A DNA stretch of 64,000 bases from Strigops habroptila (lineage: Eukaryota > Chordata > Aves > Psittaciformes > Psittacidae), in assembly GCF_004027225.2 (NCBI RefSeq), contig NC_046358.1, forward strand, positions 3,376,720-3,440,719, read 5' to 3'. A program made the translations under genes and the position numbers. The notes beneath the pieces are model-generated. The model ran no database searches and was not told where the DNA came from. It saw nothing but the letters and a program-made list of their open reading frames with translations. The first letter of the stretch is position 1; each line of letters begins with the position of its first letter. Shown here piece after piece: positions 1-64,000 of this stretch.

Positions 1-3000
1 GTGCCTTTAGGCCATGTAATTTCCTGAGGGCTGGCACCCTGAGCAGAGCACGGGTCCAGTTGGTAACCCACAGGGCAGATGGAAATGCAGTTTGCAATAA
101 ATTATTTTATATCTGTTGGTGCTGCCTCTCTCGGGGGAATTTAATCTAGTGGCACTCAAATTGCTATATGCATGCAGAGGCATCAGACTGGCTTATACAT
201 GTGGTATCCCTGACAGTTGTCCGAAAGGATGCTGTTACCAGGAGCCCCTTGAGCAGTGGTAACTGATGATCACAGGTGTAGCATGGCTCCTGTGTTTGAC
301 TCTCAACATGCCGTTGTAACTTCTCGTAAAGGTTCAGAAGAGTTTATATGGCAAAGCAGTGATGAATTCCTCCTCTGGCAAATACTAGAGAATAACTATA
401 GGCCTAAAAATCCTCTTCTGTGATGGCAACCGAGCTGCGCTCTCTGTCCAGTGAGCCACAGACTCTTCTTCCCTGTCTTTCTGCGAGACTGAAGTTAAAG
501 CAGCTAATATTTGGTTCTCCTACCAGCCAGCCACAGATTGCTCCCTTAGAAGTGTGTGTGCGTGCGTGCTTGTGGCTCTACTTTGCTAAATGACCGGTTT
601 AACCATGAAATGCAGCTGGCATGGCCAACCTCCAGCGTAGGCTTTTTCCACTAAGGAATATTTTCTTCCCTTCCACCTACATCCAGCTGCGTTCCTTTGA
701 AGAACACCATTGGAAGCATGCTTCTTTGGCCACGTGGTCCACACACCTCACACCAGGTGTAAATTTTTGCACCCGTTCTGTGGCTTTTTTATATCTCTTT
801 AGTAAAAACTGTTTGTAAAGAGAATTTCCAACACAAGCTTGTAAGATTCCCCTCTCATTGGTACAAGGAATGCATGCTGCAGAGTATTGAAGATCACAAG
901 GAGGTTGGGAGAGAAGCTGATTAGTAAGCCTGACAAATTATTCCAGTACGTGCTGCCTTTTGAACGTGTGTTTCTGGTGCATACATGGTTCGCACACTGG
1001 TACTGTGGATATGAACAGTGAAAGGCAAAGGCAAGTGAAAGTTTGTCCCAATCTGCTTCCGTCTTATTTCTTTGGGATGAGTTGGAATGAAGCTAAATAC
1101 GATTCAGCCAATTCATTTTCTTGGCCTAATGAGCACATTTGATAATGCAGTGAGAATGTTTTTGTTTTACATAGTGCTTTCACTTCAGAAATGTGGTGCA
1201 GTTTGCGGCCTGATGCTGAGATTCTGACGTATCCTGCAGGACCCGCCATGTAGCTGCTGCCATTTAGAATAAACCTCGTTCCACGTGCTGGCTGCTTCTG
1301 TAGCTTCAGTTTTTTTGTGGTAGTTTCAAAATGACAACCTCCACCTTTGCTTTCTGATCAAAGGGCAGTAGAGCTAAAGAAGAAGCTGCGCAGATGTAGC
1401 AGCACTGCCGTTGGAAATACTACACGAGGAAGCCCTAAAGAGCTCCTTGCAGAGCAGCTTAAGCTTTAACCTGCTCTCCTCTCCCATGTTTAAGTGCTGT
1501 AGCTAGACTCGGCAAGGCACAAAGCACCACTTGAATGGGAGCAGCTATAGGGTGAGAAGGACTAAGAACCTGTCTACAGACAAGAAACCTGCAATAAACC
1601 TACACAAACCAAAGATTTTTCCAACTGGGAACAGTAGATGGTATTAAGAATTGGTACCAACTGATATTTTGGTCAGATCCAAAATTAGGATCTGACTTGT
1701 AGTATTGTCTAGCAAAATCAGTGCAGTTGGAGGGTATGTATGTTTCATCCCCAAACAAATATTTTCATGCTTTTCAAGTGTCTGTCATAGCCTCATCACT
1801 CTTTCCCTGTAGCTTTTTGTTGTCTGAATGGGTATATGGTTACATGTGTCTGTTAAAAATAAAGGGGATCAGTTCTTACATGGTATATTTATATTTCTTG
1901 TTTACAGATTTTGAGTACCTAGTGCTTCAGTTTCCAAAACTTACTTCTTTCTGTATCCCAAAGACCAGTTGTTCGGCTTCTGGGATGCTAAAAAGGGTGG
2001 GAGAGACTTAACAGGAAATCTCTGCCCAGATGAAGCTCTTGGTGATAGATCCCCTGAGGATGATTCTACAGTCTAGCCATATTTTTGCTGTATAGGTCAA
2101 ATGTCCATGGTTACACCATTGCTTTCTGATGCCTTTTGCTGAGCAGAAGTGCAAATATTTTTCTTTCAGAAGTTCACAGTTTGTATTACAAAGTCTTATG
2201 AAATGTGACTTGAAGTTTTTGAATACATGATGATTTTAAGACTTTTTTTTTCCTTTTCTCCTTCCACTGGATGGTTTAAACCCCACAAAAATAAAGCAGA
2301 CCAATGAAAAGAATTGAATGCTAACTTCAATTGAAAAGCAACAGCAACACTACTCTTGTGAGGCAGTTTTCAACAGTGTTCAGCTTACTGGTTCTGCTCA
2401 ACCTTTCCTTTCCTGCCTGCTCCCTGACCCTCTGTGACACTGAAATATCCACTTCTAGGACAACCTTCTTCCTAACCAGAAGGCTAAAAGGTCTTCCCTC
2501 ACTTCTTCTCCCATTTAAAATATCATCCTTGCATCAGCCAGATCTACTGTTTAGAGGGATCAAAAGCTCTTTTCCTCCTGCCTTATTCCCATCCATATTC
2601 ATATCCAGGGCCCTGAGTGTGCTGCTCTCCAGTGAGAGGTAAAACTTAACTCCCTAAATCTGATACTTGGCATAGTAACACATCTCTAGGCCACCACAAC
2701 CCTGTGTTGTTTACGTCTGTAGCAGCCTCATGAAGTAGCTATCCTTGTTTGCTGAAGCAAATATGTGGGAGATGGATCTAATTGCTGAAAAGTGATATTG
2801 CTCTGACTCGCATTGTGGAAGCCTAGGAACCAGGCTAAGGTATTTCACTCACATAAATACCACAGGCTATATAACTAATCCTTACTTTGGTGAAACTTCA
2901 AAGGAAAAGACACTAAATTAACATGATATAGGAAAGCAAATGCAATGGAAGGCATAGTAAGGAAACATGCTAATATGATTCAAGTTTGGATTTCAGCACA

Positions 3001-3927
3001 GATTCAAACATCAAACTATTCTGCTGGCTTAGGCTAGTCATTTAATTTCTCCATGCCTTAGTTTCATAGTAATAGAAGTGGCAATAAAGGAGCTGTCAGG
3101 CTATAATTAGCTGATAAGATGGTACTTTGAGGTCTTCAGTCTGAGGCAGTAACATTATGTATTAAATGCTGATGAACCTTGTTTGCGACCAAAGTTGGAG
3201 ACGGGGCTAAAACTAACACTCAGCTTTGGAAGATCTTGATTAAAGTTTCCCTATATTTTATCATCACATCATATAATAGATCAGAATCCCAAATCCAAAT
3301 GTTAAAAGTTCTCGTTCAGATTTGGACTTTGCCTGTTTGGTCTGTTTCCGACCACAACTAAATACATTGCCAGACTGTCCAGTTATTAAAATACAAAATA
3401 CATATAAAAGTTTCATTTAAATGATGCAGTTCTGATAATCCAAAAATGTGAAGAAATTAGGATGTGATTACTTAAGGAGAATAGGCATAAAAGAGCACTT
3501 CTGGAGTACTTGTTATTGTCCAAAATATCACTGAACTTCTGATGGCTAAGTACAGTCTGCTAATCTCTATTTGAAACAGTGCTGTACAGATTCATTATTT
3601 CTAAAGGTCTTCTTTCCATTTCTATATAGATATTCTCCCTTCACATTTTGAAGGTTTGAAGAAGAGGATTGTTTTTCGAGTCACACTAAGTAAACATTGA
3701 ATGCATGCAGGCTTAAAACTAAAGCATGCATGTTCTGTAGCAGCAATAAAAAGTGCTCGGCTTGCACGACTTCTGATGCTCAAGCGTTGCCTTGTTAAAA
3801 TGCCAAAAAAAAACCTTTTTCTTTGCATTTTTTTGAAAAGTAAATCTCTTCCTTTGACCTTGCAATACTTAAATTTTCAGTTTTGGGACAAATGATATTT
3901 ATTTTACTGAATACTTTTATATTACAG
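1..3927 (+). other. SHANK2: SHANK2 intron, partial (no exon seen)
   Basis: AT-rich DNA with no exon I can recognise on either strand. The exon that should precede 3928 (the region just after the PDZ domain, rich in Lys and Pro in other vertebrates) was looked for and not found, so it lies left of the window. The open frames here are short and show no domain. The interval ends with a polypyrimidine-poor but acceptable acceptor (attacag) at 3921-3927. Confidence 0.75.
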
Positions 3928-4058
3928 ATAAGGTGGATGAAATAGTACCAGTTTCCAAGCCATCAAGAATTGCAGACAATGCAACTGTGGACTCAAGAGT
4001 GGCAACTATTAAACAGCGGCCTTCTAGTAGATGTTTTCCCTCAGCTACAGATATGAAT
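3928..4058 (+). CDS. SHANK2: SHANK2 coding exon ([12 protein letters not shown] block)
   Basis: 131-base exon between acceptor attacag and donor gtgagt. The first two bases complete a codon started in the upstream exon (probably Asp), followed by [17 protein letters not shown] and the conserved [17 protein letters not shown]. It ends on a codon boundary. The exon lies just after the PDZ region in the SHANK2 protein. The frame runs on into the intron until 4196, but the perfect donor and conserved junction residue (Asn) set the end at 4058. Confidence 0.94.
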
Positions 4059-7000
4059 GTGAGTGGTAGCTATGAAGTACTGCTTTCGTTTCTGAAACTG
4101 GTTGGAGGGGGTCTTTTGGCAGTGCGCAAGGCTTACAACAGAACTGAATTTGCAAACATTGCTTTATATACTCATTTTGCTTTTATTATCTTGTAACTTT
4201 AAGGCATGGTCTACTCTGCCTTTTTAGTAATAGTTTTTTAACAGAAGTCTGTGTTCCCCTTGTAAAACTTTTCTCATTACATGCTTATACTTATTTTGAG
4301 ACTGTCCCATCAACAGCATTGCTACCTCAGTGTTATTCAAACAGATGCGAACTTATTCTGCCTGTAATCTGAACTAATGAGACCTCGTAAGTTCTGAACT
4401 TGAAGGTGTCAATACAACACTAACCCCAAGCTAAAAAACTTTGCTCAAAGTCAAGGTTGCTATTTCAGTTTCAGCACCAGAGTTAGCAGCCACACAGTTT
4501 TCACTAAGATGAACGTTTCTCATACTGCAAGTTTTTGTTATTAATAATGGCATATATATAATACCTTGATTAAATAACACAGGATTATTTGTGAGGGAAG
4601 AATTGACATTAATACTATAGCATGTATTAAAAGTTTAAACTCCAGAACTTTGAAATTGGATTGTTCAGTTGCACAGTTTGCTCTTACAGAACTTTGCATG
4701 TGAAAAATAATTGGGTTTATTGCATGTTAGATGTATTTTTCCACTACCCACGCCTCCAAAAGAGCATCAGATCTGGTACAACAAGCACTCTGCTGTCCTC
4801 AGCAGCTTGGGCTGGAAGGAAATTAAGGCTGTTCTAAGAGGCAGAAAACAAATAGATTCGTGATGATCCACAAGAAGGAGGGACAATGGAGTGCATTGGG
4901 ATTCAGGTGACGTTCCTCAGTTCCTAGCTGAGATGCTCGCTGCCACTGTAACCTTGTGCAAGACACCTTGAGTCTGTGCAAGGCTCCAGGGATAGGTCTG
5001 TTCTTCAGAAGCAAAGAGAGCATACAGCTTGGTGCAGAGTGAGTGCTGACACCTATGCAGGTTTTTGGAAATGAATGACACGAAATGTAATTGCTCATGC
5101 TTCGTGTTTCTTTCTTACTGCACACAAAATGTGCTGGAATCTTAACATCCTGCCTTGTAATTAATTTCAACTAACTCCACGTGCAGCCATTTTCACCTTA
5201 TGAACATGGAACTAAAGCCTAGCCTTCCCTGTCTCTTCACCTCCTCTCCAAAATCATACCAAATTTGTTATTTTCCATAAGAATTCCAAGTAAAAGGGAC
5301 AGGGGTTTAGCAGATATGACAGCAGAGTTATTTACATGTGAGAGAAAGACTTGCATGCTTTAATGCTTGTGGGGTTTTTTGTTTGCTTTTTTGTAGTCCA
5401 TGTATGAGAGACAGGGTATTGCTGTGATGACGCCCACTGTACCAGGGAGTCCTCAAGGTCCTTTTCTGGGTATACCTCGGGGTACAATGAGAAGACAAAA
5501 ATCTATAGGTAAAATGCTTCTCATGTATAGTTTGCTTGTGCATTAATCACATACTTTTAGTAACTTTGCTCCTTTCTTAAAGCATCTTTACCTCAGTGAA
5601 TGACTGTTTAATTTTTATGCAAAGTTCATGAGAAAAGAAGTTTGTCTGTAAGATATTTCCACAGTCTGCTTTGATGGCAGTAGGCAAGTATTATGGAACT
5701 TTAATTTAATTCCTTTCTTTAGAATGTTCCCTCTAACAAGGAAGGGCAGTGAGAAGGGAACAAATTATCAGTACAAGCCCTTTGCAGTACATTACCCAAG
5801 GCAAAATGATATTTCTTTTTATTTTGTTATTGAGGCAGAAGCACTGGAATATTGTGTAGCTTACAAAGGAATCCCTATTGATCAAATGGAACAAAATTCA
5901 ACTCTTTTTCATTCCAAATTATGACAATAGATGAATTTACAAGAGAAAAACGCCAAATTTGGGCTTGTTTTGTTCTTAGTAGTAATCTTAGTAGTGATAT
6001 TTTTCAATTTAGAAACACATTATGCTGAGGTAAAATTAGCATCTGAATTATCCCAGTATTATCCAGTTTATTTATGTTAAAAGCCGTATTTGTAATAATA
6101 TAATGTCATCTTTTGAAGTGAAGCACTATGATTTTTTTTTCCCCAGTAGAATCTTTGCTGTGCCTTTGCTAAGTTTCAAATGCCTCTTAAAAATTCATTA
6201 GTTTCTAAGTTGCATTATGATGTGCATTTATAGAGTGCTGGAGCAAGGCATAAGCTACTCTTCTGCACAGAATGTCTTCCCTGTTCAATAATTCTCAAAG
6301 CAAATGTGCTTCTCTACAGCTACCTTGATGATACATAAACCCAAAACATTTGCCTACACATCAATGATCAGTTTAATTAAAATTCTGTAGCATCCTTTTT
6401 AATTCTGGCATCCAGGTCTCTGGAAGTTCAACAAGAAAGAATGCTTATGGTAGGAATCAACCAAAAGCCCTCTTTCATAACTTTGCATATGCCTCATGTC
6501 ATGTGAAATGCACCCTGGCACTTTAGGTTGGATACAGAAATAATACAGTATGAGGGATCCCAGTGGAAGACTGTGTTTTAAATATGCTTTCTGATTTGTA
6601 GGAATAACAGAGGAAGAACGGCAGTTTTTGGCTCCTCCTATGCTGAAGTTTACCAGAAGTCTTTCAATGCCTGACACCTCTGAAGATATCCCACCACCAC
6701 CACAGTCCTTACCTCCTTCACCACCACCACCTTCTCCCTCTCTGTACAATTCTCCCAAATCCCTGACATCAAGGAGCTATGGAACTATTAAACCTCCATT
6801 TAATCAGAATTCAGGTGCAAAAATTACTTTGGTTAGGCCTGAGAGTGTGGGAACGATGATAAGGGACAAGGGGATCTATTTCAGACGAGAACTGGATCGA
6901 TACTCTTTGGACTCTGAAGACCTGTACAATCGGAGTGCTGCATCTCAGGCGAATTTCAGGAACAAGAGGGGTCAGATGCCAGAGAACCCCTATTCTGAGG

Positions 7001-10000
7001 TTGGGAAGATTGCAAGCAAAGCAGTTTACGTACCGGCCAAACCAGCGAGGCGGAAGGGGATGCTGGTGAAACAATCCAATGTTGAAGACAGTCCAGAAAA
7101 GACCTGCTCCATTCCAATCCCAACAATTATTGTGAAAGAGCCATCCACCAGCAGCAGTGGGAAAAGCAGCCAAGGGAGCAGCATGGAAATCGATCCTCAG
7201 TCTTCAGAGCAACCTGGGCAACTCCGACCCGACGATAGCTTAGGTGTCAGCAGTCCGTTTGCAGCAGCCATCGCTGGAGCAGTGAGGGACAGGGAGAAGA
7301 GGCTGGAAGCAAGGCGTAATTCTCCAGCCTTCCTCTCCACAGACCTGGGAGATGAGGATGTTGGACTAACACCACCAACACCACGTATGAGGCAATCTAA
7401 ATTTACCGACGAAGCAATGTTTAGTAGTGAGGATGGTTTTAGACAGCTTATGTCACCATCTCCGATTCCCGCACCTAGAGAGCCTGAAAATCTTTTTAAT
7501 AGCAGTGAACCCGGCAATCAGAGTGATTCAAGGACATTAAATGCGCAGTCCAAAACGAAAGGTACTGAAAACAGTACAGTGGCAGCTAAGCCCACGAATG
7601 CATCCAGCTCAGATAATTATGTTCACCCAGTCACAGGAAAGCTATTAGATCCAAACTCACCACTAGCCCTCGCGCTCTCTGCCAGGGACAGAGCCATGAA
7701 AGAACAAACCCAGCAGATTCCAGGCAAAGGAGACACTGTTAAAGCTGACCTTAATAAACCACTTTACATCGATACAAAGCTGAGACCCAATATGGAAACG
7801 ACTTTTCCCGTTACTGCTCCTGTCACTAGGCAAAACACTCGTGGCCCATTGAGACGGCAGGAGACCGAGAACAAGTATGAAACAGATGCAGGGAAAGAAA
7901 AGAAAGCCGAGGAGAAGAAGAACATGTTGATAAACATTGTGGATACTTCACAGCAGAAGTCAGCTGGCTTGTTAATGGTTCATACCGTGGACACAGTGAA
8001 GTCAGAAGACGCGCCCGAAGATGAAGAGGAAAAGAGCGCTGAAGTGGAATCCAACCCTGAAAACTCCCCACCAGAGAGGCCAGAGGGGAGCGAGGAAGCA
8101 GAAAGCGAGCTGACTGTGCCTGCCGAGCCTGAGCCACCGGCCTCTCCCTGCAAAACCATCGTAGCAGCAAGCTCTGTGGACGACCCCGTCATCCTGCCGT
8201 TCCGCATCCCTCCGCCACCCTTAGCTTCCATTGATATCGATGAAGAGTTTATGTTCACTGAGCCACTACCACCCCCCTTAGAGTTTGCCAACAGCTTTGA
8301 TATCCCCGACGACCGCGCGGCTCCCGGTTCGGCTCTAACAGAGTTGGTTACGCAAAGAAAGAATGGCACACCTTCACCTGCGCCATTTGCCCCCAGCCAG
8401 GCAACAAATTCCATAGACAATAAAAAGCAAGTGGCTCTTTCAAACTGTTTGCCTGCCTCCTTTCTGCCACCCCCTGACAGCTTTGATAACGTCACTGACT
8501 CTGGGATTGAGGAGGTAGACAGTCGGAGTAGTAGTGACCATCACTTAGAGACAACCAGCACTATCTCAACGGTGTCCAGCATCTCTACCTTATCCTCGGA
8601 AGGTGGGGAGAATGTGGATACTTGTACAGTCTATGCAGATGGGCAAACATTTCTGGTGGACAAACCCCCAGTACCTCCTAAGCCAAAAATGAAGCCCATA
8701 ATCAACAAAAGCAATGCACTTTACAAGGATACGCTAATTGAAGAAACTGTAGACAGCTTTGTTATCCCTCCTCCCGCTCCGCCCCCCCCTCCGATCAGTG
8801 CACAGCCCAATATGGCTAAAGTTGTTCCCCAAAGGACATCTAAGCTATGGGGTGACATGACGGAGGTGAAAAGCCCAATTCTCTCAGGCCCAAAGGCTAA
8901 TGTTATTAGTGAATTGAACTCAATACTGCAGCAAATGAACAGAGAGAAATCCTCAAAGCCAGGGGAAGGATTGGAGTCACCTACTGGAACAAAAACTGCA
9001 AGTCTCAGTACAAGGTAAACGTAATTAACCAAATCATTTCTAATAAAGGCTTGATGTTTTCCATCCTTTCGCTGACTTCCCCTGTAAAGCACGTAGATTA
9101 AAGAGGAATGTAGTCTCTATTGCACAGGTTTGCTTAATGAATATTTTATGACAAACAGTTTTACGTTCCTACGTTATCAACATTTGTGTAATCTACACGA
9201 CAGAACAGGAGCTTTCCCAGTCTTCTCCAATTTCAAAGAGTTTCCACAAGCCTTTCAGTTGTTTTGACGTGAGTTACTTGGATTTATTTTTAAGTAGTAT
9301 TTTTCTCTTAAAAAAAAAAAAAAAATCTATAAAATGTGGTGATAATTCAATTTTTCATCAGTGCCATAAATTATTTTGGCTTCAAACAGGTAGAAGAAGT
9401 GGTTTTGCCTTGGCTTAATCCACATTCACTGTTTGATGTCATTTGATTCATGCCGATACCTCTCCTAATCCACTTTAGCATGAAGTATAAAGCTACCTTA
9501 GAAAATCACTCACTGAAATCACTTTGCACTACTTGTGTTCTTGCTAAAAAGCAGTTTAGCTTCTCTACCATTTAGTATTACAGGTTTTAAGTTCTTACTT
9601 TCTATTGCACATTCTTGTTAGTGAACAGTCTCTGATGTTTGCAGCTTCAAGGAGGTGGTTTATTTCTCCCAACAGCAGCACCCCTGGTAGTGCAGTGCAG
9701 TACATCTGCATATAAGTGGTTTCTGAAAGGTACTCAAGTGATAAGTTAACTTCCAGTAGTCAGACACCATTGGGTAAATGTGTAAGTAATTGTGTAGCCA
9801 CATTTGTGTGGGATATGGACATAATATCATGAAATCCACGATTATGAAGAAAAAAGAAAAGGAAATTGTGTTAGTTTGAGAGCCTGAGGTATTTCTTTTT
9901 GTGGTGTGGTTTGGCTCTACATAGAGCAGTTAAATGTACCTTTTGCTGAAGTGTTGCACATTGTTTGTCCCAGACTGCTCCATAGGAATGCATTCTTTGC

Positions 10001-13000
10001 AGAAAGACAGTGCTGACTTTGTTTTTAAAGTAAAGATACCATCTAAGTAAATTTTATTGTAATTATTTTGCTGGATACGAACTAACTCAGCCTTTGAAAA
10101 GCTACCCTTCTTTGCATGCATGAAGATAATTTGGTTTTAGGGGAAGGGTGGCTCTGTTGGTTGCAAACGATTGCTCATTCAGAAATCAGTGTGATCAAAA
10201 GCTTCAGCATCAGGTAGTTGTATCATTTCCTGCAAGATGGAAGTCATCAAATAGATGGCAGGGAGATATTTTGGTTATACACACACACACACACACACAT
10301 ATATATGATATATATCATTTGGTTTATAGAATGAAGAGATGGAAGAAAAATGCTGGAATTCTGGAATTTCTGTCAGTGGCACTTGACTAAATGGAGTAGA
10401 AATTGAGTTGTCTGTACAAGAAAAGCCTTAATACATGAAAAAACAATACAGTGAAAACTGTACAACAAAAACAATATAGACTGGCTGAAGACAGTCCTTA
10501 AACAAAGTTAGCACAGCACATGAACACTCTACATTTGAGAATACCTCGGGCAAGCATAATATCAATACTTGTGCACTAAGCTGGAATTTACATAAGTCTT
10601 GTCTTGCAGATGACTCTGACATTTCATTTCATATTATTTTTCTTATGTTTTCAAGAATACTATTTTTGCTAGATGTTGTGTTTCTCGTTAAGCCGTAGGA
10701 AGCCATATGTTAATCCATGTTGCCTCTAGATTCATATGGACTGTAGTGAAAGGACAAGGGGTGATGGGTTCAAACTAACACAGGGGAAGTTCAGGCTAGA
10801 TATAAGAAAGAAGTTCTTTACTGTGAGGGTGGTGAGGCACTGGAACAGGTTGCCCAAAGAAGTGGTGGATGCTCCATCCCTGGCAGTGTTCAAGGCCAGG
10901 TTGGACAGAGACTTGGGCAATGTAGTCTAGTGGCAGGGGGTTGGAACTAGATGATCTTAAGGTCCTTTCCAACCCAAACCATTCTGTGATTCTATGTATA
11001 ACATTATGTATCATCTTTTATATTTTAAACTGATAGTTATTTCCAGGTTACTACTATATCACTTCATTGGAGAAAAGCAAACTATCATATAAGCAAATGT
11101 AGTCCCATATATGTTACATTTTAGATAAATATCTGACTCGGGCAGTGTTAGAAAGTTATGTTGCTTTTCTGTCCTTCAGCTTTTTAAGTTCTTGTAACTC
11201 AGCTTTGGCAAATTACCTTATGAAATACAGATACTCAGTTTGGAAAGCAAACCACACAAAGGATTATTTCATTGTGGCTGAAATCCTACTTCTTTCCTGA
11301 AAAGTAAACCCAAACAGGCATCTTTGCAAACCTAGAGAGAGGATCTCAGGCTATAACAATACTGAAAGAACTATGAGGCAATGAAGAAGAAAAGCAGACA
11401 GTAGCTAGAGCAGCAAAACTCTTGGCTGCCCTTTGACTGTGGAAGAAAATGACACCTCCACAGAATTCCCATTGGGAATGGAAGGTCACAGGGCTGTATT
11501 TTGTTTCTTTCTGTTTTTAAAACTAATGTGATTACCTTATTTTTTAGTTGAGATGAATTGAAGATACTAAGATGATCAGCAAAGGTTACTCAGGATTTCT
11601 TTTTTAAGCTAAGTAATAAATCAGAGACAGCAGAAGTGAGCCAACTATCCACAGATATTTAAAGTATGTTTTAAAAGGTGCTGCAGGCAATTCCTTTTCA
11701 TCTTAACAGGAGTGAGGTAGAAGGTTTTAAGTGGAGAAGTTCACTTGTAGAAACAGAAGTCCTACGTGTGAACCAGCGGTGATTTGTTAGGTGGTGCCTG
11801 GCTGTGCCCGTGCCCTGCTCCCGCCTGTGCCTGGAGCAGGGCTGGCACCTTCCTCTCTCTCTAAGCTTCACCAGCTCATCACCAGGGGTGGATGAGAGAG
11901 GATTGACTTCTGAGCTTCATAAAGAGCGTGAAACAGGGAGCAAAAGGCTAATAGCAAAATTTGTCACAGTGGAGAAAACGCTCTGATTTCGTCTTGGTGC
12001 GTTCTGTATGTTTATGCCCTGAACTGCCCGCATTAAGTTTCAGTTCTGTTCTCAGAGGTGCCTGCAGAAAAGCGATGGATGCATGGTAAATGCTTCCCAG
12101 ACAAAGGCTGGGGTTTTTCACTCCTTCTACTCCTGCCTTATGTTTTAAGAAGTGAAATAAATTACAGCCTTTCTAGCCCAGTTGCACAACTGACACAATT
12201 TTTTACACAGCTGTCAAATATTATGACCAAGGAATACCATCTTGCCAAGATTCCAAGTATTAAAACTAATATTTAAATTTTAAAGCTATAATACCTCGAG
12301 TTTTTTGTTTCTGTTATAACCATTAGGTAGCATTAGAAAGGGAGCAAGGAGTTTTAGCTCAGGGAAAGAAGGGATTCTGCTAAATTAAAGGACAACTCAT
12401 TTGCTCTGTTAAAGGAAAAGTGATAAAAAATGAGTACGCCTGTCCATATCCTTCAGCCAAGGAGAAGTATTGGGAGGTGTTATAAATAGAACATTGTTCA
12501 CAGGCTTACTTGGGTGATGTGCACAGCACTAGCAGCCTGATGAAATTACAAATATAGATTTGCTCATTGGGGCATACATGAAGTTACAGGAGTCCTAATA
12601 TCGCTAGGAGTTACTTTTGCACAGCCAGTAGACATTTAATTGTAGTTCACTCACAGCAATTGCCTTGTTAGAGTAGCACAGAGGTGAATTAAATTGTAGG
12701 TAGTTGGGTAATGGCTTGCTACAGAAACCCAGAAAAATACCTTCTCTCTATGTTTTTGATAAATGAGGGCTAGGAAGAGATAGTTCTACAGTTCTGAGCA
12801 GCATTTCTCTCTCAATTATTACATTAAAAACCAACCCTAGACTTGCTTTTTTCTCTGCACATCTCTTTAGCAGTAATTTTACACAGTGTATTTATAGTTT
12901 TACGTGTTTCTTATGGAGACACTGAGTTTCGAGGTTTTTAAATAGAGCGTGGAAACGTTTGGCTGGGAACCATCTGCTTCTCAGCAGCACTGACCAGCCG

Positions 13001-16000
13001 TGGGATAGGAAAAAGGAGACTGGGAGGGGAAGGAAGAGGAGGAAAAAGCAAAAGGATGTGCTTGCTTACTTTGTACTAATAAAAGTATAATTAAAGGGTT
13101 TGATCAGAAGGTTCTGGAACAGAGCTCCAGATCCCACTCCCAATTTTGGCCATCATTTACTTTAAGAAATTTTGGAGATCAGTCCTGGTGATAGAGATTT
13201 TTATCTGCTCTATCCATGTCATCAGGCCACGACATCCAACCGCCACTTCCTCCATTTTGGCCCATCCTTCCTTACAGAAAAGGTTAAGGATGTTTGGATA
13301 CGGGGCTCCATTTGACCAAAGTACCCAGAATTAAAGCCCCAGTAATAAGCTCTGGTCGCAATTCCCTTTCCAAATTTGGATATGCACAGGTACAGAGATG
13401 AGAAAACCCAGCCTGGGAGAGCCCAGCAGCTTGGCAGGGGATGCTCTGCCGTCAGCGTATAATGATAGTGTCGACCACGGTGCTATAAATACAGCGGTGC
13501 TATAAATTCACTTGGGAGGCTACTGACTTTTATACGGAGCTGATAAAAGAAATGGGGAGAAGACTAATGCAGGGGTGTTTATCAGGTTAGGGGAGGAGTG
13601 CTCGCTCTGTCTGTGAACCCAGCAGTCGCTTAGCAACATAATGATCAAGTGCAAGCCTGCGAGATCCACTGAATAATGTCAGCGTGATTAACGCAGAATA
13701 GACCCAGTGGCCGGGAAGGAGAAAAACCACAGCTCCCAGTGGAAACTGCATCCTTCCCCCGAGCTCCAGTGCACTAAGAAAGGCTAATGAACAGCAACTG
13801 CTGCTGCTCTCTGCCATCACCGCACCAAAATGATCAATGGCTTTGCCATAGGGAGAAACAATTTCTATTTCAAACAGCGCTTGTGTTTCTCCATCTTTGT
13901 TTGTATAATGTCCCTGTGGCCTCTGGGGCAAGTTGAGCGTCACTCCTGGCAGTGGGGAATGCTCGTTACAAATGTGGGAGTTATGGAGGATGCTTAAGCA
14001 TGCTGGATTGGGTCCTCTAGGTAAAATAACCTGGACTGTGTTGGCATGACAACTTTAAACAGTGAAACTCCCAATGGCCAGGGGCATTGTCCATCTCTGA
14101 TGTCTTTTTATAACTGCCTGGAAAAGTTCCCATTTTTTCACAAACAGGTAAGGCAGAACTGAGCTTAGCAGCAAGTCCTGCGTAGGGACGTGGGTTTATT
14201 GTAAAGGGTGTCTGGGTTTCACAGGTGACGAAATATGTATCTTTGTGGGATAATTCTCAAGCCTTGATTTTCCAGTTTATTGCTGTCCCATTAGATTCAT
14301 TTCATTTCCTTAACTGTGTGTCAGCCAATTTCACAGGATTGCTTGCTTTGTCAGTAATTTTTGCAGTGTTTCAGTCATTCCATTTTGTCATTTTTATTTG
14401 CTGTCATGACTGCTGTTGTCAGAAGAGGTTCATGCTGAAGTGCCATGAAGTAAGTGACGACCATAAAGCATAGAGTATTCTATGTTATACATTCTGCTTC
14501 TTCTTAATGCTCACTCATTGTTACTGCATTTTAGTGATTTTGGTGTTGACTTTGTTACAAGTGCAATGTGGATTAGATCATCCTAATCCAGAAATGGTAG
14601 CCATTCCAAAACCAGACATAGGATGTCATTTCAAGCTGAACTAAAAGCTACTTTCATCAGAGAAGTATTCAAACAAACATGAGCACGTAAGACCGGATTC
14701 CTGAACTTATGTCTCAGCACCTAAATAAGGGATGTGATTTTTCAAGTATGCCAAAATCCTGCTGGATTTTTAGAGGTGAGAGGGGTGAGGAGGGATGATT
14801 AGTGCAGTTTTACATACCTGTGTGAGGGGAAAAGTGAAGACAAACTAGCCCTCAGAAGAATTAAGATCTGCAGCAGTTATCACTATCTAGTCTTTCATCC
14901 TTGGAAGCTGTGGGATTTCCCCCTTTCTCCTTCCAGCTTCCCTTGACCATTTTTTCCTGCAGCTGCCCAAGGAGAGAGGGCTGAGGCCATCTCCTTGTCC
15001 TCTGCTCCATCAGCACCATTTCCTTACTGCCACGCTCCAGACATTTGTGCCACCTGAATGGAAGCTGTTGCTCTTGAACAGCCTCCCACAGACCTAAATG
15101 ATTATTCTTCACTCCTGCTGAAGTATTACCTGCCACAGACACTAACCATTTCTCTGTTCTTCTCACTAAAATAACGCTATTATGAGAAGCTCTGTATCCT
15201 GCCAGTCATCACATCAGCCTTTGCTCTTAATCTTCCCCAAAAACAGATAGTTACTGACTTGCTTTCCTACCGTTCAGTTTTCCTTTGACAATCCAAAAAT
15301 AAAGTAAGAATATGATAAGAGATGAAGGCAAAGTTTTGGGTTGATGTGTTCTCAAAAATCTACAAGAGGTTTCTTGCAGTACCTCTGTACAGGGGATTAT
15401 TTCACTTATTGGTTCTCTTGGTTGTTAAGACTTTTTTCTCTGATACAATGGAAGAAACAGTGAGTCTTTTGGCAAGTTGCAGGACAAAATAGCTCCCATG
15501 AGAGCATAATGGTTGGTTGGTTGCAATGAGCCGTCTTTCACCAATTTGCTTCTGATATTAAGAATAAATTGGAATCCTGCATTTCTTGTATACAAGCTGT
15601 TTTGATGGCTTTTATACTTAGAAGCCGCATCATTGTGACATAGGAATTATATATTGTGATTTTAATGTGAAGCAACATAATGGGCATTGCAGACAGTGCA
15701 GTCTTACAGCAGCAAATGTTTGTAAATTACTACCATATGCTGATTCTAGCAGAGCAAATCTTATTTAAAATAATTATCAGACTTTTCACCTTTTTAAAAT
15801 GAAATTTGGGGTTAGACAGGTTTAATATGGATTTAATATGTTTAGTGTAACAGATGATCAAATAAGGCATAAGAAATTGCTCTTATTAAAAATCTGGAAA
15901 AGCCACAATACAACAAAACCATGTCTGCTTTCCAGCTGGAATGTGCCTGTTCCTTATTGACCAAGAAACCAATCAGCCATAAAATGCAAGACAGCCGATG

Positions 16001-19000
16001 GTTTCAAGGCTCTATCTGCATAACAGATTGTGTTGGAGATGTCATATATCATAATTTAGGATGCACAGGAGTCACACAAATAGATGTGTTTTTCCCTCGG
16101 ATTACAATTACAGTACAGCAGTCTCTGTTACATGCTGGAGTTGATCTGGCAGTGAAAGAAGGGAAAAATAAAGGGCACAAATGAATCTTGGAATTAAGGA
16201 CTTTGAACTGAAAGCCTGGAAATACAGCTGTGGGCTTCAGCAGATGCCCATGACCTTCATGTGGGCCGTGTCTGTGTGTGAAGGCTGCAGAGCTGCGAGC
16301 AGAGCTGGCTGAAGCACAGCAGCTGGAGCCTTCCAGGTTGCTGAGTAGTTCTGGAGGCAGCAGCGACCTCAAGTTGCTGTGGTTAAAACTCATCCCAAAC
16401 TCCTGTTGCAGCAGTGGGATACGTACTGTCTCTGTGCCCAAGTGTGTGGTAGAACTAATAACTTTCTTGCAGAAGGTGTGTTACTGTAGGATTTAGTCTG
16501 TTAATGTTAGCAAAGCGTTCTGAGCTTTCTGCCTGGAGAAGCTGTGGCTGCCCCATCCCTGGCAGTGTTCAAGGCCAGGTTGGACACAGGGGCTTGGAGC
16601 AACATGCTCTAGTGGAAGGTGTCCCTGCCTGGGGCAGAGGGTTGGAACTGGATGAGCTTCAAGATCCCTTCCAACCCAAACCAGTCTGTGACTCTATGAT
16701 TCTCTCATAAAAGGGTTAATATTTATGATAGCTTCAGTACTGCTGTGGCTGGTATTCAAACCTCATAATCAGCTAAAATAAAACATTTTCTTAACATTGC
16801 TCCAGAGATGTATTTTAACAGTCACTAGTCCTGAACCAATGGCTTGAAAAAACCAATCTTGCTTTTTTTTTTTTGCCCACAGATCTTTTAATATTGCTTG
16901 TAGCTGTGCAAAGCCATTGCTTTGATCCAGGCTGACAGAAAGCAAAGTACAACGTTGCTTGTGTTGCTTTGCTCACTGTTACTGCCTGTGGGTCTGAGAT
17001 TAGGTAACACTAGTCCAAGGAATACCTAAAACAAGAGCACGCAGTTTACTTCTGAGTGTTTTGTTTTAGTGGCTTAATATACTTTCTTTAAAGGAACAAT
17101 GGCAGTGATTTCCTGAACAAGGATGGGCAGGGATTCTACGAAAGAAACAGTAGAGAGAAGCAGCAGCAAAAGTGAGTTACAAAGCAGAAGGTGTACAGTG
17201 AGCCTGGAGCTGTCAGTCAAGTAACAGAAATGATCTTTCGGCATCTAGCATAGTAGTAGATTCCATCATCCATTTGATATTGCCACAACGGGTGTGAGTA
17301 CAAAACCATAATTTCTAGTATTTGCAACACTAAGTAAAAGGGTAATTGCAGGTAAGGAGATTGGAAATCATTTCCACATCTCACAATCACTAGGGCAGCA
17401 TTATCCCAACCTGTAGCAGAGCAGGTTTTTTGTTGATTTAAAATCATATCATGCCTTATAAAGTGTATGCGACTCCTAATGCTAAGTTAAAGTAGGTAGA
17501 AATAACTTGCTCCCCTTCTTTAGTAGAATTTAATAGTTTCTTGCTATAGACTTTTTATTTCTAAGAATGCTTAGCTCCAGTTCTGGAAGACAAGGAGAGC
17601 GATTAAGCCCCCAAAAACTCACAGGAAACACTCAAAACCTTGCCAAGTGTTTTCTTTCTTTGTTAAATTGCAAAGACATAAGTGCTACAAGTATTGTTCC
17701 TACTGTGTTTTAAGCGAAGTACCAATCTCTCAGCACTTAAAAAGATCCCCCTGTTCGCACTGAAATATATGGAACAATCTGTGGGAGACTGGTGGGATCG
17801 CTCATGTGAATAACATGTACGTGCTCCAAACAGTTATTCTTAGTGCTTTCTTAATAACACAGTATTGGAGCTTGATTTGAATGAGTCTCACTGTGATACG
17901 AGCGTGCTTTGAATCTCAGTGCTGTAGTGCTGCGGGTTACCTGATGTCTGGGTTTGTTCATTATGTGCCAAAGCCCCAGAGGTGATGTGGGGAGTATGTA
18001 GCCCCCAGGGCTCACAACAGCCAGCAGCAAACCAAGGAACCGCTGAAGAATGTCTCCAGTTCAGTACTAGCAGGACTGCAGGAAGGCTCATACCAGATAG
18101 AGGGGTTAACAGTCCCTTTACCATCTTTTTAATTGAAATTTTAACCACTCTTCTATTCAGGATGTGGGTGACCAAAGTCAAGTCACTTCTGTGGAGTCAC
18201 AATTGCACTGCACTGGGAGCAGCCCCAGGGAGACAGGTTAATCCTACACCCCACATCCTCCTCCCCAGGAGCCGCAGTACTCCACAGGAAGGAGCAAAGC
18301 CATTACACTTACCTAGGGCAGAGCAGCACGAGAGGGGCTCTCATTTACAAAGTGGATCTAGTGAGGTGACATGCCTCAGACAGAACAAACGTGGGCTTTG
18401 ACCCCTGCTGTGTGGATCATTTTTGGTACTTGATTTGGTGGCAGCAAACACAAAATCTTTAAGCAGTGACTTAGGAAAAAATGGCAGTTTCTTCCATAAC
18501 AGCACTTTAAATCCTCTTTCTTTGGCTCCATAAGATCTTTTCTGCATAGTGGTGAATCTGCATTATTAATGAAAGCATCTGTATCTGTCATCATGCACCC
18601 AAGTCATCTTTAGTTCTACGCAGGTATGACAGGTCAGGCCTTGGGGTGATCTGGCACTGAGATAAAGAGGGCTTCAGTCAGGGTCTGGGTTAGAAATCTA
18701 ACCAGAGCATCCTCCAGATCGTCCTCTGGAGTCCGTGGCATCGCTTCAAGGATAAAGAAGTCCTTCCATTAGTCTGGAAGTGCCTGAAATTCATTGTCTG
18801 AAGGATTTTCTAGTTGGCAGGGTATTTTAAAAGAGGAAAAACTCTGGAGCTTAAGGTACCCAGTGGTTCTGTGGAAGATCCTGAAGTGCATGTGCTGATC
18901 GGCAGGCTTTTCTCATGAGAAGTAAGTGCTCTGGGATTAAGCATTTTATGTTATGAACAAACCTGAACCTGGATCTTCTGCTTCTAAATTTGTTCTATAG

Positions 19001-20474
19001 CCACTAGATAAAAGCAGACTCATCTGCTCTTTCTCCAGCCTGTCAGCCTCCCATCAGAGCTGGCCTTTTGGCAAGCTTCACGCCTGCTTAGTTTGTAATC
19101 TAAAATTTCCCTTAGGCAAGAGAGAGGTGCCAGTGACTTGATCACAACCACATCACCTCTGGGCATGCACAGGAACAAGAATTTTGTCTCCTTAAGTTTT
19201 GCAGTGGATCTGCCAAGGTACTGTTTCCGCGTAGAAGGAAACGGACACAGAAGTCCCTCTATGAACCTTGGAAGGATTGTTTCATTTGTAAAGCACAAAA
19301 AGGCCCCGTGAATAGAATAGGAAATAAGAGGAGCTTGTGGAACGCATTCTGTGAACAAATGAGAATACAAACATACCCTAAAATATAAACATATGATGAA
19401 ATTCACTGAGTAGATGCCCAGACATCCAAAATCCATTGCATCCTATACTACTATTACTAGCTGTGCTATCTAACAGTGTGTAAAACTGGCAGGTTAAAAC
19501 TGAACTTTAGGATCCTACCCCTCGGTACAAAGAAGAGAAGACCAACTCCTGATGGCACTTCTGGGGGAGCACAAAGTGCTCATGTGCTTATTCCACTTGG
19601 TGTTTCTCATTTAACCAGGAATTAATTTGGTGTAGCCTTAAAAAGGAACAATGTGCTCTGGAAGGTGTTTTCCTGAACTGCTCATAAGCAAAGGTTTTGT
19701 TCTTAACTATGGCTTACCATTGATGATTGTTTTATGGGAAAGATTTAATGATACCATCATAATACTTTTAACCTGATACTGCTCATTAAAAAATGGAAAT
19801 ATTGAAGCATTCCAAACCCGTGTTTACCACATGTTGATACGGACAAGCCTTCAGCTGGTGGCTGATGTATCTAACTCTCCATGTCTGTTTACCGTTTCAG
19901 GAGCACGGAAGTCATGAGTACTGTCTCAGGTACACGAAGTACAACAATCACTTTTACTGTCCGACCCGGAACCAGCCAGCCGATCACACTGCAGAGCAGG
20001 TCCCCAGACTATGACAGTAGGACCTCAGGAGCAAGGCATGCTCCAAGCCCTGTGGTTTCACCAACAGAGATCAATAAAGACATCATGCCTGCTCCTCTGA
20101 GTGCTTCTGCTTCAGCTTCATCTCCTTCTCCAACTCTGTCCGATGTATTTAGCCTACCCAGCCAGCCCCCTTCAGGGGACTTATTTGGCTTGACCACAGG
20201 GCGCAGCAGGTCTCCTTCTCCCTCAATATTACAACAGCCAATCTCAAATAAGCCTTTTACAACTAAGCCTGTCCACCTGTGGACTAAACCAGATGTGGCA
20301 GATTGGTTGGAAAGTCTAAACTTAGGTGAACATAAAGAAACATTTATGGACAATGAAATAGATGGCACTCATTTACCAAATCTACAAAAGGAAGATCTGA
20401 TAGACCTTGGAGTGACTAGAGTTGGGCACAGAATGAACATAGAAAGAGCTTTGAAACAGCTGCTGGACAGATAA
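3928..20474 (+). CDS. SHANK2: SHANK2, C-terminal coding part (join of four exons)
   Basis: SH3 and multiple ankyrin repeat domains protein 2 (ProSAP1, CortBP1), a master scaffold of the postsynaptic density of excitatory synapses that links receptor complexes to Homer, cortactin and actin. Join: 3928..4058, 5397..5508, 6602..9014, 19901..20474, all with GT-AG junctions in phase; about 1,075 residues, open at the 5' side. Visible parts, in order: the conserved [13 protein letters not shown] and [17 protein letters not shown] blocks; [15 protein letters not shown]; a conserved basic block ending in [18 protein letters not shown]; a Homer ligand PPLEF (8272-8286); the cortactin SH3 ligand KPPVPPKPK (8662-8688); a polyproline run ([10 protein letters not shown]); and a C-terminal SAM domain of 67 residues used for multimerisation. 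Ankyrin, SH3 and PDZ domains would lie upstream. Identification is by strong residue-level recognition of the family; SHANK1 and SHANK3 are less similar. Confidence 0.97.
4059..5396 (+). other. SHANK2: SHANK2 intron
   Basis: Donor gtgagt and acceptor ttttttgtag bracket 1.3 kb of AT-rich sequence. No exon, RNA gene or repeat recognised. Confidence 0.85.
5397..5508 (+). CDS. SHANK2: SHANK2 coding exon ([17 protein letters not shown] block)
   Basis: 112-base exon: acceptor ttgtag, donor gtaaaa. It encodes [19 protein letters not shown] followed by the conserved [14 protein letters not shown], and leaves a single G that joins GA of the next exon to make Gly. Mammalian SHANK2 can include a 7-residue insert (DSRIFLS) at exactly this junction; no matching 21-base microexon is visible in the following intron. 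Confidence 0.95.
5509..6601 (+). other. SHANK2: SHANK2 intron
   Basis: 1.1 kb, GT-AG, AT-rich. Searched by eye for the DSRIFLS microexon known from mammals without success. No repeats recognised. Confidence 0.85.
6602..9014 (+). CDS. SHANK2: SHANK2 large proline/serine-rich exon
   Basis: 2,413-base exon encoding about 804 residues, continuously open, beginning [20 protein letters not shown]. It is the long unstructured region of Shank2. Blocks of near identity to mammals (YRSL-type phosphosites such as [52 protein letters not shown]) alternate with variable linkers. Ligand motifs: Homer EVH1-binding PPLEF at 8272-8286; cortactin SH3-binding [12 protein letters not shown] at 8662-8697; [10 protein letters not shown] near 8764-8793. 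An acidic stretch ([15 protein letters not shown]) lies near 8008-8050. The donor is gtaaac after 9014; the reading frame would stop at 9016-9018 if unspliced, and splicing to 19901 restores the conserved continuation (AG|G = Arg). Confidence 0.97.
8272..8286 (+). other. SHANK2: Homer EVH1 ligand motif (PPLEF) in SHANK2
   Basis: Residues PPLEF in the context [13 protein letters not shown] fit the PPxxF consensus bound by the EVH1 domain of Homer proteins, a known Shank partner. Motif is visible directly; binding is established for the family. Confidence 0.85.
8662..8697 (+). other. SHANK2: Cortactin SH3 ligand motif in SHANK2
   Basis: [12 protein letters not shown] is the proline motif by which CortBP1/Shank2 binds the SH3 domain of cortactin (class II-like +PPxPxKPxW/M pattern). 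The partner gene CTTN is in the same window on the opposite strand, its SH3 exons at 36707-36843 and 37422-37493. Confidence 0.85.
9310..9326 (+). repeat. Poly-A tract
   Basis: Run of about 17 A in the SHANK2 intron; no attached retroposon body was recognised. Confidence 0.7.
10279..10317. repeat. (CA)n / (TA)n microsatellite
   Basis: Ten AC units followed directly by short AT repeats in the last SHANK2 intron; a compound simple repeat likely to be length-polymorphic. Confidence 0.9.
10740..10996 (+). mobile_element. CR1 LINE fragment, 3' end
   Basis: 5'-truncated copy of a chicken-repeat-1 type LINE. Contains the family landmarks: tttactgtgagggtggtgag, gcactggaacaggttgccca, ttcaaggccaggttggac, ttggaactagatgatctt and the terminal direct octamer (attctgtgattctatg). 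Located in the last SHANK2 intron in sense orientation. It is the longest CR1 piece in the window (about 260 bases). Confidence 0.93.
13430..13950. promoter_or_regulatory. Candidate intronic regulatory element
   Basis: This block differs from the AT-rich intron around it: more CpG, several homeodomain-like TAAT cores, an RFX/X-box-like sequence gtcgcttagcaac (13625-13637) and two direct copies of cggtgctataaat (13478-13490, 13495-13507). The texture resembles a conserved non-coding enhancer. No alignment could be run, so this is inference from composition and motifs. Confidence 0.3.
16536..16702 (+). mobile_element. CR1 LINE fragment, 3' end
   Basis: Truncated at gagaagctgtggctgcccca, then the usual CR1 tail (ttcaaggccaggttggacac, ggcttggagcaac, ctagtggaaggtgtccctgc, ttggaactggatgagctt) and degenerate terminal repeats (tctgtgactctatgattctc). 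About 165 bases, sense to SHANK2. Confidence 0.93.
19901..20474 (+). CDS. SHANK2: SHANK2 last coding exon with SAM domain
   Basis: Acceptor accgtttcag; the leading G completes the Arg codon from 9013-9014. The exon reads [20 protein letters not shown], then Ser/Pro-rich sequence with [18 protein letters not shown] and [19 protein letters not shown], then a SAM domain from [20 protein letters not shown] (start 20271) to ALKQLLDR, with stop TAA at 20472-20474. The SAM domain of Shank proteins forms Zn-stabilised helical sheets that build the postsynaptic scaffold. It is the most conserved stretch of the gene seen here. Confidence 0.98.
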
Positions 20475-22363
20475 GAATAGCTATTTTGCCTCACAAACTT
20501 CTGTTGATAACTAGAGATGGGCTGGTACTGAAATACCCCAAATGCCTTGTCTGTCTGCGAGTGCCAGCAAAATTGGGGGGGAGGGGGAAAAAGTTCAATT
20601 CCTGGTACTCAGGTAATGCAGACTGTGTGCTACATGCCCAAGCAGAAATTCAATGTTTTACACGAGTGGGGCCATTTTATTTCAAAGTTGTGGGGAGATA
20701 CGAGAGAGAGAGAGAAAATTGTTAACTTCAAAAATCCTATCTCTTGATACTGCCCTTCTGCTGGAACCGTTACATGCCGCTTTTCTTTCAATTTAGAATT
20801 GCAAGCAGTTCATTTTTGTATTGAAAAGCACTATATTCTCTTCTTGACGTTCAGTCTCCGAGCAGGCTTCCTTCCCCAGCCCTTAGTTCATTTTAAGAGG
20901 ACAGATTGCTTCGTTGCCATTCAAACCCATTTTTATCGGTAGCAGAGTCACAATATTAAGACAGGTGCAGGAGTTCATATTACTGTTTTTTACTAGTTAA
21001 GCTCTCTGACTTGTTGGCAGTGAAGCTGGTTGTTCTGCTGGAATTAGTTCAAAGGTAACCTTGCTCTGTTTTACTTGGTATTTCTTTATTTCTGCAGTTA
21101 CACATAGCACTCTTCCAAGGTGGCAGAACAAGTTCAATACACGCTCCATTGACTTGACCTATAAGACGATGCAGACGTTGCGTAAAAAACCGAGGAGGAA
21201 TGCACACTTAGAGGTACAACAAAATGAAGCTAGTTTGAACCTGAGACCCCCAGTTTTCAACCAGCTAAACTACTGCTAAGTTGCAATATGAACTCTGCAA
21301 GCCAGTAAAAATTTAGGGTTTGGTACAGACGCGTCTTTTGGACCTCACAGTCAGATACTCAAATATGCCAAACCCTGAGAGATGCTGGTTAATTCAGTGA
21401 GTGGAAAGTGCTTAGTTAGTTTGAACATCAGGCCAAGAAAGAAGAAAAAGATAGATAGATGAATGTTCCCATTGAAGAAAGTGGGAAGGTTGCCAGTGTT
21501 TTAAGTGAAGAGAGGGATTTCAGCCTGTTAGCAGAAATGGGAACGTTTCAACTCATTAGGAAAAAAAAAGGTAAGAAGGTGACGCCAGGATGGAGAGCAG
21601 TAGCGAGTATCTCGGCATCTGTGTGTTCCAAGGGCCAGGAGAATTGGGTAGGCATCCAGCTTCTCATTTTTATCACTGTTAACACGTATTGGCTTCTTGG
21701 CAAGGCGAGCAGGCTGAGCACCTCGGGGGCTCCAGCCACTTCTTGGCACGGCTGTTGGTGCAGCTGCAGGATGGATGCGCACACCCTGTGGCCCAGCGTG
21801 GACTGGGGTGGTGGGGAAACGGAGCTCGAGGGCTTTCCAGGAGACTTCAGTCAGCAGGGGAGAAACACACAGATTTGGTTAAAAGTCTGACTTTTTATTT
21901 CCTTTTTTGTTTTTTTTTTTAAAGTTAACAAATCTCTCTCTGCATGTTTGAACTCCCCTTGTAATTTACACCTCTTCATAGCTGTGAGTTTTGTAGGTCT
22001 TTATAAACGTAATACTCAAGACATTCAAGGTGGGTAAATTGTGTGTGGACAGCTAGACTGCCTACCTACCATCCTTCCAGGTTCTCTTACACTTTGGAAG
22101 GTACCTGAACTTTCTTTCCTTGCTATGGTCCTTGATATGGTCCAGCCTATCTCTAATTTTTTTATTGTGATTATTTTTGCTCACAAACAAGTGTCTAATT
22201 AGGTCTGCAACAGCCCTAGTATGAGTACATAAAGTTTAGCATTTTAAATATCTTTCTTTACTGCAAGTTTAAATAGTTGTACAGATAGTTTATAAGCACA
22301 ATATTTTAAGAAAATAAGTGGCTGGTCTACTGGCAGCCTTTGTGCCACTTCAGTGCTAGGAAG

Positions 22364-22423
22364 TTAAAAACAAAAAAAACATAAAAAGAAAAAAAAAAAA
22401 AACCTAAAAAAAAAAAAATAAAA
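22364..22423 (+). repeat. A-rich tract in SHANK2 3' UTR
   Basis: About 60 bases almost purely A with scattered C, T and G, ending in an AATAAA hexamer. It could prime oligo-dT internally in cDNA libraries and mimic a 3' end. Confidence 0.85.
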
Positions 22424-24066
22424 CTTTTGTGGTTTACTACTATTTCTGTGGAATAATGATAAAAGTCTTGACCTTTTTAAAAATCAACCTCATTTGGATG
22501 CATCTGAACCAGCAGAGCTATGTTATATTTTCTATCTTTGCTAGAACTTCTACAAAGGAGGATGAATCTTTCTTCAAAAGTGGTTATAGTTACCAACTCA
22601 TTGGATACTCATAAAATACAACTTACGTAGCCTCCTGCCCCCTTTACGGAACAACAAAGATCTTTTGACTTAAGACCTGTTACTATATTTGTATTTGAAA
22701 GTTCCAAGTAACCTTGTAATAAAAACCAAGTGCTGAGGCATTTTCCTTTGAGGAGTACTGAGTTTTTCCGTAGGCGGTGTAGAAATCGGCAGTGTCATCC
22801 AGATAGGCGATGCAGGCAACTCGAGGCCATCAGATCCTTTCTAAGAGGTGTAAAAATGGTGATTTAGCCATCATTGTCTTCCATTTGGTGATACGACAGA
22901 ATTCAGTAAATAAACCACTAATGCCATGCTCTCTTCTTTTCTTGTTTCTTTGGGTACAGTTGATCTTACCTCTGTAACATGTGCCAGAAAATGCATTAGG
23001 AAATACGGTAGTAAAAGCAAATGTAGAAGTTGACTTTTAAGCTGCTTTTTAATCACAACCTTCTTGTTGAATTTACGTTGAACACGTGCTGACATACACG
23101 GTAAATTACAGGTGACAGTAATCCCTTTCTTACACAGGTGTGTTTCTTGCTCGTGGATCTTTTCAGGTACTGAAAGACTAGGAACAATATACCATTAGTA
23201 GAAAAGAGGTTTAAAGAGCTAATGAAATAGTTTATTTTTTACCTTGTGTCTTACAAAGTAAAGGTGAGGAGACCTGGGCGGACCTACTTTCCCCACTAAA
23301 ATACCCCTCTGCCAAGAGGAATCGGTCTCTAGCTCTGTGCGAGGATCTTGCTACAGAAAGCAATAGTAACAGATACAACGTTGCCTCCGAGTATTTTCAC
23401 CAGTCTGGAAATGTTGGGGGGGAGGAGAGAAGACCCATTTCTTTCATGCTACTACGATAGTGAAAATCAAGTTGTTAGAGATCTCTGAAATACGTTCTGA
23501 TATTCTGGGTTTTAGGATCAAATTTTGTTTATATACTGTAATTTAAATAAATTGCATTTACATGCCTAGTTTCTGTAATATTTGTGTATACAATACCAAA
23601 ACCTTACAAGATGTAAATTGTGTATAACTGCACAGACTCCTTGCCCTAGGTGTCTGAGAACATTTTAAGTTGAATTCATATATTATAAAATGACTAGATG
23701 TGACTGTTGATTTACAGAATTTACATATCACAAAAGTTACTTATTTGTGGGACTTAAGTTAATAAAAATAGTGCTTTTTTTCCTCCGTTCTTAACGAGCA
23801 TTACCCAGTTGATCTGGCGATGATTATGTGTATGAGCCACAAGTATTGATGATTTTTTTCCATTACATTTTTTCTTTTCTTTTCTAGATATTACTCTGTT
23901 TCTCGCTATAGTTTGTGTAACAACTTGTGTTCACGTTCTCTATGTTGCTGTAATTTTTGTGCTTTAATTCCTCTGATTTCGACTGATTAAACAAATCGAG
24001 CTCCTGTAACTTGCACTTTTCCCCAATCCTTAATACTCTTGTATGGCAACCAAAATTACTGTAAGA

Positions 24067-24072
24067 AATAAA
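24067..24072 (+). terminator. SHANK2: SHANK2 distal polyadenylation signal
   Basis: AATAAA followed within 20-40 bases by a GT-rich element (ggttgtggttctg). Cleavage would be near 24085-24100. A 3' UTR of about 3.6 kb would result, a plausible length for Shank2. Confidence 0.55.
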
Positions 24073-25048
24073 TATAATATTGCACTAAGGTTGTGGTTCT
24101 GATTGCAAACAGAGAACACTGTCTGGATTTTCATTAAAAAAAGAAAAAGAAGTTGCCAAACCCCTTGCAATCTGTTATTGAAAGCGCATAAAATGCTTTA
24201 ACAAAATGTAGATAAAGGTGAAATAATTGATCTATTTCCTTTTTATTTCTTCTTTTTTTTTTTTTTTTTGGTTAAAGCATTCCTTATGCCAAACACTAAT
24301 TCATTTCCTGAATGTCTGATTCATGTTTTGATATTGGAAAAGTAAAACTTTTCAGCAAGAGGGAGAAAACTCCGTATCTATTTGCCTTAAGGTGGATTTC
24401 AAGTGCTGGATGAGTATTCTCTTCCCTGAGCACGTGTGGGAAGGCGCGCTCTGCCCCGCGTGCTGCTGGCGGTCTCAGGATGCTGGGGCTGGCTCTGCTC
24501 TGCAATTCCATGTGGCACTGAAAGGTTTGGGAGGGAGTACTGGGGAGGTTTTGTAGGGCAGAGCAGCTCCATGGAGAAAAGGATCCGGTCAGTGCTCCTT
24601 GTGTGTCTTGTGACTGGAAAAATGTACCGGCGGGGTTTGTTTGTACTGTGAATAAACAAGGCTCAAAACGGGAAAACCAAGGGAACCATTCACATCTTTT
24701 GGCTTAATCTAAACATTTGTTTTTCTATTTTCAAATGGTGATGCAATGAAGAATATTTTTTATTTTCATTTTCTAAGATATTGGAATAAATGCCTAGAAC
24801 TGTTGCCATTTGGTTTCATATGTTCCTTAACTACTATTTTCTTCTCAGATGTTGCTCTAGTTCATCATTTTTGTAGTTACCTGATACTTCTCTCATATTT
24901 TTCCAACAACAAGTCATCTGGCAGCTCTGTTTTGTTCAAAAAGATGGAAGGAAAAACCAGCTTGCTTTATTTCAGGTATTGTGGCAATCCAGTGATAAAC
25001 CTCTGTGTATCTAACTGAAGTCAGGTATTTGAGGGTGCTGAGGATGCC

Positions 25049-25218
25049 CAGAGAAGCTGTGGCTGCCCCAGCCCTGGCAGTGTTCAAGGCCAGGTTGGAC
25101 ACAGGGGCTTGGAGCAACCTGCTCTAGTGGAAGGTGTCCCTGCCCGTGGCAGGGGGTTGGAACTGGATGAGCTTTAAGGTCCCTTCCAAACCCAAGCCAA
25201 TCTGTGATTCTATGATTT
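25049..25218 (+). mobile_element. CR1 LINE fragment, 3' end
   Basis: gcccagagaagctgtggctg through ttcaaggccaggttggacac, ggcttggagcaacctgctct, ttggaactggatgagcttta and terminal tctgtgattctatgattt. Nearly the same subfamily and truncation point as the copy at 16.5 kb. Intergenic, about 1 kb past the predicted SHANK2 3' end. Confidence 0.94.
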
Positions 25219-28200
25219 ACAGTGCAGAACAAAGAACACTTCCCAATTGTCAATCTTTGTTGGTCAAAAAAATGAGATTTGATCATTGCTGTTGTGCTGT
25301 GTGTTGTATCCATGTGTTGCGGGGTATTATGTTCTTGGTTTTCTGTATTTTTCTGTATTTTCCTGTGTTTTGTGGTCTTTCTTTCATTCCTTTTGTGCAA
25401 TACCATGAAACCCCCCAGCAGCTATTCTGGGCTGTCCAGAATAGCTCGGTTATAACAGTACTGCAGGAAATGGGGGTCCAAAAATTGTACGTGCCTTAGT
25501 TTTCAACCCAGTTCAACTACATTGTATTTAACATGAAGAGCTTTATCTTCAAGGTCTTACAGTACCTGCCAAAAAAGAGCTTGTTGTGCTGCGAAGTTCA
25601 TATTGCAGCAGTAGGAAAACTGGTTAGAAAACCTGAGATGATTTCCTTCTCATTTTGAAACATTTTCAGCATCATGAGACTGATTTGAAGTTCTCTGTTC
25701 AAATCATGTAAACAAAGGGGAGGGGAATGAAACGAGACTGTTATTTTTGGTTCGCTTTGCTTCCATAAATCCTTGCTTGGTGTAGTTGACGTGTTGTGTG
25801 TCACAGACAAGGTAACTACAATAAACGAACCAAGTGGACTTGATGCTTTGAAGTCTGAAACAAACTGGTTCTGTAACGCTGACATCTAGTGGAACTCGAT
25901 GGACAGTCTCAGAGCAATAGATGGTCTTTGAAGATACGTATTGATTTGAAACTGCTGTTGTTCTTCCTACAAGGTGGCATTTTAGCCAATCTTTTATTAT
26001 TGAGACTTGGCCTGAATATTTAAGTAAGTCAGAAAACAAAGGCTGACTGTATAGTTGCACACATTATACCCTTGAGATATCTTTAAAGGACTGTAATGGG
26101 TTTTCTAGTTATATGTGGTTGGTTTCTCAGTTTATGTTTGCAATGTTCACGTCTCCATACGCGCCTTCATCTGCATCAAGCACGTGTTGTAATGAGACTA
26201 TGGCTCTGGTCTCCAGTGCTGTAAATCTCGGGCTGTTTTAAGCAGTGTCAGACATTGCAACCTGGTGACCAGCAGATGCTGCAGAGCCAAACTGCACGAG
26301 AGGGCGGGTGTTTGGGTCAGGGATCAGTTGGGAATAGCTGGTGGGTGATTTCCCAGATGGACTTGCAGAACTGTAGTTTGGTTTCTCAAGTAAAAGTTAA
26401 GTTTTCCCTCAGGACTAATGGTAGAAGGAACACGTGCACGTGTGTGAGTTCCTGTGTGCTTTTGATGTAAAGGTGCTTGAACAGCACGTTGGGAATTCAT
26501 GTACAACTAGGACACTGTGTTGCATGTGTTTAGCAGTGTGTTGGATTCTGTGTTGCAGTGTACCTGTTTGCTTGGAATATCTGATGAAAATACAATATAC
26601 AGAAACATGTAATTCATGTTTTGATGGGTTATTTTCCACTGATACCTTTACATTATCCAATTGTCTCTGATCTCCCAGCTTCCTTAGATACTTCAAAGCA
26701 GTTTAAAGCAATTTCTTATAACTTCTGATAAAATAACCTTGTACTAGCTAAAACTGAGCTTTGGGGGAGAGCAGATCACCTCCCTGCTGCACAGCCTTCT
26801 GAAACCTTTGAGTCCTTAAGGATATTCTTCTTCAGCACAAATCCTGAGGGAAACGTTACCTCATTACCACGATGTAAAGAATTCACAGCTCCCTATACGG
26901 GCACCCCATTGTCCATAAGGAATTCAGAGTGCTGCCATGTGTGGTGCTCCCTACCCCCTAGAAAATACTTAGTGAGGAACTGCTGTGATCACTTGTTTCA
27001 TTCTCACCTTGGTGTATCTTGAGGTCCCATTTGATGCTGGTATCAGAGCTTTACAATGTGCAGCAGGGGTGAAGTCCAGGGAGCGCTCCAAGGCTCTCAT
27101 TAGAGGAAACAGAAAAGTGGCTGAGACCAAACTGGAAGTGTCATTGACGTCTTAGTCCATATGAGGTGCTGAAAAATGAACAAAAATAACTTCTTTTATA
27201 CCTGGAAATAATCAAACTTGAGCTCTGTGTCTGACTGTGCAACAGAAATACTCCTGTGATTAGCAGTTTATTTTTTCACCCCAAGCCACGCTGTATCCCC
27301 TGTTCTCCATGTGCTGTCTCAGCAAGTTTCTTCCTTGCAAAGCAGTGGATGTTAGTTTTAATGTGTCCTGCATTCTGTAGGTCTGTTTAATTCACCTGTA
27401 GGAGTTTATAGTGACCCAGTAAGAGACAACGTGCTGTACATTTCACCTGAGGTTGTTTGAAATCTCTACTAATGCTCATCTCCTGCATTACAGAGAAGAC
27501 CTGAAGCGAGGGGAGGTGACCTCCAGGAGATACTTGGCAAGTTTTAGAGAAGAAGTTTACTTTCAGAGAAGAATTCTTCCCATGCTGAGTGTAGTCAAAG
27601 CAGATCATGTACACACCTTGCCTGTTAGTCCACCATTGCTGCACATGTCCTCACACCAACGGTGTTCTCACACTGTTAAGGCAATCTTCAACCCTTTAAA
27701 GAGAAGTCACTAATACTAGACCTAATCCTGTGTGTAGTAACCGTGCTGATGGCAAGGCTGGTTTATTGACAGGGAAGCTCAATATCTCGTATTAAACACT
27801 CCAAAGACCAGTGCAATGGAAACAGGGACAATGTGCTTGTGGCAAATCTCACCGTGAATCAGGACTGCTCTGTTGGAGGTGACAGAAAGGAAGAGAAAAC
27901 TTAGTCTTAATCAAGACATGACAATAAGTAGCCATGCCAAAGGCAAGGCATTGTTCTCAACAAAAGGACCTGGTAACCTGAGTGGGCTGAAGGGTGCTCA
28001 CAGGAGCTCAGCACTAATGGGTACAGTTGGGATCAGTGGGAACCAGTTACTGGTGAGATGCAGTGAGTGGGGATCCCAGCAGGGTTGTAAACAGCTCAGT
28101 CTGTTTAACTAAGCACATCGGAGGCTGGAATGAGCTGTGTCTGCTTTTCCCACTCACAGGAGTGGGTGAAGAGCCAGGAGAGGGATTTTTTTTAACTAAA

Positions 28201-28483
28201 TGGGATGGTGGTGCTAGAAGAACATGTTACCCATTGGAAATGAATAAATTCCAACTGGAACCTGGAATTCCTTACTGTGTGCAGAATGGGGCTGCGGTGT
28301 GGTCTCCTACAAGGAATAGTATGGGATTCACAATCCAGGCCTGATCCTCCCCTCATCCCTTCACCAGCACCCTGCTAACGAGAGTGTAAATCAAGACAAG
28401 CAGCAGCACCTGAGCACCAGCACCTCCACCTCGCCCCTGCTCATCAGCCGTTACCTCCTGGCCAGGTGGATTAGCCACAGGCT

Positions 28484-28587
28484 CATAAAAGGGCAGGACC
28501 AGAAGGTTCTTCCCTCTCCCCTGAGAAGAGCTGGGTCAGAGCTCTGGGGCTGGAAGTCTTGTTCCTTTCCTTGCATCATTTGAGGGT
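28484..28587 (+). promoter_or_regulatory. Possible TATA promoter and short first exon
   Basis: CATAAAAGGG (28484-28493) in a locally GC-richer block is followed about 95 bases later by a good donor-like site, GAGG|GTAAGG (GT at 28586-28587). The arrangement resembles the start of a small transcript or a solo LTR. No downstream exon was identified. Weak inference. Confidence 0.2.
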
Positions 28588-28620
28588 AAGGAGTTTTAAT
28601 TTCAGCCTATTTTGCTTGAG

Positions 28621-28633
28621 TGTGTGTGTGTGT
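28621..28633. repeat. (TG)n microsatellite
   Basis: Short TG run, preceded by tgagtg and ending in tttgcttg. Confidence 0.8.
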
Positions 28634-28705
28634 TTGCTTGTCCTCCTCTTCCAAGCTCTCTAGTGCTGGGTTATGTTATGTCATCCCCCTTCACATACCT
28701 ATCAC

Positions 28706-28763
28706 TGTATGTGCCCTGATAATGTTTGTTCACCTTAGAACAGAAATTATCAGGGCACATACA
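28706..28763. repeat. 18-bp perfect inverted repeat
   Basis: Arms 28706-28723 (tgtatgtgccctgataat) and 28746-28763 are exact reverse complements with a 22-base spacer. Either strand can fold into an 18-bp stem. It may be a remnant of a small hairpin-type mobile element or an unknown structured RNA; no flanking target-site duplication was identified. Confidence 0.85.
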
Positions 28764-31700
28764 AGGGCTGGGGTTTAGTTCAGCTGTAGTGCAAGGATAG
28801 CAGAAAAGTTGTAGCAGTTTCTGTAATGACTGAGCGCTTAAATTTTAGCAAAACATATTAATTTTCATAATTTTTTCAACCATTAAGTAACAGATGAATG
28901 AACCTTTGTAACCAGAGGGTGCCCCATCAGATGAGGAATCTCCTGTCTAGTTCACCACAGTAACAAATCCCATAAAGAATGGTTTTCAGAGATTTGAAAG
29001 GCAAAACCAATACTCACAAACAGAATCCAGTGGGTGGTTGTGGATGATTCACTATGCCCTTGAGGGCACCAGACAAACCTATTAATAAGGACATCAAGGC
29101 TTCCAGCCGGCTGGACTACAACACGTTTGCATTGTGTTTGCTCACTCGCAGTACTGAAAGCACAAGTTCTATCCAGTTATTTGAGACTCCTGGGGTTCTT
29201 ATCAGAGTTTTATCCCTGAATGTAAATAGAAGCTCAAAGAAATCATCCCACAAAAATAAACCAACTTGTTTTGGTTTGTTTGGGCTTTAAGTCCACCTTA
29301 ATTGTGGAACATGCGGGGTTGTAACACTGCCTTATGCAAAGAGGAGAAGCAGCCTCATTAGTCTGGGTGCTGCTCAGAGCTGTGCTGGTTAAGTGGGTTG
29401 GGAATACTGGCAGGACAGCCCATGACTGAGGTGAGGCAAGTGCTGGCTTGTCTGGTGACACAGTCCCTCCTCCTCCACTCAACACTTACAGGGGAAACAG
29501 GAGAACTGCTGTAAGGAGCAGGAGGAAAAGATGGCACGTGGCTACACGCAGAGTATGTAGAGTGATGGCTAAAGGAGTTGTTTAGACTGGGAGTGCTGGA
29601 GCTGTAGCCAAGCTCCGAGAGGTGTAAATCCCTTATTTCATGCATGTACATTGCTGAAATCCTGACTTCAGTGTTTGCCTTTTCTAATTCCTACCTGGGC
29701 TAATAGGTATACCCCAACCTGTATTTTGGTGATGTTAATTTGGTAAGGATTGGATATTTGTCCTGTTTTATACACCTATTAAATTCAGAGACAAATGTTA
29801 CAACAACATCTATGCATTAGGGCTAATAAAGGACAGGATTTAATCAACCATTTCTAATCAGTTTAGAGTCCTTCAACGCTAACAGTGTTTTCTTTATAAT
29901 ATGAATACTTAAGCTCTAGTGTGAGAACATTTGGATCTGTTTGGCTTTTCTGGCTGACAACTCCAAAGCCCAAACCCAACAGCTCAGGTTTACAGCAGGA
30001 CAAGGTTATTCAAGTGCAAATGAGCAGTGAAGCAATTCTAAAAGCAGTAGAGTCAGGTAGAATGAGCTCCCTGGAGTATTTGTTTCTGGATTGCAATGGA
30101 AATAACACCTAATATTTAGTAGAGAAGTGTTGTTATAAACTTGGAATCCTACCAGACTGTATTTGAGTTCTTATATTGCTACATTAAGATAGATTTTGAT
30201 CGCCTTTATCAGTGCTTTGTTGGCCACATTAATGTTTCTAGCACTCTTGTGCAAACACAAGGGAGCCAGAGCCCTAAGAGTTAATTAGGATTAGACCCTC
30301 TCAGTTAATTAGGACTTTTTCTAGCTGGCATAAATAGATGAATTCAGGGTAAGATGAAACATGCAGTTGTTTATATCTTACCAGAAATGGTAATAGCACT
30401 CTAAATGCCTGGGAGCAATAACTGATCTTGGATTTGTGTGTAAGCTACTGACGTGTATCAGGCTGGGATGTGTCCAGGGCTGCTGGACACAGATGAACAA
30501 GTACTTTTGACAGCCACATTAATAATAATAATGTTAGAAGTGGTACAAATGTAAATGAGCACATAATTATCTGGTACTATGTAGATTAAAGGAACATACA
30601 TTGCTGGAGAGAATTAGTGAGTGGGTGAGGTAGGGCCTGGAATGCTCAAGAAATGGCCAACAGACCTGAGAAACATCACCTGTGGACAGAACAACTCTCC
30701 TGCTGTTTCTCAGCACAGCAGCCAAGGGAACATGGGCTGATCCTGCAGATAAAAGTGCTTACCTTTGCTTTAGTAAGGGAGGTAACTTGGCTGCTCTTGG
30801 TTTCTACCATGAAAAATGAGAGCTCTGGTAACGGTTGCTGAGAGGATGGACCTACCCATGAAACAAAGAGCAGCTCCTGGGCTCAGGTCCTGGCAGTGAG
30901 CAGCTGCCTTTCTTCCAGAGCTTCAGCAAATGTAGATTCCTGTCCAAGATTCAACAAAACACCTAATACAATTCTAAGAATGTCTTTGTACAGCAACTAC
31001 TTGTCATAGATCACTGCAGATTTAACTATGATCCAAATATTCTCTAATGGAGATATCAAATACAAAGTTGGCCAAGAGTGCTCATGAACAGTGAGGATAA
31101 TTGCTATTAATAAAAACTATAAAGCTTTTCACCTGACAGTTTCACAACTAGTCTGAGCAAAGGTGATGTTATTTAACCTCTTTGGCCTCACTGCCAAAAT
31201 AGGCAAGACATCGAATTGCATAATTTCTCTCCAGCTTTTGAAGGCATAGAACTTACAAACCTTTTAAAAGAAAATCAGTTAAATAAGATTCTTTTACTGC
31301 CCCAGCTCCTGACTTGGCATTAGCCTGACATTTACTCTCCACTTAAGACTCCTTCTTTTGCATTGGAGCTTGCAGTGCAGCTCACTAACGAATCTTGTTT
31401 GGCTTTTCACTTTCTGTCTCTCTGACTCTTGTATTTTTGCAATATTGTGCACTGCTGAAACCATCTGGAACCCAAAATCTGGAATTTGACACTGAAAATG
31501 CTGACCTGGGAACTCATATGAGGTCTCTGAGGATCATCTTTTCTTATGGTGGGAGTTCTGCTAGAAGTTTATGGTCAGCCAAAACGGGTGCAGCCATCCC
31601 CTGGGCTTTGAGCTGAGCAGTAAGCACAGCTTGGAGGAGGGTAAGGACACCAAAAGCCACTCTTTGATTCTCCAATTGTGATTTAGCCCATCCTCCTTCC

Positions 31701-34700
31701 CCTGCAGAAAGAGGTGAAGGCATCTAAGTGCCCAACTGCATCATTTTCTGCTCTTTGGAGCCTTCATGGAGCAGACTGGCCCCATGCCTCATCTGAAGGC
31801 TACCAACCTGCTGTTTTTAACTCAGAAGTGCCACCATCTCTTTCTCTCTAGGTGAGCGCACAGATAGATCACTGCTGTGTGCACAGCCAGCTCGAATGCA
31901 AGAGGTAACCATCAGCTCCCATTCCCTGTGGGCAGAGCCCCCACCTCTCCCTTTCAGTGGGCTCAGCTAATGGAAAAGCTGTAACAGCAGATTTTATTTG
32001 CTATTTAAATAAGAGTAATTCCTAAATTAATTTTTCCTGGCTCCAAATGGCCATTAAACTCTGTACTAGGCCACCACTCACCTCTTTTTAAGGTTCCCTT
32101 GCTGCATGCAAAGCATTTCCCAGGCAGCTGGAGATGCGTTGCCCCCCTTTTCTGTCCGAGTTTCCCAGATTCTAGGACAAATTTGTCAAGTAAAGCTCTT
32201 TGGATCAATTCAAGATTCCCTTTTTGGAAGCCACCCAAGGCAGTACTCTGCACACTTAGTGTTGCACAGCTGAGATCGATTTTGGTTCTCTTCCACTTTC
32301 CATGTACTAATATATCAATTTCCCTTTCACCACCTAACTTTCTAGCAGTAAATCACAGTACAAGTAGTGGGCTCAGCGTGAGGAGAATCTGAGGAAGCTT
32401 CTTCAAGCTTAGTAAAAATTAAGCACCATGTCATTAGCATCCTGTGGATGCTTAGATATGGACAAGCATGCAATGACATGCCACATTACTGCAGCCTGAA
32501 TCTTGAAGGCTCCATGTCCCTGTGTAACACAGAAAGCATGCAACAAGGTGAATACTAACTACATGAAGTTGCAGCAGTTTTTGAACTTATACCAGAAGGA
32601 ATTAACTTGCTGGTTGGGTATTAAACATCTGTAGGTTGCACTTCGAATGCTCTTATTATAGGCTGAGGTCTCAGAAAATCACAGGTGGCTTTAGGTCTGC
32701 ATTTGCAAAAGCTCTTGTCTAAAAGTAGGTGCTTCAGATGAACATTCTTGGTAACAAGCATTTACTCAATAGAAAGAGGACTTACTTAAAATATAGAATA
32801 TGCTGAGGATTGTAAAGGTTGACTTTCCAGGCTCAGAGGAAAACCTGCAGAGGACACACAGACCACACGCACTACGAAATTTGCACTGGTATGTGTTTTA
32901 TCTCTGCCAAACCACCTCTTTCCTGGGCTTCATTTTGTCGTTTCCCTGCCTCCCACTCCCCTGCCTTGGTTAGAAGTCTAAAGCCAGTTAGGCTGAACCT
33001 CACTATTGAATTAACAATAGTCAGAATTAATAATCAACAGCCACCAGTGTCCTGCAATGGGGGTTTTAATGCAGCTGCAGCTTCTGCCACACCACTGTGG
33101 CAATGCAGGACAGCAAAGGTTATCACCTCTCTGAGCATTTCTCCACCTCCCATGCAACTGCTTTTCAAACTATGTACTTACTGTTGCTAGTGATTATTAC
33201 AGAAATAGGCCAATGAAATATTATACCATAAAGTATTTATATAACAATTACTTTGAGTGGTTTTACTATGTGCTTAATTATAATTAATTTAGAAGAATGA
33301 CTCTTGAGTGTAAAATCAATTGATTACACAGTGAATAAAATGGGTGCTGCTGCTGCCTTCTGTCACCTGAAGCCCCAGCGTGCTTCGGGGTGACACTGGC
33401 ATTGCATTAAGAAGCAATGTGGTGAACTCAAGGTGCCAAGAAAGTAAATGGCTCACCCGAAGTCAGACAGCAAATCAGCAAGACATCCATTACCAGAAAT
33501 GAACAGCTGCTCACATCAGTACCCATGAGGAGGGCTGAGCCAGCCCTGTGATGGTAAATGCAGGTCATTTGGGATGGTATTTTCCAGCAGCAAGTGTTTT
33601 AGATACCTTGAGCAATTACTGCTGATAAATAAGAGCAATCTTAAAGCTTCAGGACTTGACTGCCTCTAATCTCATAGTAGCAACTGTACAATCATAACAC
33701 TGCTACCTAAATATACGTGACAAGATATTAAATCAATGTCATATAGAACATCTTGCTGCACTGTGATAGTGAAATTAGTACTTTAGAGATGAAACTTTCT
33801 CCATCAGGTGAAGCAATCGATGAATAAGCTCCTGAAACTTAATACACATAACACTGGTGACAGTGTCACCTCATTTGTTCTTCCAGTAACTCAATTCCTC
33901 CCCATCTTACTGTGACACAGGAGATGGACACAGCCTGCGGTGTTTCCCCATGATGCTATTTATGAAGATTACCCACAGCAAGTTCACACATGGAGATGTT
34001 TGTTCTTTTCCTTTGAGCTTTTCCCTCCCTGCTAGAAGCTCATTTCTTGCCAGGTGGGGAGTTGTGGCAACATCCTCCAGCCTGTTGGCCCAGACCTCAA
34101 CCCAAAACACATCAAAAGGCCCTTGGCATGGCACCATCCTGCCACCAGGGAGGGCCCAGGGGCTCCTGCCCCCACCACTGGGCTTATCATCCACACTGGC
34201 CCCCTCAAATCTGCCTTTAGCAGCATAAAGCTTTAATAACCCCACCCTCCACCCCTCCCATGCACAAAGCCTAACTGTACCTGCACATCTCCGTCTCACG
34301 TGGTGTGTCTTTATCTGCTAAAGCAATGTGTCTCTCACTGTATTTTAGGACTGGTGATGGTGAGCTCTGAAGCTTTGAATTTCCTGTTAATGTAGTAGCA
34401 TTAAAGAATAATTAGAAGAAGGGTGTTTGTTAGGATTTTCTTCCTTAGCATTTCCAGCAGCACATGGTCAAGTATCAGCTTCTCAGGAAAGGTCAGGATT
34501 AGAAACTGTAGAATATGGGCTTGCCCAGGCAGGAAGGCAGGACACCTTCCTGCAGCTGCTCACAGGAGCAAAGCTTTGACCTAAGGATCCCTGTCATGAC
34601 TAAGAGCAGAACAGCTTTAAAATGATGTCAAAGCTTATTTGGCTGTAGCTGATGGCTGTTTTCAGGAGCACTCGATGCCCTGCAGCCATCAGTATTCCCA

Positions 34701-35111
34701 GAAGCCAGGAGCAACTCCTCTCACCAAAACCACAGCTCACCTGTATTATTTCAGCAGAAGTTACAGGCACATAAAAGACAAAAGAGATCCTGATGCTGAG
34801 ATGTTTATAAAGAGACATTTAAAAAGCATCTCTCCTTTAAGTTCAGCCTAAGTTAAATTTTGCATTAATTATTTCCACATGGGAGTAGGAGTAAAAGACA
34901 AAGGAAGTGAGTTTCTAAGGAAGGAAAGAACTTGGAAGGCAGCAGCAGCAACTTAGAATGGAGGTGCCCTTCACGCCAGCACCAAGCATCCTGCAGCAGC
35001 TCTCTGTAGGCAGTCTGATGTGCTGGATGCAAGCTGGTCCCAGGTAACCTTGAGACAAGATGGAATTATCTGTAACAGACTGACAAAGCAGTTTAAAAAT
35101 ACCAAAATATT

Positions 35112-38100
35112 CCATGCAAATGGTTCAAAAAGTTTATTGAATACTTAATTTACAAAAATCATATCCCTATGAGGTGTTCTAGGCAAAATTGGATAAAATA
35201 AACTGCATAGAAAACCCAACCCTAGTAATGCAAATACAACATGGAAATGAGACAGAAGGAGGAAAAGAAATATATCATGACACACATAGGACATTCATTG
35301 AGGATTGTCCCAACCATCCAAGAATTGGTTCAAACATGATGCCTTCTCCCAAGTTACATTTTACCATTTTATACGGGATTTCTATATTCCCTTGGTCCAA
35401 ATTTACAGTTTATAATAAATCTTTGCATTCTTTCTTAGTTACTGCACCAGTTCTGCCATTCCCATTTGGATCAGAAGGTGGAAAGAGACAGTACATACAC
35501 TGAACACGTGCGCTGTTAGATGCAACTTCCTATCTTTGGTAGGGACCCTAAATCTGCAGTGAAGTCGCTTTCTAGAAGGACAAGAATTTCAGGTTAAGTT
35601 TTGGCAAAGAACAGGTTTAATTGTTATTTAGTAGAACACTACTGGAAGTTTCTGTTGACCACAGGAAAAGTGTAATTGTCTCTTGTAAGGTTTAATTTAT
35701 ATGGGGTTTAAATCTAATTATTTGTATTAACATTCCTTGACTCAAATATGGTTGCATTAAATGTCATTACTGCACAGCCTGTAAGAGCAAAGGATGTACC
35801 GCACACAGCAATTCCATCCTGCCTTTTCCCCCTGTTTAAAGCAGCGAGGCTATTCCTGCAGGTGGTCACACAGATTTGGATGCCAGTTTCCCTTTGAACA
35901 AGGAGGAATCTCGCTGAGTGTCTCAACACTTGTATAATAACTTTTCTAAGTTTTCCTGGGAAAGAGGAGGGTGAAACCAAAACACAAAGTAAAGAAATTT
36001 GGGACAATCGGTGCTAGAGTGTTTGCAGCCCTCCTCTGGGATAACAGGAACAGGAGGAGCAGGAAAACAATAATAATAAAAATCAATGTAAAAGCCAAGG
36101 AACTTCACTTCAAAAGAGAAGGAAAAAGTAACCAGACTGTTTCCTTCCTAACAAACATTAATATTCCATAAATATTGGACAGTATTTGATTAACTGCCAT
36201 TAGCTGCAAATTTCAAGCATTCTCTTTGCTTTGTCAAGCACTATCTGGAAAAGAAAAGATTATGCACCCCCTCAGCCCTCCTCCCTCCTACTTTAGTGGA
36301 AATGCAAATAACCTGCATAGCCATGATTTCCTTAGCTGAAAACATTTAGTGGAAGACTAACTAGACTTACACACTAAGTAAATCTGCTCACTTATGAGTA
36401 AAACATGCAATATTACAACAGACAGCCAGTTGTCCTCCAAAAGGCTTTTTATGACAATTGCTAATTTGGCAGAGAGATGTTTCCAAATGCATGAAAATCA
36501 TTTTAAGAGCCTTAGTGAAGAACATGGTAGTTACAATATATTAGCGATTTCTGTGGCATAAACATTTTAAAAAGCATCAGCAAAGTATTAAATATAAAAG
36601 CAATATGTATATACCCCTCCATCCTCAGAAAAGCATCATGATTTGTAGTGTATTAAGTCAGATTTATTGACTGGGGAATTAAGGCATAACCAGTAGACAA
36701 GAGTCTTCATTGTCTCAGCTCCACATAGTTGGCAGGGAACAACCCGTAGCGGCCTTTGCAGACACCCCTCCACCAGCCATCATCGATCATTTCTATGTTG
36801 GTGATAATGTCATCTGGGTCAAAGGAGATCTCGTCGTCACCCGCTGCAGAGAGAGAGTTGAAGAGGCTCAGTATCCACACAGGGGCAGCTCAGCTACCAA
36901 CCCACCACTGCTAAACACATCACAGACACCCCTCACCTTGCCCTCTCCCATCAGGGCACCGGGCAATGGCAACCTGTAAAGACACTTCCTCATCCTCTGG
37001 CGTGATGGTTCTTACCTACTGCACTTTAAGTGCAACAATTCCTACTTAATGCACTGAGAACCACTTTACTGTCTTGATCTCTCCTCAGAAATAATCAGTC
37101 ACGATTTTCAACAGCTCTGTTTGCCCAGGGTTTAACAGAGTGTTAACAGTTGGTTAAAAGAGATTTTGAGAACTCCCACTCTTTCCAGAAACAGTGGCTA
37201 GTAGTTTTCAGAAGTATTTCAGTGCTATTGCTAAATCACTACATCTTCACAGTTTTATCTCATATATTACTACAAGAGACTACGAGATGGGGGTTGAAAC
37301 TAGATGATCTTAAAGTCCTTTCCAACCCTAACTATTCTATGAAAGCCAAAGGAAAAATCCAGACTTATCTGTGCAGAACAAAGTTTTCAAAGAGCAGGTT
37401 AAAACCAAGAGCTTTGCTTACCAGCTTGATAATCATAAAGGGCTATGGCTGTAATTCCAAGTTCATTTTCATATTCATCATAAGCATTTTCTTCTAGAGA
37501 GAGAGAGAGAGATGATAGGAGAAAAATCAAAAGCATGAAGCACACTAGCTATCACCTGGAGTTCCTTCCTGTGGTGCTCCTCCTTTAATTCCACTGCCAA
37601 CCCACATTGGGCAGGGAACAAACTATGCAGGTTTGACACGTGCTGATGTTCCTTCCGAAGTGGATTTTTTTCCCTACATCGCACAAAATTAAAGCCTGAA
37701 GGAAGTGTCCACAAGTAGGTATTTAATAGGGTATAAAATAGACATGATCAGCCTTTTAACACTTTTGTAAATGTGACAGAACAGCCACTGAGCTCAAGAT
37801 CACTGTGTAAGAGACTATTTAATACAAGTGAAGCATGCATACAGAGGGGAAGATATGGGCCTGTTTTTGTTTAAAAGTCCCAGCTTTTGCTACCACAGCA
37901 AGCAGGTTCATTCTTCACACCTCATTTAGTAGCCAGAAAAACAGGAATTCAAAAAACACTTTATCTTGCAGTTTCAATGAGTTTTGGACATCCTTACTCC
38001 ACTCCATTAAAGGCACACAGCACATCACATCCATTTCAGAGTCCAAGAATTGCTGGCACACTGTTGTGCTTGGCAGGCCAGCGCACATTTTATCTCTGTG

Positions 38101-41100
38101 CTTTCTTCACAAGCTGAGCTGCATTGCACAGGGGGGGAATGGTGACCATTTCTGAATTTCTTTTTGAACTGATACCCTAGAGAGCACCAGAATTACTGCA
38201 ACATCATCTCACAAGAGTTAGTTAAGTAATTCCAACCTTGCTCTAGCTGTACCTTCATTTCCTAATTAAAGTTTGCTGGTGGAAAATCTGAGAAGTCTCA
38301 TCAGATTGAGACTTTAGAAAACTAAGACAGTGTCCTATCAGCACAACGATTCATTAAGTCATTGCACAAGGAAGTAATCTTTATCTTAACAGGTTTAATA
38401 TCAGAAATAAACATTTTACCTGCTTGGTAATGGTCTCCCGCCCCTGCCACTTCATAGACAGTCTCTGGTTCATATTCTGCCTGTCGCTGACTCACAGCTT
38501 CTTGGTAGTCCGACTCTGCAGCTTTGTAGCTGGGCTCTGGCTCACATGCAGCTGAATATGTTGTGCTGTTGTAGGTAGACTCTGCTGCATAGGAAACTGC
38601 ATCCTGCAGAAATACAGGTGGGTTTGGCAGGGGGTTGTAAACAGGTTCCTACACTTAGGATCAAAAAGCAGGTACTGGAAGTGATTCTAACCAACCTCAT
38701 AGACTGGGCTTGAGGGTGCCTTCTGCTCAGCTGGCTGCGTGGCAGGCGATGGTGGTGGAGTTTGTTTTTTGGCTTTAGCTTGTTCCTAAATTGAAGAGAA
38801 AGAAAAATTTCAGTGCGGTTTAATCACTGATGTCGTGACTCTGAAGAAGAAACAACCCTCCAGTAAGAAAGAAAGACAGCCAGCATACGCGGCAATAAAC
38901 TGATGCAAGCAGGCAGCAAAGAGGACTGGACTGGCTGGATCATTAGATCTGCCTGAAGGTTTAGTGTTGCTGTACAGCAAAGCCTCAGAAATGCAGCAAA
39001 GTAGAAGAGAAAAAAGTGAAGTAACAAACCCTGTGCAGTATGTACACATGCATGTGCTTAAAAATGCTCTTAGGCAGGTTTCCATAGGAGCTGCAGGGTT
39101 TGTGTGTCCAATATATTCATTTTGTTCATTCTGCTGGGCCTCATGTCCTGTTTTAGCATAAGTTTAGAGAACATGAAGCCCACGTGTTCTAATTGTACAA
39201 GTGATCTATTATCTTTGATTAGAAATGATCCTGCAAGCTCTTGCAGATCTGCAAAACACCTGCCAAGGCAAAAGACTGAATAGCTCAGACAAAACTAAGT
39301 CCTAGATACTGACAGTGAGGGATTCAAACATTCAGAAGGGTTCTAAGCAGTAGAAATAAAACCAGTATTGCTCTTGCATTCTGTAACATGGATCCGAATC
39401 AAGTGTTCTGGCACTCCAGCAGTTCATGCTGTGCCATCCCACCTGCAAATCAAAGGGCAAGTCCACAATCATCACTCGAAAGCCATTCATTAGGAAGCCA
39501 GGATCCCATAGCACAAGAAGTGCAACATTGCTTGCACGAGTTGAGAGACTTCAAAAAGACAGCTATTTTCTTTTGCCTTTCTTGAGCATAGGCGATAAGA
39601 AAACTGTGGATCTAGGGCCTAAGTTTCTTCTTTATTGTAGAAAAAGAAGAGAAAATACATGTTATGAGAGACTGTGCACTCCAGTTGTGCACTCCATCAA
39701 GCTGTAACTCCCCAAAGGATTCTCAGGATAAATTGCAGTCCAGAGGTGAAGGGGTAGGACTCTGCTACAAAAAAATAATTCTTCCTTGCCTTTGTTTGGC
39801 ACAGCTCAGGAAAAATACATCTTAACAAAGAAAGCAAAGTGTGTCTTGAGAACAGAGCCAGCTTTGAAGACAATTCAAAGCCCAGTGCTGTCCCTTCTGG
39901 AAGCAGTCAGTCCTGATGCAAACAATCCTCCCCCCACTTTTAACTCCTGTGCTACAGGAACAAAAGCAGCAGCAAAGTGTTTCTTAGAAGTGGAATCTAA
40001 GTTTGGGGACAAATTAAGTAGCATCAATCCATTAACAATGTCAAACATGGCAACAGTTTGAGTAATTTGTGCTAGGAAATGGGTCTGTACAGTCCAGACT
40101 ACAGCTTAGGACAGGCACAGAGTAACTGCCATGAAACATTTAAACTGCATTGCCCCCCCTCAGGCTGGGTTTCTTCCTCACTGAAATGCTCCATGGGAAT
40201 CCTGCCTTGTTCCCTAAGGTAGCAGAGGCTGGCTAAATCATGAGGCACCTGTCAATTCAAACCAGCAGCTAAAGAGCTCCCTGAACACCATTTCACTGTG
40301 TGACATATGTGAAAAGCAAAAGAAAAAGGATCACCAGCAAACAGGGCTCTTGGAGGAACGCAGCCCATATGTACTTACCCGCTGTGGGAGTATGTATGCC
40401 CACGTGCTTTCTTGAAGTGAGAAAACTTTCTGTCTCTACAAGGAAGTTCACTTAAGTCAAAGTCCATCCCCACGCTTTACAGTAACTGTGGACAGTGTGG
40501 CTTGCATCCCTCCCTTTTTCCTGCTCAGCTTGTGAGCAGGGGCAGTGCAGCCAGTGCCATTATAGTTTCCCCTGAAACTCATTCTCCCTCCCTCAGTGCC
40601 TGCAGCATCACACAATTAACCATGGAGATGTTCAGGCTGGAAGAACATTAATCATCTGGTTATGGTGAAATTTAAATACCAGCTTTGGGGGAAATATCCA
40701 ATGTGTCCAGGCAACAGAGTCTTTGATGAAGCACAAGAAAAAAAATCAAGCATAATGGTGTGAATTTAACCCACACTTACAGCAAAAATAACAGTAAAGA
40801 AAGTAAGTCACTTCTGAGACAGAATTGGATGGGGGGGGAAGACATAACAGTTCAATGACTCATGAGAACCTGTGTTACTACATTTAAACCCTTCTGGAAA
40901 ACTGTTTCCTCAGCAGAAGGAAAGCTCAATGAAAAGCTGAAATGGGTAACAAAAGCCTAAATTCACCCAAAATGAACGGCAAGAGAGCTAATGGAGAAGC
41001 TGAACCTCTTCCTCCACTACAAACTCATGCAATGAAAGGGAATGCTAAGCAGAAAGCCTGGTTACTTTGGCAAGACACATATGAGCAGTCATCTTCTCAC

Positions 41101-44100
41101 TGGTTAAAAAAATGGCTCCAAATGGGTTGGAATAGGAATAGTCTAATGGAGAGCCACCCAGCATCTGTAGCATGAAGTGGATTGTTTCAACATTGAGATG
41201 ATCAAGACAGGCAAACTGTTCCACAGCTCAGACTGAGAGAACTGAAGAAGTCACTGAAAGGCAATGAAGGCCCAGTACCAAAATGGACAGGCCACAGTGC
41301 CTGGAGACATGGCCATCACACGAAGTACCTCCTTGCATCTTGAGGAACATCAGCGTGCTTGCAGCAAAGGTGCAGAGCACAAAACATACATGAAGTACAG
41401 AAAAGATCAGTCTGAGGTATCAGAGTTGCCACATGCCCTAGGAAAGAGACACTTTCATGAAGTAGTAGCCAAGAGGTGAAGCACTAAGATAAAGTATCCT
41501 GCAACAAGAGAACTCGTACCACCTGAGACTTGGTAATGAGTCAAGTTTTTCACTTCAGAACATTCACTTTAAGGCCCAGGTGTTCAAGGATGGACTGGTT
41601 ACAGGGACTGGTCTTTTGCAGAATCCCCTAGAAACAACCAAATCAAAGTAAGGAAGTAACAGTCCTTGGTTGAGGAACGTTGCCTATCAACTACCATCAG
41701 CATCCTGAAGGTGACCTAAGAAGCTTCAGAAAGGCCAAGAAGTCCTAAAACCACCAGACACCTTATCTCAGAATGAAGCAGAAGTAGTGATGATGGAATG
41801 GAGACACTGCCAGGTGAAAATACAAACCTCAGGGGAAATAAATGAAAGAGCAGAACGAATGCTGAGAAAGCCCATTTTCCCTTGGGACTGATATTTCTTA
41901 GCAAGTCTCAGCAGTAACTGGAAGCAAGGGCAAGAAAGGGATCTCATGGGTGCAGAATGGCCTTATTAACAATGCAACACTTGTGATATCCATCACCTTG
42001 TATCATGGTTCTTCCTTATTTGGAGGTCTGTAAAAGTATCTGCTAAATTAAATCCTGCAAAGATAACAGTGCTGCTTGCTGTAAGTCACAAGTCTTGATG
42101 CTATCCATATCCAATGTGCTGACAGAAGAAAATGAGTGCCAAGAAGAGGGCGATCTCCTGCAGGAGTGAATCTGCACTTTCAAGAGCAATGCACACCTCA
42201 AGGTTGTCTCCAAGTTGTGTCCAAAAAGAGTATTTGTTCCCATTCTTCATCACCCCATGGGATAGACCCTAGAGCTGAGGGACTACAGCTCTTTGGTTAG
42301 TATTGCAGTCTTGGTGGCAAGGACAAGGCCTTAGAGAAGGTGAGGAGTGAAACATCACTTTGCTAGGGAAGCAGCTAGGTGCTAGACCTAGATCCTGGCA
42401 ATGTGTAAGCTTAAACACACTGAAACAAACATGCTGGGAACAGTGGACAGTACTTCGGGAGCAGACAGCCTGGCAGAAGCTAGAGGAGTTATAGGGCTAC
42501 CAGTTGAACAGCTACACCAGAAGGTGATGACACATGCTCACAGCATTTTGCTGTGGCTCTGAGTGAGCAAGTGCTGAGGCATTCAACCGTTCTCATCTGA
42601 AAAGCTCCCAGAGCAACTGTACAGGCTGGATGCATTTCAGCTTTACTGCTCTGAGGAGAGGGGAACCAAGAGACTCTCCTCAAGGCAAAGGATCAGCTTT
42701 TCTCTGTGTGCTGCAGGATGGTGCCAGTGCTAAGAATGACACAGAGCAGTCCCAGTTGACTGATGCTCAGAGTGGCATCCCAAAGCAGGCTCGATGACCC
42801 TATCAAATAGAAAAGACTAAATTCTCAACTTCAGCTCTCTCCCCTCTTCTCCTTTAAGATTTAAGCGTTAAAGGTGTAACAGGACAGTAAAGAAACCCAG
42901 TGGTTAGGGTAAGGTATTAAAATTTCACAAAGTCCACAGGGATGAAAGGCAGCATTACAAGAAATTACTGATATACAAAGATGAACTCCCATTCATCTTG
43001 TGATATATGCATGCAGTGAGCATATGGCTTCAAGATGTACTGTGTGAGCATAAGGCAAAAGAGGTGATAAGCTGTAAGAAAAAAAACCAAAGCAGCTATC
43101 ATCACTTTAGATGGAGCGACTTGAGTTATCCTATAAAGCTAGAATTTCCCAGATTAGTTTCAGATCAGAGCTAGGTTACCACAATCCTACCATGCATTTA
43201 GTTTTTCATACTTGTAAAACAAATTATTTACGTCAAGTCTGAACTTGTGATAAATCAGACCATACTGATGGAATGGGATGAACACCAGAACCCTGACATC
43301 CTGTAACAGCATCCCACTAAGGGGAAGTATCTGCCACATGTGAGAAACCAGTCATTGGGTCTGTCCCATTTGTTGTCAGGCAAAGGACCAAACAGATCTG
43401 AAAAACCATCTGACAGTCTTTCCCAGATTCCAAATGTCTCCCAGAGGATGTTGAGACAAGTTCATATGCAAGAAGATGTATTAGTGGGGTCTGCAGTTGG
43501 TGGCATACACTGGCTCTAACACTGAAAGATACTTTTGGCAGAAAATAAAAACACAGGAGGAGAAAGCGAGAGATAAGAAAGAAGGAAACAGGAAAACTCC
43601 CCCATAGCCAGCCAGGAAGAGCAGTGACAAGAGTCCCAGACAAGTATTCTCCTCTGGAAGGGTCTCTACAGCACAGCAAGAGGCAATGAAGATGTTGATG
43701 AGGATGACCATATGACCACTTTTCCTGTGCATCTCCTTGAGTACTATGTGCTTTCAGTAAGGACCTGCTCAATTTCCCTATTGGATATTCCTGCTTGGGA
43801 CACTATTAGCACTAGTTGTAGCGTTCTATTTTGGTATCCGTGTTTTATAGTCTCAATGCACATGTATGGCTAAGTAGCATTTATTCAGAATTTAAAGGAC
43901 TATCTCCTTTTGTGTCCTGTGCTTACTCTTCTCTAGTGTAAACAAATATATGTAGAACAAGAAGAGAAGGAGGGGAAAACAGGGACTATTCTTATGCCAG
44001 CACCAATTGCTTCCCATTCCCTGCCATAATATCAGGGTTTATTAGTATGAGGCAATGAAATCAGAGTAACAGCATGGGAGTGCAAGGGAAACTGCCACAG

Positions 44101-47100
44101 AGGCTCTGGACAAACAGTGCTGCAGCAGCTTGCGTGAAAGGTCACACAGCTGCAGACAGAGGCCCTCAGGATTACTGATAAGGCACCTCAGGCATTGTGT
44201 AACAAAACAAATCAACAAGAGACAAAGGGTGAGCTACTATTAACACACGAGTCCTCCCACCTCAGCAGCAGAGTTTCACCAAATATACAAATCCTATAAA
44301 GCAGCTGAGATGTAGGTTCTGACTAAGCATTTCCTGCAATTATTTTGCTTCTGAATAACACAAAAATCACAAAGCTTTTAACCATGCCAATGCTGAACTA
44401 AGATTCTTAATTCCCAAATTAAGATTCAGTTAACACCTGGAAGGTTATTTCCCCTAATCTCATGGGCATGTGCTATACCAATGGATGATACCACCTCCAT
44501 CTTCCATAATACTGGTTCCAAAAAAACAGCATCACCAACTATCACCATGGTATTAAACTACTTGAACAAGCACTCATATAGGACCACATGTCTCTCCCCT
44601 TATGAGCTGCTCTGTGCCCAAGGGAATCTGGCATTTATTACCAAAAGGCACAGCAGAAAAAGGTCAGGCTGCAAATGCCTGTGGTCACGACGAGCTTACA
44701 TATTTTGGGATAGGCTTAATAACACATACACTATTAAGTGTCCCCCTATCACCCTATCTGATGCCTCATATACATATGGTGCATCTATCAGATGGCTGGA
44801 GTTGCAAACAGGTAAAGCACAGGTACAAACACAGGAAAACCAAAGAGCTTTATATCCTGGCTGGAAAAAGGAAATCTCTTCCTTAAAAAGGAAATCTTTT
44901 CCTTAAAAGATTCTTTTTTCTCCCAGCATTGCATTGAAACACACAAGACATGCTGCTCAAATGGGATTTGAATCCTACTGACCTCCAGTTTCCTTCGAGC
45001 CTCTTCCTGTTCTTGTTTTTCTCTGGCCATTCTTTGTGCTCTCTCAGCTTCTGCCTTCCTTCGGTCTTCCTGCTCTTTTTCCTTGGCTAAGTTTTCAAAG
45101 TTAGCTCGGATGCTGCTTGTTTTATTAGCAACTGTAACATTAAATTAAAGTCAAATGTTAAGGTTCTGAATAAAGGTAGCCTGGAATGAGTTTCTAGTAC
45201 AAATTTCTTCTAGGATTGAACATGTTTCTGCTTTTCTGCTCTCTGAGCTCGCAGCCCATTCAGGAAAGCCCTTTTATCCCTCTTCTATCCCAGTGATATC
45301 CTGGGCTTTGGAACATTATTACCTCCAAAGAAAGGATTTGGGGCCACTGCCTTACCAGCTTCTATTGGCTTGGTCTTCTGGTAAGTTGATGCTGGTTTCT
45401 CAATATCTTCAAAAGTTGCAGCATTCTATCAGCAAGGAGAAAAACAGTACATTAAAAAACAGCAATTCGTAAAGACATTCGGACAGCTTCAATCTGTGAC
45501 ATTTTATTGTGATATTGCCCCTGGTTTTCAGAACACCAAAACAAAATCAGGAAGAATCAAAACTTGACAAACGGAATAATCCTTTCTGTAAATCGAACTA
45601 CGTAAGAATTAATCTCCAGGGGCAGGTTTAAACATATTCAAATCCTATTAATTAGAAAACAAATGTAGCTTATGAACAGGTGACTCATCAAAACTAAAAA
45701 TGAGTCAATGTCCTAAACATTTATTGTGTAGCTGTTGCTGTTCTAACCTATATTGTGCAGGATTTTCATCAAGGTCAAAGCATTCAGTTCCCTTAAAGAA
45801 GCAGATATTGTTAAAACAATATTGTATTTGAGAACAATATCAAAACATGAGGGTTTTTTAAATGAATGGTCTTGAGTCCTGAAGGCACAAGTAAAAAGAT
45901 CCTACAGACTTTCAAACTTTGTTACTTTCTCACTTTTAAATGTCCTACATAAAGCTGAGAATAAATTTATTCAGTAGATAAATCTCAATGAGGACTTCTT
46001 TGTGTTCTGTTTTATTAAATTTAAAAATGGACAGGTAGAAGGGGTATCAGCTGCCCTTTCACTGTTACAGAATACTAAATCAAATTACCCTAAAGAGAAG
46101 GTTCCTGATAATCAAAGTGGGCAAAGTTGGTAGATATAAGACACCTATTTTAAGCAGGTCAGTAGGATATCCTCGAGATACAAGACACCAGCTAGTTGTT
46201 AGAAGACATGAATGAAATGAATAGGTTTTCTCATTCTTTTGTATAAATTTTGCTATTCTTCCATTTCCATGCTTCAGTTTTCCCTACTTAAATATATATA
46301 CTACACCTATGTACACAGAGACATGTGTGTATAAACTGGCATCAGTTCTGTGTGTAGAAACTGGCTTTTTAAAGATTTAGAAAAGCACAGAACTCTACTG
46401 TTAGACTGGAGAAGTATCCAGAAATAGGGAGCTGAACACTACAGGTCCAACCAGACTATTTTGTATCCCTACAGACTATTTGTCATGGCTCTCTTAAGCA
46501 ACTTACCTTATCCATCCGATCTTTCTGCACACCATACTTCCCACCAAATCCTTTCGCATAATCTAAAAGCAGGATAAAAAGGTTAGAGCAGGGACTTTGT
46601 TGCCCCTCCCATCTTTCTGCCAAATGCAAACAGCCATTTCAAATGCAAATAAATAGCCATTTCAGCTGCATGCAGAGGTACAGTGACAGCTGCCAAAGAA
46701 AATGCAACGTAGTTTTTGATGCAGAAAGGATATACAAGAGCCTTCAGGTACACCAGCAGATGACAGATTGTGGGCCGCATGCATTCTCTGAGTAAACATT
46801 AAGCTGAGGATTGATAAAGTATCAAGCAAGGAAAAAGGGATGAGCCCTTCTAATGCATCACTTCTGTAACACAGCCTTTCACAGCACCAATTCTTAGCCC
46901 TCTGCAATAATCGTATAACCTAAGCGATTTTGCATTGCTCAAAGGAGCGATATCGAGTCTTCGGTGACCACAGAGGTGGTGTTTTTTTCTCTTTAACTTG
47001 GTAAATTCTATGAATGGCAAGAAAATAGAACAAATTTCTCATTCTAGTGGAATTGTTTGTGATACTCAACTGATGAACATTAAAGTCATTGGTAACAACT

Positions 47101-50100
47101 CTTGTTCTACACATGGAAAGGGGCAATTCCACAAGACAGCGTGAGCCTGCAACAACTCACCAACACAGAAATGGGGTGGCCATGCTATTCCGTACCACCC
47201 TTAGGCTGCACACTCTTCTGCTCACCTGATGCTGACTCCAGCACTTGTTAAGACTCCAAAATCAGTTTTACTCACTAGTGGCATTAACAACAAAAACAAC
47301 AAATGCCCAAAAAGCAGCTTTCTGCTCTTTGTAGTGAGTTATCCCGAGAGAAAGGTCTGATGAGCATCAGAACCAGCACAACAGAAGCAGAAAGAGTGTG
47401 TGGCTTGAAAAACAGTTTTCTGTTGGCAGTGAGCTGTAAGAATGTGCCCTTAGACTCTGTAGATGGACAGGCTTTCCTATACATCCCTGAATACAATTAC
47501 TCCTTCTCCTCCTAGCCCCAAAACCACTTGGGTCCCCTAGCCAGCTATTTTAGTGTATGTACTTGGGCTCTGCTAAGGCACATCTGATGGTGTATTTGTG
47601 TCACCATAGCACTATCAGAATGAACAACCTCATTTTCTTCAGCTTGGTATGTATTTTCAGCCAGAATAAATGTACTAAACTTACATTTTCCTGATCCAGA
47701 CTTCTCACTTTAAGATAACGGAAAACCAGGAATTCATGGTTTGTACCCCAACTATTTCACAATGAATAAAGAGAGCATGAATAAAGAGTATTTGCTCACC
47801 CAAGAACCACAAACATTCCCTATTTCTTGTTTTAAAGACTACAATCATTTTTAAATGATCTTGCCATAACTCATTGCTTGTTACTGGTTACATGCATGGT
47901 CCTTAGCTGAATATTTTCCCCACCAATTTTTCCAAGCAAAACTTGACATTTACTCTAAAACTGGTCAGCATGATGCCATTAACATCATACTACTAATAAT
48001 GTTATTATCACACTGTATATATAACTATTAACTAAATGCATGTTACAGAGCTTTTAACTGAACATTGGCTATCTCTTTCCTGAAAACAGGCTTGCTTTAT
48101 GTAACATTGGAAGAGTGAAGTGGAAGAACATTGCTAGATCATGTAAGAATAGAAGCGCAAGAAAGTGGCTGCATATTACTAGCATCAATCTACTCAGAGA
48201 ACTATTTAAGACTGTGTAAGAAGTGGCTGCACTGTTAAGAGAGTAACAAGTGAAAACGGTGCCTTGTTGAGATTCATGCTTGGCTAGTTTCTCCTTGTAA
48301 TCAAACCCCAGAGCAGATGGGTCCTGCCTTTCTGTCTGTACACCAAATTTCCCTCCGAAGCCACTCTTATAGTCTGAAAAAGCCACATGACACTCAAATT
48401 TTTGCAGTATTTTCAATCACCAATAATTTTGGATAGTGAACAAATAATCTCAATATACTTTTGTAAGAGGAAATTCAGAGGAAGTTCCCAGTTGAGATTA
48501 GGAAGAGGTCGACATGATTTATCAGACTTAAGAACACCATTCTGAAGTCACAGAATAAAGCACTTCTTAACATTTTTCATAGATACTGCATAATGCACTT
48601 GTATTTGATCAACATTACAAACACAAATACACACATTGTATGTTCACCAGAACAAAATAACACACAAAAGGATACAAGAGACTAAAATGTGTGGTTATCA
48701 GTGTGGTTAATATTTGTACACTACAGATCTGACTTTTAAAGAGGTGTTAAGGTAGGGTAGAGAGACTATCCTCCAGATATTCCTACACAGCATTGTTTAA
48801 AGGAAGAAGGAATATTCCTGCTTCTGCACAGCTTGAGCTAAGAGCTATGATCCATTCCTACTGCTGCCTTAGAAGAGCCATTTTAATATACGGTATAAAA
48901 TGAAGGCACAAAAAGGGAGGGGGCCTTCAGGTAATCCTCCCAGAACAAATCTGAGGATCACTTTTCATTTATTTAATTAAAAAACAAAACAATTAATTTC
49001 ATTTCTTTAAGTTAAGGGTGGTGATAGGCAGAAGGCTGGGGAGCAATCGTCACTTTGCAACTTCTCCTCTGGGTACCTGTATTCCATAGGAATAGGCACC
49101 TCCACAGGTAATGAGAAAGGACAGCATTAGATATTAGATTTCCCCTGCACAAAAATAGGGGTACATATAACAAAAACTAGAAAAGGAAGATTATTTGTGG
49201 AAAATACAAAGAAACTGTTAATGTGTGGTTTGAACAACTCAAGTGAAAAAGGAAAAACCAATCCAGGCTACCTGCAAACTCATAAAGCTTCTCCAGTGAG
49301 AATTTATTACTGGAGCGATAAATCTGGAGAAGTCAGAGCTTCTGGGGACTCAGTATCAGATGTGTCAAACCTGCTTTGCAGACACCAGTACAACCAATAC
49401 ACAGCAACCATTCAAACACAGAAAAAGGAGACCCGGGTCAGCTACTGTAAGGCTGTGGCCAAAGATACCACAGGAGGAGGGTTCACACAGGGAAGAGAAA
49501 TGTCAAAATGAGCGAAGTCAGAAAGAAAGGCAAGGAATTGTGAACTGATATACCTATCTGGGATTCGTGCAGCTGCACTTTCTCCTGGTGATCCCAGCCA
49601 AGTGCACATTTGTCTTGTCTGTCTGTCTGCACACCAAACTTGCCTCCAAACCCCTTTACATAATCTGTATGCATGAAGTTTCAGAAAACATTATTGCAGT
49701 TTATGACTGTAGAGAGTATTTAATACAAAAAACACAGTAAAATGTTATGGGATAAGTTGCCCTCTCATTAATGACAGTATCTTTCCCTCTTTCCCCTCCC
49801 TGCTACACTGCCTCGGCAGAGGGGAAGGACACCCATTCAGTAACTCTGGGATCACGGAGCAAGGAAGCACCACAAATCCAGTGCAGGTTACAGCACACAG
49901 ACTCAATGATATTCAAAGATGTGAAGAGTCTGATGCACCTCCTCCCTCAAGCTATATGTAGAGCATAGATACAGAAATAATGAAGGACTTGATACCTCCT
50001 CTGAATACCACGGATCTGTGCAATTACACATTTATTTCAATAACATCCATACAGACACGAAGTCCTTCGGAAATGTGCTTGTGAAACACTCAGGGACAGA

Positions 50101-53100
50101 AAGGGCAAAAACACACATTTACCACAAAAAACCCCCCACCCTAACCAAAATACTTTTCCCCAGGTTTAAAAGGCTACTTGATTTGAAGTAGTAGTTTGAA
50201 ATAAAATGATAAACCACTTTCTGTGATTCATGTTCTATCTGTTTTGCCTTGACATTCAAAGCCAACAGCATTTTTGTCGACTTTGTCCTTGTCAACACCA
50301 TATTTATCACTAAAGCCCTTGGAATAATCTAGAGATAAGAGTGAAGAATTTTGTTTGTAAGTGTTCAATAACAAAGCATTACCTTGAAAAATTGTGATAA
50401 TCAGACCTGCTAACATTACATCAGGTATTAAATGAAGAACTGACATCCCCGGTTAATCTTGATTCCAGACATTTAAGTCATAAATACTTCAGAATTCTTT
50501 AACTCTTCAGGATGGAAAATGAAATAGCATCATGTGTAGTTCAACTGCTGGGCACTATCAGCAATTCTGCTACTTGATTCCTTGATAAAAGTCTTAAGAC
50601 ACTTAGAGCAAAGTGAACTTCAAAACCTGTGTCAGCAACAGCCTGGATGCTCTTAAACAAACACCCCATGGTACTCTCTGGCATTTCTAGAGTGTAAATT
50701 GAGTTTCTTTGAGAGAAACAGAAAACAGATGGCAAAAAAGTCACAATTTTTCAATGAAATGGTTGATTTTTGATCAGACCTGCCTGGAAACCTGACTAGC
50801 AACACAATAATAACAACTCTAAATCTGATAAATGCTTCCAAAGTAAGGGCAGTTGGCTCATCACTTAAAACCTGTGGTTTAGGTTTCTTTTTCAGAAGTC
50901 AAAGTTTTCAGCAAGCTCAATTTTATTCAGTGTTAACTTTCAGCACATTAGGAGTGCAACAGATGTAAAAAACTAGTATTTTACAACACTGCCTTATCAT
51001 GACTGCCTACTACCTCGGAGGATGAGCCCACTACCATATGTGCCTACTCGCCCTTCTGTGGCTCATGTTTCTCTGTTTTCAAACCCCACTGCACTCTTGT
51101 CCACTCTGTCAGCCTGTACTCTGTATTTTCCACCAAAACCACTTGAGCAGTCTGCATCGACAGTAAAAATAAAATTATGAAGCTTTTAATAGAAACATCT
51201 CAGCAGTTGAGGGGAATATCTACTCCTTATTTCCAACAGTGTGCAATACACTAAAAAACAACTCCAAGTCTTCCTAAAATGATCCTCACTTCTAAAAGTT
51301 ATAATTTTAGAAATGATCATTTCTAAAATGATCCTCACTTCCTTGATCCTCACTTCTAAAAGAAGACTCATGATGACAATCATGATGATGCTATTTCCTT
51401 GTCTTAAAACCTCACCGACTCATGAAACAGCTTTGAAATTCATTTTTTCATCTTGTTTTCCTCCCAACTCCCTCACATGTGATTCATTGAAAACATCACT
51501 AACAATTGCCTCACTAAACAAGGTCTTTTCCAAACAGTAAAAAAAGAGTAGAGATCTATTCTACTATTTATAAAATACATGTCTCTAGAGAGATGACCAC
51601 CTCACCACTTTACCTCTTTGGGAGGCATGCTTCTCAGTTTTGCCCTGATATTCAAATCCAACAGCTGACTGGAAGAGAAATGAAATTGCATGACAAAGAG
51701 TTAGATAGTAGTAGAAAAACTGCATGCACTTCAGTGGACACAGCACAGAAAGTTCCTGTGTCTTTCCATACTGCTCTGACCTTCTTGATCAGGAGCATAA
51801 ATACCTACTTAATTTTAGGCCATATTCAACTCATCTTAATTTCCCATTAGGGCCTTTTTCTATCTTGCTTTAAACAGTTATTTATCTCCATAAAAGTCAA
51901 GGTTATTTTACTGCTAAACTTCAAATACAGCTGGAAGAGCAGACCAGCATTTTAAAGTACTGGAATTTTTCAGTTGTACATATAAAATGAGAAAGCTAAC
52001 TACTGGTAGTAGCTGCAGTACGAGATGGAATTGCTTACCTGATCAACTCTGTCGGTTTGTACTCCAAACTTGCCACCAAACCCTTTCACCAAATCCACTT
52101 GGGAGCAATGCTTAGAAAGTTTGGCTTGATATTCGTGTCCAACAGCTGACTAAAAAACAAATGGAAAGCTCAGAAACAGCCAGCAGTTCTACACAGTTCT
52201 GCATGGAAGAGAAAACACTGCATCATGGAACCTGGGGATAAGCCTCATTACAAATACGCATCACTGCCAGTGTTCTTGTTGAAACTAACTTCCCTGGAAA
52301 TTGCTACTCACTTGAGAGGTCTTTGAGACCATCACCATGCTACCAATAGAGCCTAGGCAAGGAAGTGCCAAGAAACAGTCTGACAGCAGTGACTGTATTT
52401 CATGATGACTGTTTTAAATCCTGCATTTTTACTTTGAAAGCACAGGAATGATAAACAAGAAAGATACAGAGTCTTGATGGTGTTCATGCAGAATCTGAAT
52501 TAAGGATTAGTCCCAGATAGTAGATTGTGACCAAACACAACTAGAGCTAGGTTTGCCATTGACATTCTTTTAAGGACGGACCCTGATCTTCCACATAAAA
52601 TCAGGCATCTTTTCTCTATAGATTCTCCTCACTTGTAAAATGGCATCTCAACGTGAAGTGGTGCTTTCACGTTAAAGCAGAGCTCCCCGTGCCAAAGGCA
52701 TCCCAGCACCATAGCCTCCAATTCAAGCCTGTCCCTGGAACTCAGCTGAACACAGCAAGCTGAGACACAGTTACACCACACTGTGACTGGCTTCAGGTAA
52801 GACACAGGGATGTGTAATTACACACCTGCAAGTACATCCAGATAGCATTTGCTAGTGTTACTTTAATCTAGTGTAGGACACCCTTCTAGATCCTGGGATC
52901 GATGCTAGAGCCAAGCACCTTGAGGGGTGCATAACATAGCAAAAATGCTTTCTCTTGTCCAGTGCCAAAACTGAGCTCTGACCAGAGCAACTATGCCACT
53001 TCAACATTTGAGTCTCAAATGCATATGACTGAGAGGTTGCACCCTGTGACAATCACCTCTCATGACTCAACACCACCACCCATCCCTGCTATACGAGGCA

Positions 53101-56100
53101 GTTGGCATCTGCATCTGCAGCAGGGAGCCCTCCAAGCAGCTGCCCCAAGTTCTCACCTTTAAGGAAACTGTCTTCTACCAGCACCAGGCAGCTGGACCGA
53201 GGTGAATTCATTCGAGGACACAAGGGGTCTAGTGAATAACTTGGCTTTTACAGTATTTACAGGGAACATTCCCAGCACTCAGGAAAGCAAAACATTACCA
53301 CACATAATGGGTAAAGTAATTGCCAAGTAACAGAACAAGGATGTCAATAATAGGACACTACCTTAACTTACAAGCAATATAAAAGCTCCTTTCTTTTTCT
53401 GACTCACGAGTCATACTCTTGTTCATTTTGCAGGTGTTCTGTAGCAGAATAACTGTTAAATGTCACAGAAGAGGCTCCCACTTCCCTTTCTTCTTCCCAT
53501 TACATTTATGAAAGACATGAAGCTCTGAAAATGCTAGGGTTTATGTGACCTCTCTTTTGCTGTAACAATTGAAGTAGGTGAAGTTTAAGCATGTTGTTTT
53601 CTTTATGTGGTACCAGAACTTTCTGAATTTCACCAAACACCAAACATTACCACCAACCCCTTTTTAGAAAAGACTTGGAAAATTATTTTTCTTGGAAATC
53701 TGTATTTCAGAGTAATTTGCCTTCATAATTCCTCAGCACAACACCCTGCTACATTTTTAATCGGTTATGGAGGTCTGCCATATAAAATGAGGTAACTGTT
53801 CATTTTAAGTCAGCACCAAGGTTTTGCCCTAAATACAGCAAAAACCTGTACGACCACTATGCTGCAGTTACACTCACGGATTTAGGTGAGTCAAGCTTTA
53901 ACACCAGCACACCTACACAGAGGTATAGATACCTTTGAAGGAGAGATCTTAATGAGGAGGTTTTAGAATTACAGCTATTATTAAAAACCTAATTTATGAA
54001 CATCTCCTGCCACCAGTATCACTCAGGAGAGGGATAAAGTGCTGATGCCAGGAGCTACACAGGACTAATGACTGAATGTGCTCAGCACTTCTTTCCCAGA
54101 TTCAAAAGTTAGGCTAGCCTATTTCACTGAGCATTATACAGCAATTTACTCTGAAATATGAGAATCCAGCAAAAATTTAAAGCTGCCAAATTACTACAAA
54201 CCCAGAAAGTAAATAAAGTAAGAAAATCAAATCATTCTTGTTCAGGAAACAGTCTGGCTCTTACTTTAAGAGTACATGAAAGAAACTAGCCAGAAGTTGA
54301 TCTGCCTGTCTAACTATCACATGGCTAATAGAATTACCTTAAGAATTATAATTTCTTCTGTTAATAGAGTGTAACTTCAACTGCCATTAAGTCCTTATGT
54401 AAAACACGACCATCAGAATGAAGTACAATGATTTTTTTTAAAATACTTGGATTACTTGTCACTGTTGACAGTTTACCACTGTTTAAGAGAGCTGCCCACC
54501 CTTTTCTTCATTCTCTGGCACAGAATCGAAACAAAACTGGATTTATTCATGCATGAAGTACTTTGTTAATTTAAAAATATACATTTAGAAACTTGAATCT
54601 TGGCTCCAAGGGAATCCACTCAGGACATAAGCATGCAGACTTGCTCTGAAGACAGAGCAAGCATCAAACAAAAACGTGGGCCCCTTGCACATCCCAGAAC
54701 TTCTCATCATCCAGATATTCCTAATTTGCCACCTGAAATACTTGTTCCTGATGCTTTAAGTGCTTTAGTTCAGTTCTTTCGGTAAGAGCACCTTGATTTA
54801 TCTGGGGAACAGAACATGATGGCCTGACAGAATTGGGTAGTAGTGGTTACAAGTGTCCTTGATAGAGCACTGTAAGAATGCTGCTTCTGCCATCAAAGGG
54901 ACCCACCACTGTATATAGCTTATGCCATGACCTCAGCTCCTGCATCTCTGAAAATAGCAAAGTTGGAACAATTTTGCACCTTCACCAAGCTTAACTCACA
55001 TACATAGTTGTGCTGGCCACAGGCAAGTGAGGCAAGACTTACAATATCATCCCAGGGAAGCATTCATACTTACTTTATCCATGCGATCTTGTTCAACGCC
55101 AAATTTCCCTCCATAGCCATGGGAAGCTTTTGGTCCTGTTTCAAGCTCCTTCTCTTTGAGGTTCTGGTGTTCTTGGAATACATTCTCTCTCAGCTCATGA
55201 ATACTTTAAAGACAGATAATTAAGCAGCAAGTTTTACTAAGAAAGTTTCAGAAGATAACTTCAAAAAGATGCAAAGTAGAAAGATGATAAAAATATCATT
55301 TTAATTAAAGTTGGACAACTTGTATTTTTCAAACCCTTCCCGCTTTATCAGTGCACAAAACACTTCATGATATTCTGAGCAACAGAATTTATTCTTAGAA
55401 TCATAGAATAGCTTGGGCTGGAAAAGACCTTAAGATCATCTAGTTCCAACCTCCTGCCGTGGGCAGGGACACCTTCCACTAGACAAGGTCGCCTTTTTGG
55501 ACAGTTTTTCTACTGCAAAACATTGGGTTTAAGACTGAAGGGTATTTTGCTACTTGAACAACCAATTACTTAGAATTTCTATGTGCCTGAAACATGTTTT
55601 CTTCTAATATCCTAATTCAAGTTCTTTCCAACACTTATTATTTAGATGGCAACTTTTCAGAAGAGGGATCATGTCTTATCAGACAGTCCCTATGGTAACG
55701 GGACTCTGATTCTAACTGAGCGTTCTGGACACAGCTGTAATGTAAAAGAAGGATGGAAGGAGACATGTCCCGCCTCTTCCCCAAGTGTTCCCTTGCAATA
55801 TGCAGGAATTGAACTCACTGTAGCACAGGCTACATATGAGAAGAATAAGCCAAGGTGGTAAACTGCACCTTTAAACACTTCTCACCGGAGTTTAAAGCTT
55901 CCTCAGGTGGAATTCAGCCAGTAAGCATCCCCACTGCACTCCAAGTGAGGCAGATGACATTGATCCCTGAAGTAACCCACTTAGTTCAGTCTCTCTCCCT
56001 TTGCAGCACTGATGACATTTATTCTTAGCTTTCTACCACGAGGGTTGCTGCCCCAGAAATACACAAGCAAACCCAAAATGAACGTCACAATCACAGATTT

Positions 56101-59100
56101 CCTTAAACTGCTTTAAAGCTGAGTCTCAGACACTTCTCACAAGAAACACAAGACTCAGAAGATGGATCATTTCTGTCTCATATAGCCCTCCCTGACGCAC
56201 TCATTTGCTTTTCTGCCAGAGGGCTCAGTTTGTCACTCTGCCAAGAATTTTTATGAGTTTGGTAGCAGTTTTCTCAACAAAGCCTAAGAATTAAGGGACC
56301 AAATGTACCCTTAAAGTACCAAACTGGAGCTGCTCAGATCACCCAACAGAAACTTCTCTCCTGGCACTATTGGCTCCGGCCCTAAAACAGAATAAAGAAA
56401 CCTTCCGGACACAAAGAGGTGGGAAAAATAACATTTACAGTCACAAAGAAAGAGTTAAGAGTCCCTACACCATATTCCTGATCTTCATTTCAGATCTGAA
56501 GATACTGACACATTTGAAAGACCAGCAATTCTGGCAAATAATCTTCTACAGAGAGTCTTATTTAATTATGAAGATACAAGTAACTGAGAACATGAGTTGA
56601 TTAAAAGTCACCTGGGATTGTGACTATTAATAAATTTAAAAAGAGAGCTGCTTTACTTGATGTGCTCTTGATGGCCGGATCCTTTCACAGTTTTAGCCCC
56701 CCAGCGCTGTTCTTTCTCACTCACATCATTCTGCAAAAGACACACATAAAGAAGAGTTAAAACCCCAAAGACATCGCCAGTTATCTGCGCTTTAGAGTTC
56801 ACAGCAAAAGCCTTCAGCAGGGTAAGAGTAAGAAGAGCAGCTACTACCACCCTCACATCTCTTCTGCTGTGAGCCCTGTGCTTTGTCCCCTGCTGAAATG
56901 CACAGGGCAGACATTCAAGCCCCAAGAGGCTACAGCTTCTTGATGCAAACCTCTTCCGTACAGACTTCCCTGCAGTACCCAGCCAAGATAAGGTAGTTTT
57001 GTTAATCACCCACAGGCACAAAATGCTAATTCTTTGTCTTTAGGCATATGCTCCTATCAGTTTATTTTGCTGAGATATAGCCCCCACCCTGAAGAATTAC
57101 TCTTTAACACACCACGTTACGCACTTCTGAACGAATCAGTAACATTCAAAAGCCATACCACAAAATCAGGATCCGTCTCCCAGTCATCAGTTCCGTCAAC
57201 CTGGTTGATACAAACAGCGAGGCCTGCAGTAGCCTTCCACATCTGCAACACCAGCAGAAGCAGCACTGTCACGCTCCAGTCACATGTCAACCCCATTTAC
57301 ACTACGTATAAAGCTGATGCAGATGCAATCCCAAACTCCCAACGAAGGATGTTATTTAACCCCATAAACAGAAGCTACATTTGCAGTGAAAGTCAATTTG
57401 ACCATTGGCTCTCAAGCTGGCTTGAAAACCCCTTTTAGTTCTCCTACTGCAAAAAGCTTAGGAGCAATCACTGACATGATTTCAAAGAGAACAAGAAAGC
57501 CTTTCCTTGATCAAATTAACATCTATCTTCATTCACTGCATTGAAAGACTCCTCTTCAAACAGGTCTCCAAACCAACATCCATTTCCAAAGACTGCTGCT
57601 AATTCTAGGTCCTATGCATATATTTAAAGTGTAGGAATGAGGTTTTTTTCCCTCAACCATTAGCAATGATAAGTATGATATTATTCATTACCAGCATAGC
57701 CTACGTTATATTACATTATACCTACCCAACCTCATTGCATAATGAGTTTCAGCATTATGAAAGAAATCCAAAGAACTGTAAGAATTTGCATGCAACCTAG
57801 ACATTAGTCCACCTGCCTGGAACAACCAAGTTACTGTGTTTCTCAGATAATCCCTCGTGAAACACGTACACAAACTCAGTGTCTTCTCTGACTTCCAGGT
57901 GAAACAGAGGGTGAGTGCTGGAGTACTGACAGCAAGAGACAAAGTCATAAAAAGGCAAGAAATAACATCTAGAAACAATTCAACACTTTGTGCCAGGCTA
58001 ATTAATAACATTGGACATCTCACTTTCTGGAAACCTTATCCCCAGTGAAGTATCAAGTTGGACACTTTTAAAGAACACTTTTGTGACTAGTGAGCAGAAC
58101 AGCTGAGCTGCCAGGAGCTAGTGCTGTATTTTATATCCTTTATTCTAAGTAAACCAAAACAAATGAACTCTAAAAAGCTTTCTCTTCTCCCAGCTTTTCA
58201 GGTACATGAGTTAGAGGAAGGATTTCTTTTTTCTCATTTCTATTCCACTACAGTTCAGTTCTTTAACATACCATCATTCTGTCCACTTACCCTTCTCTAA
58301 TTAAGAAGAAATTATTATGGACTAGTTCATTCATAATATATGGATAATTCAGTAGGTAGAATGAAAATTCTCTTTTGGATGCATAGCTAACAATCCATAG
58401 GTAAAGTGCATAGAGAAAAAAAAAAAACAGCCTGGCAGAATGAGCCGATGAGCCACTTGTAAGGGGCATTCCAGAAATTTCAGGACTGGTAACAAGAACG
58501 AGAGCAACTGCTAGTCAAACACCAAGATAGCAAGTGAGAGAGTGGCCTGGAAGGAGGGTATAAGAGCAGAGCAGATGATATCCTGATAAAAGCTTTCCCC
58601 TTATGCTTCTTCGGGTTTCCCATCTCTGAATTCCTACAGAAATTAAAGAATTAGGCTTTGTTATATTACTTAATATTCTGAAAACTTGTGAGACTGCAAG
58701 TTTATAATACGAACCTTTAGAACACTGGCATTTTACCATTCTCCTTAGAATATCCTGTCTAAAGCCTTCTCATCATATCTCAGGCTCTCCTACCCTTTAG
58801 TTTGCCACATGGCCATCACTAAATCAAATCTCTCACAAAAGAAAGTGCTGGAAAGCAGAACCAAACCAGCTCAATAACGAAACTCAACGTGGGGTGCAAG
58901 TTCTAACTTTGTCACCAAACCTAAGAGGGATGGTTTGGATCCCTCCCCCTATGCTCCACCATGCTGCATGCTCTGCAATTCATACAGAAATGGAATTCAG
59001 GTGCCAAGAGCTGAAGTGCAGGTGTGCATGGTTACTCTGTATTTGGTGCAAAACACAACTTGGTTCATGCATTCACTCGATTCCTTTAGTTTGCTTTGCA

Positions 59101-60480
59101 CATTCAGCTGTGTTCAAGCATTTAAAAGAACAAAAGCTAGATCTTCTAGGTCTAGAAATCCAGATTTCTTTGCTTCCCCCTCAAACTCTCACAAACAATA
59201 AGGAAGGAAAAAAGGACTTCATGTGCACACCCTTACAAAATCCAGAATCCACCACGTTTCTGCCTAAATTATGCACATGAACGCCAACATCTTTCCACAC
59301 CTCAACCCTGCATTCGATAAAGTGAATTACAAAAGGGAGCTCAGCAGCTTAGTAACAAGGGATCCCAGTTAAGACCTCCGATTGCTGGTGGGGAGCTGAC
59401 AGGAATAAGCCTGGTTTCTGCAGCAGCTTCCTATTCCAGCTTCTCTTCCAAAACAGAATGGGGAGAAACATGATCTCTTTATGAGTCACTGACTCACATG
59501 GTCAAATTTCTGAAGGAAAAAGAAAACGCTGCGGTTCAAAGTGAGACTAAATATACGCTTTGTGTTTATCTGGCCAGCTCTGCCCCTCACCGCTGTTATG
59601 ACTAACCAGCGGTCACACCGCCCTACCCAGCACCTTTAGCGGCACCTCGGGAACTCCCCTCAACCCAGAGCCTAGGATAAACTCCTGGAAAGAACAAAGG
59701 GAGGGAAATGGCAACACTTTAAGCCCAGACACAGCACTGCAGGCGAAGGGAAACCAGCAGCAGCTCTAGGTCGACGCCAAGGCACCTCGCACTTGTCCTG
59801 GACCCTTGGTTGCCATTCCCCCTGGGCGCTGAGGGAGATTCCTCTCTTTTCCGAGGGCACAATAACCTCAGACCCCACTTTGGCTGGCCATAGCGTGGCT
59901 CACCCCCTTGCCCCCTTCTCCAAGCCCCCTAAAGCCCTCAGCAGACACTTTTTGTTCTTTCAAGTTACCAGCTCCGGGGCTTTTATCCCTGGGCAGCTTC
60001 ATGGAGTTTAAAACAACAAAAGAAGCGACAGTCACGTACCCCCGGCTCGGCCTTTCCCCGGCAGAGCGACCAGCGCCCTCCGGCCGCCTCACAGCCCCTC
60101 AGCTCCCCTCAGGGCGGCCGGGCCTGCGGACAAGGCCGCGCGCCCCCCAACACCAACACCGACCCGGCCCGGGCCCCCTCAGCCCTCGCCCGGCCCAACG
60201 CAGCCGCCCCGCCGGGCTCCCCCCATCGCTCCGCACCACCTGCACAAGGGGGTGTGGGGGTACGGCCCGCGGGCTCCCCGCTCCAAAGCGAGCCGGGGAC
60301 CCCTCCGCGACCCATCCCCGCCGCGCTTACGCTGGCGCCCGCCCTCTGCTGCCTCCTCCTGCGGCCGCTGCTGCCCTGGCTCCCCGCCGGTGCTTCCCAG
60401 GCTGGCGGCGGCTGCTGCTGCTGCAATTTCCGCTTCTCCCGAGCTCCCACTTCCTCTTCCCGCACGGCGGGGCGGCTCCA
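35112..60480 (-). CDS. CTTN: CTTN (cortactin), complete gene; coding join 36707-57242
   Basis: Cortactin, a Src-substrate actin-binding protein that activates Arp2/3 and stabilises branched actin at lamellipodia, invadopodia and synapses. Coding exons (complement): 57159..57242, 56657..56730, 55074..55203, 52039..52149, 51614..51668, 49554..49664, 48263..48373, 46507..46562, 45356..45425, 44983..45131, 38696..38785, 38420..38603, 37422..37493, 36707..36843. All phases agree; total 1,434 bases, 477 residues plus stop. Order: N-terminal acidic domain with DDW (19-21) for Arp2/3; 4.5 cortactin repeats (about 76-245); alpha-helical segment; Ser/Pro/Tyr region with Src site SSPVYE (Tyr346, equivalent to human Tyr421); SH3 domain (about 422-477). 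The exons of repeats 3 and 4 are present but broken (separate entries); their 74 residues plus one N-terminal residue account for the 75-residue shift of the Src tyrosine relative to human. HCLS1 is excluded by the repeats and the tyrosine region. Confidence 0.95.
35133..35138 (-). terminator. CTTN: CTTN distal polyadenylation signal
   Basis: AATAAA on the minus strand (TTTATT on +), giving a 3' UTR of about 1.6 kb, similar to mammalian CTTN. It faces the SHANK2 3' end about 11 kb away. Confidence 0.55.
36663..36668 (-). terminator. CTTN: CTTN proximal polyadenylation hexamer
   Basis: AATAAA on the minus strand, about 40 bases after the stop codon. Use would give an almost absent 3' UTR; it may be inactive. 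Confidence 0.25.
36707..36843 (-). CDS. CTTN: CTTN coding exon 14, SH3 domain end and stop
   Basis: Encodes [20 protein letters not shown], then [20 protein letters not shown] and VELRQ, stop TGA. ALYDY (previous exon), the acidic RT loop, the WW pair and the PxxY-binding ANY form the SH3 ligand pocket that binds Shank2, dynamin, N-WASP and WIP. The two leading bases complete Ala with the previous exon. It is identical to the vertebrate consensus as I know it. Acceptor ctctctctgcag. Confidence 0.98.
36844..37421 (-). other. CTTN: CTTN intron
   Basis: 578 bases, GT-AG. Contains a short CR1 tail (37288-37342) in antisense to CTTN. Nothing else recognised. Confidence 0.85.
37288..37342 (+). mobile_element. 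CR1 LINE tail fragment
   Basis: Only the last 55 bases of the element: gggggttgaaactagatgat, cctttccaaccctaactatt and one terminal octamer. Lies in the last CTTN intron. Confidence 0.85.
37422..37493 (-). CDS. CTTN: CTTN coding exon 13, start of SH3 domain
   Basis: 72 bases; encodes [20 protein letters not shown] and YQA. AYDEYE corresponds to the Src-family site around human Tyr486, and ALYDY opens the SH3 fold. The acceptor polypyrimidine tract is a CT microsatellite (37496-37511). Donor gtaagc. Confidence 0.97.
37496..37511. repeat. (CT)8 microsatellite forming a splice acceptor tract
   Basis: Eight AG units on +, which read (CT)8 on the CTTN sense strand, immediately before the AG of coding exon 13. 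Repeat length therefore sets the polypyrimidine tract of this intron. Confidence 0.9.
37512..38419 (-). other. CTTN: CTTN intron
   Basis: About 0.9 kb, donor gtaaaa. No repeat or exon recognised apart from the microsatellite at its 3' end. Confidence 0.85.
38420..38603 (-). CDS. CTTN: CTTN coding exon 12, tyrosine-rich regulatory region
   Basis: 184 bases; begins [20 protein letters not shown], continues [20 protein letters not shown], and ends with [20 protein letters not shown]. Contains about eight tyrosines, including the equivalent of the human Tyr470 site (ETVYEVA). This is the least conserved part of cortactin and differs from mammals in length. Acceptor ctgcag, donor gtaaaa. Confidence 0.96.
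38696..38785 (-). CDS. CTTN: CTTN coding exon 11, proline-rich region
   Basis: 90 bases, phase 0 on both sides: [20 protein letters not shown] followed by [15 protein letters not shown] and PSSPVYE hold the ERK/PAK serines and the major Src tyrosine (human Ser405, Ser418, Tyr421). Separated from exon 12 by a 92-base intron. Donor gttggt is weaker than consensus. Confidence 0.96.
38786..44982 (-). other. CTTN: CTTN large intron
   Basis: 6.2 kb, GT-AG. No exon, gene or recognised interspersed repeat. A 20-bp tandem duplication lies at 44865-44904, close to its 5' (right) end. Open frames in it (for example 43317-43772 and 44481-44906) have no recognisable domain. Confidence 0.8.
44865..44904. 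repeat. Tandem 20-bp duplication
   Basis: Two adjacent copies of aaaaaggaaatctcttcctt with one mismatch, each itself nearly palindromic (AAGGAAAT.. / ..TTCCTT). It sits about 80 bases inside the intron from the donor of coding exon 10. Confidence 0.85.
44983..45131 (-). CDS. CTTN: CTTN coding exon 10, alpha-helical region
   Basis: 149 bases: [50 protein letters not shown]. Highly charged helix with the calpain-sensitive and dimer-forming region of cortactin. Donor gtcagt, acceptor gttacag. Confidence 0.97.
45356..45425 (-). CDS. CTTN: CTTN coding exon 9
   Basis: 70 bases: [20 protein letters not shown] followed by IEA. It links the half repeat to the helix. The IEKP segment is bird-like, replacing the mammalian VTQVSS. 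Donor gtaagg; the trailing G completes Val with the next exon. Confidence 0.96.
45426..46506 (-). other. CTTN: CTTN intron
   Basis: 1.1 kb, GT-AG, AT-rich, nothing recognised. Confidence 0.85.
46507..46562 (-). CDS. CTTN: CTTN coding exon 8, final half repeat
   Basis: 56 bases: [18 protein letters not shown], the truncated last cortactin repeat, with the intact GFGGKYGV core. Acceptor cttttag, donor gtaagt. The leading AT completes Asp using the G left by the exon before. Confidence 0.96.
46563..48262 (-). other. CTTN: CTTN intron with GC donor
   Basis: 1.7 kb. Its 5' splice site is GC (gcaccg) rather than GT; its 3' site is a normal tttag. No repeats recognised. Confidence 0.75.
48263..48373 (-). 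CDS. CTTN: CTTN coding exon 7, cortactin repeat 6
   Basis: 111 bases (37 codons): [36 protein letters not shown]. It is intact and matches vertebrate repeat 6, the repeat that is alternatively spliced in human CTTN. The exon must end at CAACAAG|gcaccg to keep phase with the next exon, a GC donor with a poor downstream consensus. Acceptor ttttcag. Confidence 0.94.
48374..49553 (-). other. CTTN: CTTN intron
   Basis: 1.2 kb, donor gtatat, acceptor ttttcag. AT-rich; nothing recognised. Confidence 0.85.
49554..49664 (-). CDS. CTTN: CTTN coding exon 6, cortactin repeat 5
   Basis: 111 bases: [36 protein letters not shown]. Matches vertebrate repeat 5 ([10 protein letters not shown] is diagnostic). 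After loss of repeats 3 and 4 it follows repeat 2 directly. Acceptor atacag; donor gtatat. Confidence 0.97.
50218..50328 (-). pseudogene. CTTN: Decayed CTTN exon for cortactin repeat 4
   Basis: On the minus strand, after an intact acceptor (tatctctag), the exon reads [32 protein letters not shown], then TGA. The expected HESQK is present one frame over (CATGAATCACAGAAA), so one base has been inserted just before it. The near-invariant GFGGK is GFSDK and the repeat Tyr (FEYQG) is Cys. The base that should separate the exon from the donor is gone, leaving AAA|GTGGTT; the exon would still be 111 bases. Inclusion puts a stop in mid-message. Identity is clear from the DKDKVDK signature of repeat 4. 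Confidence 0.9.
51052..51151 (-). pseudogene. CTTN: Decayed CTTN exon for cortactin repeat 3
   Basis: After an intact acceptor (gatgcag) the minus strand reads [28 protein letters not shown], then TGA. Relative to the 111-base repeat exon it is 100 bases long: 11 bases covering DYQG are missing after GGGTTTG, so the following AAAACAGAGAAACATGAG (KTEKHE) is out of frame. Tyr to Cys and Gly to Arg changes hit conserved positions, and the donor is GCGAGT, a T to C change in an otherwise ideal site. [12 protein letters not shown] identifies it as repeat 3. Confidence 0.9.
51281..51356. repeat. 26-bp perfect palindrome within short direct repeats
   Basis: 51304-51329 equals its own reverse complement (centre AAATGATCATTT). 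Three copies of gatcctcacttc flank it (51281-51292, 51330-51341, 51345-51356), with ctaaaa half-sites. Lies about 150 bases from the dead repeat-3 exon. Confidence 0.9.
51614..51668 (-). CDS. CTTN: CTTN coding exon 5, second half of repeat 2
   Basis: 55 bases: [18 protein letters not shown] plus one G. HASQ is typical of repeat 2. Acceptor cttccag, donor gtaaag. The trailing G joins AT of any following repeat exon to give Asp, so it can splice directly to the repeat-5 exon in frame. Confidence 0.96.
51669..52038 (-). other. CTTN: CTTN short intron
   Basis: 370 bases, donor gtaagc, acceptor cttccag; nothing else seen. Confidence 0.85.
52039..52149 (-). CDS. CTTN: CTTN coding exon 4, repeats 1 to 2
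   Basis: 111 bases, phase 0: [37 protein letters not shown]. This is the end of repeat 1 and the start of repeat 2, intact. Acceptor tttttag, donor gtaagc. Confidence 0.97.
52150..55073 (-). other. CTTN: CTTN intron
   Basis: 2.9 kb, GT-AG. No exon, gene or repeat recognised; in particular no further copies of the cortactin repeat. Confidence 0.8.
55074..55203 (-). CDS. CTTN: CTTN coding exon 3, start of repeat 1
   Basis: 130 bases: [43 protein letters not shown]. The leading T completes Asn (HIN|IHELR). [15 protein letters not shown] opens the first cortactin repeat. Donor gtaagt; acceptor tttaaag. Confidence 0.97.
55204..56656 (-). other. CTTN: CTTN intron
   Basis: 1.45 kb, GT-AG, containing a CR1 fragment at 55.40-55.49 kb. 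Nothing else recognised. Confidence 0.85.
55399..55492 (-). mobile_element. CR1 LINE fragment, 3' end, minus strand
   Basis: Begins with the reverse complement of the terminal octamer (aatcatagaatag), then ttgggctggaaaagacctta, agatcatctagttccaacct and gggcagggacaccttccact. About 94 bases, in sense with CTTN. Confidence 0.93.
56657..56730 (-). CDS. CTTN: CTTN coding exon 2, N-terminal acidic domain
   Basis: 74 bases: [24 protein letters not shown], then two bases of Asn. Conserved part of the Arp2/3-binding N-terminus. Acceptor ttttgcag, donor gtaaag. Confidence 0.97.
57159..57242 (-). CDS. CTTN: CTTN coding exon 1, start codon and DDW motif
   Basis: 84 bases, 28 codons: [31 protein letters not shown] at 57240-57242 is chosen because MWKA is the conserved cortactin start and [10 protein letters not shown] is the Arp2/3-binding motif. 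The sequence gttgcag directly precedes ATG, so the exon seems to start with the initiation codon and the 5' UTR is in an upstream exon. Residues 8-17 differ from the usual cortactin N-terminus. Donor gtatgg. Confidence 0.95.
57243..60330 (-). other. CTTN: CTTN first intron (5' UTR intron)
   Basis: About 3.1 kb between the predicted non-coding first exon in the CpG island and the ATG exon. GC content rises toward the right. No coding exon seen. A second donor-like site (gtacgt on minus, about 60040-60035) in the island could mark an alternative first exon. Confidence 0.6.
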
Positions 60481-60600
60481 GGTGGGAGAGGGACCCGCCC
60501 CGGCCTCCCTGTAACACCGCCCCGCAGGGGGACGCGGCTGTGGGACGGGCAGGCAGAGCCGCGGCAGCTGCAGCGCTGCTGTGAGGCGAGGGGTGGGAAA
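60040..60600 (-). promoter_or_regulatory. CTTN: CTTN CpG island promoter
   Basis: Very GC- and CpG-rich block (many gcg/ccg, runs such as ggcccgggcc, several GGGCGG/CCGCCC Sp1-like boxes), unlike all other DNA in the window. Position upstream of the CTTN ATG exon and a donor site on the minus strand make it the CTTN promoter. No TATA box in the island itself; start sites are probably dispersed. Confidence 0.8.
60331..60480 (-). other. CTTN: CTTN non-coding first exon (predicted)
   Basis: On the minus strand the island contains GGCGCCAGC|gtaagcg, a strong donor with exon end at 60331. The 5' boundary is a guess. Splicing to the acceptor just before the ATG at 57242 would give a fully non-coding first exon. 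Confidence 0.45.
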
Positions 60601-60622
60601 GGAGACGAGTACAGAGGGGACT

Positions 60623-60692
60623 ATATATATAATTATGTTTATAATATATAAATATATACATTTCTATATAAATATTGTATAATATTTATAGT
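60623..60692. repeat. AT-repeat block beside the CpG island
   Basis: About 70 bases almost entirely A/T with many TATA and TATAAA units, abutting the CTTN island on its upstream side. Simple-sequence expansion; self-complementary and likely unstable. Confidence 0.85.
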
Positions 60693-63160
60693 GTAGCCGC
60701 TCCTCTCCCTAGCTCTTAAAAGCGCTTTGTCCAAGCACTGCCACATCAAAAATGCACCGTCAGGAATCTGAAAATGGCTACAGCAGATGGGGTACAGCTT
60801 GAAAGAGGCGTTTTGGCTTTTTCTTTTTAAATATTAATACTTACTTTCGCACCATCATTGCAACTACGTCGTCTTGAGGGATTTCGATGTGTCAGTGAAC
60901 AAAAGATTCACATCTGACTGTTCCTGAGGTATCTAAATTAAACAGATGCTAAAAGGAGAAGCAAACAGGTTTTCAAATGCAGCTTGAACACTTTGGGAGG
61001 TGTTTGCCCACTATTTTAGTCCCATCTTTTAGAGGAAGGGAAACAGACCCTTAGGACTGACATTCCTAGTGAAAAACATTACAAGTAAATACACACATTG
61101 AAACAGTAATAATGGACAAGATAAAAAAACCCAGCCAATCAGTTCTACAAGTTTTAGAGAGAGGAATACAACTTACTAGTAATTCCCAGCTACCTCCAGA
61201 CACCTAAAGCCAAGCATAGTCAGGTCACAGTATAAGTAGGCTCAACTATTGTATTTTTCTGCATTAAGGATAGGGTAATTTACCCAATAAATTGAGTATG
61301 GCATATTTTAAAGAAGTGGTAAACTTAATTCTGGTAGATGAGAAAGCAGGGTCAGTGAACCTCATTCCTTTTGGCATTACTTCTGGCTCTGGTGCTGGGG
61401 AGTCTTCCCCTGTCCCTCTGATTACAGGAAGAAACACCATTTATCTATCACTTCTCATCCTTGCCATATAAACCCACAAAATGCTGCTACCTACATTAGA
61501 CTACAACTGCGTTTTTTGCAAAAATTACTTAAGAAATGAACTTCGTAAGATATATGACCTTACGTTTAAGCAGTGCACCAAAAGTAGAGCCAGGAAAATG
61601 GAATCACCAGGAAGTGAAAAAACATGTTCTTTTTAAAGGCAAAGTAACTCCTTAGTTTCAAGAAAAATACCGCCCCTTAAACATAACTTTGGGTCAATTC
61701 TTATTTACCTGAAAATTAATGCTGCTGCCCTTCCCTCCCAATTTTAGGTCTACCCAGTTCCAAGCTCACGTTCTGCTTTGAACTACTTCACATGACCTCT
61801 GCTCTGAGTTTTGGCATGATAAAACACTACAGTCCATAAAACACTGCAAGAGCAGTGTTTTACTTCTACATCAAGCTTGAAAGGAGAAAGATGAAGTAAG
61901 TTATAACATCTGTTTTGAGATTCCCTGCCCTCTGAACATGCAAAAATTGCAAGTTTAAAGTTGAGATAATTCTACCACCTCTATATTGCAGATTAGTTGG
62001 AAAGAGACCTATCAAAGTATACATTTAAAGACATTTGGCAATTTACAAGAAGTTATATTTAACCAACCTTTATTTAAACATTACTGTAACACACCCATAT
62101 GCCTTCTACACATGCATTTGCATGTTTTTCTTTCCAGGAGGGAGGGGAGGTTATTAAAACTGAGCCAGAAGTGTTTTTCCAGATTTCTCTTAAGATAACT
62201 TTGCTGCGTAATGCAGAAGGAAGTCAACACACGGTTTTGCCAGTTTGTGAAAGCTTTTCTATTTCACTCATTTATTCTAGCTCTCATGTCAATTCCATTG
62301 TTCCATAACAGTTAAGGTTTTACAGCCTTAAAATAATAAACATATTTTCTTTTCACATTTTACAAGTCTATTCCGCATCGTTTTCACTCTTGAGAAGCAA
62401 CAATACATGACTTCGAACACCTACTACCACATCAGTGACCAGAAATGTCTATGCAATCTTTTTCTTAACAGTGAGTCAGGATCTTCTTCTGCAGTTTCAT
62501 TTTAGCTTTTTTTAGAAAGATAGATTCTCTGAGAATATAAAAGAGACTGCAAATGATCAGATAGCAACTCATACAGACAAGCTAGGCAAACAGAGATGGT
62601 TATTGAACAATGTTTAAAGCATCAATCACAATGTTTCTCCATTCCATGCATTCCACATCCTGCTGTTGATCTAGAGGACATGATGAAATATGCTTCTCTA
62701 CTGCTTCCATTATTCTGTAACTTTATCCTTCTGTCTTCTCTTCTATACAAGAAATGGTTTACAAATATATTAAAATTGACATAAGCAGCCCTATTGTGAC
62801 CCAATTTTGTACCGGTTCCCTTAACTCCTATGTTTCTCCCCCAATATCACTATGGTCATAATCTCATTTTATTAACAAAGCAACTGTTGCTGCTGTACAG
62901 AACAGTACTTTAATCTTCATCATGTGGACCTGAACACACTGAAGTTGTGTGATGGTTTTAATAGTAAATCATAGCTCTAACTACAAGTAGAAGTAGGCAA
63001 TAGAGCAGTTTTCTTTGGAAAAGTGGTTTTCAAAAAGTGATTAACACACATGAGCTTAAACAATTCCAAAGAAAATGTCACATCTAATGGAGTATTTCTC
63101 TACTGGAGAAGAGTCATCATTTGAAACAAGATCTACAGGGCAGCAAACAATCATTAAGAT
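60693..63160. other. Upstream flank of CTTN
   Basis: 2.5 kb of AT-rich sequence without a recognisable gene, exon or repeat on either strand. Confidence 0.65.
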
Positions 63161-64000
63161 GCTTTATTGACAATATCCGCTCACTGAAAAAGTATCTGCC
63201 TGCATACAATTAGATCTTAGCTTTTCAATAGTGTTTTATTGGCAGTGGAAAATGCATCAGTACTTTATTGAAAGAAAGCAATAAATAATACTGTGATAAA
63301 AATAGTTCAAAAGTAGACTGTACATATTGTTACATAATCTGAAAATACACAAAAGATTAATAGAAAAAACAGAACAGTAACAATGGATTTCAGTTTTACA
63401 AGCGAGTTAAAAAGTGGAAAACAAACAAGGATAAAAGACATGCTATATATACTGTTGCATAATAAATAATGCACCATCTGAACAGATTCTTGCTGGCTTT
63501 TTAATATGCCATTTACAAGTGTTGGATACATTTTCTACTCATACAGTCCAAAATGGCTACAACCATCAAAATTAGAGTCCAGACAACTCTTTAGAAGTTT
63601 ACAAAACACAAATGATGACTTACATAAGAAAAGTAAGGCCTTTATTAGAAGTTGCACTGCTTTAGTTTTCAGCCCCTTGTACCTTCATCTTTCACTACTC
63701 ATTGACATGAGACTGCAGCGCTTCAAGGATTGGTCCATTAAAACTAGTGTCACGAGCATCTTTCCACAAGTGTTTTAAATCAAAAAGATCTAGGACAAAA
63801 AACTCTCTGTGGCTTGTGGATTACGACCAGGAATTATTATGAAGTCTATCTTCCTCAGTTAAGGAAAAATAAAGAGTCCTTGGTTTATGGCTTGTCTTCA
63901 GTCACTGTGAAGATACGCTACACAAGTACAGCAGAGAGTGTTATGACCGAGTCAATCACTTCTAAAACGTGTTCCGTAGTGTTATAGTTCCTCCCAGCTT
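63161..64000 (-). other. Possible 3' UTR of an upstream minus-strand gene (PPFIA1 by synteny)
   Basis: Four minus-strand AATAAA hexamers (63163, 63235, 63264, 63641 on + as TTTATT) cluster here with none to their left for nearly 1 kb, as expected at the end of a leftward-transcribed gene. Human gene order places PPFIA1 (liprin-alpha-1) directly upstream of CTTN in the same orientation. No coding sequence is visible, so this is inference. Confidence 0.3.

What the first reader, a model, noticed from the sequence alone, without database searches (positions are those of the whole stretch)
49554..51668. Predicted natural 4.5-repeat cortactin lacking repeat 4
Cortactin is described with 6.5 repeats in chicken and human, and the fourth repeat is reported as needed for F-actin binding. 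Here exon 51614-51668 (phase 1) can splice directly to 49554-49664, keeping frame and giving a 477-residue protein. The Src tyrosine then falls at 346, 75 below human 421, exactly the 74 residues of the two repeats plus one N-terminal residue. A lineage-wide loss of the key actin repeat would be a natural test of what it does. In human, SV1 and SV2 lose repeats 6 or 5-6 only by splicing; this is a germline loss of 3 and 4.
Basis: partly seen in the sequence, partly recalled or inferred. Interest (0 to 1): 0.88.

Follow-up and report, generated by a model that had tools for sequence, protein, structure and literature searches.

The report
Bird cortactin missing repeats 3 and 4
In this bird genome the cortactin gene still reads intact end to end, but the two exons for its third and fourth actin-binding repeats have decayed, so it should make a shorter cortactin with 4.5 instead of 6.5 repeats.

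Summary
The window carries CTTN on the minus strand. Fourteen exons join into one open frame of 477 codons (ATG 57242, stop 36707), with the Src-site tyrosine at 346. Exon 8 (repeat 3) is a relic: 11-bp deletion, in-frame TGA, GC donor. Exon 9 (repeat 4) is a relic: 1-bp insertion, in-frame TGA, shifted weak donor. Including either would stop translation inside the relic; skipping both keeps frame. A Pfam HS1_rep scan of the 1.15-Gb assembly gave matches in this gene and one HCLS1 (HS1) gene only, so no second CTTN was seen.

Germline loss is well supported in this assembly. "Lineage-wide" is untested: no second bird is held. "Loss of the key actin repeat" is overstated: mammalian HS1 is reported to have lost exons 8 and 9 and still binds F-actin, more weakly; the cryo-EM model extends repeat 1's binding mode to all repeats. 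This looks like convergent shortening of CTTN. Likely result: a functional but shorter-reaching, weaker branch stabiliser. RNA evidence is missing.

The parts
57159..57242 (-). CTTN first coding exon (ATG; DDW Arp2/3-binding motif), exon 3 in human numbering
   Evidence: numbering
56657..56730 (-). CTTN exon 4
55074..55203 (-). CTTN exon 5 (N-terminal helix, first half of repeat 1)
52039..52149 (-). CTTN exon 6, 111 nt (second half of repeat 1, first half of repeat 2)
51614..51668 (-). CTTN exon 7, 55 nt (second half of repeat 2), donor GAG|GTAAAG, phase 1
51052..51151 (-). Relic of exon 8 (repeat 3): 11-bp deletion inferred from the repeat-3 peptide and neighbouring repeats, in-frame TGA at 51065-51063, only a GC donor (AGG|GCGAGT) at the expected end; 100 nt, not a frame-keeping length
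50218..50328 (-). Relic of exon 9 (repeat 4): 1-bp insertion, in-frame TGA at 50230-50228, donor shifted by one base to weak AAA|GTGGTT; two glycines of the GFGGK motif changed
49554..49664 (-). CTTN exon 10, 111 nt (repeat 5), joins exon 7 in frame
48263..48373 (-). CTTN exon 11, 111 nt (repeat 6), GC donor AAG|GCACCG
   Evidence: GC intron 11 of cortactin described in PMC554100
46507..46562 (-). CTTN exon 12 (half repeat)
45356..45425 (-). CTTN exon 13
44983..45131 (-). CTTN exon 14 (helical region)
38696..38785 (-). CTTN exon 15 (ends at PSSPVYE, Src-site tyrosine 346)
38420..38603 (-). CTTN exon 16 (proline/tyrosine-rich region)
37422..37493 (-). CTTN exon 17 (start of SH3)
36707..36843 (-). 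CTTN exon 18 coding part (SH3, stop)

Best explanation
This is the only cortactin gene found in this bird's assembly, functional but shortened in the germline. Exons 8 and 9 (repeats 3 and 4) were lost by small lesions and drift, and splicing joins exon 7 to exon 10. The product is a 477-residue cortactin with 4.5 actin-binding repeats and an intact Arp2/3-binding N-terminus, helix, Src-site region and SH3. It should still bind the activated Arp2/3 complex and run along the daughter filament, but for two repeats fewer: on the published structural model, to about the ninth daughter-filament actin instead of the thirteenth. I expect weaker F-actin binding and branch stabilisation, like HS1 or a short splice form. 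Shown: the intact frame, the two relics, and no HS1_rep match outside this gene and HCLS1. Inferred: the exon 7-10 junction in RNA, fixation in the species, and the effect on actin.
For: 14-exon frame of 477 codons with no stop. Pfam finds HS1_rep (5 stretches) and SH3. Full-length match to mouse cortactin in two stretches (8p94_I). Both relics carry frame lesions and in-frame TGAs. At 12 columns invariant across mouse repeats, the relics changed 5 of 23 cells (4 of 22 without the junction codon) and the intact bird repeats 0 of 54; Fisher p = 0.006 on the 4 of 22 count. HS1_rep matches in the genome: 16 of 23 candidates scored, of which 9 lie in this gene (2 are the relics) and 7 in one HCLS1 locus on C3. 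One place each for exon 10 and both relics. Precedent: mammalian HS1 is reported to have lost exons 8 and 9.
Against: No RNA or protein evidence. The first test made, a plain count of differences from mouse, does not separate relics from intact repeats: 10 of 67 against 13 of 167, p = 0.08; the invariant-column test came after it. Both relics keep acceptors that look normal; exon 8 keeps a GC donor in fair context, exon 9 a weak GT donor, and stronger GT sites lie downstream of each (4.1 bits at 51014; 6.2 and 6.1 bits at 50123 and 50140). Some inclusion, which would truncate the protein, is therefore possible. One assembly; reads could not be checked.
Confidence: 0.82

Rival explanations
1. 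The relics are still spliced into part of the transcripts and act as poison exons: inclusion brings a stop inside the relic, about 30 residues past repeat 2, and lowers cortactin by nonsense-mediated decay, as a regulatory switch or as noise.
For: Both acceptors look normal; exon 9 can still use AAA|GTGGTT and stay 111 nt long with an in-frame TGA; exon 8 has a GC donor AGG|GCGAGT that scores above the GC donor of exon 11 on the same recalled matrix; stronger GT sites lie downstream.
Against: The donors at the expected ends score low (2.8 and 3.3 bits; the 12 GT donors of the gene score 4.5 to 12.5). Repeat-invariant residues have changed, so nothing suggests the peptide is kept. No conservation test across birds was possible.
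Confidence: 0.13
2. Assembly or sequencing errors create the frame breaks, and the real gene has 6.5 repeats.
For: Two lesions in exon 9 are single-base indels, the usual long-read error; read data are not held.
Against: Exon 8 has an 11-bp deletion, and both relics carry changes at repeat-invariant positions. The other 1434 coding bases show no frame break. The assembly is chromosome-scale: 89 contigs for 1.149 Gb.
Confidence: 0.04
3. The whole gene is dying, and exons 8 and 9 are merely the first visible breaks.
For: Two of sixteen coding exons are broken.
Against: The rest is open, with 13 plausible junctions and an SH3 end identical to the recalled human sequence over the last 46 residues. 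Three indels all falling in 211 relic bases out of 1645 by chance has a probability of about 0.002.
Confidence: 0.02

Closest known systems
HS1 (HCLS1) of mammals, 3.5 repeats
   Same: Reported to have lost the same two exons, 8 and 9 (repeats 3 and 4), and still to bind F-actin and activate Arp2/3 at lower efficiency (PMC554100).
   Different: This gene is CTTN by exon order, SH3, Src-site context and mouse match; it keeps repeat 6, which PMC554100 describes as gained by cortactin.
Cortactin splice variants SV1 and SV2
   Same: Frame-neutral removal of 111-nt repeat exons, giving cortactin with fewer repeats and altered F-actin binding (PMC554100).
   Different: SV1 and SV2 drop repeat 6, or 5 and 6, by splicing from an intact gene; here repeats 3 and 4 are lost in the DNA.
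Insect cortactin, 4 or 4.5 repeats; sponge and sea squirt, 5 or 5.5 repeats
   Same: Natural cortactins with fewer than 6.5 repeats (PMC554100; the paper gives both figures).
   Different: Different exon layout or an ancestral state; here a secondary loss from a 6.5-repeat layout with the relics still visible.

Membership tests
Cortactin (CTTN) | N-terminal acidic region with DDW Arp2/3 motif | tested here: met
   [10 protein letters not shown] in the first coding exon, aligned to mouse cortactin
Cortactin (CTTN) | 37-residue HS1_rep repeats | tested here: met
   PF02218, 297.6 bits, 5 stretches
Cortactin (CTTN) | 6.5 repeats, as described for human cortactin | tested here: not met
   4 full repeats plus a half; exons 8 and 9 are relics. 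Shorter members are accepted in insects, so this marks a variant, not exclusion
Cortactin (CTTN) | C-terminal SH3 | tested here: met
   PF00018 and PF14604 above cut-off
Cortactin (CTTN) | Src-site tyrosine in a PSSPVYED context | tested here: met
   Y346; that this context is the Src site is recalled
Cortactin (CTTN) | GC donor after the repeat-6 exon (intron 11) | tested here: met
   AAG|GCACCG after 48263; GC/AG intron 11 described in PMC554100, with frog an exception
Cortactin (CTTN) | Binds F-actin | not testable with these tools
   Needs a co-sedimentation assay
HS1 (HCLS1) | Second, more divergent vertebrate paralogue | tested here: not met
   A separate, more divergent HS1_rep gene exists on C3:116783-123464; the window gene matches cortactin over full length
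HS1 (HCLS1) | Lacks repeat-3 and repeat-4 exons (mammals) | tested here: met
   Same two exons lost here, but as relics in CTTN: convergence, not membership

The most novel reading that the evidence does not exclude
A whole bird clade carries a germline-shortened cortactin. It lost exactly the two exons that mammalian HS1 is reported to have lost, while the bird's own HS1 keeps a repeat that scores closest to repeat 4, though only just ahead of repeat 3. The two paralogues would thus have traded which one carries that repeat, in a natural rewiring of branch-stabilising strength and of the PIP2 site reported in cortactin repeat 4. Odds were lowered from 0.35 to 0.3 on re-check, because the same scoring also misplaces HS1's second repeat.
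Probability: 0.3. Interest if true: 0.62.

Novelty: new variant of a known kind. Interest (0 to 1): 0.5.

Why it matters
Repeat 4 is often cited as required for F-actin binding, yet mammalian HS1 is reported to do without it, and newer structural work models the repeats as equivalent spans. A vertebrate cortactin that naturally lacks repeats 3 and 4 but keeps everything else is a clean native comparison with chicken cortactin for whether repeat identity or repeat number sets actin-branch stability. It would also show the same exon pair lost independently in two paralogues.

Tried and rejected
Second CTTN or retrocopy: the HS1_rep family scan of the assembly gave matches in CTTN and HCLS1 only; DNA searches with exon 10 and both relics found one place each. 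A full-protein genome search did not complete, so this rests on the repeat family and on exon DNA; the tool scores only the best candidates and calls counts of repeats lower bounds.

Exon 11 GC donor as a further break: considered, then dropped, because a GC/AG intron 11 is the described cortactin state. Its context is still weak here, so skipping of repeat 6 may be common.

Which bird: the best single-chain alpha-globin match in the PDB was 2zfb at 276.1 bits, next 3mjp at 271.5; six two-copy chains rank above by summing copies. 2zfb is a parakeet haemoglobin by recall; the tool shows no organism. Beta-globin did not support this: 2zfb_B ranks eighth of 12. CTTN and alpha-globin lie on one 86-Mb contig, which by recall of chicken chromosomes suggests fusions as in parrots or falcons. 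I recalled the kakapo assembly as about this size; others (listings; passages of PMC8081667) did not confirm it. Order left open.

Age: about 16 to 31 Myr for seven amino-acid changes, with recalled bird mutation rates. Very rough: of the 10 differences, three were dropped (I11V, taken as ancestral from recalled chicken sequence; D24E, conservative; D37G, at the exon junction).

In print: the listings of searches showed no report of a bird cortactin lacking repeats 3 and 4. They cover open-licence PubMed Central only, and I opened few of the papers listed. No Rfam family in the window. [quoted passage not shown]

Full report
What is there. The minus strand of the window carries cortactin, CTTN. 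A translated search with human cortactin (typed from recall) finds its coding exons in order from 57242 to 36707. Joining 14 exons gives 1434 nt, 477 residues and a stop, with no internal stop. Twelve of 13 introns are GT/AG; the one after exon 11 is GC/AG, which is the state described for cortactin intron 11, frog excepted (PMC554100, section read). Pfam finds HS1_rep in five stretches and an SH3. Mouse cortactin in the PDB (8p94_I) matches over full length, in two overlapping stretches that together step across the missing repeats.

The two lost exons. The stretch 51151-51052 is the relic of exon 8 (repeat 3): it reads [25 protein letters not shown] and then breaks at a deletion of 11 bases, meeting TGA at 51065. 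Its end has only a GC donor. The stretch 50328-50218 is the relic of exon 9 (repeat 4): it reads [31 protein letters not shown] and breaks at a one-base insertion, meeting TGA at 50230; its donor has moved one base to AAA|GTGGTT. The 111-nt length of exon 9 is kept by the donor shift, so the stop is what disables it. Stronger GT sites downstream of each relic (4.1 bits at 51014; 6.2 and 6.1 at 50123 and 50140) would lengthen the exons but not remove the stops. The size of the indels is inferred from the mouse peptide and from the neighbouring and HS1 repeat exons; no bird DNA with intact exons was available.

Decay or noise. Counting all positions against mouse, relics and intact repeats do not differ clearly: 10 of 67 against 13 of 167, p = 0.08. 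At 12 columns invariant among the mouse repeats they do: the relics changed in 5 of 23 cells (4 of 22 without the exon-junction codon) and the intact bird repeats in 0 of 54 (Fisher p = 0.006 on 4 of 22, made after the first test). The relics thus look young and moderately decayed; a crude figure is 16 to 31 Myr with recalled rates.

No spare copy seen. The genome is 1,148,577,936 bases in 89 contigs. The HS1_rep family gave 16 matches from 23 candidates, in two genes: nine in this gene, two of them the relics, and seven on C3:116783-123464. The full-protein search did not complete. The second gene is taken as HCLS1 from its exon layout and divergence and from PMC554100. By exon layout it has repeats 1 and 2, two further repeats and the half repeat: 4.5, as reported for chicken HS1. 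Scored against mouse repeats, the third repeat is closest to repeat 4 (153, repeat 3 at 149), the fourth to repeat 5 (152, next 125). The same scoring puts HS1's second repeat nearest repeat 3 (150) before repeat 4 (148) and repeat 2 (144), against its exon position, so the repeat-4 assignment is weak.

How it likely works. In Liu 2024 (PMC11102864, passages read), repeat 1 is seen spanning from the first to the third daughter-filament actin, and the model extends this to all repeats, so that 6.5 reach the thirteenth subunit, half a helical turn. Four and a half would reach about the ninth (my inference). The N-terminal Arp3-binding region is intact, so branch binding should persist with weaker filament hold. 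van Rossum 2005 (abstract, the first two of six text parts, sections 8 and 9 and passages seen) reports that mammalian HS1 lost exons 8 and 9, still binds F-actin and activates Arp2/3 less efficiently, and concludes that the number of repeats counts. The review PMC5675706 (passages) states that repeat 4 is required and that repeats 3 and 5 support it. The two views conflict, and this gene bears on the conflict.

Limits. No RNA, no second bird, no reads. The bird's order is open: alpha-globin leans to a parakeet entry by 4.6 bits, beta-globin does not. Lineage-wide loss is therefore only a hypothesis.

Verdict. The loss is real in this assembly and has a good precedent in HS1. It is a new variant of a known protein, not a new kind of system.

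Noticed in passing
L019:4697-6816 and L020:521-2465 (G000:C3:116696-123464): The HCLS1 (HS1) gene of this genome has 4.5 repeats by exon layout; its third repeat scores closest to cortactin repeat 4 (just ahead of repeat 3), its fourth to repeat 5, and its exon 7 ends at a GC donor (AAAG|GCAAGT).
   Followed up: partly
48263-48373: The GC donor of CTTN exon 11 has a very weak context (AAG|GCACCG, -2.5 bits on a recalled matrix). If repeat 6 is skipped as in SV1, this bird would make a 3.5-repeat cortactin, the size of mammalian HS1.
   Followed up: partly
6628-9018 and 19881-20474: Plus-strand open frames that look like SHANK2 (long proline-rich exon containing [12 protein letters not shown], and a SAM-like end); labels by recall, no family scan made. 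PMC554100 names SHANK-2 as a cortactin SH3 partner, and the gene would lie tail to tail with CTTN.
   Followed up: no
G000:C4:3376720-3440719 and C4:75283543-75284223: CTTN and the alpha-globin genes lie on the same 86-Mb contig; chicken CTTN is on chromosome 5 and alpha-globin, by recall, on 14, which suggests a chromosome fusion.
   Followed up: no
51271-51356: Three near copies (100, 95 and 73%) of a 22-nt sequence in the intron between exon 7 and the exon 8 relic.
   Followed up: no
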